Assembly (NCBI GenBank): GCA_030829155.1
Contig: JAURBD010000002.1
Coordinates: forward strand, 1-42,328
Reading direction: 5' to 3'
DNA from: Flavobacteriaceae bacterium
GTDB lineage: Bacteria; Bacteroidota; Bacteroidia; Flavobacteriales; Flavobacteriaceae
Length of the DNA stretch: 42,328 bases
Below, piece after piece: positions 1 through 42,328 of the stretch; the first letter of the stretch is position 1; every line of letters starts with the position of its first letter. The notes under the pieces are model-generated. The model worked only from the letters and a program-made list of their open reading frames with translations. It searched no databases and was not told where the DNA came from. The position numbers and the translations under genes were made by a program.

Positions 1-147
1 ATGTGTGTTTTAGTGGATTACGCTCATCATGATTTATATTCTAATCCCCATGCGCCAAACGAGGCAACAGCAATTCAAACTTATTATGAGAGTTTATACT
101 TGGAACAGAAAAAACCAATTACATATTTAAAATTCAAATTTTCCTAA
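1..147 (+). CDS. trmB: tRNA (guanine-N7-)-methyltransferase, C-terminal fragment
   Basis: The last 48 codons of a gene whose 5' part lies outside the window; the frame is open from base 1 to the TAA at 145-147. The tail reads IQTYYESLYLEQKKPITYLK, which resembles the conserved end of Bacteroidota TrmB, the SAM-dependent enzyme that makes m7G46 in tRNA. The catalytic domain is not visible, so the call rests on this C-terminal motif alone. The stop is 2 bp before the next start, so the two genes are probably cotranscribed. The ATG at base 1 is internal and should not be taken as the start. Confidence 0.7.
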   Translation: MCVLVDYAHHDLYSNPHAPNEATAIQTYYESLYLEQKKPITYLKFKFS

Positions 148-149
148 TA

Positions 150-488
150 ATGTTGCCCAAAGATCTTAATTTTTTTGAACACGTCTATGAAGTAGTCAGA
201 AAAATCCCCTATGGTCGTGTTTGTTCATATGGTTTGATAGCACGTTATTTGGGATCACCCCAAAGCGCAAGAATGGTAGGCTGGGCTATGAACGCCTCAC
301 ATCTGAAAGATGACATTCCAGCACATAGAGTAGTAAATAGATTGGGTCTACTGACTGGGAAACAGCATTTTGAAGGAACAAACCTTATGCAGCAATTGCT
401 AGAAAATGAGGGGATCGAAATTAAAGAGAATCAAATTGTCAATTTTGATAAATTTTTGTGGGATCCATCCGATCATTTACCAGTTTGA
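150..488 (+). CDS. Alkyltransferase-like (ATL) protein, MGMT fold without the acceptor cysteine
   Basis: A 112-residue protein with the DNA-binding domain of O6-alkylguanine-DNA alkyltransferase: IPYGRVCSYG near residues 19-28, the arginine-finger region SARMVGWAMN at 39-48, and IPAHRVVN at 56-63. True alkyltransferases have PCHRV; here the cysteine is Ala58. Known ATL proteins carry Trp or Ala at this place, bind O6-alkylguanine without removing it, and hand the lesion to nucleotide excision repair. The length fits ATLs, which lack the N-terminal MGMT domain. It starts 2 bp after trmB. The loss of alkyl transfer is inferred from the residue change. Confidence 0.85.
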   Translation: MLPKDLNFFEHVYEVVRKIPYGRVCSYGLIARYLGSPQSARMVGWAMNASHLKDDIPAHRVVNRLGLLTGKQHFEGTNLMQQLLENEGIEIKENQIVNFDKFLWDPSDHLPV

Positions 489-532
489 TGCTTATAAAAC
501 TGGGAAACGTTCTTCATCTCGATTGAGAATCA

Positions 533-540
533 TATATTTG
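533..540 (+). promoter_or_regulatory. Putative Bacteroidota -7 promoter element upstream of mrp
   Basis: The sequence TATATTTG matches the Bacteroidota -7 consensus TAnnTTTG exactly and lies 33 bp before the mrp start. No good TTTG -33 element is seen at the usual 19-21 bp upstream, so the site is tentative. It would separate the mrp/nifU/ferredoxin run from trmB and the ATL gene. Confidence 0.4.
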
Positions 541-573
541 CAATTTAGAATTAATATAAAAAGGGAAACCTAA

Positions 574-1707
574 ATGATTATAACAAAACAGGCAGTACAA
601 GAAGTTCTTGAGGGACTTACCGTTCCTGGGGAAGGACAAAATTTAGTTTCAAGTGGTGCACTAAAAAATATTAATGTTTTTGGTGATGAAGTTGTAATTG
701 ATTTGGTTCTCAAAAATCCGAGCCTTCAAGCCCGTAAAAAAGTTGAGGTTGAAATTCTAAAAAGTATCCATGCTCAAATTCACCAAAAAGCAAAAATAAC
801 AACAAACGTTAAGGTTGAATCTCCACCAAAAAAAGAGGCACCAATAAAAGGACAACCCATCGAGGGAATTTCTTCTATTATTGCCATTTCATCCGGTAAA
901 GGTGGTGTCGGTAAATCTACAGTAACAACAAATATTGCTGTAACCTTAGCTCAAATGGGATTTCAAGTAGGAATATTAGATGCAGATATTTATGGTCCTT
1001 CAATTCCAACAATGATGGATATGGAAGGGGAACGACCACTTTCAGTAACGGTCGATGGGAAATCCAAAATGGAACCGATCGAAAACTATGGAGTAAAAGT
1101 ACTTTCTATTGGATTTTTTACCAAGCCTAATCAAGCGGTAATTTGGCGAGGACCTATGGCTTCTAAAGCATTGAATCAATTGATCTTTGATGCAGCTTGG
1201 GGAGAACTAGATTTTTTGTTAATTGATTTACCCCCTGGAACTGGAGACATTCATTTAAGCATCGTTCAGTCACTCCCCATAAACGGAGCTGTGGTTGTCA
1301 GTACTCCCCAAAATGTAGCTTTAGCAGACGCTAAAAAGGGAATTGCAATGTTCCAACAAGAAAGTATTCAAGTGCCTGTTTTGGGAGTAGTTGAAAATAT
1401 GTCTTATTTTACACCGAAAGAACTTCCTGAAAACAAATATTATTTATTTGGAAAAGAAGGCGCAAAAAATTTGGCACTCGATACAGGAGTTCCTTTTCTT
1501 GGTGAAATACCTTTGATACAGAGTGTACGTGAAGCCGGAGATTTTGGTCGACCCGCTGCCCTACAGTTTCAAACACACATATCAAAAGCAATTGAATTAA
1601 TTACTCAGAATATGGCTGCTCAATTGGTAGAACGTAATAAAACATTACCTCCAACACAGGCAGTAAAAATAACAACAATGGCAGGCTGTTCAGCCGTAAA
1701 AAAATAA
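574..1707 (+). CDS. mrp: Mrp/ApbC-type P-loop ATPase, Fe-S cluster carrier
   Basis: A 377-residue protein of the Mrp/NBP35 family, which binds and transfers Fe-S clusters to apoproteins in the cytosol. The first ~85 residues form a MIP18/DUF59 domain (VLEGLTVPGEGQNLVSSGAL). Then comes a deviant Walker A, SSGKGGVGKST, at about 106-116, a switch region DADIYGPSIP, and the DLPPGTGD motif. The classical CxxC for a bridging cluster is not present in the usual place (ENMSYFTPKELPENKYY), which I recall as typical of Bacteroidota members. It is followed 2 bp later by a NifU-domain gene and then a ferredoxin, supporting an Fe-S assembly role. Confidence 0.9.
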   Translation: MIITKQAVQEVLEGLTVPGEGQNLVSSGALKNINVFGDEVVIDLVLKNPSLQARKKVEVEILKSIHAQIHQKAKITTNVKVESPPKKEAPIKGQPIEGISSIIAISSGKGGVGKSTVTTNIAVTLAQMGFQVGILDADIYGPSIPTMMDMEGERPLSVTVDGKSKMEPIENYGVKVLSIGFFTKPNQAVIWRGPMASKALNQLIFDAAWGELDFLLIDLPPGTGDIHLSIVQSLPINGAVVVSTPQNVALADAKKGIAMFQQESIQVPVLGVVENMSYFTPKELPENKYYLFGKEGAKNLALDTGVPFLGEIPLIQSVREAGDFGRPAALQFQTHISKAIELITQNMAAQLVERNKTLPPTQAVKITTMAGCSAVKK

Positions 1708-1709
1708 TT

Positions 1710-1952
1710 ATGAAATTATCTGAAACGAAACAGAAAGTCCTCCTTGCCCTTACAGAAATACGTCCCTTTCTTGCTGCTGATGGCGGCGACATCTCTTTGG
1801 TTTCAATCGAAGACGATAAGATTGTCAACGTACAGCTTCACGGAGCTTGTGTAGGATGTTCAGTAAATCAAATGACCCTGAAGACGGGTGTTGAAATGAC
1901 AATTAAAAAACATGCTCCTCACATTGAAAAAGTAATTAATATTGAGACTTAA
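1710..1952 (+). CDS. NifU C-terminal-domain Fe-S scaffold protein
   Basis: An 80-residue single-domain protein. ADGGDISLVSIEDDKIVNVQ followed by LHGACVGCSVNQMTLKTGVE is the NifU C-terminal (Nfu) domain; Cys47 and Cys50 form the CxxC that binds a transferred Fe-S cluster between two subunits. It lies 2 bp after mrp, whose product does a related carrier job, so they are probably one transcript and one pathway. The length fits stand-alone Nfu domains in this phylum. Confidence 0.9.
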   Translation: MKLSETKQKVLLALTEIRPFLAADGGDISLVSIEDDKIVNVQLHGACVGCSVNQMTLKTGVEMTIKKHAPHIEKVINIET

Positions 1953-1968
1953 CCCTAGAACAAACCTA

Positions 1969-2292
1969 TTGAACCAAGACATTAAAATCAAAATAATCGA
2001 TCGAGATGGGGAAACCCATCATGTTAGTACACCCTGTGATATGGCAATGAATATAATGGAGGTGTGTAAGGCTTATGATTTACCCGTAGAGGGTACTTGT
2101 GGTGGCATGGCAATGTGTGCATCTTGCCAATGTTATGTTCTTTCTGACGTAAAACTTCCAGAAAGATCCGATGATGAAGAAGCGATGTTGTCAGAAGCTT
2201 ACAATGTTAAAGAAATTAGTCGTTTGGGATGTCAAATTCCAATAACTAAAGATTTAGACGGTCTAGTAATAGAATTAGCTCCAGAAGAATAA
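1969..2292 (+). CDS. 2Fe-2S ferredoxin (adrenodoxin-like)
   Basis: A plant/adrenodoxin-type ferredoxin. The ligand pattern GTCGGMAMCASCQCYVLSD, with a last cysteine in SRLGCQIP, gives the four Cys that hold a 2Fe-2S cluster. No ATG is suitably placed: the frame opens with TTG at 1942, inside the nifU gene, and a second TTG at 1969 gives MNQDIKIKIIDRDG, which matches the N-terminus I expect for the family, so 1969 is preferred (107 residues). The next ATGs, near 2041, would remove the first beta strands. Following mrp and nifU, it may supply electrons for Fe-S assembly; its real partner cannot be told from sequence. Confidence 0.85.
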   Translation: MNQDIKIKIIDRDGETHHVSTPCDMAMNIMEVCKAYDLPVEGTCGGMAMCASCQCYVLSDVKLPERSDDEEAMLSEAYNVKEISRLGCQIPITKDLDGLVIELAPEE

Positions 2293-2341
2293 ATAATTTT
2301 CAAAGCTCTTCAACCCTATGAATTATAATTAAATAACTTTT

Positions 2342-3127
2342 ATGCGATCTCTAATATCCATTTTAGTAATAATAACTATAATGATCTTGAATACTTCCTC
2401 ATGTAAAAAAAAAAACTCTAAAATTATAACTATTGGTCATAGAGGTGCAAGAGGGCATGTCGCAGAAAACACAATTGCATCAATTCAAAAAGCATTGGAT
2501 TTGAATGTTGACGCTATTGAAATTGATATCTTTAGATGTGCTACAGGTGAATTGGTGGTTTTTCACGATCAAACTATAGATGAACTTACAGATGGCAAAG
2601 GTTTTATTGAACAAATGTCTTTAGATTCCATTAAGCAATTTCGTGTTTTGGAAAAAGAGCCCATTCCGACCCTTAAAGAAGTTATGGATCACATTGATGG
2701 GCGTGTTCAGTTAAATATTGAATTGAAAGGAACTCAAACAGCTGAATTAACTTCCGAATTAATTAACACTTATTTTGAGCAAACAAATTGGGATCCAAAA
2801 GATGTATTTATTTCTAGTTTTAATTGGGAAGAACTAGAGTTGTTTTACAAAATAAATAAAGAGGTTGCGATAGCAGTACTTACCGAAGATGATCCAGCAG
2901 ATGCTATTCTTGTGGCAAAGAAACTAGATGCCTTTGCCATAAACCCAAATCATGAAAACTTGAATGCTCAAAACATCATCAAAATTAAAAATGCTGGTTT
3001 AAAAATATTTCCTTGGACAGTTAATGATCCCAATGCTATAGCTCAGATGATTAATTTTGGAGTTGACGGGATTATTACAGATTTTCCTGAAAGAGTCCAT
3101 AAGGAAATTAATATTAGTTTAGAATAA
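2342..3127 (+). CDS. Glycerophosphodiester phosphodiesterase, lipoprotein
   Basis: A 261-residue GDPD-family enzyme that hydrolyses glycerophosphodiesters to glycerol-3-phosphate and an alcohol. The TIM-barrel motifs are present: IGHRGARGHVAENT near 32-45, AIEIDIF, and VVFHDQTIDELT, providing the catalytic His and metal-binding Glu/Asp. The N-terminus has a hydrophobic signal ending in a lipobox (LNTSSC, Cys21), so it is predicted to be anchored in an envelope membrane. Its last 14 bp overlap the convergent tspO gene. Confidence 0.88.
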   Translation: MRSLISILVIITIMILNTSSCKKKNSKIITIGHRGARGHVAENTIASIQKALDLNVDAIEIDIFRCATGELVVFHDQTIDELTDGKGFIEQMSLDSIKQFRVLEKEPIPTLKEVMDHIDGRVQLNIELKGTQTAELTSELINTYFEQTNWDPKDVFISSFNWEELELFYKINKEVAIAVLTEDDPADAILVAKKLDAFAINPNHENLNAQNIIKIKNAGLKIFPWTVNDPNAIAQMINFGVDGIITDFPERVHKEINISLE

Positions 3128-3596
3128 AAATACCTAAGTTCAATGCAGTTGCATAGAATAGCCAGATTAAATATGGGTACAATAAATACCCAGCGTTTTT
3201 GTTTACAACCCGAAACCATTTAATGGTAATTATTACTAAAATTAATAGTGCAACTATAATTATCAATCCGCCCAGAATGTTTTTTAAACCAAAAAAGACC
3301 AAAGACCACATTCCATTTAAAATCAACTGAGCTCCAAAATGATACAAGGCAGTTTTAACCCATTTATGATGGCTTCCAAAGGACCATATCCACCCAGCAG
3401 CCCATCCCATCATGATATATAAAAGAGTCCAAACAGGCCCAAAGAGCCAATTCGGTGGAGTAAAAAAAGGTTTATTAAGATTAGCATACCAAATTGATAT
3501 AGAGGATTGTGTTACACTTCCAGCAATACCACCAACACAAAGACAGATTATAATCCCTGTGAGGATTGCTAGTCTTTTTTTAATTTTTATTTTCAT
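3114..3596 (-). CDS. tspO: TspO/MBR family membrane protein
   Basis: A 160-residue five-helix membrane protein of the TspO/peripheral benzodiazepine receptor family, which binds tetrapyrroles such as protoporphyrin IX. Tryptophan-rich family signatures are seen: NKPFFTPPNWLFGPVWTLLY, ILNGMWSLVFFGL and a final YLIWLFYATALNLGIF. The ATG at 3596 (MKIKIKKRLA) is chosen because a start at 3683 would overlap the divergent mvaD start and add 29 residues without family likeness. It is convergent with the phosphodiesterase and divergent from mvaD, with an inverted repeat between. Its physiological role in this organism is unknown. Confidence 0.88.
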   Translation of the reverse strand: MKIKIKKRLAILTGIIICLCVGGIAGSVTQSSISIWYANLNKPFFTPPNWLFGPVWTLLYIMMGWAAGWIWSFGSHHKWVKTALYHFGAQLILNGMWSLVFFGLKNILGGLIIIVALLILVIITIKWFRVVNKNAGYLLYPYLIWLFYATALNLGIFILN

Positions 3597-3634
3597 AAAC
3601 CAATGAATCAAACAACAAGATACAAAATTCCGAA

Positions 3635-3658
3635 TGTTCAATTGCTTTTTATTGAACA
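3635..3658. promoter_or_regulatory. Inverted repeat between divergent tspO and mvaD
   Basis: TGTTCAAT and ATTGAACA form a perfect 8-bp inverted repeat around an 8-base T-rich centre. It sits in the 85-bp divergent intergenic region, about 23 bp from the mvaD start, just upstream of TATATTTA (3669-3676), a one-mismatch version of the TAnnTTTG element. It could be an operator or the stem of a small hairpin; it is short and the region is AT-rich, so chance is possible. Confidence 0.35.
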
Positions 3659-3681
3659 ATGAATCCATTATATTTACAATC

Positions 3682-4761
3682 ATGAAAAGTGAAGAAGATT
3701 TTGTTGAAACTCATCTCAAAGAAGTTGAAGGGGCTTCAGTTTGGGAATCCCCTAGTAATATTGCATTGGTTAAGTATTGGGGTAAATATGGGACACAGTA
3801 TCCACAAAATCCCTCATTAAGTTTTACTTTGTCAAAATGCATAACGAAGACATCAATTTCATTTGTCCCAAAAGAGATTAAAAATCGAGATTTTTCTTTT
3901 GACTTTAAATTTGAAGGGAATAACTCACCAGCTTTTCATCCTAAAATTCAAACTTTTTTAGAGCGAATAGATTGCTATGTACCTTTTGTAAGACAACATC
4001 ACTTAAAGATTGAAAGTGTTAATTCATTCCCTCACAGCAGTGGAATTGCATCTTCAGCATCAGCGATGAGTGCTTTAGCCTTGGGTATAATGTCAATGGA
4101 AAAGAAAATTAACCCTACAATTTCTGACGCATATTTTTTTTTAAAGGCTTCTTTTTTAGCCCGATTAGGTTCGGGTAGTGCCGCCAGAAGTTTAAAAGGT
4201 CCTATTGTATCTTGGGGAAAAACAGATGTTATTGAAGGAAGTTCAGATTTATATGGAACAGCTTTAGACTCGAAAATCCACCCTATTTTTGAAGAATATC
4301 AGGATACCATATTATTGATTGACAAAGGTCAAAAGAAGGTTAGTAGTTCAGTTGGTCACAATCTGATGAATAATCACCCCTATGCGGCTACCCGATTTAA
4401 TCAAGCTTACATCAATTTTAAAAAACTAATTACAATCCTTTCCCAAGGAAATCTTACAGAATTTATTTCTTTAGTTGAATCCGAAGCACTAACCCTTCAC
4501 GCCTTGATGATGGCATCTCAGCCCTATTTTATTCTTATGCAGCCCAATACTCTCAAAGTACTTAATAGGGTTTGGGAATACCGTCAGGATAACAATTCCT
4601 CATTATGTTTTACACTTGATGCAGGAGCGAATGTTCATTTGCTTTATCCTAAGTCAGAAAAAGATGAAGTTCTCAAGTTTATAAAGGAAGAGCTATCTTG
4701 TTATTGTCAAAACGGTAAATTCATTGAAGATCAAATTGGTAATGGTGCTAAAAAAGTTTAA
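3682..4761 (+). CDS. mvaD: Diphosphomevalonate decarboxylase
   Basis: A 359-residue GHMP-superfamily enzyme that converts mevalonate diphosphate to isopentenyl diphosphate with ATP, the last step of the mevalonate pathway. SPSNIALVKYWGKY near the start is diagnostic, HSSGIASSASAMSALALGI is the phosphate-binding loop, and RLGSGSAARSLKGPIVSWG holds the Ser/Arg active-site segment. The ATG at 3682 (MKSEEDFVE) fits homologues better than the in-frame ATG at 3634, which lies in the divergent promoter region. The stop is 11 bp before the kinase start. Mevalonate-route IPP synthesis is usual in Flavobacteriia. Confidence 0.92.
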   Translation: MKSEEDFVETHLKEVEGASVWESPSNIALVKYWGKYGTQYPQNPSLSFTLSKCITKTSISFVPKEIKNRDFSFDFKFEGNNSPAFHPKIQTFLERIDCYVPFVRQHHLKIESVNSFPHSSGIASSASAMSALALGIMSMEKKINPTISDAYFFLKASFLARLGSGSAARSLKGPIVSWGKTDVIEGSSDLYGTALDSKIHPIFEEYQDTILLIDKGQKKVSSSVGHNLMNNHPYAATRFNQAYINFKKLITILSQGNLTEFISLVESEALTLHALMMASQPYFILMQPNTLKVLNRVWEYRQDNNSSLCFTLDAGANVHLLYPKSEKDEVLKFIKEELSCYCQNGKFIEDQIGNGAKKV

Positions 4762-4772
4762 CTTTGATAGGT

Positions 4773-5696
4773 ATGAAAGGACCCTTATTTTATGCTAAAA
4801 TTTTACTCTTTGGAGAATATGGCATCATCAAAGACTCAAAGGGTCTTTCTATACCGTATAACTTTTATCGAGGAGCCCTCAAGATTTCTGAAGACCCATC
4901 AACTTTAGATTCTCATTTCAAATTAGTTAGTTTTTGTAAATATCTCAAAAAACTTCCAGAATCAACTGTATCTTTTGATTGGCATCGATTAGAAGCAGAT
5001 TTAGACAAAAAAATGTATTTTGATAGTAGTATTCCTCAAGGATATGGAGTTGGAAGTAGTGGAGCTTTAGTAGCATCTGTATACGATCAATATGCTTTAA
5101 ATAAAATTACAGTTTTAGAGAACCTAACCAAAGAAAAGTTGCAGCACCTTAAAGCTGTTTTTGTGGCAATGGAATCTTTTTTTCATGGAAAATCATCCGG
5201 TTTAGATCCGCTTAATAGCTATCTAAGCTTACCCATTCTAATTAATTCTAGTGATCATATTGAACCTACCGGTATTCCCTCTCAAAACCCCAAGGGTAAA
5301 GGAGCTGTTTTTCTTTTGGATAGTGGTGCATCTGGTAAAACGGCACCTATGGTTTCTATTTTTATGGAAAATATGAAAAGAGAGTCTTTTCGTGTAATGA
5401 TGAAAGATCAATTCATCAATTACACCGATGCTTGCGTAGACGATTTTTTGAGCGGAAATTTGAAGTCGCTTTTTTCTAATATGAAACAACTTTCCCATTT
5501 GGTTCTCAATAATTTCAAACCCATGATTCCCAAAGAATTTCATACCCTTTGGAAGCAAGGTATTGATTCCAACGATTATTATCTTAAACTATGTGGTTCA
5601 GGAGGCGGAGGTTTTATTTTAGGATTTGCTAAAGACTTTAAAAAAGCAAAAGAAGTCCTTAAGGATTATCGATTAGAGGTTGTCTATAATTTATAG
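4773..5696 (+). CDS. GHMP kinase, probable mevalonate kinase
   Basis: A 307-residue GHMP kinase. YAKILLFGEYGI at the N-terminus, PQGYGVGSSGALVASVYDQY as the ATP-binding glycine/serine loop near 88-107, and KLCGSGGGGFILGF near the C-terminus are the three family motifs. Its position right after mvaD indicates mevalonate kinase or, less likely, phosphomevalonate kinase; the motifs alone do not separate these. The ATG at 4773 is preferred over the TTG at 4764, which precedes it by three codons. Next comes a UbiA prenyltransferase 9 bp downstream, so isoprenoid supply and use are encoded together. Confidence 0.85.
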   Translation: MKGPLFYAKILLFGEYGIIKDSKGLSIPYNFYRGALKISEDPSTLDSHFKLVSFCKYLKKLPESTVSFDWHRLEADLDKKMYFDSSIPQGYGVGSSGALVASVYDQYALNKITVLENLTKEKLQHLKAVFVAMESFFHGKSSGLDPLNSYLSLPILINSSDHIEPTGIPSQNPKGKGAVFLLDSGASGKTAPMVSIFMENMKRESFRVMMKDQFINYTDACVDDFLSGNLKSLFSNMKQLSHLVLNNFKPMIPKEFHTLWKQGIDSNDYYLKLCGSGGGGFILGFAKDFKKAKEVLKDYRLEVVYNL

Positions 5697-5705
5697 AAAA
5701 GACCA

Positions 5706-6602
5706 ATGCTTTTTAAAAATAAACGTATTAAAAAGTATTGGCTCCAAATGTTAGCCCTTTTTGCTTCTGTTCGAGGGTATACACTTTTAACAATAATTAT
5801 TGCTCAGTATCTAAGTGCTCGATATATTTTTGCACCCCAACATAAATGGAATGATATAATTTTCGATCAAAAGTTGTTTATGTTAGTTTTGGCAACATCA
5901 TTTGCGATTGCTGGCGGATATTTGATAAATAATTTTTATGATGCAGAAAAAGATCAAATTAATCGGCCACAAAAGTATCTTTTAGAGAATCGTGTTTCAG
6001 CTCCTTTTCAATTACTTTGTTATGGGGTATTGAATTTTTGCGCTTTGTTATTGTCCGTAATAGTTTCGCATCGAACGCTACCTTTTTTTGGAGTTTATAT
6101 TTTTGGATTATGGCTTTATAGTCACTTGTTAAAAAAACAGTTTTGGGCAAGTAATGTTTTTGCAGTCTTATTAGCCGTAACTCCTTTTTTTGTAATTACA
6201 CTATATTTTAAAAATTTTTCAAGCATTGTTTTCTACCACGGCGCCTTCTTGTTTTTGGTGGTTCTGATACGAGATTTGATTAAGGATTTAGAAAATTTTA
6301 GAGGAGATTGGGTCAGAGAATATAAAACAATAGCAGTTGTTTTCGGAGAAACTACAACAAAAAAAGTTATTACTTTTTTAGTGCTTTTAACTTTTATTCC
6401 TATCCGATTTCTCTTGACTCAAAAAGAAATTTTAGGAACGATGTGGTATTATTTCCTAGTAGCTATTCCCTTTCTTTTATTGATCGTTTTGATCTTATGG
6501 AAATCTCCGGTTCAAAAGACGTATCTTTGGCTTCATAATTTATTAAAATTTCTTATTGTAACCGGAATATTAAGTATTATGCTTATTCGGTTTCCTCTCT
6601 AG
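5706..6602 (+). CDS. UbiA-family prenyltransferase, possibly (geranylgeranyl)glyceryl-phosphate type
   Basis: A 298-residue, multi-helix membrane protein of the UbiA superfamily. The first Asp-rich motif is NNFYDAEKDQINRPQK (about residues 78-93), the second RDLIKDLENFRGDW near 197-210; these bind the prenyl diphosphate through Mg2+. Flavobacterial proteins of this subgroup, in this same mvaD/kinase neighbourhood, are commonly named geranylgeranylglycerol-phosphate geranylgeranyltransferase, an ether-lipid enzyme in archaea. The acceptor cannot be read from sequence; menaquinone (MenA) or heme (CtaB) roles are less likely but open. Confidence 0.75.
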   Translation: MLFKNKRIKKYWLQMLALFASVRGYTLLTIIIAQYLSARYIFAPQHKWNDIIFDQKLFMLVLATSFAIAGGYLINNFYDAEKDQINRPQKYLLENRVSAPFQLLCYGVLNFCALLLSVIVSHRTLPFFGVYIFGLWLYSHLLKKQFWASNVFAVLLAVTPFFVITLYFKNFSSIVFYHGAFLFLVVLIRDLIKDLENFRGDWVREYKTIAVVFGETTTKKVITFLVLLTFIPIRFLLTQKEILGTMWYYFLVAIPFLLLIVLILWKSPVQKTYLWLHNLLKFLIVTGILSIMLIRFPL

Positions 6603-6623
6603 ATTAAAACTGTTTTCATTACT

Positions 6624-7379
6624 ATGGGCTCAAAGTCAAACAATTCCTCACTCAAAAAATCAGCAAACACAACGCGATTAAATAAGTTTATTGCCAATTC
6701 AGGGATTTGTTCACGACGTGAAGCAGATATGTTTATTGCAATGGGAATGGTAAAAATAAACGGAAAAATTATTGTTGAAATGGGGTATCAAGTTCAACCT
6801 GGAGATGACGTTCGTTACGACGGGAGAAGGATAATTTCAGATAAACCAGCTTATGTTTTGTTAAATAAGCCAAAGGGTTTTTTGGCATCCATAAAGAAAG
6901 GAACCTATAAAAAGGATGTTTTGGAGCTTATCGAAAATGCAACACCTTACAGAATAGACCCTGTTAATGCAATGGATCGTACTACTACAGGATTACTTCT
7001 ATTCACAAATGACACTGAACTTAAAATCAAATTAAGAAAGTCATCTCGTGGCCTTTTAAAGATTTTTCAAGTTATTCTTGATAAAAACCTTGTTCCAGCT
7101 GATCTTGATAAAATCAGAGCAGGTGTTTTAATTGATAAATTTGACAAAATTGAAGTAGACTCAATTAGTTTTATAAAAGGCGAAACTAAACGAAAGGTCG
7201 GCGTAGAGCTGACTTCAGAACGCCATCGTGCTATATTTTATCTATTTGAAAAATTAGGATATAAAGTAGAGCAAGTTGATCGTGTGGTATACGCACATTT
7301 GACAAAAAAAGACTTACCTCGCGGAAAATGGAGACATTTAAATGAGCGTGAAATCAATCTATTTAAAATGATGAAATAA
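6624..7379 (+). CDS. RsuA/RluB-family rRNA pseudouridine synthase
   Basis: A 251-residue RNA modification enzyme. An N-terminal S4 RNA-binding domain (TRLNKFIANSGICSRREAD, about 17-36) precedes the catalytic domain. The catalytic aspartate lies in NAMDRTTTGLLLFTND (Asp118); most relatives have GRLD here, so the residues before Asp differ while the nucleophile is kept. The substrate is probably a uridine in large-subunit rRNA (RluB type), though RsuA/RluE/RluF cannot be excluded. The 3' end overlaps the convergent glycosyltransferase gene by 17 bp. Confidence 0.85.
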   Translation: MGSKSNNSSLKKSANTTRLNKFIANSGICSRREADMFIAMGMVKINGKIIVEMGYQVQPGDDVRYDGRRIISDKPAYVLLNKPKGFLASIKKGTYKKDVLELIENATPYRIDPVNAMDRTTTGLLLFTNDTELKIKLRKSSRGLLKIFQVILDKNLVPADLDKIRAGVLIDKFDKIEVDSISFIKGETKRKVGVELTSERHRAIFYLFEKLGYKVEQVDRVVYAHLTKKDLPRGKWRHLNEREINLFKMMK

Positions 7380-8703
7380 TTTTTTTTGTAGTCCTTAGTT
7401 CGTACAAAAAAACGCCATAAACAATCCCGTATTGAAGCCCAATTAAGTAGAAATTTTCCTCAAAATTTGGATTTCCATAAGCTGCATAACTTAGAACTAT
7501 TAGACAGCTCCAAAACAGAGGATAGGTATAGTTTGTGAATAGCGAAAGGCTTACTAATGTCACAATATACCAGGGATGAACCGTAGTTGAAATAAAAAAA
7601 TAACAACTCAAAGTAAGTAACATTCCATTGATTACAGAAACAGCTGTTTTGTTCGAACGAAAAAAACTAAACACAGCAACAATTGCTAAAACAACATAAG
7701 GTGTAATTTTAGCTAATTGTCTTATGATATTATATCCTTTTATTTCATAACCAATTTCACGAATAATATAATAAAGACTACCATTAAACTCAAAGCGATT
7801 GAACCACAACTTAAGGGTTTTAAGATAATTAGTAATGTTGTTTTCTACAAAAAAGAATGGAATAAAAACTACCCCTAAAAAAACTAAACTGTAAAGTCCA
7901 AAAAGTATGCTTTTTTTTGGTTTTAAATAATTCCACAGCACTGGCAAAATTAGTAAGGGAATCAATTTAGTAGCAATGGAGACAGCCATTGAAACTGCTC
8001 CAAGCATCAGTTTGTGATGAGAAAAAATCAAATACAATCCCATAAAAAAAAAGAATACCATAACACCTTCCCAATGTAGGTTTCCAGTCAATTCAATAAT
8101 AATCAGAGGATTTAGAAAGTAATAAGCAATTCTTTTTTTATCAAGCTTTAAAAAATCTAATAACTTAATTCCGATCCAGAAGACCCCGAGATCTGCTAAA
8201 ATCAGAAGAATACGGATACAAATAATATTGACAAGTATTGAGTTTCCACCAATGGTATTGGCCAAAAAAAATCCAAATTGATTTACTGGAGGATAGTTTG
8301 AATAATGCTTAGCACTCAAACTACCCATTCCTTCATGTAATTTTTGACTGAATTCCGATATTATTATTGGAGATTGGATTAATATATTAGGTGTGAATTC
8401 ATAGGGGCTCATCCCATTAGAAAGTAACATCCCATCCCAAATAAATCGAAAGAAATCATCTGAAAGAAGAGGAGTTGAAACAAAAAAGATGAGTCTGAAT
8501 AGAATACCTAGCTCAAGAATTTTTTTCAATCTGAGGCTTTTATGAATTATAAAAAAACTACTTAGAAACAGAAAAATATAAATTAGAATTAAAATCAAAC
8601 TTTGGTTTCTATCAATCTCATAACCCATGAAATAATAACCAAAGAAGCATCCAATTAGAAGTGTTGCATTAAGTACTTTTAAAATATTTTTTTTATTGTT
8701 CAT
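7363..8703 (-). CDS. GT-C fold membrane glycosyltransferase (mannosyltransferase-like)
   Basis: A 446-residue protein with about ten or more hydrophobic helices. The segment PLLSDDFFRFIWDGMLLSNG (about residues 78-97) has the acidic pair in the first outside loop that marks GT-C enzymes using polyprenyl-phosphate sugars, and SNYPPVNQFGF follows the family pattern seen in PIG-M/mannosyltransferase-like proteins. It is last in a three-gene minus-strand operon; its ATG overlaps the TAA of the gene before (TAATG). The first gene of that operon could make its polyprenyl-phosphate donor. Sugar and acceptor are unknown. Confidence 0.75.
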   Translation of the reverse strand: MNNKKNILKVLNATLLIGCFFGYYFMGYEIDRNQSLILILIYIFLFLSSFFIIHKSLRLKKILELGILFRLIFFVSTPLLSDDFFRFIWDGMLLSNGMSPYEFTPNILIQSPIIISEFSQKLHEGMGSLSAKHYSNYPPVNQFGFFLANTIGGNSILVNIICIRILLILADLGVFWIGIKLLDFLKLDKKRIAYYFLNPLIIIELTGNLHWEGVMVFFFFMGLYLIFSHHKLMLGAVSMAVSIATKLIPLLILPVLWNYLKPKKSILFGLYSLVFLGVVFIPFFFVENNITNYLKTLKLWFNRFEFNGSLYYIIREIGYEIKGYNIIRQLAKITPYVVLAIVAVFSFFRSNKTAVSVINGMLLTLSCYFFISTTVHPWYIVTLVSLSLFTNYTYPLFWSCLIVLSYAAYGNPNFEENFYLIGLQYGIVYGVFLYELRTTKKIISSF

Positions 8704-10205
8704 TACCCTTGAGTTCGATATGAATTAATAAATACAAATCCAAAACCAATAAAAAGCATTAAATGAAAGGGGAATAATCCCAAATCACCCGATTCACCAA
8801 CCACAAAACCACTGTATATTCCAAATAAAAAATACAGTGTTAGTAGCCCTTCGAAGATTGTGTTTTTAGAAACTTTTTTTCGCGTGTACTTGTTGTATTT
8901 CAGGGATTTTTTTATGGTTAAAACATTAAATTTTGGAGTACGAATAAAATCACTTTTTTTACCTATATGCCCCTCTAAAACTGCTAATGTATTGTGAAAA
9001 GAAAATCCCATAGCTACAGTGTAAAAAGTAAAAAATATTTTGGTAAATTCTAAAAAGTTAAGAAATCCACCACCTTTTGAATATCTGTAAAGAACCCAAT
9101 AACAACCAAAAAAAATCAAAGTACTGACAATAAAAAGGCTAGACAAATCATAATATAAGCTGAGATGTCCCCATTCATTTTTGATATAAAGCATCGGAAT
9201 ACTCAATACACCAACAAAAAAAACATTCAAGAACATGGTGCTGTTGAGTAGATGAAGAATAGAATGTACTTTAGTAATTAAAGGTAAGTTTTTAGCATGA
9301 ATTACATTTTTAGACATTTTTTGAAAATTTTCTGCTCCACCCTTATTCCATCTAAATTGTTGAGATCGAATGGCACTAATAACTATTGGTAGTTCTGATG
9401 GGGTTTCTACGTCTTCTAAATATTTAAATTTCCATTTTTTTAATTGAGCTCTGTAACTCAAATCTAAATCTTCGGTCAAGGTATCACCTTGCCAATTCCC
9501 AGAGTCAATTATGCAAGTTTTTCTCCAAATACCTGCAGTGCCATTAAAATTCATAAAATGGTTTTTACTGTTTCTTCCGACTTGCTCTAAAGTAAAATGA
9601 GCATCTAGAGCAAAGGCTTGAATTTGAGTAAGAATAGAATAATCTCTGTTGATATGAGACCAACGAGTTTGAACAACACCTATATTTTTGTCATCAAAAT
9701 ATGGAATAGTTTGCAAAAGCCAATTAGATTTTGGTAGAAAGTCAGCATCAAAAATTGCAATAAATTCTCCTTTAGCAATTTCTAAACCCTCTTTTAGTGC
9801 ACCAGCTTTAAAACCAATTCGTTTTTTCCTTCTTATTTGAACAATATCCAATCCTTGTTTTCTAAGTTTTTGAACAAGATTTTGGATTAAGCCAACAGAT
9901 TCATCTGTAGAGTCGTCGAGTACCTGAATTTCCAGTTTCTTTCTAGGGTATTCAATTAAATTAATACATTCTAACAGGCGTTCAATAACATAAATCTCAT
10001 TATAAACCGGAAGTTGAATAGTAACTAGGGGCATAGCATCTAAATCATTCAAATCAAGTTCTACAAGATTTTCTTTTTTCTTTTTGTATTGAATATAATT
10101 CCATAATAGATTAAGCTGAGAGAGGCTGTAAAATAAAACTAATATCAGTGAGATTGAGTATAAAAACATCAAAAAAACAGATAGATAGAACCAGATATTT
10201 TCCAT
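8703..10205 (-). CDS. Cellulose synthase-like family 2 glycosyltransferase
   Basis: A 500-residue membrane GT2 with an N-terminal helix (about 5-30), a cytosolic catalytic domain, and about four C-terminal helices. All processive-GT2 signatures are present: DD at 97-98, DAD at 153-155, TED at 244-246 and QQFRW at 282-286. This set is shared with plant CslA/CslC and bacterial beta-glycan synthases, so it probably builds a beta-linked chain or transfers to a lipid from a nucleotide sugar. No PilZ domain or Bcs partner gene is present, so cellulose itself is not supported. Flanked at 5 bp and -1 bp by two other glycosyltransferases. Confidence 0.85.
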   Translation of the reverse strand: MENIWFYLSVFLMFLYSISLILVLFYSLSQLNLLWNYIQYKKKKENLVELDLNDLDAMPLVTIQLPVYNEIYVIERLLECINLIEYPRKKLEIQVLDDSTDESVGLIQNLVQKLRKQGLDIVQIRRKKRIGFKAGALKEGLEIAKGEFIAIFDADFLPKSNWLLQTIPYFDDKNIGVVQTRWSHINRDYSILTQIQAFALDAHFTLEQVGRNSKNHFMNFNGTAGIWRKTCIIDSGNWQGDTLTEDLDLSYRAQLKKWKFKYLEDVETPSELPIVISAIRSQQFRWNKGGAENFQKMSKNVIHAKNLPLITKVHSILHLLNSTMFLNVFFVGVLSIPMLYIKNEWGHLSLYYDLSSLFIVSTLIFFGCYWVLYRYSKGGGFLNFLEFTKIFFTFYTVAMGFSFHNTLAVLEGHIGKKSDFIRTPKFNVLTIKKSLKYNKYTRKKVSKNTIFEGLLTLYFLFGIYSGFVVGESGDLGLFPFHLMLFIGFGFVFINSYRTQG

Positions 10206-10210
10206 TTTGG

Positions 10211-10903
10211 CTATTTAGAAAAGTAATGTTTGAAAATCCACCAAATTATTTTTATGCCTGCAAAGATAGTTCCTTTTAAAGTTCCTGAAACTTTTGAAAC
10301 TCCGATTCGTTGACGATAATTTACTTTGATTTCTTGGTATGAAACTTTTTTACGTAAGATTTTCAATTGCATCTCAATAGTCCATCCGTATGTTTTATCA
10401 CTCATGGTTAGATCCATTAATGTATTCCAGCGAATTGCTCTAAATGGTCCAAGATCAGTAAAGTTTGAACTGTATATAATTTTCATCAACAAACAGGCCA
10501 ACCAATTCCCAAATACTTGTTGTGGTGTCATGGATCCAAATTCTCTTTTTTCGGCTACTCGTGCTCCTAAAACGAAATCAAATTCACCTTTTTGTATTGG
10601 TGTAACTAGCGAGGTAAGTTCTTCGGGAAAGTCAGAATAATCCCCATCTAAAAAAACAACAATGTCAGGCACTTCATTTTGGTTCTTAAGATAATCGATG
10701 CCTTTTAGGCAAGCGTATCCATATCCTTTTCTTTTTTCTGTAAGAACAGTAGCGCCAGCTAGCTGGGCTACTTCTAAAGTATTGTCCGTCGAATTATTAT
10801 TGATAACTATAACTTCATCAATAATTTTTGGTAGATCATTTATTACATGGCTTATGGATTCTTGTTCATTAAAAGCAGGAATGATGACTTTGATTTGTTG
10901 CAT
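10211..10903 (-). CDS. Family 2 glycosyltransferase, polyprenyl-phosphate (DPM1/DPG-like)
   Basis: A 230-residue soluble GT-A enzyme. VIIPAFNEQESISHVINDL at the N-terminus and VVFLDGDYSDFPEEL (DGD at 86-88) are typical of dolichyl/undecaprenyl-phosphate mannosyl- or glucosyltransferases. The late segment YRQRIGVSKVSGTLKGT matches that group. There are no C-terminal membrane helices of the GtrA type. First gene of the minus-strand operon, it may load the polyprenyl carrier used by the GT-C enzyme two genes downstream. Confidence 0.82.
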   Translation of the reverse strand: MQQIKVIIPAFNEQESISHVINDLPKIIDEVIVINNNSTDNTLEVAQLAGATVLTEKRKGYGYACLKGIDYLKNQNEVPDIVVFLDGDYSDFPEELTSLVTPIQKGEFDFVLGARVAEKREFGSMTPQQVFGNWLACLLMKIIYSSNFTDLGPFRAIRWNTLMDLTMSDKTYGWTIEMQLKILRKKVSYQEIKVNYRQRIGVSKVSGTLKGTIFAGIKIIWWIFKHYFSK

Positions 10904-10987
10904 GAATTTTTCGAGAGTTTTGATTTAACTTTAGTTAATCGAAGTTATAAACAGAATCTTATGAATAAGAATGTAATTTTATTTAAA

Positions 10988-12535
10988 TTAGTTTCCTGAA
11001 GGAAATTCTGGAGAAAAGAACCTATTCTCTAAAGGACCGTTTTCTAATTTTAGAACTCCCCTCGGACAAACAGCAGAACACACACCACAGCCAACACAGG
11101 AGGACCGAACTATATTTTGCCCTTTTTGAGCATATGCACGAACATCAATTCCCATTTCACAGTAGGTTGAACAATTTCCACAAGAAATACATTGACCTCC
11201 GTTTGTAGTTATTCTAAATCTAGATTTGAAACGCTGAATTAAACCCAAATAGGCAGCTAAAGGACATCCAAAACGACACCAAACCCTATTTCCAAAAATT
11301 GGATAAAATCCAGTGCCTATAACTCCAGCAAAAACAGATCCAATAAGAAAACCATAAATATTTTGAATGGTTTGTGTTTTGATTCCGATAACATTTTGTG
11401 ATCCTGTAAAATAAGAATACAAAGTCAAACCAGTCATCACTAGAGAAAAGAGTAAAACACTGTGAACCATCCAACGTTCCAATTTCCATGCGCCGATTGA
11501 TTTATTTGATAGGTGTCTAAAGGGATCGCCTAAAGTTTCTGCTAGTCCACCACAACCACAAATCCAAGAACAATACCATCTTTTACCAAAAAAATAAACC
11601 ATTACAGGGACAATTACAAGGGTAAGTACAATTCCCCATACAAGAATGAATATACCAAACCCTCCACTTGAAATTAAACTATTTAAATTCCAACTAAAGA
11701 AAAAGTCATAATCCAAAGGGAATGCATTTTTGAAGTCATACCATGGCTTATCAAATCGAACCAAAATTTCAGGAATCAAAAAGGCAAAAACAATTTGAAA
11801 AAATAATACAGAAGTTGTTCTTAATATTTGATGCATATTGTTTCTGTATTTGATGTACATCCGAATTGCCATGACGATCATTACAACGCAATAAAGAAAT
11901 CCATACAGAAACCATTGACTGGCAAGATTTCCACTAATGCTTCGACTGATTGGATCTACAATATATGTCCAGTTTACTATGTAGTCTGGGAAGAAGTATA
12001 ATACAATATAAAAAGTAACTAAAAACAAAAAAACAAACCATCCCAAAAAGCCTCTATTGGTTGATGAATTAAAGTAGATACCATTATTTTTTATTCCAGG
12101 GGGCCCCAGAAGAATTAGGTTTGGTAGAATGTAAAGCAAAGATCCTAAAATTCCAAGTCCAAAAGTTAAAAGCCAAAACAAAGACTTATTTTCTTTAATA
12201 ATCCCTTTACCTGCTATTTTGGCAATATCATAAGACAAACTGTGGGGTTTATCCCAGATTACTTTCCCCCATTCTCTATTTTTTTTGTGAATTTTATTAA
12301 CTTCTTTTACAGCAGTTACTATTTGCGAAGAAAATGAAAAAGGTTCTGAAAACTCTTTTCCCACAAGATTTGTGTTCAAGGAGTTAATAAACAATTCACT
12401 CTTTATTCCTTTGACATTTATTATCCTTTGAAATTCCTTGGGATTCAATTTGTATTTTCCAAGCAAAACCAATGAACAAAATGAACTAAGACCAATTAAA
12501 AAAATACCTAAACCAATTTTCTGTAGTAACTTCAT
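10988..12535 (-). CDS. Membrane polyferredoxin (NapH/NosR-like) with two 4Fe-4S sites
   Basis: A 515-residue protein with about seven hydrophobic segments. After the membrane region come Cys322/326/328 (WYCSWICGCGG) and Cys420/424 (WCRFGCP), the paired motifs of NapH/NosR-type proteins. The C-terminus carries two classical 4Fe-4S motifs: Cys449/452/455/459 and Cys480/483/486/490, the last ending CSAVCPRG. It should move electrons between a soluble donor and the membrane or its far side. It starts 2 bp after the FAD oxidoreductase gene, its likely partner. No nitrate, nitrous oxide or sulfite reductase gene is nearby, so the acceptor is unknown. Confidence 0.8.
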   Translation of the reverse strand: MKLLQKIGLGIFLIGLSSFCSLVLLGKYKLNPKEFQRIINVKGIKSELFINSLNTNLVGKEFSEPFSFSSQIVTAVKEVNKIHKKNREWGKVIWDKPHSLSYDIAKIAGKGIIKENKSLFWLLTFGLGILGSLLYILPNLILLGPPGIKNNGIYFNSSTNRGFLGWFVFLFLVTFYIVLYFFPDYIVNWTYIVDPISRSISGNLASQWFLYGFLYCVVMIVMAIRMYIKYRNNMHQILRTTSVLFFQIVFAFLIPEILVRFDKPWYDFKNAFPLDYDFFFSWNLNSLISSGGFGIFILVWGIVLTLVIVPVMVYFFGKRWYCSWICGCGGLAETLGDPFRHLSNKSIGAWKLERWMVHSVLLFSLVMTGLTLYSYFTGSQNVIGIKTQTIQNIYGFLIGSVFAGVIGTGFYPIFGNRVWCRFGCPLAAYLGLIQRFKSRFRITTNGGQCISCGNCSTYCEMGIDVRAYAQKGQNIVRSSCVGCGVCSAVCPRGVLKLENGPLENRFFSPEFPSGN

Positions 12536-12537
12536 AA

Positions 12538-13881
12538 TTATGATATTATGTTATTAAATATTACTTTCCAGCTTTTCTTTTTGAGTTTGATATTAGTATT
12601 AAAATCTTGATTGAATTTTAAAAGAATTTTTTTTTCATACGTTTTAAAAAATTCAGGATCAAAATTACAATTAGCCAATTGTTCAATCATGCAGAAAACT
12701 GACTTTTTTTCACAAAGTATTTTGTCTAATAGCTCATGTCGCATTCGAATTCCAAAGGTGTTAATCCCCAAAAATTTCTTAGTGTTTTCATCATATGCAA
12801 GGGTTATTGCAACATTTTCATTGGGGTGTTTCCAATGAAAATGTTTTTCAGGTTTCGTGGGTTGAGCAGCTACAAGCCCATAGGTTTGATACTCAATGTC
12901 AAAGAATTTTGCGCTATTAAACCAATGTCCAGGATTATAAGCTTTTTTGTTCCCTGTTAGAGTTTGTGCAAGTGTTTCACCCATCATTCTACCTGTGTAC
13001 CAAACTGCTTCTATTGATCTTCTTCCCGTTTGTGGTTCTTGCTGTTCTGAGCAGTCACCAATTGCGTATATTGAATTTTGATTTGTTTCCAAATATTTGT
13101 TTACAAGAATTCCTCGATTGGTGGCAATGTCTGTATTTTTTATAAAATCAATATTGGGTCTCACACCTGTTGTAAGTCCAACAAATTGACAGTTAATAAT
13201 TTCTCCGGAATCTGTTCGAATGGCTTTTACACGTCCAATTTTATCTTCTATAATTTCACTGAGATTTGTATTGAGTCTTAGGTCGATAACGTGTTCTAGT
13301 AGGTGTTGATTTATTAACTTAGACTCTTCTTTTGGTAATACGTTGTTCCAAAAACTGTTTTCTCTAACCAAGAAGGTTACTTTTTTTCCTCTTGAATGTA
13401 GCATTTCTGCCAACTCTACCCCAATAAGGCCCCCACCAACAATAACAGCCTCATTTGTAGAAGGACTATAATCTTCAAGACTATCCAAATCCTGCTTAGA
13501 GTATAGACCTTGTACGCCTTTTAAGTTTTCACCTGGCCAACCAAATTTGTTAGGTATCGAACCTGTGGCTATAATAAGACTATCATAGTAGAGAATGGAT
13601 TTATCAGAAAGTCTAATATTCTTTTCTTTAGGATTTATTTGGGTTACAGTTCCTTGAAGTAAATCCAGTTTATTTTTTTTCCAAAAAGTGTTTTCATAGG
13701 GTTGGGTATCTTCCCATCTTAGATGCCCCATATAAACATACATTATAGCTGTCCGAGAGAAAAAATATGGTGTCTCTTTAGAAATTATTAATATGGGTTT
13801 GCTTGATTTTTTTCGGAAATTTCGGGCAAAAGAAACACCAGCAATTCCATTTCCAATAACAATAACTGGAGGGGCATTCAT
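12538..13881 (-). CDS. NAD(P)/FAD-dependent oxidoreductase (pyridine nucleotide-disulfide fold)
   Basis: A 447-residue two-dinucleotide-fold flavoprotein. VIVIGNGIAGVSFAR (FAD-binding GxGxxG, residues 10-15) opens the chain, SLIIATGS marks the second FAD contact, AVIVGGGLIGVELAEM binds NAD(P)H, and SIYAIGDCSE near 290 is the third FAD motif. The overall order resembles NirB N-terminal and ferredoxin reductase-like proteins. There is no redox-active CxxxxC pair, so it is not a disulfide reductase. The 2-bp spacing to the polyferredoxin gene suggests NAD(P)H electrons pass from this flavin to the membrane Fe-S protein. Confidence 0.82.
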   Translation of the reverse strand: MNAPPVIVIGNGIAGVSFARNFRKKSSKPILIISKETPYFFSRTAIMYVYMGHLRWEDTQPYENTFWKKNKLDLLQGTVTQINPKEKNIRLSDKSILYYDSLIIATGSIPNKFGWPGENLKGVQGLYSKQDLDSLEDYSPSTNEAVIVGGGLIGVELAEMLHSRGKKVTFLVRENSFWNNVLPKEESKLINQHLLEHVIDLRLNTNLSEIIEDKIGRVKAIRTDSGEIINCQFVGLTTGVRPNIDFIKNTDIATNRGILVNKYLETNQNSIYAIGDCSEQQEPQTGRRSIEAVWYTGRMMGETLAQTLTGNKKAYNPGHWFNSAKFFDIEYQTYGLVAAQPTKPEKHFHWKHPNENVAITLAYDENTKKFLGINTFGIRMRHELLDKILCEKKSVFCMIEQLANCNFDPEFFKTYEKKILLKFNQDFNTNIKLKKKSWKVIFNNIIS

Positions 13882-14039
13882 CTTGATTATTTTTATACAA
13901 GGTAATTGATTTTAAACATTAATAAAAATCATTAGATTTATAGTACTCAATCTTATTAAACTTTAAACCTATTGAAATCAATTTTCATCCATTAAATATA
14001 GAAACTCCAGATTATTATCTATTGAAAATAAAAACAAAT

Positions 14040-14475
14040 ATGTCTATATAAAAATACTTTTGGATGCAAATAAAGAATAGATTTTGAGAGCTCTTACAAA
14101 TCCTAATCTAAAGGAAAAAAACATGTATAATTGCCATTTCATTCCTCTTGGGAAATAAGTAGAGATGAGGTTTGGAAAGAGAAAAATGAAGATGGGACAT
14201 TTACAACTCATATAGTGGGAAAAGTTTTGGACTACAACCCATACAAGAAGCTCCGCTCTTCGATTTTTTATAAATTAAATCAACATAATCTAAAAGAATT
14301 TGAACTTAGTTTAACTCTTGATGATCAATCTGTAGGAATTATATTAAAGATTGAACAGGGAGATTTTCCTAATAATCCAGAGGGGAATAAACTCTATGAA
14401 GAATGCTTTGCAGGTTGGAATTTTGTTAAGGATAATTTAATTATTGCTGTAAATGAGTTAATCTCTATTAAGTAA
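14040..14475 (+). pseudogene. Decayed SRPBCC (AHSA1-like) domain gene
   Basis: The 3' part (from about 14131) reads through HSSWEISRDEVWKEK and VGKVLDYNPYKKL to an amphipathic C-terminal helix, the pattern of AHSA1/START-like ligand-binding domains. The N-terminal helix of the same domain is present just upstream in another frame: ILRALTNPNL then MYNCHF. Joining them needs a one-base change near 14135-14145, and the upstream part also has a TAG at 14078-14080 just before ILRALTNP. The ATG at 14040 is followed by a stop three codons later, so a further frameshift is likely. A shorter functional product from the TTG at 14131 cannot be ruled out but would lack the first strand and helix. Confidence 0.7.
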
Positions 14476-14570
14476 ATTAAAAGCTATACTTTCTTATTTT
14501 GAGTTGATAATCATATAATTTGATTTTACAATTATTAAACCTAATATTTTTATTTTGGGAACATAAGGTA

Positions 14571-15263
14571 TTATTTCACAAAACGTAAATAGTATTGATG
14601 GAGTGTGGATGGGGATTTCCCAATATATCTCAAAAGATGAATGATCAAGAAGTGAAATTGTAAACGAAGGACACCGTTGCTTTCAAAACGACGGGCAGAA
14701 GTTTTTACTTCTTTTGATAATACACAAAATAAAGTTTCTTTATATATTCTGTCAATTAATTCGCCATCTTCACAAACCAGGTATTCTTCATTAAAACCTT
14801 TGAGTGATTCGAAAAATTTCTTTTTAATGAATAAAGATTGATCTCCACCCCTACAAAATCGATTGTTAAAACGACTTGCAAAAGAAGCCAATTGAAGACT
14901 CAAATGTGAACTTAAAAATTTTAATCTAAATGAACCGGCTTTGTATCCTTGGTCAAATACTTGGTGAATGGTTCTATCAAAAGCATAAGGAGGAATGGTG
15001 TCTACATGAATGAAGTACAAAAAGTCAGCTTTAGCAATTTTTACTCCGTGATTTTGCTGTATGGCCCTGCCTTTTTCGGTTTGTATTACAGAACAGTCAT
15101 TTTTTTGTTTTAAATAAGCAAAGCTTCCATCAGAACTTCCTCCATCAACAAAAATGATCTCATTTTCGAAAACCATATTCTTTTTTAGTGAAATCAAAAA
15201 CGCTTCTAGCTGATTAATTTCATTGAGGATGGGTATAATTATAGAAAGGTACGGTTTACTCAT
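14571..15263 (-). CDS. Selenodomain/rSAM-associated transferase 2 (GT2 family)
   Basis: A 230-residue GT-A glycosyltransferase of the type known as rSAM/selenodomain-associated transferase 2 (TIGR04283 as I recall it). SIIIPILNEINQLEAF opens the fold, FVDGGSSDGSF (about 39-48) binds the nucleotide, HVDTIPP supplies the metal-binding acidic residue, and GGDQSLFIKKKFFE and DGELIDRI follow. It is last in the seven-gene arsenosugar operon; its start overlaps the DUF547 stop by 8 bp. A role in adding a group to the arsenoriboside is inferred from context only. Confidence 0.85.
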   Translation of the reverse strand: MSKPYLSIIIPILNEINQLEAFLISLKKNMVFENEIIFVDGGSSDGSFAYLKQKNDCSVIQTEKGRAIQQNHGVKIAKADFLYFIHVDTIPPYAFDRTIHQVFDQGYKAGSFRLKFLSSHLSLQLASFASRFNNRFCRGGDQSLFIKKKFFESLKGFNEEYLVCEDGELIDRIYKETLFCVLSKEVKTSARRFESNGVLRLQFHFLIIHLLRYIGKSPSTLHQYYLRFVK

Positions 15264-15984
15264 TTAGACTCCAGTCGTATTTTTTATATTCAATTTTGGC
15301 TTGGTCGTTAAAATCTTTATCTGAATATTTTTGAATAAAAGTGATTCTTTCTTTTTTTGAACCAAAGTCTTTGCTAAACCATAAGAAAATTCTTGATAGC
15401 GTTATTTTGTGGTATTCAATCTGGTTTTTAGTTGTGTCGTTTATGAAAAGTTTTGCAGCGGCGTCCAGTTGTTTTGGAATTTTAGAAGCTCTGTAGGCCT
15501 CGTTCAATAATTGAGGACAAGAAGCAGAGGCACAATTAATTGCAAAATGAATTCTAGGTTCATTCATTTTCCGCAATACTTTATGTTCAATATCGTTGAG
15601 AGTTAGACTCTCATCATTAGGGAGTTCAAGAAAAATAGTGTCCCAAGGGTCTTTGATGTCTCTGATATTTTGGATAGGATAATTATCAAGAATTAATTTT
15701 ACTGTAATAGCATTATAAGCATTAATAAAATAAGCTAAAGAATCATTTTTGTCAAAATATGGGGCAGGTGGCTTTTGTTCAAGTAGTTTGATGTACTTGT
15801 TCAAATCTGATGAATTTTTTTTCCAGTTTTTATAATCTACATTTCCCTTATCATCTACATATTTTTGTAAAAGCATATCCAAGCTCGAGTGAATTCCTTT
15901 GTCTTGAGAAATTATTTTTTGGGTTTCAAATTTTGAGAATGTAAATCCTGAAAAAATCAATACGACAAGAATAAGATTTTTCAT
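15256..15984 (-). CDS. DUF547 domain protein, exported
   Basis: A 242-residue protein with a signal peptide (MKNLILVVLIFSGFTFS) and the DUF547 region: YVDDKGNVDYKNWK, AYFINAYNAITVKLILDNYP (about 87-106) and a Cys/His-containing stretch, HFAINCASASCPQLL. DUF547 proteins have no settled biochemical role; the Cys and His residues hint at a papain-like fold. The ATG at 15984 is preferred because it begins at the signal peptide and clears the arsM gene; an in-frame start at 16011 would overlap arsM by 10 bp. It lies between arsM and transferase 2, so it may handle the arsenosugar outside the cytoplasm. Confidence 0.8.
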   Translation of the reverse strand: MKNLILVVLIFSGFTFSKFETQKIISQDKGIHSSLDMLLQKYVDDKGNVDYKNWKKNSSDLNKYIKLLEQKPPAPYFDKNDSLAYFINAYNAITVKLILDNYPIQNIRDIKDPWDTIFLELPNDESLTLNDIEHKVLRKMNEPRIHFAINCASASCPQLLNEAYRASKIPKQLDAAAKLFINDTTKNQIEYHKITLSRIFLWFSKDFGSKKERITFIQKYSDKDFNDQAKIEYKKYDWSLNE

Positions 15985-16001
15985 TTCAATTTGATTAGGG
16001 G

Positions 16002-16970
16002 TTAACAGCAACCTCCACCATCATAATGATAGGTAGATTCGCTTATAAAAATATTGTTATGATTTGTGTTTTTTAATGCCTGAGCAGTTTTATCACAAAT
16101 TGCCAAAGGTTGATTTTGAAGCAAAATGTGACCATTTTTGTCATCAAAATAGGGCTCATCTCCATAATAAATTGCAGATTTTCCGGTGAAAACACATGGT
16201 CCATCTTCGGGAATTGGGTCTTTGATCGCACAAATCTCTACACTTTCAATAAAAATTCTCTGTTTGGTAGGGTAGTGCTTTGGGTCTAAGATTCTATATG
16301 GTCTTTTCGCCCTAATTTCGATAGTACCAAAACCAACATCAGTTAACATTTTAACATAATCAGCTAAGGGAATTGATCCCGAAAGGCAGAGTGCTCTCAA
16401 GCGTTTGTTGTTCCTCAAGGTTTTGTTCATCGGTTGTTCGCAAATAGGATCACTCATTACCAGTCTTCCTCTGGGTTTTATCACGCGATACATTTCTGTA
16501 AGAGCCTTTTTTAGCTCTTCCATTTTGAAGATATTAAATAAGCAATTTTGTGCTGCAATATCTATACTATTTTCTTCAACTGGAAGGTTCAAAGCATCTC
16601 CTTTTTTGAGTTTCACAAAATCAGATTCGAACCATTCATTCTGTTTTTCAGCGAGTAGAAAATTTTTTCTTGAGGCTTCAAGCATTTCATCAACCACATC
16701 AATTCCGATTACCCCCTCTTTTTGTCTCGAGAAGTATGAAAATTGAAGTAATTCCATTCCACCACCTACTCCTACATACAATATTTTGGGGTTGTTAACT
16801 AAATCTCTGGGATGAACAGTTGATCCACAACCGTAATTCATTTCCTGCATTATTGTAGGGATTTTGAGACCCGGGAATTCCCATATTGGGGTTGTAGTGC
16901 AACATAAACCAACATCTGGAGTAAGTGCTGCTTCTTTATAAATATTTTTGGTTAATTTTAAATAGTCCAT
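16002..16970 (-). CDS. arsM: Arsenite S-adenosylmethionine methyltransferase, arsenosugar type
   Basis: A 322-residue methyltransferase matching the arsenosugar-linked ArsM subgroup. LCCTTTPIW (Cys23/24) and MNYGCGSTVH (Cys48) come first, the SAM loop is VGVGGGMELLQF near 66-77, and Cys143 and Cys195 are spaced much like the As(III)-binding pair of characterised ArsM proteins. It should methylate As(III) to mono- and dimethylarsenicals. After the catalytic domain is a tail of about 60 residues ending YHYDGGGCC. Only 1 bp separates it from the nucleoside phosphorylase gene, inside an operon that also encodes ArsS. As-binding residues are assigned by spacing, not alignment. Confidence 0.9.
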   Translation of the reverse strand: MDYLKLTKNIYKEAALTPDVGLCCTTTPIWEFPGLKIPTIMQEMNYGCGSTVHPRDLVNNPKILYVGVGGGMELLQFSYFSRQKEGVIGIDVVDEMLEASRKNFLLAEKQNEWFESDFVKLKKGDALNLPVEENSIDIAAQNCLFNIFKMEELKKALTEMYRVIKPRGRLVMSDPICEQPMNKTLRNNKRLRALCLSGSIPLADYVKMLTDVGFGTIEIRAKRPYRILDPKHYPTKQRIFIESVEICAIKDPIPEDGPCVFTGKSAIYYGDEPYFDDKNGHILLQNQPLAICDKTAQALKNTNHNNIFISESTYHYDGGGCC

Positions 16971-16971
16971 T

Positions 16972-17802
16972 TTATATTAATTTGAGAAATGATATTAATT
17001 GTTTTACTAATATTATCAAAGATTGTTCCCCTTTTTTAGCCATCTCCATAATGTTGTTAATATCTATAGGTTCCAGGTTTTCCGGATCACATACATCTGT
17101 TAAAACAGAAAAAGCAATACAATCAATTCCAAGCTGGTTTGCAACAATCACCTCTGGAACAGTTGACATTCCAACTGCATCGGCACCAATTATTTTCAAA
17201 TAACGATATTCTGCTTTAGTTTCTAATTGGGGTCCAACAACAGCTGCGTATATTCCCTTATGTAATGTTATTTTTTTTGTTTCTGCAATTTTTATTGCTT
17301 TATCTTTTAAGGAAGTGTCATAAGGTTCACTCATATCAACAAAACGATTACCGAGACAATCAACACCTTTCTCTGCTAGGGGAGACCCACCTTGCAGATT
17401 AATATGATCTTCAATCAACATAATCTCTCCTTTATTATAATCTAAGTTTATTGCACCAGCAGCATTACTGATTATTAATTTTTTTACTCCAAGCTCATTC
17501 ATAACCCTAACCGGGTATGTTATCTCAAAAAAATTATAACCCTCATAGAGGTGAAAGCGTCCCTGAAAAACAAGAACTTTTTTTGAACTTAAAGAGCCGT
17601 AAATTAGTTTTCCAGTTTGATGTTCAACGGTTGACGACCTAAAATTAGGAATATCCTCAAAAGGAATCTCTTTTTCAATTACTAGGTAATTGACCAAATC
17701 GCTCAATCCAGTGCCTAAAATAATTCCAATTGCTCCATTTTCTATACCTTGCTTTTTGAGATATTTCGAGCTTTCTTCAATTTTTTGAATCATTGTTTTC
17801 AT
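16972..17802 (-). CDS. Purine nucleoside phosphorylase (trimeric PNP-I type)
   Basis: A 276-residue phosphorylase. GIILGTGLSDLVNYL (phosphate-binding), STVEHQTGKLIYG, ISNAAGAINLDYNKGEIMLI and GPQLETKAEYRYLK with VGMSTVPEVIVA are the class I PNP/MTAP motifs. The usual reaction is phosphorolysis of inosine or guanosine. Its place between transferase 1 (4-bp ATGA overlap) and arsM suggests it instead removes adenine from a 5'-arsino-5'-deoxyadenosine made by ArsM and ArsS, releasing an arsenoribose. That substrate is inference; a general purine salvage role is also possible. Confidence 0.9.
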   Translation of the reverse strand: MKTMIQKIEESSKYLKKQGIENGAIGIILGTGLSDLVNYLVIEKEIPFEDIPNFRSSTVEHQTGKLIYGSLSSKKVLVFQGRFHLYEGYNFFEITYPVRVMNELGVKKLIISNAAGAINLDYNKGEIMLIEDHINLQGGSPLAEKGVDCLGNRFVDMSEPYDTSLKDKAIKIAETKKITLHKGIYAAVVGPQLETKAEYRYLKIIGADAVGMSTVPEVIVANQLGIDCIAFSVLTDVCDPENLEPIDINNIMEMAKKGEQSLIILVKQLISFLKLI

Positions 17803-18404
17803 TGGTCTAAGAATTTTAAAAGTTCAGGAATTGTTTCGAGGTCTTCAAAATAATCTATGTCGTTTTTGGTTTCTAAATATGCTAATGTATTGTTTTTAAA
17901 GTCTGCAACCGTATCCTTGAAAACCCTTGAAGTTCCCCACCTTTTTTCGTGAAAAACAGATGGAATCCATCTTGAAAGACCTAATAAGTAATATCCCCCA
18001 TCCGTTGCTGGTCCAATTACACCATCTACATTTCTTAATGTAAAAAAGGCCTTGTTGATGATTTGAGCATCTAAATTCCATAAGTCGGTGCCAATGACAA
18101 CTATTTGATTATAACCACAATTAAAACCTATTTTAAAAGCATTAGCCATCCGTTCTCCCAAAGAATTCCCTTCTTGAATTTTTTTATTGCGAACACGACC
18201 CTCCCAAATATCCTGATCATCAATAAAATCAGAATAATATAAACTCTTATGTGCGTCAACTCCATCTACAACTAAAGCTGTTTTATCAATCAGTTTATGG
18301 AATATTAAAAGCGCTTTTTCATCACCAATTGTTTTTGCTAACCGGGTCTTTACCTTTCCAAGTTGTGGGTTTTTTGTGAAGATTAGTAGTAGTTTTTTCC
18401 CCAT
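17799..18404 (-). CDS. Selenodomain/rSAM-associated transferase 1 (GT-A/DUF2064)
   Basis: A 201-residue nucleotidyl/glycosyl-transferase-like protein of the group recalled as TIGR04282 (DUF2064). LIFTKNPQLGKVKTRLAKTI at 8-27 is the nucleotide-binding N-terminus, as in sugar nucleotidyltransferases. VIGTDLWNLDAQIINKAF and GPATDGGYYLLGLSRW complete the signature. It starts 5 bp after arsS and overlaps the PNP gene by 4 bp. In the arsenosugar operon it might activate or transfer the group attached to the arsenoriboside; the reaction is not known. Confidence 0.87.
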   Translation of the reverse strand: MGKKLLLIFTKNPQLGKVKTRLAKTIGDEKALLIFHKLIDKTALVVDGVDAHKSLYYSDFIDDQDIWEGRVRNKKIQEGNSLGERMANAFKIGFNCGYNQIVVIGTDLWNLDAQIINKAFFTLRNVDGVIGPATDGGYYLLGLSRWIPSVFHEKRWGTSRVFKDTVADFKNNTLAYLETKNDIDYFEDLETIPELLKFLDQ

Positions 18405-18409
18405 AAAAG

Positions 18410-19465
18410 TTAAGTTATACTTCCTTGACAGCTGCTACCAGCTCCAGCTGTGCATCCGTAACAATGTTGGGAAAGTAGTATGTAACGATTGTTGAGTTTA
18501 CCTTCATTAAATTCACTTATGTGTTTAGTTGTAACATCAACTTTGAGATTCAACATTTGATTAAAATCACAATCAAACAAAAAGCCTTCCCAGTTGACCG
18601 AAAGAGTATTGGTGCACATCAGATTTTTTACAGCTGAGGGATTAAAAGCATCCACTAGCGTATACATATATTCTTCATAGTTTTCTGAAGCAATAAGATA
18701 ATCTAGAAAACGACTGATTGGAAGATTGGTAATTGTAAATAAGTTATTGAATTTAATATTAAAATCTTCTAGTAAAGCTTTTTTGAAATCTACCTCCAAT
18801 ACTGATTGATCTCCTGGTAAAAAAGCTCCAGAAGGATTGTAAACAAGATCCAGCTGAAGATTTTTGTCTAATATTCCATATCCAACTTTGTTTAACATCT
18901 GAAGCGCTTTAATGGAAGTTTCAAAAACTCCATCACCTCTTTGACGATCCGTTTTTTCTCTCTTGTAAAATGGGAGTGAGGAAATAACATGAATTTTGTG
19001 CTTTCCAAAAAAAGTTGGGAGATCATTATATTTTTTATTAGCTAGTATAATCGTGAGATTGGATCGAACTATAATTTCCTCCACATTGGTTTTTCGTAGC
19101 TCTTCAACAAACCATCTAAATCTAGGATGCATTTCGGGTGCCCCACCAGTAAGATCAACGGTTTTGATTTTTATATTTTTTATGACTTTTAAAATTTGTT
19201 CCATGGTTCTGTGAGTCATAATTTCTTTACGATCTGGGCCAGCATCAACATGGCAATGAGCACAAACTTGATTACACATGTACCCAACATTAATTTGTAA
19301 AATTTCTAGTTTTTTAGGCCTTATTGGAGGAAGCTTGTTGGAAGCAACTTTTTTTTTAAAAGTAGGTAAACTTCCGTCTTTGAAAATCCCACTAGCTAGT
19401 ATTTCGAGCTGTTTTTCGGTTTGAGAGAGTGAATTATTTCTCGCTTTAAGTGATTTTATCTTCAT
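18410..19465 (-). CDS. arsS: Radical SAM arsenosugar biosynthesis protein ArsS
   Basis: A 351-residue radical SAM enzyme. The cluster-binding motif is CNQVCAHC (Cys64, Cys68, Cys71), preceded by LEILQINVGYM; TVDLTGGAPEMHP supplies the GGE-like SAM contact. The C-terminus holds MCTNTLSVNWEG, FDCDFNQML and the Cys-rich CYGCTAGAGSSCQG, as expected for the radical SAM/Cys-rich family. Work on cyanobacterial ArsS shows it joins the SAM-derived 5'-deoxyadenosyl group to dimethylarsenic to give an arsenosugar nucleoside. Its neighbours arsM and PNP fit that chemistry. Confidence 0.9.
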   Translation of the reverse strand: MKIKSLKARNNSLSQTEKQLEILASGIFKDGSLPTFKKKVASNKLPPIRPKKLEILQINVGYMCNQVCAHCHVDAGPDRKEIMTHRTMEQILKVIKNIKIKTVDLTGGAPEMHPRFRWFVEELRKTNVEEIIVRSNLTIILANKKYNDLPTFFGKHKIHVISSLPFYKREKTDRQRGDGVFETSIKALQMLNKVGYGILDKNLQLDLVYNPSGAFLPGDQSVLEVDFKKALLEDFNIKFNNLFTITNLPISRFLDYLIASENYEEYMYTLVDAFNPSAVKNLMCTNTLSVNWEGFLFDCDFNQMLNLKVDVTTKHISEFNEGKLNNRYILLSQHCYGCTAGAGSSCQGSIT

Positions 19466-19466
19466 G

Positions 19467-19802
19467 CTACATGCTCAATTGATCATGACGATTCATCATT
19501 TGAACTCCATGGACTAAAGCAGCTCCAGCTTTTATTGCTGCACCAACATGAACTGCTTCCATCATATCTTCTTTTGGAATACCTATTTGTAAATTATCTT
19601 TAGTATACGCATCAATACAGTACGGACATTGAACGACATGAGATACGGCTAATGCTATTAATAATTTTTCTCGTTTTGATAATGAACCTTCATCGAAAAC
19701 AGTATTGTAATAATCAAAAAATTTTGAGCCAAGAATTTCATTCCATTCGGCTATTGAACTAAATTTTTTCAGGTCTTCGGGTTGGTAATAGCTTTTTTTC
19801 AT
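19467..19802 (-). CDS. AhpD/carboxymuconolactone decarboxylase-like protein, arsenosugar-associated
   Basis: A 111-residue all-helical AhpD-like protein. SHVVQCPYCIDAY holds the redox CxxC (Cys59, Cys62) of alkylhydroperoxidase-like proteins. It is the first gene of the operon, 1 bp before arsS, and this form is seen beside arsS in other bacteria. It may reduce arsenic(V) intermediates or handle peroxide; that is inference. The 121 bp upstream, shared with the M15 peptidase end, should hold the operon promoter, but I see no perfect TAnnTTTG there, only a one-mismatch TATCTTTA on the minus strand. Confidence 0.87.
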   Translation of the reverse strand: MKKSYYQPEDLKKFSSIAEWNEILGSKFFDYYNTVFDEGSLSKREKLLIALAVSHVVQCPYCIDAYTKDNLQIGIPKEDMMEAVHVGAAIKAGAALVHGVQMMNRHDQLSM

Positions 19803-19923
19803 TTTTTTGTTTGGAGTTAATTAAGTTTAAAGATATGTATAAAATGGAAACAAATGGTTTTAACAAAACAGCGGTATCAAAGTCTCAATTATGTTATTAG
19901 AATTTTTTAAAAAAAGAATAAAG

Positions 19924-20643
19924 CTATTTGAGTTTTGGGGATATATCCAAAACATAATCCTTTACATAATTTTCAATAAATTCTTGAGTAAAATATTCTT
20001 TTCCTAATATTTTCTTACGGCTTAACAAAGAATCTAAATTAATTTTCAAATATTCTTTAAGAAAAGGTTTTGAAAGGGCAGCAAAGCTGTAGTGCCAGGG
20101 TTCATATTCGAAACCTTTGCGTTCAATGTCATTTGTGTATACGAGGTAAAATCCAAATGATTTAGAATTTATATCCATCCATTTTTTAAATGAAACATAA
20201 GGCCCTTGTTCTTCAAATAAATGTGCTAGTAAAACATCACCTTCTACCAAAGGTTTTGCGTCGATTAAATCTAACTCTGTCCCCCAATGATGTCTTGAAG
20301 TTCCAGGTATAGTTGAGTATTCGAGTATTTTCCGAATGTTTTCAATAGGATCTAAACCGTTTTCTTCATTTTGAATATATTTGGCATTCCAAATTGCTAA
20401 TTGTCTCTCAAAACTTCTAGAGCTCGAAACGATTTTAATTTGAATTCCATCTTGAGCAGCAGCCTGTTTCATTTTTTCAAAAGCTAGGGCAACTTCTTCA
20501 ATTATACCGTAGTTTTTTTCATTCAAATGATCAGTGCTCAGCCCAGTTAATTGGAGTTCACTAGTTAGTGGAAAGGATTTTTTTTGAGCTGATAACTGTG
20601 CTATTATGAAGAATATGAATATGAATGGTTTGAAAAATCTCAT
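19924..20643 (-). CDS. M15-family D-alanyl-D-alanine carboxypeptidase (VanY-like)
   Basis: A 239-residue exported zinc peptidase. The N-terminus is a signal peptide (FKPFIFIFFIIAQLSAQ). The zinc site follows the family pattern: SRHHWGTELDLI gives His and Asp ligands (SxHxxGxxxD), and YEPWHYSF gives the last His. It should trim D-Ala from peptidoglycan stem peptides in the periplasm. The ATG overlaps the stop of the upstream acetyltransferase gene by one base (TAATG), so they are translationally coupled, though a shared function is not obvious. Confidence 0.87.
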   Translation of the reverse strand: MRFFKPFIFIFFIIAQLSAQKKSFPLTSELQLTGLSTDHLNEKNYGIIEEVALAFEKMKQAAAQDGIQIKIVSSSRSFERQLAIWNAKYIQNEENGLDPIENIRKILEYSTIPGTSRHHWGTELDLIDAKPLVEGDVLLAHLFEEQGPYVSFKKWMDINSKSFGFYLVYTNDIERKGFEYEPWHYSFAALSKPFLKEYLKINLDSLLSRKKILGKEYFTQEFIENYVKDYVLDISPKLK

Positions 20644-21080
20644 TAGTTTAATTTTTTATAAAAGCATTGGTGATTTCCGATCTCAGCAACATTAAAAATT
20701 GGACCTATGGGATCATATTTGAGTTTAGTGTAAAATTCATTTGCATTCAATCGAGCATTTAGCCAAATAAAGTCACAGTCTGAAGTTCTTAAGTTTTTTT
20801 CGGCTTCAATCATAAGAGCTCTACCAATTCCTTTTTTTTGGAATTTTTCTAAAACGGCAACACCTCTAATTTGATAGTTAATTCCACTTGTGAAAAAAGT
20901 TCCATTTTCAAGATAGCAAGAAATTACACCAATAATTTGATCCTTTTTGTAGGCTCCTAAATGAAAGGTTTTTTCATGGTTATCTCTCCTAAATTGACAA
21001 CTTTCAATCGGGAGACCTTTTCGTAAAATAGGATGACGAACACTAAATGTTTGTTGAGTTGATATGGTTTTTATTTTCAA
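20643..21080 (-). CDS. GNAT family N-acetyltransferase
   Basis: A 145-residue acetyltransferase. IRGVAVLEKFQKKGIGRALM (about 86-105) is the acetyl-CoA pyrophosphate-binding motif (Q/RxxGxG/A form, here QKKGIG), and LNARLNANEFYTKLKYD is the C-terminal motif B. The acetyl acceptor cannot be told from sequence. It shares an overlapping stop/start with the M15 peptidase gene. A second, unrelated GNAT gene that is now a pseudogene lies just upstream on the opposite strand. Confidence 0.85.
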   Translation of the reverse strand: MKIKTISTQQTFSVRHPILRKGLPIESCQFRRDNHEKTFHLGAYKKDQIIGVISCYLENGTFFTSGINYQIRGVAVLEKFQKKGIGRALMIEAEKNLRTSDCDFIWLNARLNANEFYTKLKYDPIGPIFNVAEIGNHQCFYKKLN

Positions 21081-21185
21081 AGAAAAACTTGTTTTATGTA
21101 AAAATATAAAATAGATGTTAAAGGGCTTTATTTTTTTTCACTTCAAAATATGTTTTTTATTGTAATTTGATTTCAACATTTATCT

Positions 21186-21626
21186 ATGGATTTTGAATTC
21201 AAAATACTTGAAAAGCAAGCTATTTCCAAAATAGTGCCTTTGATTCAGTAATTTACAGATAATAAATTTCCCTCTGAACCTCTTGTTCCTCGAACTGAAG
21301 AAATGTTTTCACAAAATTGTGAGTGTTTAGGGAGTTTTTAAGGTAAAGAACTTATAGGTGTTTGTGGGTTATGGTTTCAAACAAGACATTATTCTGTTAA
21401 GAGTTGTGAACCCGATCATGTTCTTATTAAAGCAAAGTATCAAGGTCTAGGACTTGGGAATAAAATGTTTAAATTCATAGAACAATAGTGTAAAGAAAAA
21501 GGTTGTGAATTTTTAGAACTCAATATTTATTTTAATAATACAGCTTCACATAAATTTTATTATAACAAAGGATTAAAAATCTTAGACTACCATTTTTTAA
21601 AGATATATAAAGAAATGTTATATTAG
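21186..21626 (+). pseudogene. GNAT acetyltransferase pseudogene with three in-frame stops
   Basis: One reading frame from ATG 21186 to TAG 21624-21626 encodes a recognisable GNAT protein of 146 codons with three internal stops: TAA at 21249-21251, TAA at 21339-21341 and TAG at 21486-21488. Between them the protein is well kept: LIGVCGLWFQTRHYS, CEPDHVLIKAKYQGLGLGNKM (acetyl-CoA motif) and ASHKFYYNKGL. The frame never shifts, so the stops look like single-base nonsense changes, for example TTA to TAA and TGG to TAG. The gene ends 10 bp before tRNA-Gly. Confidence 0.85.
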
Positions 21627-21636
21627 CTGCTGAAAA

Positions 21637-21709
21637 GCGAGAGTAGCTCAGTTGGTAGAGCGTCAGCCTTCCAAGCTGAATGTCGCCGGTTCGAACCCGG
21701 TCTCTCGCT
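21637..21709 (+). tRNA. tRNA-Gly (anticodon UCC)
   Basis: A 73-base cloverleaf. The acceptor stem pairs GCGAGAG with CTCTCGC, the D arm contains AGCTCAGTTGGTAGAGC, the anticodon stem TCAGC/GCTGA encloses CTTCCAA (anticodon TCC), and the T arm is CCGGTTCGAACCCGG. Position 73 is T and CCA is not encoded. A T-rich run follows at once (from 21710) and could end transcription. Confidence 0.95.
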
Positions 21710-21828
21710 CTTTTTTTATGTCTTTTTTTCGAATTTCATTTGGGTGTAATATTTCTAGGGAGCATTTTTTAACACTAATATTAACATCAATAACCAAGAC
21801 TTACCGGATTATTTTTTAATTTTAAATA

Positions 21829-22557
21829 ATGAAAATATGGCTTCTTTTAGTAATGCTTATTTATTCTTTTGTAAATTATTCTCAAGAGAGCAGAACGATT
21901 TTGAAAGGTCGTTTGTTGTACAGAAATAGTAATGTAATTGCAGCTAATGTTGTTAACAATACAGCCCAGACAAATACAATCACAGACGGAGAAGGCGGTT
22001 TCGAGATAGAAGCTCGTGTTGGAGATGAGATTGTTTTTTCTTCAGTTCAATACAGGATAAGATCGGTTAAAATCACTCCAGAAATCATCAAAAATAGACG
22101 TCTTGTAGTTTCTATAGATGAACGTATAAACGTATTAGATGAGGTAGTCATAGGTCCTGAAAACCAAGAAAAATTTTTGGACATGAAAAAAGAAGAATTT
22201 AAACGCGTTGATTACACCCAAGATAAATCAACAAAACTAATCAACAGAGCAGCTGATGATCGTCAGTTAGTCAATGGGTTAAATATAGTTAATGTTGCTA
22301 AATTACTCCATGGACTATTGACTAATAAATCGGATCAATCCGACAAACAACTTATTCCGAGTGAGGTCCTACCTTATCTTTTTGAAGCCAATTTTTTCAA
22401 GCAAGATTTAGCATTAAATGCTGAAGAAACAGAAGGATTTTTAAAGAAAATGGATATCAAATTACCAACTCAGATGCTTTTTAAAAAAGATATGGAGTTT
22501 GAATTAATTGATTACTTAGTCAAAGAGAGCAAGCTTTATAAGGAAGAAGTTAGGTAG
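21829..22557 (+). CDS. Exported carboxypeptidase-regulatory-like domain protein (first of a pair)
   Basis: A 242-residue protein. After a signal peptide (MKIWLLLVMLIYSFVNYSQ) comes a beta-sandwich of the carboxypeptidase D regulatory-like type (TITDGEGGFEIEARVGDEIV, about 55-74; RLVVSIDERINVLDEVVI), as found at the N-terminus of TonB-dependent SusC proteins, but without any receptor barrel. The C-terminal half is polar and helical. It resembles the next gene in layout and local sequence, pointing to an old duplication. Four genes in a row on this strand end in an M1 peptidase. Function unknown. Confidence 0.8.
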   Translation: MKIWLLLVMLIYSFVNYSQESRTILKGRLLYRNSNVIAANVVNNTAQTNTITDGEGGFEIEARVGDEIVFSSVQYRIRSVKITPEIIKNRRLVVSIDERINVLDEVVIGPENQEKFLDMKKEEFKRVDYTQDKSTKLINRAADDRQLVNGLNIVNVAKLLHGLLTNKSDQSDKQLIPSEVLPYLFEANFFKQDLALNAEETEGFLKKMDIKLPTQMLFKKDMEFELIDYLVKESKLYKEEVR

Positions 22558-22559
22558 TT

Positions 22560-23333
22560 ATGAAATTTTTTTTCCTAGTTTTCAGTATTCTTACAACGGG
22601 TTTGCTCTATGGACAAAACTTTAAGTTGCTTAGTGGAAAAGTAGACCATTCAAATCTTTCTCTCTCAGGAATTCATGTGATCAACTTATCCCGGGCAAAT
22701 GCAGTGATAACCGATGCATCAGGTTTTTTTGAAATATCCGTTCAAGTAGGGGAGCGAATTCTTTTTTCTGGTATACAATTTAAATCAAAAGAATTGATTG
22801 TTTCTCAATCAGTTTTTGATTCAGAATATGTAACAGTTTATCTCGAAACTTTTGTTAATGAACTTGACGAGGTTATCCTAAAACCCCATAATTTATCAGG
22901 AAATTTATCATCTGACTTGTCTAATGCAAAAATAAAAAAAACAATTAATTTTGACGATGTTGGAATACCCGGATACAAAGGAGTTCGCAAAGAGCGTATT
23001 CCTTCTCTTCAAGAAATGGCACTTAACTTGGCCTTTGTTCAGGTAGATATTGAAGCAGTTTATAAGCACATATCAGGATATTATAAAAATCTTAAGTTGA
23101 AAAGAAAACAAGATCAAGAATTCCAAGTCATGCTTAAAATAATTCAATTTTATGGACTTTATTTCTTTAAAGAAAACTATGGTTTGGACCAAGAAGAAGT
23201 TTATGATTTTATTTTAAGTTGTAAAGAGAATAAACCTTTACTAAGATTGTTTAGCCAAAATAGACATGAAGAAGTTATGCAAGCTTTTTCTTCATACTTA
23301 AAAACTTATCAGAATCCTAATGTTGAAAATTAA
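22560..23333 (+). CDS. Exported carboxypeptidase-regulatory-like domain protein (second of a pair)
   Basis: A 257-residue protein with a signal peptide (MKFFFLVFSILTTGLLYGQ) and the same beta-sandwich plan as the previous gene: VITDASGFFEISVQVGERIL then VTVYLETFVNELDEVIL, each at matching distance from the start. The C-terminal part is helical and charged and diverges from its neighbour. It starts 2 bp after the first paralogue and overlaps the following DUF6702-like gene by 14 bp, so all are probably one operon. It lacks a TonB-dependent barrel, so it is not itself a transporter. Confidence 0.8.
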   Translation: MKFFFLVFSILTTGLLYGQNFKLLSGKVDHSNLSLSGIHVINLSRANAVITDASGFFEISVQVGERILFSGIQFKSKELIVSQSVFDSEYVTVYLETFVNELDEVILKPHNLSGNLSSDLSNAKIKKTINFDDVGIPGYKGVRKERIPSLQEMALNLAFVQVDIEAVYKHISGYYKNLKLKRKQDQEFQVMLKIIQFYGLYFFKENYGLDQEEVYDFILSCKENKPLLRLFSQNRHEEVMQAFSSYLKTYQNPNVEN

Positions 23334-23835
23334 AATCTGCACCCTCTTTTTTTTTATGATTATATTGTTTACTCTTAGCAGCTTTACACATGATTTTTAT
23401 TTGTCAATCACTGAAGTTGTTTATGTCGAAGAAAAACAACTGCTCAAATTAACCACAAGGATCTTCACTGACGATATGGAAGCGTATTTAAATTCTCAAA
23501 CCGATCAAGCAATTCAACTCTCACCAGACCATAATTCACTTTTAATTGATGGCTTGATAAAAGATTTTTTTAAACAGAATTTGAAAATATTTTTTGATAA
23601 TAGTCAATTAGAAATCAATTATCTTGGAAGGCAATATCAAGAAGATCAAATTTTGATTTTTGCAGAAGTTATGGGATTAACTTCTCCTACAAATTATAAA
23701 ATACAAAACACTATTTTAATACCTTTTAGGCCTAAACAGCAAAATATTGTTCGGATTAAAAATGGCTTAATCAAGAAAAGTTTTCTGATGGATAAATCCA
23801 AAACTATTTTAAATCAACTTTGGATTAATTTGTAA
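23320..23835 (+). CDS. DUF6702-like exported protein
   Basis: A 171-residue protein with an N-terminal hydrophobic segment (TLFFFMIILFTLSSFTHDFY) followed by a beta-rich domain (LSITEVVYVEEKQLLKLTTR, FTDDMEAYLN). It matches my recollection of the DUF6702 family, often found directly before M1 peptidase genes in Flavobacteriia. The start lies inside the previous gene, a 14-bp overlap. No catalytic motif is visible. The role is unknown, but the conserved pairing suggests work with the peptidase. Confidence 0.72.
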   Translation: MLKIKICTLFFFMIILFTLSSFTHDFYLSITEVVYVEEKQLLKLTTRIFTDDMEAYLNSQTDQAIQLSPDHNSLLIDGLIKDFFKQNLKIFFDNSQLEINYLGRQYQEDQILIFAEVMGLTSPTNYKIQNTILIPFRPKQQNIVRIKNGLIKKSFLMDKSKTILNQLWINL

Positions 23836-23874
23836 AAAAAAAGATTAATTTTAGTTCCTAAATCTTTTAAAACT

Positions 23875-26136
23875 ATGAAGAGCAACTTTTTATTTTTTTC
23901 GTTTACTTTATTTTTTTCTAGCTTTCTTTTTTCACAGGAGGATTCTTCAGGAGTAGTCCAACCTGGCCACAAAAACAACAATAATTTTAAACAACTTTAC
24001 GAAGAATTTTCAACTCCAAATCGCTTTAGAACAGCATCAGGAGCCCCAGGTATTGATTATTATCAGCAACAGGTAGATTATGTAATGAACATCGAGTTAG
24101 ATGACAAAAACAAAAAGTTGTATGGAGAAGAAACGATAACATACACCAATAATTCTCCCGATGATTTATCATATTTCTGGGTGCAATTGGATCAGAATAT
24201 TAGAAGGAAAGATGCACCAGCCTTGGAGAAAAACACTTCTTCTATTTCCTCTATGGAGGATGTTGAAAGCTTTGTAGATGAGACTCTCAAAGAGCCTTTT
24301 GAAGGGGGGTTTAATGTCGAATTTGTAAAAGATTCAAATGGAAAGCCTCTCCGTCACATTGTAAATCAAACTATGATGCGTGTAGATTTACCGTCTCCCT
24401 TAAAGAGTGGGCAACAATATGTATTTTCAATTAAGTGGTGGTATCACATCAACGACCATGTAATTAATCGAGATCGTTCGGGTTATGAATATTTTCCAGA
24501 AGACGATAATCGTCTTTATGTCATTGCTCAGTTTTTTCCAAGAATGGCTGTTTACAATGATGTAGAAGGGTGGCAAAATTATCAATTTTGGGGCAATGGT
24601 GAATTCGCTTTAAATTTTGGTAATTACGATGTCAGTATCACAGTTCCAGAAGATCACATTATGGAAGCAACGGGTGAATTGCAAAATCCGAAGGAAGTAC
24701 TTTCTAAAGCTGAATTACAACGTTACAGAAAGGCCTTAAATACTTTTGACAAGCCTGTACTAATCGTAAACCAAGAAGAGGTTGAGATAAAAGAAGCAAC
24801 TAAAGCTACCAAAAAAAGTACTTGGAAATTTAAGGCACAAAATGTTAGAGATTTTGGTTTTGCAACTTCAAGGAGATTCATTTGGGATATGATGGCTGTC
24901 AAAGTAGGTAATAAAAATGTTATTGCTTCATCATTGTATCCAAAAGAGGGAAATCCTTTGTGGGAAGAATATTCTACAAAAGTTGTTGCCCATACATTAG
25001 AAGTTTATTCAAAGTATACTTTTGATTATCCTTATCCAAAAGCGGTTTCTGTTCATTCCAAGAATCAAGGAATGGAGTATCCCATGATTTGTTGGAATCA
25101 TGGAAGACCCAATACAGATGGAACATACTCTGATAAAGTTAAATACGGTATGATTAGTGTTATCATTCATGAAGTAGGTCATAATTACTTCCCAATGATT
25201 GTAAATTCAGATGAGCGACAATGGGGTTGGATGGATGAAGGTCTAGATACTTTCGTACAGTATTTAACGGAACAAGAATTTGAACCAAATTATCCCTCAA
25301 GAAGAGGAGACCCATCAAAAATCATTCGATATATGTCCGGAGATCAAGACTTTATAACTCCAATCATGTCAAATCCAGAAAATGTATTTCAGCTTGGTCC
25401 TAATGCCTATGGTAAACCTGCCACTGCTCTTAATATTTTGAGAGAAACCATAATGGGTGAAGAACTTTTTGATTATGCTTTCAAAACGTATTCTCAACGA
25501 TGGATGTTCAAGCACCCTACACCAGAGGATTTTTTTAGAACAATGGAAGATGCATCAGCAGTTGATTTAGATTGGTTTTGGAGAGGATGGTTTTACTCTA
25601 CAGACGTCGTTGATATAGGAGTGAAATCTTTTAAACGATTTTATATTTCTCCGAAATCTAGTAAGGAAGTAGAGGATGTTGTTTCAGATTACGGAATGAC
25701 TTCCGACGAACTACCAAATATGGTTTTTATGATTGATGAAAATTCTGAAAAATTTTCTGAGGAACTTAAGAACAACGAGATGAATTCAGAAGTTCTTAAA
25801 AACTATCTAGAGGAGAATAAAGCTACACTTTCAGGAAAAACATTGCCTAAGTATTTCTATGAAATTGAATTTGAAAAACCTGGAGGTATTGTGATGCCAA
25901 TTATTGTCGAATATTCTTATGCAGATGGTTCAAAAGAACAGGTAACTTATCCTGTTCAAGTTTGGCGTAAAAACCCTCAATTTGTTACCAAAAGGATTGT
26001 TTCAAATAAAGAAATCGTCAAAGTAGTAATTGATCCTAAAGCCAAGACAGCTGATGTTAATCTTTCAAATAATTCATGGCCTAATGAAGAGTTGAAATCA
26101 GATTTCGATAAATTTAAGGATTCTCTAAAAGGATAG
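23875..26136 (+). CDS. M1-family zinc metallopeptidase, exported
   Basis: A 753-residue gluzincin with a signal peptide (FTLFFSSFLFSQ). The zinc site is HEVGH at 432-436 with the third ligand Glu455 in WGWMDEG, exactly the HExxH-x18-E spacing of M1 aminopeptidases. The exopeptidase motif is unusual: QGMEYP appears where GAMEN is standard, so substrate choice may differ. The N-terminal half forms the M1 beta domain (YVMNIELDDKNKKLYGEE). There is no type IX secretion C-terminal domain, so it is probably periplasmic. It follows the DUF6702-like gene by 39 bp. Confidence 0.88.
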   Translation: MKSNFLFFSFTLFFSSFLFSQEDSSGVVQPGHKNNNNFKQLYEEFSTPNRFRTASGAPGIDYYQQQVDYVMNIELDDKNKKLYGEETITYTNNSPDDLSYFWVQLDQNIRRKDAPALEKNTSSISSMEDVESFVDETLKEPFEGGFNVEFVKDSNGKPLRHIVNQTMMRVDLPSPLKSGQQYVFSIKWWYHINDHVINRDRSGYEYFPEDDNRLYVIAQFFPRMAVYNDVEGWQNYQFWGNGEFALNFGNYDVSITVPEDHIMEATGELQNPKEVLSKAELQRYRKALNTFDKPVLIVNQEEVEIKEATKATKKSTWKFKAQNVRDFGFATSRRFIWDMMAVKVGNKNVIASSLYPKEGNPLWEEYSTKVVAHTLEVYSKYTFDYPYPKAVSVHSKNQGMEYPMICWNHGRPNTDGTYSDKVKYGMISVIIHEVGHNYFPMIVNSDERQWGWMDEGLDTFVQYLTEQEFEPNYPSRRGDPSKIIRYMSGDQDFITPIMSNPENVFQLGPNAYGKPATALNILRETIMGEELFDYAFKTYSQRWMFKHPTPEDFFRTMEDASAVDLDWFWRGWFYSTDVVDIGVKSFKRFYISPKSSKEVEDVVSDYGMTSDELPNMVFMIDENSEKFSEELKNNEMNSEVLKNYLEENKATLSGKTLPKYFYEIEFEKPGGIVMPIIVEYSYADGSKEQVTYPVQVWRKNPQFVTKRIVSNKEIVKVVIDPKAKTADVNLSNNSWPNEELKSDFDKFKDSLKG

Positions 26137-26185
26137 GTATTACATAAAAGAATGAAATAAATTTAGCTGTATTTTATTTGAAATG

Positions 26186-26193
26186 TATATTTG
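26186..26193 (+). promoter_or_regulatory. Putative -7 promoter element before the TatA-like gene
   Basis: TATATTTG matches TAnnTTTG exactly and ends 11 bp before the ATG at 26205, so the transcript would have a very short leader. No clear -33 TTTG is found at the standard distance; TTAG around 26163-26166 is the nearest partial match. Confidence 0.35.
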
Positions 26194-26204
26194 TAAAAAA
26201 AAAC

Positions 26205-26474
26205 ATGTTCACATTCATTAGCGGAGCGGAGATCGTTTTTATATTTTTTATCATACTGTTGATATTTGGAGCAGATAAAATCCCTTCGATTGCAAGAGGA
26301 TTAGCTAAAGGTATGACACAAGTTCGTAATGCTACTAACGAGATAAAGACTGAGATTCAAAAATCTACAGACATTGATCCATCAAAATCCATAACTTCGG
26401 AGTTTACCAAAGAAATAGATCAAGTTAAAGAAGATTTCGACAAAATTTCAGGTTCAATAAAAAGAAAACTTTAA
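26205..26474 (+). CDS. TatA/MttA/Hcf106 family protein (twin-arginine translocation)
   Basis: An 89-residue TatA-like protein: one N-terminal membrane helix (AEIVFIFFIILLIFGADKIP) containing the Phe-Gly hinge, an amphipathic helix (IARGLAKGMTQVRNATNEI), and a charged tail. TatA oligomers form the protein-conducting element of the Tat system; no tatC is in the window. The ATG at 26205 is chosen over the TTG at 26178 because MFTFISGAEIV aligns with the family start. Its last 4 bp overlap the convergent O-methyltransferase gene. Confidence 0.87.
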   Translation: MFTFISGAEIVFIFFIILLIFGADKIPSIARGLAKGMTQVRNATNEIKTEIQKSTDIDPSKSITSEFTKEIDQVKEDFDKISGSIKRKL

Positions 26475-27112
26475 CAAACCCTAGTTAGTGTTAAACCGTC
26501 TCGAAGAGGGAGTAATACACTTTCTACTCGAGGATCATTAGCAAGTAATTTATTGAATTTTTGAAGCACTTGTGTGTCTTTGTCTTTGGGATCAACTTGT
26601 TGAGTAACTTTTCCACTCCAGAGAACATTATCCGATAAAATTAATCCTCCAGGACGTGTTTTTGGTAGAACCAATTCAAAATAATTTAGATAATTAGATT
26701 TATCAGCATCCAAAAAAACAAGGTCGTATTCATTTTTTAAATCAGGAATAAGATCTATTGCATTACCAAGGTGCTGATGAATTTGTTTTCCAAAACCAGA
26801 ACGATCAAAATATTTTCGTTGAAAATCCACCAATTCCTCATTTTTATCAATGGTGTCAATTTCTCCTTTATCTGCTAAACCTTCTGCCAAGCATAGTGTT
26901 GCGTATCCTGTGTAGGTTCCAATTTCTAGAATTCTTTCAGGAGAAATAAGTTTTGATAACATACTTAAAAATCGTCCTTGTAATGTTCCACTAAGCATTC
27001 TTGGCAATAATACTTTTTGATGAGTTTCGCGAGCTAAATCAGTTAAAATTTCAGGCTCTTTTTGTGAATTATTAGTAACATAATCAGCTAATTTTTCGCT
27101 TATAAATTCCAT
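26471..27112 (-). CDS. SAM-dependent O-methyltransferase (caffeoyl-CoA OMT-like)
   Basis: A 213-residue class I methyltransferase. LEIGTYTGYATLCLAEGL (about 80-97) binds SAM, EIDTIDKNEE holds the acidic ribose contact, and VFLDADKSNYLNYFELVLP carries the metal-binding Asp of the cation-dependent catechol O-methyltransferase family. GLILSDNVLWSGKV is a further signature. The natural substrate is unknown. It starts directly after the flavin reductase gene (27113), with which it is probably cotranscribed. Confidence 0.85.
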   Translation of the reverse strand: MEFISEKLADYVTNNSQKEPEILTDLARETHQKVLLPRMLSGTLQGRFLSMLSKLISPERILEIGTYTGYATLCLAEGLADKGEIDTIDKNEELVDFQRKYFDRSGFGKQIHQHLGNAIDLIPDLKNEYDLVFLDADKSNYLNYFELVLPKTRPGGLILSDNVLWSGKVTQQVDPKDKDTQVLQKFNKLLANDPRVESVLLPLRDGLTLTRVC

Positions 27113-27739
27113 TTATTTTGCTTTAATTTTTGGACGGGCATACGTAAATCGTTCAATTAATTTTGGGATTGCATAACCATCAAGACCATTTATTGCAACC
27201 ACACCACCTTTATCTAATTGTACCCAACCATCTTCAAGGAGCATCTCTTCTTCGATAAATATATGTTCTATTTGACCAATAATTATCGAAGTATCATTCT
27301 CTTTGATTTGGTATTCATTAAGGTATCGACAACCTAATTGTAATGGGGCATTCTTCACAAAAGGAGCTTTTATTTCTTCTTTGTACTCTTCCATCAAAGA
27401 AGTTTGATCAAACTCTGAAATTTCTTCTGGGTATTTGGCTGATGTATGATGTGCATCTTCTATTTGGCTTTGATGGATGTGATTGATTGTAAAGAAACCA
27501 TTTTTTTTCATGTTCTGATGCGAATGTCTCGGGACTGTTGTTGGGCGAAGAATAAAACCAATTAATGGAGGATTACTTCCCAGGTGAACAACTGAATTGA
27601 AGACCGCAAGATTTGTCTTTCCATTTTCAGACTGTGTACCGATTAAATTTGCCGATTTATATCCCGTACAACTGTTAATCATGTTCAATCTATAAATTGA
27701 TGACATTTGATCTATATCCTCTCTTGAGAAATGCTTCAT
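27113..27739 (-). CDS. Flavin reductase-like, FMN-binding split-barrel protein
   Basis: A 208-residue flavin-binding protein. TGYKSANLIGTQSENGKTNL and FNSVVHLGSNPPLIGFILRP are the FMN-binding barrel segments of the flavin reductase-like family, and TVPRHSHQNMKKNGFFTIN follows. Such proteins reduce flavin with NAD(P)H or act as small oxygenases. It abuts the O-methyltransferase gene with no spacer, which suggests joint expression but not a defined pathway. Confidence 0.83.
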   Translation of the reverse strand: MKHFSREDIDQMSSIYRLNMINSCTGYKSANLIGTQSENGKTNLAVFNSVVHLGSNPPLIGFILRPTTVPRHSHQNMKKNGFFTINHIHQSQIEDAHHTSAKYPEEISEFDQTSLMEEYKEEIKAPFVKNAPLQLGCRYLNEYQIKENDTSIIIGQIEHIFIEEEMLLEDGWVQLDKGGVVAINGLDGYAIPKLIERFTYARPKIKAK

Positions 27740-27790
27740 TTTTTTGAATTAAATATAAGGGTTGCAAAGTGTTTTTTAAAAAGAAAAATT

Positions 27791-28006
27791 TTAACTATTA
27801 TTTTTGTCTTCCTCTTTCATGATTTGAAATAATAAAAAACCAACTCCTAGAAGAAGACAGATTAAGTATATTAAGTGCTTGTGTATTTCAATTCCTTTAA
27901 AAGAACCGTTCAACACATATTTATCAATGACGCTAATAAAGCTAAAAAGGAAAGCTAGAATAAAAATAGGTCTGTGCTTATTGAAGAAGCTTTTCATAGA
28001 AAACAA
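27791..28006 (-). CDS. Small two-helix membrane protein, unknown function
   Basis: A 71-residue hydrophobic protein with two predicted membrane segments (RPIFILAFLFSFISVIDKYV and HLIYLICLLLGVGFLLFQIM) separated by a short polar loop, ending in a charged tail. I do not recognise a family. The ATG at 28006 is used; a second ATG three codons later (27997) would give MKSFFNKHRP, an equally good start. It lies 51 bp before the flavin reductase and diverges from the PKD lipoprotein gene. It may be cotranscribed with the reductase. Confidence 0.6.
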   Translation of the reverse strand: MFSMKSFFNKHRPIFILAFLFSFISVIDKYVLNGSFKGIEIHKHLIYLICLLLGVGFLLFQIMKEEDKNNS

Positions 28007-28101
28007 TTTGATTATTATGATGTAAAATACAAAAGATTAACTAAAAATTTTATTTATAAATAATTAATAATTATAGTGAATAATTGTTTTATTTTTACAA
28101 T

Positions 28102-29106
28102 ATGTATTTTGTAAGAGTAAAAGCTATTATTTGTTTTTTCATGTGTGTTCTTCAGTTTACTGTAAGTTGCACAGCACCTGTATTTGAAATTCCAAAAAAA
28201 TCAGATCAATTTGCGGATTGGGAAAATGAGGGGAAGATAAACGCATCCTTCATTGCTTCAGGTCGATCAGTTGCTTCTACAAGTAATACTGGATCTCCAT
28301 CACTATCAGTAAGTTACATTGCAACTGCACCTAATGTTGATTCTGTTTTATGGCAATTTCCTGGAGGAAACCCAGCTTCTTCAACTTTGGTTCAACAAGA
28401 CGTAACTTATTCAAATTTTGGAACTTATGATGTTGGCCTCAGGGTTTCGAACTTAGATGACACCGATTACAGATTTTTGGAAAATTATGTTAGCTTATAT
28501 TACAAAGACGACTGGTCCTTTGGTGCAGACAGTTGGTCAGTTACGGGAACAACCGCTATCACAGATTTTGTTCCCTTTGTAGATGCAAGTGGATCATCAT
28601 GGATTTACGTACCGCATACAATCGAAAATGAAGCGAAATGCGTAAAGTCATTTACGGGTTTCCCATCCAATAATCTCAATTTAGAATTTGAATATAAGCT
28701 TGAACGTATTCCAAACTTATATTTAGCGACTAATTACCAGGTTAGTTCTACATCAATTACCGTTTCTGGAACAACAGAAACAACAACCTTTACCTTGTCT
28801 AATTTAGTTAGTCCAACGCAATATGTAGAAGCAGATTCCTCACCCACTCCTACCAAATTTTCCTCTCCAACAACTTATCCTGGTCAAAGACGCTTGACTT
28901 TAAACTATAATAACATTCCTATTTGGACAACCTCTAAAATGACAGAGGGAATTTTTAGAAGGGTGAAATTATCGTTACCCTCACTTGAAAACTTTAATTT
29001 AAGTTATCAGATTTCGGCAAACACCAAAAACGCATCTGGTGTTATTGAATATCCATTCCAAACAGATATAAGAAACATTACCATTAAATTGGATAACTCT
29101 AAATAA
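28102..29106 (+). CDS. PKD-domain lipoprotein
   Basis: A 334-residue predicted lipoprotein. The signal ends in a lipobox (LQFTVSC), so it should be anchored in an envelope membrane. A PKD-like beta-sandwich follows (VDSVLWQFPGGNPASSTL, then YSNFGTYDVGLRVSN), and the C-terminal two thirds are Ser/Thr-rich and beta-sheet-like. PKD lipoproteins of this type often sit in glycan-use loci, but there is no SusC/SusD gene here. The ATG at 28102 is preferred over the TTG at 28084. Standing alone on its strand, its ligand is unknown. Confidence 0.78.
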   Translation: MYFVRVKAIICFFMCVLQFTVSCTAPVFEIPKKSDQFADWENEGKINASFIASGRSVASTSNTGSPSLSVSYIATAPNVDSVLWQFPGGNPASSTLVQQDVTYSNFGTYDVGLRVSNLDDTDYRFLENYVSLYYKDDWSFGADSWSVTGTTAITDFVPFVDASGSSWIYVPHTIENEAKCVKSFTGFPSNNLNLEFEYKLERIPNLYLATNYQVSSTSITVSGTTETTTFTLSNLVSPTQYVEADSSPTPTKFSSPTTYPGQRRLTLNYNNIPIWTTSKMTEGIFRRVKLSLPSLENFNLSYQISANTKNASGVIEYPFQTDIRNITIKLDNSK

Positions 29107-29124
29107 TTTGTTTTTTTAAATTAT
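29103..29124. terminator. Possible terminator hairpin between convergent genes
   Basis: ATAATTT and AAATTAT form a 7-bp stem around an 8-base loop that is almost all T. It spans the 9-bp gap between the convergent lipoprotein and 2-hydroxyacid dehydrogenase genes. An AT-only stem is weak, so this is a low-confidence call. Confidence 0.3.
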
Positions 29125-30501
29125 CCGCCTGGGATTAAGAATATTTTGAGGGTCAAATGTTTTTTTAAGAGTTTTCATCATTTCTATTTCTTCATCAGAT
29201 CTGCTTGTAAATAGGTACTCTTTTTTGTGTAAACCGATTCCGTGCTCTGCAGATACAGATCCCCCAATTTCTTTCAGGGGTTTATAAATAATAAAATTAA
29301 TTGCATCAATTATTTCAGGATTATTTTCTTTTTTTCCAATAATAAAATGAATGTTGCCGTCTGCAACATGGCCGAATGGAAAAATACATTCAACAAAAGG
29401 AAGTTTTTCAAGTTCAAAAATCATCTGGTCTACGAGTTCCCCAATAAGTGGAATAGGAATACTGATATCAAAATGTTGATCATAATTTGCCTGCGCTGCC
29501 AAAATAGAAACATCTTCCCTGATTTGCCAAATTGAATTCAATTCTCGCTCAGATTGGGCCATAACACCATCTTCAATCAATTCTGCTTCAAGTGCTTGTC
29601 CAATAAGGTTTTCGAGGCGTTTATAATCGTACTCTGCTTGGCTTCCTAAACTTTCAATAAATACATAATAATTGTATTCTTGGGCTATGGGAGCTATTAG
29701 ATGGGAGGGTTCGGAAGTCATCGCTTTAAAGGTTCTTTTCCACATCAATTCAAAACCACTTAATGTTCCCGCAAGATTTTGTTCTAAAAATTTCAACAGA
29801 TTAACTACATTTTCATATTTTTCGATTCCAACAATAGCAGAGGAACGACTGGTCGGAGCCTCACAAAGTCTCAAAATAACTTTAGTTACAACCCCAAGGG
29901 TTCCCTCTGATCCAATAAATAATTGTTTTAAGTCATAACCCGAATTATCTTTTATAATTTTTTTAAGGGAAGAAATTATCGTTCCGTCTGAAAGCACTGC
30001 TTCAACACCGAGAACCATTTGGCGTGTCATACCATATTTAAAAACTCTAAGGCCACCAGCATTAGTGGATATAACACCTCCAATTTGAGCAGAACCTTTT
30101 GCCCCAAAACTCATTGGGAGTAAAAGATTTTCTGCTTTTGTTGCATCAATAAGATTTTCCAAAATTGCACCAGCTTGAGCCGTTATAGTTCTACTTTGAC
30201 TATCAATTTCTTCAATTGAATTCATTTTATCTAAAGCTATGACCAACTGATGTTTTTGTGTTTCGGTTCCTCCAACAAGATTAGTAACTCCTCCATGAAT
30301 AATCACTTCTTGTTTGTTACGATGACAAAGCATCATAATTTCCGAAACTTCTTCAGTGGTTTTTGGATAAACAACAGCTAATGCCTCAAGAGGAATGTCC
30401 GTTTTCCAAATGTGAGTAAAACGATTTTTTTCTGCACCTGAATGAAGAATATTATTTACACCAACAATGTTGATTAAGCTTTCGATTAAATTTTGATTCA
30501 T
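29116..30501 (-). CDS. FAD-linked 2-hydroxyacid dehydrogenase (GlcD/D-LDH-like)
   Basis: A 461-residue PCMH-type flavoprotein. The FAD domain shows IIHGGVTNLVGGTE (about 69-82), GAKGSAQIGGVISTNAGGLR and GSEGTLGVVTKVILRL. The C-terminal FAD-oxidase domain carries FPFGHVADGNIHFI with the metal/substrate His, and SAEHGIGLHKKEYL. Relatives oxidise D-lactate, glycolate or D-2-hydroxyglutarate; the exact substrate is not fixed by sequence. There is no Fe-S domain. It is last in a four-gene minus-strand run after scoB, scoA and alanine dehydrogenase, so a ketoacid or hydroxybutyrate substrate is worth considering. Confidence 0.85.
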   Translation of the reverse strand: MNQNLIESLINIVGVNNILHSGAEKNRFTHIWKTDIPLEALAVVYPKTTEEVSEIMMLCHRNKQEVIIHGGVTNLVGGTETQKHQLVIALDKMNSIEEIDSQSRTITAQAGAILENLIDATKAENLLLPMSFGAKGSAQIGGVISTNAGGLRVFKYGMTRQMVLGVEAVLSDGTIISSLKKIIKDNSGYDLKQLFIGSEGTLGVVTKVILRLCEAPTSRSSAIVGIEKYENVVNLLKFLEQNLAGTLSGFELMWKRTFKAMTSEPSHLIAPIAQEYNYYVFIESLGSQAEYDYKRLENLIGQALEAELIEDGVMAQSERELNSIWQIREDVSILAAQANYDQHFDISIPIPLIGELVDQMIFELEKLPFVECIFPFGHVADGNIHFIIGKKENNPEIIDAINFIIYKPLKEIGGSVSAEHGIGLHKKEYLFTSRSDEEIEMMKTLKKTFDPQNILNPRRII

Positions 30502-30510
30502 TAGTTATAA

Positions 30511-31167
30511 TTAAAAAGACATTTCACGAATCTCTTCTCCAAGAGTAAGATCTCCTTCTGTTGCTTGGATTATTTCTTCAATACTTACTCCAGGAGCGGT
30601 TTCACGCAAAATAAATCCATTTGGCCCAATATCTAAAACCGCTAGTTCAGTAACAATTTTTTTAACACAATTCACTCCAGTTAATGGAAGTGTACACTTT
30701 TTTAACAATTTGGATATTCCTTTTCTGTTGGTGTGCATCATTGCAACAATTATATTTTCAGCTGAGGCAACCAAGTCCATCGCACCTCCCATTCCTTTAA
30801 CCATTTTACCTGGAATTTTCCAATTTGCGATGTCACCAGTTTGAGACACTTCCATTGCACCGAGAACAGTAAGGTCAATGTGCTTACCTCGAATCATTGC
30901 AAAACTGATTGACGAATCGAAAAATGAAGCACCTAAAAGCGTCGTTATTGTCTGTTTTCCAGCATTGATCAAATCAGCATCTTCCTCTCCTTCAAGAGGG
31001 AAAGGTCCCATGCCTAAAACCCCATTTTCACTCTGGAATTCAACATTAATATCTTTTGGAATATAATTGGCTACAAGGGTTGGGATTCCGATTCCCAAAT
31101 TCACAAAATATCCATTTTTTAATTCTTGAGCTATCCGTTGAGCAATTCTGTTTTTATCTAGGGGCAT
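30511..31167 (-). CDS. scoB: 3-oxoacid CoA-transferase subunit B
   Basis: A 218-residue class I CoA-transferase beta subunit. FQSENGVLGMGPFP includes the SENG motif whose Glu forms the glutamyl-CoA intermediate. NLGIGIPTLVANYIP and GAMDLVASAENIIVAMMHTN are also typical. With ScoA it moves CoA from succinyl-CoA to acetoacetate. The gene starts 4 bp after scoA. Together they allow use of ketone bodies or polyhydroxybutyrate-derived acetoacetate. Confidence 0.92.
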   Translation of the reverse strand: MPLDKNRIAQRIAQELKNGYFVNLGIGIPTLVANYIPKDINVEFQSENGVLGMGPFPLEGEEDADLINAGKQTITTLLGASFFDSSISFAMIRGKHIDLTVLGAMEVSQTGDIANWKIPGKMVKGMGGAMDLVASAENIIVAMMHTNRKGISKLLKKCTLPLTGVNCVKKIVTELAVLDIGPNGFILRETAPGVSIEEIIQATEGDLTLGEEIREMSF

Positions 31168-31171
31168 AATT

Positions 31172-31873
31172 TTATGTTTTGTGTCGAACTGTGGGTTGTT
31201 CTATTCTTTTTTCATAATTAGTTCCTTCAAATATTCGTTGAACAAAAATACCCGGAACTTGAACTTCATTGGGATCTATATTTCCTACAGCAACCAATTC
31301 TTCTACTTCAGCAACGGTAATTTTAGCTGCACCACACATTATGGGGTTAAAATTACGAGCACTACCCTTAAAAATTAAATTTCCAGCTTCGTCCCCTTTC
31401 CATGCTTTAATAAATCCAAAATCAGCTTTAAATGCATTTTCTAACACATGCATTTTCCCATTAAATTCACGTACTTCTTTTCCTTGAGCAATTTCTGTCC
31501 CAAAACCTGCTGGAGTGAAGAAAGCAGGGATGCCTGCTTGAGCTGCTCTAGCACGTTCTGCTAAAGTACCCTGAGGTATGAGCTCTACATCTAATTCGCC
31601 ACTGAGCATTTGACGTTCAAATTCTTCATTTTCTCCTACATAAGAAGCAATCATTTTTTTAATCTGTTTTTGCTGAAGCAATAGACCTAAACCAAAATCA
31701 TCTACACCTGCATTGTTTGAAATACAACATAAATTTGTTATTTTAAGTCGAACCAGTTCAGCAATAGCATTTTCTGGAATTCCACATAAACCAAAGCCTC
31801 CTAACAAAAGGGTCATATTGTTCTGTATTCCCTCTAGAGCCTCCGATACATTAGGTACACTTTTATTAATCAT
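31172..31873 (-). CDS. scoA: 3-oxoacid CoA-transferase subunit A
   Basis: A 233-residue class I CoA-transferase alpha subunit. MTLLLGGFGLCGIPENAIAE contains the family GGF-x-GxP motif, ISNNAGVDDFGLGLLL follows, and IPAFFTPAGFGTEIAQGK is the substrate-loop segment. It partners ScoB, encoded 4 bp downstream. The gene starts 12 bp after alanine dehydrogenase, suggesting one transcript, so any polarity from the stop in that upstream gene could affect it. Confidence 0.92.
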   Translation of the reverse strand: MINKSVPNVSEALEGIQNNMTLLLGGFGLCGIPENAIAELVRLKITNLCCISNNAGVDDFGLGLLLQQKQIKKMIASYVGENEEFERQMLSGELDVELIPQGTLAERARAAQAGIPAFFTPAGFGTEIAQGKEVREFNGKMHVLENAFKADFGFIKAWKGDEAGNLIFKGSARNFNPIMCGAAKITVAEVEELVAVGNIDPNEVQVPGIFVQRIFEGTNYEKRIEQPTVRHKT

Positions 31874-31885
31874 CCAGTAATTTAA

Positions 31886-33001
31886 TTAAACTAAAACAGT
31901 TTCTAACATCTGATGCGGAAGGTTGAACGCATTTGCAATTGGTTCATATACAATTTGACCATTAATTATGTTAAGCCCTTTTGCTAACCCTTCATTAGCT
32001 TTGCATGCTTTTTTCCATCCCTTGGCTGCAATAACTCTGGCATATGGAAGAGTTACATTGTTTAGAGCCTGTGTTGAGGTAATAGGGACAGCCCCTGGAA
32101 TATTTGCTACACAATAGTGTAAAATACCATCTTCTATAAAGGTAGGATTTTCATGAGTAGTTGGAACACAAGTTTCAAAACATCCCCCTTGATCAACAGC
32201 TACGTCGACAAGAACAGTACCTTTGGTCATTTCTCCAAGCATCTCTTTGGTAATTAATTTTGGAGCTTTAGCCCCTGGGATTAAGATTGCTCCAATAATT
32301 AAGTCAGCTGTTTTGATAAGTCCTCGGATTGTGTCTTCAGATGAATAAAGAGGAGTTACATTTGGGGGAAGAATTTCAGATAAATATCTAAGTCGATCCA
32401 TGTCGATGTCCAAAATTGTTACTTCTGCTCCTAGTCAAGCAGCCATTTTAGCTGCTTCAGTTCCAACTACCCCCCCTCCAAGGATAACAACCTTTGCTGG
32501 CGGAACTCCGGGCACCCCTCCCAATAAAACACCTTTTCCATGTTGAGGTTTTTCTAGATACTTAGCACCTTGTTGAACAGACATTCGACCAGCTACTTCA
32601 GACATTGGTATTAATAAAGGAAGTCTTTTTAGTTGGTCTTCTACCGTTTCATAGGAAATACAAATTGCTTTGCGTGCTTGCATGCCTACTGTTAATTCCT
32701 CGGAAGAAGCAAAGTGAAAATAAGTAAATATAATTTGTTCTTCACGGATCAGATTATATTCACTAGATAAAGGTTCTTTTACTTTTACGATCATTTCACT
32801 TTTTGCGTAAACAGCTGCTGAATCAGTTAGTATTTTAGCTCCTACATTAAGGTATTCTTGATCTGTAAAACCACTGCCTAGACCTGCTGAGCGTTCAACA
32901 TAAACTGTATTAAGATCTTTTATCAATTCTGACACACTAGAAGGAGTTAGACCAACTCTATTTTCATTGTTTTTAATTTCTTTGACTACACCTATTATCA
33001 T
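31886..33001 (-). pseudogene. ald: Alanine dehydrogenase interrupted by one in-frame UGA
   Basis: A single frame of 371 codons matches alanine dehydrogenase from MIIGVVKEIKNNENRVGLTP to its C-terminus and fits the normal ~370-residue length. The enzyme converts L-alanine to pyruvate and ammonia with NAD+. One TGA (complement of 32435-32437) lies just after the NAD-binding GGGVVGTEAAKMAA and before LGAEVTILDID; relatives have Gly here, so GGA to TGA fits. The bases around it read TGA CTA G. Both halves keep all other motifs and no other damage is seen. It may be a recent pseudogene, a sequence error or a read-through gene; the downstream half has an in-frame ATG (32413) but would lack the Rossmann start. 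Confidence 0.85.
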
Positions 33002-33179
33002 AATTGTGATATGTAAATTTTTAATAAATGTACTTATTTTTTTGAATCTAAAATACTTTTAAACTACTGATTTTAAGGGTCTAATTGTAGGTTTAAACTT
33101 TGGGTTTATTTTCCCAAAATCTTGGATGGAAAACCTTTGTTTTTATTGGTCTAAGCTTTTAAAAAAAGTATCTTTGAGC

Positions 33180-33407
33180 ATGGCATTAACAAATAACGAC
33201 ATCTTTAAAAAACTTCGTGTAGCTCATAAGCTGAAAGACGTTGATATTATAGAAATATGTAAATTGGTTGACTTTAAAGTATCAAAGGGAGAGTTAGGCG
33301 CATTCTTTAGAAATGAAAATCACCCAAAGTATATGGAATGCGGCGATCAAATACTTAGAAATTTTTTAAATGGATTAGTAATTCATTTAAGAGGCCCTAA
33401 AAAGTGA
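33180..33407 (+). CDS. DUF1456 family protein
   Basis: A 75-residue protein with one DUF1456 (YehS-like) repeat: LTNNDIFKKLRVAHKLKDVD at the start, then EICKLVDFKVSKGELGAFFR and MECGDQILRNFLNGLV. E. coli YehS has two such repeats; this is a single copy. Function is unknown. The ATG at 33180 starts at the domain; an in-frame ATG at 33126 would add residues without likeness. It is divergent from the alanine dehydrogenase operon. Confidence 0.82.
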   Translation: MALTNNDIFKKLRVAHKLKDVDIIEICKLVDFKVSKGELGAFFRNENHPKYMECGDQILRNFLNGLVIHLRGPKK

Positions 33408-33602
33408 TTATTCTTTTAATAAAACTAAAATATATATTAAAGCAATGTTAAGTATACTTTATTAACAAGGCAAAATTTATTGATTTTTACATTTACCCTC
33501 TCCAATATTTATTATTGAATAGTTTTTTTTATTCGAAATTATCACATTGACAATTCTTTCTCGAAAATTAAATAGGGACTTATGTATAATCTTACTCGAT
33601 TG

Positions 33603-33610
33603 TATTTTTG
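33603..33610 (+). promoter_or_regulatory. Putative -7 promoter element before the ankyrin gene
   Basis: TATTTTTG matches TAnnTTTG exactly, 35 bp before the ATG at 33646. The -33 element is not clear; TATG at 33581-33584 is a partial match at 18-bp spacing. Confidence 0.38.
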
Positions 33611-33645
33611 TTGTGAAATAATATTTAATCCATAATCCCAAGACA

Positions 33646-33996
33646 ATGAAAACAATCTTATTTTTAGCACTAACAACAATATTTTCTACAAACAATTTTA
33701 CTGAAAAGACTAATAAAGTTAGCATTCAACAATTTATTGAAGCAATTGAATCCGAAGATTTTGAATTGGTTGAGAATGCTTTGAAAAGTAGAATGATTTC
33801 TGCAAATCAGAAATTCAATGGTAAAACCCTACTGATTTACGCAGTGATTAGTGACAAAGCTGAAATGATTAACTTGTTGGTTAGATATGGAGCAAATCTA
33901 AATACTCCTGCTGATGATGGTCTGACTCCTATGGAATATGCTGAAAAATTAAATAAAATATACGCTAAGGCTGAAATCATAGTCATAACTGCGTAA
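33646..33996 (+). CDS. Small ankyrin-repeat protein, probably exported
   Basis: A 116-residue protein with a short N-terminal hydrophobic stretch (MKTILFLALTTIFSTN) that may be a signal peptide, then about two ankyrin-like repeats: FIEAIESEDFELVENALKSR and the better conserved KTLLIYAVISDKAEMINLLV followed by RYGANLNTPADDGLTPMEYA. Ankyrin repeats bind protein partners; none is apparent here. It stands alone, with noncoding DNA on both sides. Confidence 0.75.
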   Translation: MKTILFLALTTIFSTNNFTEKTNKVSIQQFIEAIESEDFELVENALKSRMISANQKFNGKTLLIYAVISDKAEMINLLVRYGANLNTPADDGLTPMEYAEKLNKIYAKAEIIVITA

Positions 33997-34025
33997 TATA
34001 GCTGTTGTTGAATTTATTTTATTCT

Positions 34026-34118
34026 GTCGCTAGGAAATTCTAATCAGGCCTAATAACCCTATTTTTTAAAAAAGAAATACTCACTTATTGAGTTCTCAAA
34101 ATTAGTATTTCCTAGTGA
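34026..34118. repeat. Long imperfect inverted repeat (about 18-bp arms, 56-base loop)
   Basis: Arm 1 at 34030-34044 (CTAGGAAATTCTAAT) pairs with arm 2 at 34101-34115 (ATTAGTATTTCCTAG) with one mismatch; the outer three bases (34027-34029 with 34116-34118) extend it with one G-T pair. It could fold as RNA or be a small mobile-element remnant. No target-site duplication is visible. Confidence 0.45.
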
Positions 34119-34238
34119 AGATTAAATGAATTTTTTTTTGAATTCAATACATTTTTTAATCACTTTTAATTACGGCTTTATAAATATAAACTCGATTAAA
34201 AAATTTTCTGTAACATTGATTTTTTTGGATGAAAAAAC

Positions 34239-34327
34239 TAACTTAACAAACTCCAAGTATATGATTATCATGTATTTTTTTACTTTATTGTAATTGATAA
34301 GAGAATTAAACAAAAATTGTTAAGTTA
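34239..34327. repeat. Perfect 11-bp inverted repeat, 67-base spacer
   Basis: TAACTTAACAA at 34239-34249 and TTGTTAAGTTA at 34317-34327 are exact reverse complements. They lie 89-177 bp before the BNR gene. The arms are AT-rich, so chance pairing is possible; a leader structure or paired protein-binding sites are alternatives. Confidence 0.35.
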
Positions 34328-34415
34328 TTATAATTCAACTCTTTTCCTTTTCATGATGTTCTATATCCACCATTTTTTATACCTTTAAAATGAAGTAAAC
34401 AACAAAAATTTATTC

Positions 34416-37400
34416 ATGAAAACTACCTTTTCCTTTCTGTCTTTGTTCTTAACATTATTTTTAAATGCCCAAGATTTTTCTACAACTTGGCTCAAAGAAG
34501 TCGCACCTCGAAACATTGGTCCTGGAGGAATGAGTGGACGAATTACATCAATCGATGTAGTAGTTTCAAATCCAAATATTATATATGTAGGTACTGCGTC
34601 TGGCGGTTTATGGAAATCTACTAGTGGAGGAGTGACCTGGAACCCTATTTTTAATGATCAAGTTACCGCATCTGTGGGCTCTGTTGCCATTCAACAATCG
34701 AATCCTGACGTCATATGGGTTGGTACTGGAGAAGGAAACCCAAGAAATAGCCTCAATGGTGGCTATGGGATTTTTAAATCTATAAATGGAGGAAAAACAT
34801 GGAAGTCAATGGGCCTGAAGAATACACGTAATATTCATAGAGTGATTATTGATCCTTCAAACCCGAATACCGTCTATGTTGCAGCAATAGGTTCTCCCTG
34901 GGGTGATCATCCAGAACGTGGAATTTATAAAACTGTAAATGGAGGTAAGTCATGGAAAAAAATATTATATGTAAATCCTAAAACAGGGGCAGCTGATTTG
35001 GTTATGGATCCCAAAAACTCGAATAAATTGTTAGCTGCAATGTGGGAACATAAAAGAGATCCATGGTTTTTTAAATCAGGAGGAAAGGGGAGTGGGCTTT
35101 ATGTGAGTTTTGATGGGGGTGATAATTGGTCAAAAAAAACAAAAGAAGATGGTTTACCTGAAGGAGATTTAGGAAGAATAGGTCTGGCGATTGCCACCAA
35201 TAAAACAAATATTATCTATGCCCTAGTAGAGTCAAAAAAAAATGCACTCTATAAATCTGAGGATGGTGGGTTCAAATGGGAAATGGTAAACAATAAAAGT
35301 GATATTGGGAATAGACCTTTTTATTATTCAGATATAGCTGTAGATCCTCAAAATGAAAATCGTGTATATTCTGTATTTACATATGTCAATGTTTCACAAG
35401 ATGGGGGAAAAAATTTCAGCCAATTGATGCCTGCTTATGGGGTTGAAAATGGTGTTCATCCAGATCATCATGCTTGGTGGATTCATCCTAATGACGGATC
35501 TTTTATGATTGATGGAAATGATGGTGGATTAAACATAACAAAAGATGGAGGTAAAACATGGCGCTTTATTGGTAATATTCCAGTAGCTCAATTCTATCAT
35601 ATTAGCGTAGATAATGAGTACCCATATAATGTTTATGGAGGGATGCAAGATAATGGCTCTTGGAGGGGACCAGCTTATGTATGGAAAGTTCAAGGAATTA
35701 GAAATTCTTATTGGCAAGAAATTGCATTTGGAGATGGTTTTGATGTTGTACCAGATTTAGATGATTCTCGATATGGATATGCTATGAGCCAACAGGGATA
35801 CGTTTCTCGTTATGACTGGAAAACTGGAAACAATTATATTGTTCGTCCAACCCACCCTGAGGCGGAAACAAAACTCAGATTCAATTGGAATGCAGCAATA
35901 GGTCAAGACCCTTTTGATAATAGCACGGTTTATTTTGGGAGTCAATTCGTACATAAAAGCAAAGATAAAGGTTTGACTTGGTCGATAATTTCTCCAGATT
36001 TGACAACTAATGACCCCGAAAAACAAAAACAAAGCGAAAGTGGGGGACTAACATTAGATGCTACTGGTGCTGAAAATTATTGCACCCTTTTAGTGATAGA
36101 ACCTTCATCCTTAGAAAAAAAAATGTTATGGGTAGCTTCTGATGATGGAAGAGTTCATTTTACTCAAGATGGTGGAGATTCTTGGAATGAGGTAACTAAA
36201 AATATTAAAGGTCTTCCAAAAGGAAGTTGGATTACCCAGATAAAAGCATCTAAAAATAATAAAGGAGAAGCATTGTTGGTTGCTAATGACTACAGAAGAT
36301 TTAATTTTAAACCCTATGCCTATAGAACAGTTAATTACGGTAAAACTTGGAAGCAGATTGTTGATCAATCAGACACAAAGAGTTATGGATTAAGTATTAT
36401 TGAAGATCCTGTAAATCCAAGTTTAATGTTTTTAGGAACCGATGACGGACTTTATATTTCTTTAAACGCTGGAGAAAAATGGGACAAGTTTGATTCAGAG
36501 GTTTTTCCAACTGTATCCGTTAAGGACCTAGTAATTCAATCTCGAGAACAAGATTTAATTATCGGGACCTTTGGAAGAGCTGCATGGGTCTTAGACGACA
36601 TTAGACCTTTAAGAGCTTTAGCTTCAAAACCAGATTTAGTTTCAAAAACGATACACCTCTTTGAGCCGCCCACAGCATATTTGGCAGCATACCAACAACC
36701 CACCGGGAGTCGTTTTGGAGCTGATGCAATGTATCATGGGACAAACCGAAAATACGGCGCAATGATAACCTATTATGTAGATCCATCTTCTGAAGAAAAT
36801 TTAGGTCAAGAAAATAATAAATTAGAAGAAGAGAAAGAAGAAGATAGTGAAAACAGTGTAAAAAAGGATTCTCTTATTCTTACAATTTATGATGGAGAAC
36901 GTTTAATTCGGACTCTAAAGAAAGAATTACCTGAGAAAAAAGGATTTTATCGTTGGTATTGGTATTTAGATGAAAAAGGGATTCCAAGACCCAGAAGAGA
37001 ACCTAGAAAATCAAAAATAGAGCCTTCAGGTGTTTCCGTTAAACCAGGTAGTTACCGAATCGTGTTGGCTTATGGGACAGATAAAAACGAACAACAAATT
37101 GTTGTAAAATCAGACCCTAGAATTCTAGATAACCCTGAAAATATAGAATCTGTCTATAATGCTTCAAAAAAGCTTGAAAGCTTTATGGCTAAGACATCTG
37201 AATCTGTGAAGCAGCTCACCCAAAGTAAAAATATCCTTCTTGATTACCAAAAACTTTTTAAAGAAAACAAAACAGAGTCTGTAAAGGAGTTAACTAAAGA
37301 AATAAAAACCCAAACCAAAGCATTAGATTCTTTGATATCTCTTTATATTGGTAAAGTGGATAAGCGTCAAGGAATTGTTAGAAACTCAGAGAGTAATGTT

Positions 37401-37619
37401 ATGACCAGAATAGGAACTGCATCTCGTTACATTAGAACTCGTAAGAAAGGGATTACCACAACCGAGGATAAATTACTTCAGCATGCAAAGGATGAACTAG
37501 AGGCAGCACTTGAAAAAACAAATAAGTATTACAAAGAAGTTTGGCCCTATTTAAGAACTCAAATTGAAGGTATAGATTCTTCTCGCTTCAAAGAAATAAA
37601 ACAGATTGATTTAGAATAG
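34416..37619 (+). CDS. Large exported BNR/VPS10-type beta-propeller protein
   Basis: A 1067-residue protein with a signal peptide (MKTTFSFLSLFLTLFLNAQ). About ten BNR/Asp-box motifs are seen, among them STSGGVTW, SINGGKTW, TVNGGKSW, SFDGGDNW, TKDGGKTW and TQDGGDSW, making one or two sortilin-type beta-propellers over roughly residues 30-730. A linker rich in Glu/Lys follows (about 800-830), then a beta domain and a helical, coiled-coil-like tail (about 920-1060). Similar proteins are annotated as glycosyl hydrolases, but no catalytic pair can be shown. No type IX C-terminal domain is seen. The stop lies 1 bp from the convergent murF stop. Confidence 0.82.
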   Translation: MKTTFSFLSLFLTLFLNAQDFSTTWLKEVAPRNIGPGGMSGRITSIDVVVSNPNIIYVGTASGGLWKSTSGGVTWNPIFNDQVTASVGSVAIQQSNPDVIWVGTGEGNPRNSLNGGYGIFKSINGGKTWKSMGLKNTRNIHRVIIDPSNPNTVYVAAIGSPWGDHPERGIYKTVNGGKSWKKILYVNPKTGAADLVMDPKNSNKLLAAMWEHKRDPWFFKSGGKGSGLYVSFDGGDNWSKKTKEDGLPEGDLGRIGLAIATNKTNIIYALVESKKNALYKSEDGGFKWEMVNNKSDIGNRPFYYSDIAVDPQNENRVYSVFTYVNVSQDGGKNFSQLMPAYGVENGVHPDHHAWWIHPNDGSFMIDGNDGGLNITKDGGKTWRFIGNIPVAQFYHISVDNEYPYNVYGGMQDNGSWRGPAYVWKVQGIRNSYWQEIAFGDGFDVVPDLDDSRYGYAMSQQGYVSRYDWKTGNNYIVRPTHPEAETKLRFNWNAAIGQDPFDNSTVYFGSQFVHKSKDKGLTWSIISPDLTTNDPEKQKQSESGGLTLDATGAENYCTLLVIEPSSLEKKMLWVASDDGRVHFTQDGGDSWNEVTKNIKGLPKGSWITQIKASKNNKGEALLVANDYRRFNFKPYAYRTVNYGKTWKQIVDQSDTKSYGLSIIEDPVNPSLMFLGTDDGLYISLNAGEKWDKFDSEVFPTVSVKDLVIQSREQDLIIGTFGRAAWVLDDIRPLRALASKPDLVSKTIHLFEPPTAYLAAYQQPTGSRFGADAMYHGTNRKYGAMITYYVDPSSEENLGQENNKLEEEKEEDSENSVKKDSLILTIYDGERLIRTLKKELPEKKGFYRWYWYLDEKGIPRPRREPRKSKIEPSGVSVKPGSYRIVLAYGTDKNEQQIVVKSDPRILDNPENIESVYNASKKLESFMAKTSESVKQLTQSKNILLDYQKLFKENKTESVKELTKEIKTQTKALDSLISLYIGKVDKRQGIVRNSESNVMTRIGTASRYIRTRKKGITTTEDKLLQHAKDELEAALEKTNKYYKEVWPYLRTQIEGIDSSRFKEIKQIDLE

Positions 37620-37620
37620 A

Positions 37621-38910
37621 TTATAAGTGCTGACTGAGGACTTCCAATGCAATTCCACGAGATCCTTTGATTAAGATCGTTTTGTTTTGGTAATTTATTT
37701 TTTGGAGATAAGCTATTACTTCATCAGTGGTCTGAAACTTTTTGAAGTTTAAAGCTGTAGATTTTGTTTTTTTAAACTCAGGTCCTACCAAAAGGATCTG
37801 ATCAATTTCTTTTGATTCAATAAAATCAACAATTTCTTGATGCTCTTGTTGAGCATAATTTCCCAACTCTAGCATATCTCCTAAAATTAATACACGATCT
37901 TTTTTTTCAATTGCTAAAAAAGATTCAAGAGCAGCTCTCATACTACTGGGATTTGCATTATATGCATCAAGAACCAAAGTATTGGAATTTGTCTCATGCC
38001 ATTGTGATCGATTGTTACTGGGTATATAATTTTCGATTCCCTTTTTTATTTTTTCTAAAGAAATTTTAAAATAAGAACCAAGGGCAGCAGCAGCAGCTAT
38101 GTTACTAAAGTTGTAATTTCCTTTTAAACCGCTTTTTATTTTTATTCCATCAATCTCAACGCATACACTTTGATTGTTTCCTAGAGTTTTATTTTTGATT
38201 TGTATGTCAACATTATTTGATTCTCCAAATGAAAATCTTCTCTGTTCTTCTGTAAGTTTCAATTGTTTGGGATCTTCCTGATTAATTAGAGCAATACCTT
38301 TATTTTTTTTAAGAAATTGATAAAGTTCTGATTTACCTTTGATGACTCCATCAACATTGCCAAATCCTTCTAAATGAGCTTTTCCAAAGTTAGTAATGTA
38401 GCCCAACGAGGGTTGTGACAATTCACACAAAAAAGCTATTTCTTTTATGTGATTGGCTCCCATTTCAACCAGTGTAATTTGCGTCTTAGAGTTGATGTTT
38501 AATAAAGTTAGGGGTACACCAATATGATTATTTAAATTACCTTCTGTTGCAGTTGTTATAAATTGTTGAGATAAAACCGAACATATAAGCTCTTTGGTTG
38601 TGGTTTTTCCATTAGATCCAGTAAGGCCTATTACGGGTATTGAAAACTGGTTTCGATGGTGATGAGCCAATTCTTGAAGGCTTCTAAGACTTTCTTTAAC
38701 CAATAAATACGAATGGTTGTTTTTTTGATGTTTTGGATTATCAACTACTACAAACTTGGCACCTTTTGCAAGAGCTTCTTCCGCAAATGTATTTCCATCA
38801 AATTTTTCTCCTTTTAAGCAAAAGAAAAGACACCCTTTTTTGATTTTACGGGTATCCGTAGCTACACCGGTAGAGCGAAGGAAATAAGCATAAAGTTCTT
38901 TTACTTGCAT
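37621..38910 (-). CDS. murF: UDP-N-acetylmuramoyl-tripeptide--D-alanyl-D-alanine ligase
   Basis: A 429-residue Mur ligase that adds D-Ala-D-Ala to the UDP-MurNAc tripeptide in the cytoplasm, the last soluble step of peptidoglycan precursor synthesis. VIGLTGSNGKTTTKELI is the ATP P-loop, TEGNLNNHIGVPLTLL and LVEMGANHIKEI are MurF motifs, and VLDAYNANPSSMRAALESF is the central/C-terminal signature. It follows gldJ by 40 bp, separated by a strong hairpin. Confidence 0.93.
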   Translation of the reverse strand: MQVKELYAYFLRSTGVATDTRKIKKGCLFFCLKGEKFDGNTFAEEALAKGAKFVVVDNPKHQKNNHSYLLVKESLRSLQELAHHHRNQFSIPVIGLTGSNGKTTTKELICSVLSQQFITTATEGNLNNHIGVPLTLLNINSKTQITLVEMGANHIKEIAFLCELSQPSLGYITNFGKAHLEGFGNVDGVIKGKSELYQFLKKNKGIALINQEDPKQLKLTEEQRRFSFGESNNVDIQIKNKTLGNNQSVCVEIDGIKIKSGLKGNYNFSNIAAAAALGSYFKISLEKIKKGIENYIPSNNRSQWHETNSNTLVLDAYNANPSSMRAALESFLAIEKKDRVLILGDMLELGNYAQQEHQEIVDFIESKEIDQILLVGPEFKKTKSTALNFKKFQTTDEVIAYLQKINYQNKTILIKGSRGIALEVLSQHL

Positions 38911-38943
38911 AAATAAAAAAAGGCATTTGTAAAAATGCCTTTT
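38911..38943 (-). terminator. Intrinsic terminator after gldJ
   Basis: AAAAGGCATTT and AAATGCCTTTT form an 11-bp perfect stem with a 4-base loop (38918-38943). On the minus strand it is followed by a T-rich tail (complement of 38911-38917). It lies between the gldJ stop and the murF start, so it should limit read-through from gldJ to murF or attenuate it. Confidence 0.75.
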
Positions 38944-38950
38944 AAATGAA

Positions 38951-40630
38951 TTAACCTTTTCGTTTGTGTCGAGCTGTTTTTTTGACTTTGCTTTTTGAAC
39001 CTAATCTGGTCATGGCGCATCGAAAGCCAATGTAATCCGTTGCAATATACTGTGGCAAATATCTTCTTTGGGCAGGATCAAGCCAGTATGCTCTATCTTT
39101 CCAAGAACCTCCTTTATACACTCTTACTTCGTCAGTAATCAGTGAAGTTCTTTTGGAAGATTTATCTTTTGTTCTAACCAAGGCGCCCTCTTCATCAATT
39201 CTAATTTGGGGGTGGGTAGGTGCATCGTACATTGCGCTGGACTCTGGGCGAGAATCTGAATCTTCTTCATCGTCACCTCCAAAGCGTGCGAACAATCTTG
39301 TAGATTCAATATCACCATCTCTAAAGTTTCTGTTATCACTCTCAGTAAAGTTTTGTCTAAGAAAAGTTTCTTCTTCGTCAACACCAATTTTTTCTAATTG
39401 ACCTGGAAGCCTTTTCAGTAGTACTTTACCATTGGGTAGCGTGTCATATACGAGTTGATCTGGAGAAATAACTTGCGCTTTTCCGTCCTCATCAATAACA
39501 TCTTTGAGATATACATTACCTCTGTAGTAGTTAAAATCACTTGCTTCATCATCAACTATTGGTCGATATACATCTCCAACCCACTCAGCAACATTTCCTG
39601 CCATGTCATAAATTCCAAAGTCATTTGGAGGATATGCTTTTACTTGTATTGTAATATCTGCTCCATCATCTGACCACCCTGCAATACCACCGTAATCTCC
39701 TTTACCGAGTTTAAAATTAGCTAATTGATCGCCTTCAGATCTTCGTTCTTCTGAACGAGTGTATTCCCCTGACCAAGGATATTTTTTCTTTCCTCTGTAA
39801 GCATTGTATTCACGATCTCCAACCAACGCTAGGGCAGCATATTCCCATTCGGCTTCAGTCGGAAGCCTGTATGAAGGGAGGAGTATTCCTTTGTCTACTC
39901 CGGCATATACATTGACTTCTGTTGTATCTTTTTGTACTCTTCCATTTTTCCCTGTTAAACTATCAATTTTACCTCCATAGGTTGTTTCAGGTCTTTTTAA
40001 ATAAGCTCCTGTGCTGAATGTACTGTTTGCATCAACTTCTGTGTAACGAACATCATCTTGGATGTAAGCTTCACGTTCTAAAATAAATTCGTTAACCCGG
40101 TCGGTTCTCCACTCTGCAAATTGTACAGCCTGAAGCCAATTAACTCCTACTACTGGATATTCAGCATAAGCTGGATGGCGTAAATAGTTTGAAGTTAATT
40201 CTTCAACATAACCCAACTGGTTTCTCCAAACTAAAGTATCTGGAAGAGCACCATTATATAACTGTTTGAATTGTCTTTGATCTTGGGGGAAAACAAGAGT
40301 AATCCAATCTAAGTATTCCAAATACATTAAGTTGGTAACTTCTGTTTCGTCTATGTAAAAAGACATAACATGCTGTTTGTTTGGGGTATTGTTCCAATCG
40401 TGCATTACGTCGTCCTGAACTTGTCCTTTAGTAAAGGTACCTCCTTCAATAAAAACAAGGCCTGGACCAGTTTCTTGATCTTCAAATTCTACGTTGTATT
40501 GAAAACCTCCTTTTTTGGAATTGATACTCCAACCCGTCGCTCTGGATTGGTTATTCTTGCCACACGCAGTGAGAATCAAAGCCGTGAAAGCTAGAAGGAT
40601 AAATTTTTTGGTTAATAAGTTAATTCTCAT
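38951..40630 (-). CDS. gldJ: Gliding motility lipoprotein GldJ
   Basis: A 559-residue lipoprotein, close to the length of Flavobacterium johnsoniae GldJ. The signal ends at a lipobox (LILTAC, Cys23). The body is a formylglycine-generating-enzyme/sulfatase-modifying domain: VFIEGGTFTKGQ, FYIDETEVTNLMYLEYLDWI, YRLPTEAEWEYAAL and DMAGNVAEWVGDVYRP, ending YIGFRCAMTRLG. GldJ is needed for gliding and stabilises GldK of the type IX secretion system. The basic tail (KSKVKKTARHKRKG) follows the domain. It is divergent from porV. Confidence 0.93.
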   Translation of the reverse strand: MRINLLTKKFILLAFTALILTACGKNNQSRATGWSINSKKGGFQYNVEFEDQETGPGLVFIEGGTFTKGQVQDDVMHDWNNTPNKQHVMSFYIDETEVTNLMYLEYLDWITLVFPQDQRQFKQLYNGALPDTLVWRNQLGYVEELTSNYLRHPAYAEYPVVGVNWLQAVQFAEWRTDRVNEFILEREAYIQDDVRYTEVDANSTFSTGAYLKRPETTYGGKIDSLTGKNGRVQKDTTEVNVYAGVDKGILLPSYRLPTEAEWEYAALALVGDREYNAYRGKKKYPWSGEYTRSEERRSEGDQLANFKLGKGDYGGIAGWSDDGADITIQVKAYPPNDFGIYDMAGNVAEWVGDVYRPIVDDEASDFNYYRGNVYLKDVIDEDGKAQVISPDQLVYDTLPNGKVLLKRLPGQLEKIGVDEEETFLRQNFTESDNRNFRDGDIESTRLFARFGGDDEEDSDSRPESSAMYDAPTHPQIRIDEEGALVRTKDKSSKRTSLITDEVRVYKGGSWKDRAYWLDPAQRRYLPQYIATDYIGFRCAMTRLGSKSKVKKTARHKRKG

Positions 40631-40773
40631 AATATTTTTAAAGTAATGTTTTACTTATCAGTTGCAATATACAAAATCTAATGCTTTACTTCGTTTTAGG
40701 CTATAAATAGAGTTAGATTCTAAGTTATTAACGTACATTTTTTTAGATTATTATTCACAACCCATTTCTAGTT

Positions 40774-40781
40774 TAAATTTG
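40774..40781 (+). promoter_or_regulatory. Putative -7 promoter element of porV
   Basis: TAAATTTG matches TAnnTTTG exactly, 50 bp before the porV ATG in the 201-bp divergent region with gldJ. A good TTTG -33 element is not seen at the expected distance. No comparable element was found on the minus strand for gldJ. Confidence 0.42.
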
Positions 40782-40831
40782 TAGTAAACAAGCACATAAG
40801 ATTTTTTAATTTAATACGTTATATAAATACC

Positions 40832-42004
40832 ATGTACAACTTCAAACATAGTATCGGCGTATTTGTTGCAGTGTTTTTTTTATTCTTTTCAGGGAAATTA
40901 GTTGCTCAAGAAAGAATCATCACAACAGGTGTACCTTTTTTGTTGATAACACCTGACGCTAGAGCTGCAGGAATGGGAGAACAGGGAGTAGCAACCTCTG
41001 TAGATGCCTTTTCTCAGCAATGGAATCCTTCGAAATATGTTTTTTCAGAACATAAATCAGGATTTGGTATCAGTTACACCCCATATTTAAGCAAATTGGT
41101 TGATGATATTTTTTTAGCAAACATTACCTATTTTAACAAAAACTCAAACAGAAGCGCATGGGCAATGAGTTTGAAGTATTTTAGTTTGGGTGATATTGTT
41201 TTAAATGATTTAGTGGCAGGAACAATTATTGAACAAGGAATAGAGCGTCCTAACGAACTTACTCTAGACTTTTCGTATTCTCTTTTACTGAATTCAAAAT
41301 TTTCAATGGCCGTAGCAGCTCGATTTATTCGATCAGATTTAAAAATTTCCTCAGATTTAGATGCATCTTCTGCAAACACCATGGGTGTTGACATTGCTGG
41401 TTTTTACAAAAGTGATTTATTTGATTGTGCAAAAAAGAAAGCACGTTTAAGACTAGGATTTAACATTTCAAATATTGGTCCACGATTAAAGTATGATGAA
41501 GGAGGACAAAAAAATTTCATCCCAACAAACCTAAAAGTCGGCTCGGGTTTGAGCCTAAATTTGGATTCAAATAACAAAATATCACTCAACATAGAATTCA
41601 ATAAGTTGTTGGTCCCCACACCAGTTCCTGTCATAAATAAAAATACAGGAAAATTTGATCGATATGAGCAGCCGGATATTAGCTTTTTATCGGGGATATT
41701 TGAGTCGTTTAGTGATGCACCCGACGGTTACAGTGAAGAATTGAAAGAAATAACATGGGGTATTGGGTCTGAATATAATTTTCAGGATGCTTTCGCTCTA
41801 AGAGCAGGATATTTCAATGAAAGTTTAGAAAAAGGATCTCGACGATATTTTACTTTAGGTACAGGCTTTTCCTTAAATTTTGCTGATATAGATATATCTT
41901 ACCTTTTCTCAACCTCTAGAGTTAGGAATCCATTAGAAAACACACTTCGTTTCTCTATAACCTTCAATTTGGATAATCCACAACTAACCGATGAGGGTGG
42001 CTAA
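40832..42004 (+). CDS. porV: Type IX secretion outer-membrane protein PorV (LptO)
   Basis: A 390-residue FadL-like outer-membrane beta-barrel. The signal peptide (VAVFFLFFSGKLVAQ) is followed by TGVPFLLITPDARAAGMGEQ, a hallmark of PorV, then SQQWNPSKYVF. Alternating aromatic strands and a final DNPQLTDEGG tail complete it. PorV carries substrates from the SprA translocon to the PorU sortase. In this window it follows divergent gldJ with no porU between, and precedes pdhA. Confidence 0.9.
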   Translation: MYNFKHSIGVFVAVFFLFFSGKLVAQERIITTGVPFLLITPDARAAGMGEQGVATSVDAFSQQWNPSKYVFSEHKSGFGISYTPYLSKLVDDIFLANITYFNKNSNRSAWAMSLKYFSLGDIVLNDLVAGTIIEQGIERPNELTLDFSYSLLLNSKFSMAVAARFIRSDLKISSDLDASSANTMGVDIAGFYKSDLFDCAKKKARLRLGFNISNIGPRLKYDEGGQKNFIPTNLKVGSGLSLNLDSNNKISLNIEFNKLLVPTPVPVINKNTGKFDRYEQPDISFLSGIFESFSDAPDGYSEELKEITWGIGSEYNFQDAFALRAGYFNESLEKGSRRYFTLGTGFSLNFADIDISYLFSTSRVRNPLENTLRFSITFNLDNPQLTDEGG

Positions 42005-42160
42005 GGTTTTATTACTTTTTTGATTATCCCATTGTTTTCATTTGTTTATTGAGATTTCATCAAAAATTTAAATTAATAAGCGTGTTTTTCTTAAAAAGAA
42101 AAATCAATTAAATATTGTAATTTTACATCCAAATTTAAATATCCAGTAAAACCAGTACTA

Positions 42161-42328
42161 ATGAAGAAAATAACGAAACAGACTTATATAGATTGGTATT
42201 CAAACATGCTCTTTTGGAGAAAGTTTGAAGATAAATTAGCTGCAGTTTATATTCAACAAAAGGTTAGAGGTTTCCTACATTTATATAATGGGCAAGAGGC
42301 AATTTTGGCGGGTTCACTTCATGCGATG
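42161..42328 (+). CDS. pdhA: Pyruvate dehydrogenase E1 component alpha subunit, N-terminal fragment
   Basis: The first 56 codons of a gene cut by the window end. YIDWYSNMLFWRKFEDKLAA and VRGFLHLYNGQEAILAG match the N-terminus of bacterial PdhA, the thiamine-diphosphate-dependent subunit that decarboxylates pyruvate. The His in FLHLYNGQEA is a known active-site neighbour. The ThDP motif lies beyond the window. Preceded by 156 bp of noncoding AT-rich DNA after porV. Confidence 0.88.
   Translation, partial: MKKITKQTYIDWYSNMLFWRKFEDKLAAVYIQQKVRGFLHLYNGQEAILAGSLHAM

Follow-up and report, generated by a model that had tools for sequence, protein, structure and literature searches.

A flavoprotein gene and a membrane polyferredoxin gene, adjacent in the 42,328-nucleotide window (the whole stretch of DNA that was analyzed), travel together, in numerous Bacteroidota families, with arsenosugar biosynthesis genes and envelope glycosyltransferase genes, which suggests an unrecognized redox step in the making or placing of arsenosugars. 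With moderate confidence, we propose that the pair is an NAD(P)H-to-membrane electron-delivery module dedicated to a Bacteroidota arsenosugar or lipid-linked glycan pathway. To our knowledge, the completion of arsenosugars and arsenosugar lipids after ArsS is largely unsolved, and the chief value of the finding is that it supplies testable genes for this unfinished pathway. The flavoprotein, the polyferredoxin, a DUF547 protein, and three glycosyltransferases form a concrete list of extra genes for the late steps. Many Bacteroidota, among them marine NS5-group flavobacteria, have these genes in common operons with arsM and arsS, and the late steps become directly testable by deleting them. In addition, a family of membrane polyferredoxins is delimited by a signature of its own.

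The gene pair and its surroundings

Both genes lie on the reverse strand and, as the first-pass annotation had recorded, are separated by 2 bp (Table 1). That annotation read them as a two-gene NAD(P)H flavoprotein and membrane Fe-S module and offered rare adjacency in relatives as the observation that would speak against it. Among 247 Bacteroidia genomes, the flavoprotein gene lies directly upstream of 50 of the 52 polyferredoxin genes; the attempted refutation therefore fails, and the two-gene module is well supported. A plasmid search found no copy, and a search of an anti-phage defense library gave no match. In one genome (G160:C20:13029-15993), both genes contain in-frame stops and look broken.

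The absence of a terminal reductase nearby had also been remarked upon, correctly, but a complete arsenosugar biosynthesis cluster (14571-19802, reverse strand) located 690 bp upstream of the pair had been overlooked. The full set (ArsM, ArsS, TIGR04282, TIGR04283, and TIGR04169) adjoins the pair with all members above their cutoffs, among them ArsM (NF038099) and ArsS (TIGR04167), which jointly identify a Bacteroidota arsenosugar locus. The cluster also holds a purine nucleoside phosphorylase (PNP), which may remove adenine from the ArsS product, and the DUF547 gene, whose product scores above its Pfam cutoff. The descriptions of arsenosugar clusters that we found contain no flavoprotein, polyferredoxin, GT2a, GT2b, or MptB-like genes, and a search of the literature outside subscription journals found no paper linking the pair or DUF547 with arsenosugars. 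Downstream of the pair, positions 7363-10903 (reverse strand) encode three glycosyltransferases of lipid-linked or processive type. Beside them, a UbiA-like prenyltransferase gene (5706-6602, forward strand) lies in a conserved block; it shows only weak similarity to EboC, and the genes that precede it (3634-5696) resemble a mevalonate-pathway kinase and decarboxylase.

Table 1. Features of the gene pair and its neighbors in the window
Feature	Coordinates	Strand	Evidence or remark
MptB-like multi-helix glycosyltransferase, 446 aa	7363..8703	-	NF038066 4e-9, TIGR03459 1.2e-14, both under cutoff
GT2b, cellulose-synthase-like family 2 glycosyltransferase, 500 aa	8703..10205	-	NCBIfam/Pfam matches
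GT2a, polyprenyl-phosphate-sugar-synthase-like glycosyltransferase, 230 aa	10211..10903	-	Glycos_transf_2 2.8e-22
Membrane polyferredoxin, 515 aa	10988..12535	-	Fer4_5, two C-terminal 4Fe-4S motifs, helix prediction
Codons of first membrane Cys group CSWICGCGG, family signature	11546..11572	-	CxxxCxC invariant in relatives
Flavoprotein, FAD/NAD(P)H oxidoreductase (Pyr_redox_2), 447 aa	12538..13881	-	Pfam PF07992 1.7e-50
TIGR04283 arsenosugar biosynthesis glycosyltransferase	14571..15263	-	213 bits, cutoff 182
DUF547 exported protein, invariant Cys pair in RIHFA..CA..SCP	15256..16011	-	PF04784 5.6e-23; true start probably ATG at 15984
ArsM, arsenosugar-type arsenite methyltransferase	16002..16970	-	NF038099 564 bits, cutoff 400
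Purine nucleoside phosphorylase (PNP)	16972..17802	-	NF006054 316 bits, cutoff 218
TIGR04282 arsenosugar biosynthesis glycosyltransferase (CofC-like)	17799..18404	-	186 bits, cutoff 134
ArsS radical SAM enzyme	18410..19465	-	TIGR04167 441 bits, cutoff 300
Arsenosugar-associated AhpD-like protein	19467..19802	-	TIGR04169 177 bits, cutoff 120

Sequence and topology of the two proteins

The polyferredoxin is predicted to contain eight helices, arranged as an N-terminal helix, a periplasmic domain of ~90 residues, and seven further helices. It has a Fer4_5 match at residues 302-343 and two C-terminal 4Fe-4S motifs, in keeping with its initial description as a multi-helix protein with two such motifs. 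The first Cys group is CSWICGCGG (Cys 322, 326, and 328), which bears out the early remark that it reads CxxxCxC instead of CxxxCP; the second is an ordinary CxxxCP (CRFGCP). Relatives were collected from 80 named genome loci, and CxxxCxC is kept in 78 of 78 relatives, as well as in every further copy examined. Since this pattern is invariant, it marks an uncharacterized polyferredoxin family, and the mean column identity of 62% in an alignment of 26 relatives argues that the site is not a product of chance. No library model covers the family above its NCBIfam cutoff. Each of the 13 conserved cysteines is predicted, from the positive-inside rule, to lie on the cytoplasmic side, and for this reason the periplasmic acceptor suggested earlier is not favored; the quinone suggested alongside it is a possible acceptor.

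Three architectures are built on one core: one with a long N-terminal domain, one that is short, and one that has an insert and 10 helices. The long and 10-helix forms swap at the same cluster position within the genus of the window (Candidatus Arcticimaribacter relatives). The structure model of the polyferredoxin is confident in its N-terminal part and poor in its C-terminal part; fold comparison with this model, the C-terminal half of which is poorly modeled, gave no meaningful match in the PDB. When the polyferredoxin profile was compared with the sequences of solved structures, the ferredoxin part alone was matched.

The protein is a variant of the NapH/CcoG-type membrane polyferredoxins with a dedicated flavoprotein and its own signature. 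Its C-terminal half resembles the ferredoxin-type quinol dehydrogenase subunit NapH/MauN, and the NapH model (TIGR02163) aligns with residues 304-498 (2.5e-18) at 66.5 bits, below the cutoff of 213. We rejected NapH membership on this score and on the presence of a single CxxxCP site (CRFGCP), the other being CSWICGC. The polyferredoxin differs from NapH/MauN in having CxxxCxC for the first CxxxCP, an extra periplasmic domain, and extra helices, and it is not accompanied by nap genes. Thus, of the NapH/NosR-like Cys pairs noted at first, the NapH-type core is matched weakly, whereas a likeness to NosR is not supported: there is no FMN domain among the Pfam hits, and the NosR model scores 27 bits versus 1000. 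Identity with CcoG/FixG (TIGR02745) was likewise rejected because the polyferredoxin has no match to this model at an E value of 1e-3; at 1e-60, the genome of the window contains no TIGR02745 match. CcoG/FixG/RdxA proteins (cupric reductase, cbb3 oxidase assembly) are also multi-helix proteins with two cytoplasmic 4Fe-4S motifs. In contrast to them, the polyferredoxin has the CxxxCxC first site and a flavoprotein partner, and cbb3 and copper genes are not among its recurrent neighbors.

The Pfam domains of the flavoprotein, PF07992 and PF00070, place it in the NADH:ferredoxin/rubredoxin reductase class, with FAD and NAD(P) Rossmann domains and without a redox disulfide. Its NCBIfam matches are all far under cutoff, the nearest models being CoA-disulfide reductase, the NirB N-domain, and NorW. 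Residues 6-380 have the FAD-NAD(P)H fold common to these proteins and to dioxygenase ferredoxin reductases, whereas a conserved C-terminal region of its own, the low scores, and the lack of a redox Cys in the FAD domain distinguish it from all of them. The only cysteines are at positions 231, 277, 390, 397, and 405. CoA-disulfide reductase identity was rejected, as there is no redox-active Cys in the FAD domain and the first Cys is residue 231. Counts of in-frame TGA codons had hinted at selenocysteine; this was rejected for G048, the sole case examined, in which the stops fall at or beyond the gene end.

Co-occurrence with arsenosugar and glycosyltransferase genes

Across the 247 genomes, the polyferredoxin is present in 51, ArsS in 42, and both in 37, leaving 14 genomes with the polyferredoxin only and five with ArsS only. 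The pair is found in 37 of the 42 ArsS genomes versus 14 of the 205 others (Fisher 5e-27), and 19 families contain both. Relatedness was controlled for only through family-level counts, near relatives, and CcoG. Near relatives outside the genus comprise four genomes with both genes, two with the polyferredoxin only, none with ArsS only, and 15 with neither. To control for lifestyle and for membrane polyferredoxins as a class, CcoG was tallied across the 247 genomes; it occurs in 144 and is not linked to ArsS (odds ratio 1.06, p = 1), and the association between polyferredoxin and ArsS persists among CcoG-positive (p = 9e-17) and CcoG-negative (p = 3e-11) genomes alike.

The genes are also physically linked. 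Polyferredoxin and ArsS genes lie within 12 kb of each other in 7 of the 37 genomes, where 0.2 is expected, and several families carry the pair interspersed with arsM and arsS in a single series of closely spaced or overlapping genes, in differing orders (loci L103, L104, L105, L106, L066, and L124). With FAD and FeS standing for the flavoprotein and the polyferredoxin, the order is FAD-x-FeS-GT2b-ArsM-GT2a-MptB-ArsS in L103, FAD-FeS-GT2b-ArsS-rhodanese-ArsM in L066, ArsS-GT82-DUF547-FAD-FeS in L105, and ArsS-GT82-PNP-ArsM-DUF547-FAD-FeS-GT2a-GT2b-MptB in L124, which is from the same genus as the window. The commonest neighbors of the polyferredoxin in 78 to 80 loci are the flavoprotein (67), GT2b (53), GT2a (47), DUF547 (46), and MptB-like (34) genes, and ArsM, ArsS, PNP, TIGR04282, and TIGR04283 each occur in 11 to 16 of 80 loci. 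A neighborhood survey for a constant third partner, as proposed in the first-pass annotation, thus yields the arsenosugar genes and three envelope-type glycosyltransferases, and these narrow what had been called a module of unknown purpose.

The linkage to GT2b is even tighter than that to ArsS: GT2b is present in 50 of the 51 polyferredoxin genomes. Within GT2b-positive genomes, the link between polyferredoxin and ArsS is weaker but kept (37/50 versus 2/9, p = 0.005). The 14 carriers without ArsS have no arsenosugar-type ArsM either, and TIGR04283 is missing from 13; the module can therefore also work without arsenic. These carriers are scattered over the polyferredoxin family tree, requiring at least seven changes. 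Conversely, three genomes (G117, G242, and G282) contain arsM, arsS, and TIGR04283, and both the pair and GT2b are absent. The pair is therefore neither necessary for nor exclusive to the arsenosugar genes. Taken together, the ArsS-negative carriers, the pair-negative arsM/arsS genomes, the near-constant GT2b, and the weaker link given GT2b lead us to conclude that the pair is part of a broader envelope-glycan-like module whose coupling to arsenosugars is strong but not obligatory.

Possible functions and further neighbors

In the dedicated electron-delivery module that we propose, and judging from what is known of the protein families, electrons from NAD(P)H would first reduce the FAD of the flavoprotein, which is soluble, and then the two 4Fe-4S clusters of ferredoxin type at the cytoplasmic C terminus of the polyferredoxin, before reaching a membrane-face cluster or thiol site built by CxxxCxC and CxxxCP. 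We hypothesize that the acceptor at this site would be an intermediate of the pathway, with a pentavalent (methyl)arsenical or a dimethylarsinoyl-sugar carrier as the likeliest candidate. Metal or metalloid reduction of this kind at the cytoplasmic face is proposed by analogy with CcoG, a cytoplasm-facing polyferredoxin that reduces Cu(II) as a cupric reductase (PMC8267372). A more specific version, in which the pair is a membrane-bound NAD(P)H-dependent organoarsenical reductase whose invariant CxxxCGC group binds arsenic at the membrane face and hands a trivalent dimethylarsenic-sugar to polyprenyl-linked glycosyltransferases, so that arsenosugars enter envelope lipid or glycan, appears improbable to us.

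A possible but less probable account than dedicated electron delivery is that the pair works for a pathway in which GT2a, GT2b, MptB, and the exported DUF547 protein build an envelope glycan or glycolipid, that its redox step is independent of arsenic, and that arsenosugars are merely one cargo or a frequent neighbor. The near-universal presence of GT2b in carriers, the repeated changes in ArsS presence over the polyferredoxin tree, the export or lipoprotein nature of the partners, and the Algoriphagus-type clusters in which DUF547-FAD-FeS-GT2b-GT2a-f9-MptB is intact without ArsS are all in line with it. However, the link to ArsS persists among GT2b-positive genomes, many pairs lie away from GT2b (which is within 5 kb in 26 of 51), and several families have arsM and arsS within the same operon of overlapping genes.

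Two other explanations center on the electron acceptor. As a radical SAM enzyme, ArsS needs its 4Fe-4S cluster reduced, and the pair could be the reductant that activates it, and perhaps the AhpD-like protein too; the co-occurrence and shared operons agree with this idea, but the genomes that carry one without the other do not, and a soluble enzyme needs no membrane anchor, let alone three architectures of one. We consider it very unlikely. Very unlikely, too, is that the pair acts in respiration or generally as an NAD(P)H:menaquinone oxidoreductase and stands beside arsenosugar genes by chance. Although a flavoprotein and a NapH-type membrane protein could reduce quinone, going by family knowledge and the NapH-type match, only 51 of the 247 genomes carry the pair, its tie to ArsS is tight where CcoG shows none, and no respiratory genes recur around it.

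Several neighboring genes deserve mention. The DUF547 protein is exported, often as a lipoprotein, and its alignment contains the invariant residues H146, C151, C156, and D206; its model (pLDDT 90.7) has no fold match in the PDB and may represent an uncharacterized enzyme fold. An exported rhodanese-like protein (L059:2862-3365, L066:6662-7183, and L034:1129-1671) adjoins ArsS in some genomes and is also found beside DUF547-FAD-FeS in Cyclobacteriaceae, at loci without nearby arsenosugar genes. It is a possible further common partner, perhaps in sulfur or arsenic-thiol chemistry. In L035, L040, L042, L043, L051, and L110, the polyferredoxin gene is separated from GT2a by genes for short exported MORN-repeat-like proteins, which occur in several flavobacteria but are not constant. 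Upstream of the flavoprotein gene, the other strand often carries a gene for a GH113-like glycoside hydrolase (L025-L027, L030, L032-L035, L108-L110, L123, and L131-L133). Elsewhere in the window, an alanine-dehydrogenase-like gene (31886-33001, reverse strand) appears as two open reading frames, 32435-33001 and 31886-32413, that look like halves of one protein split by a frameshift, which would reflect either gene decay or faulty assembly of this draft genome.
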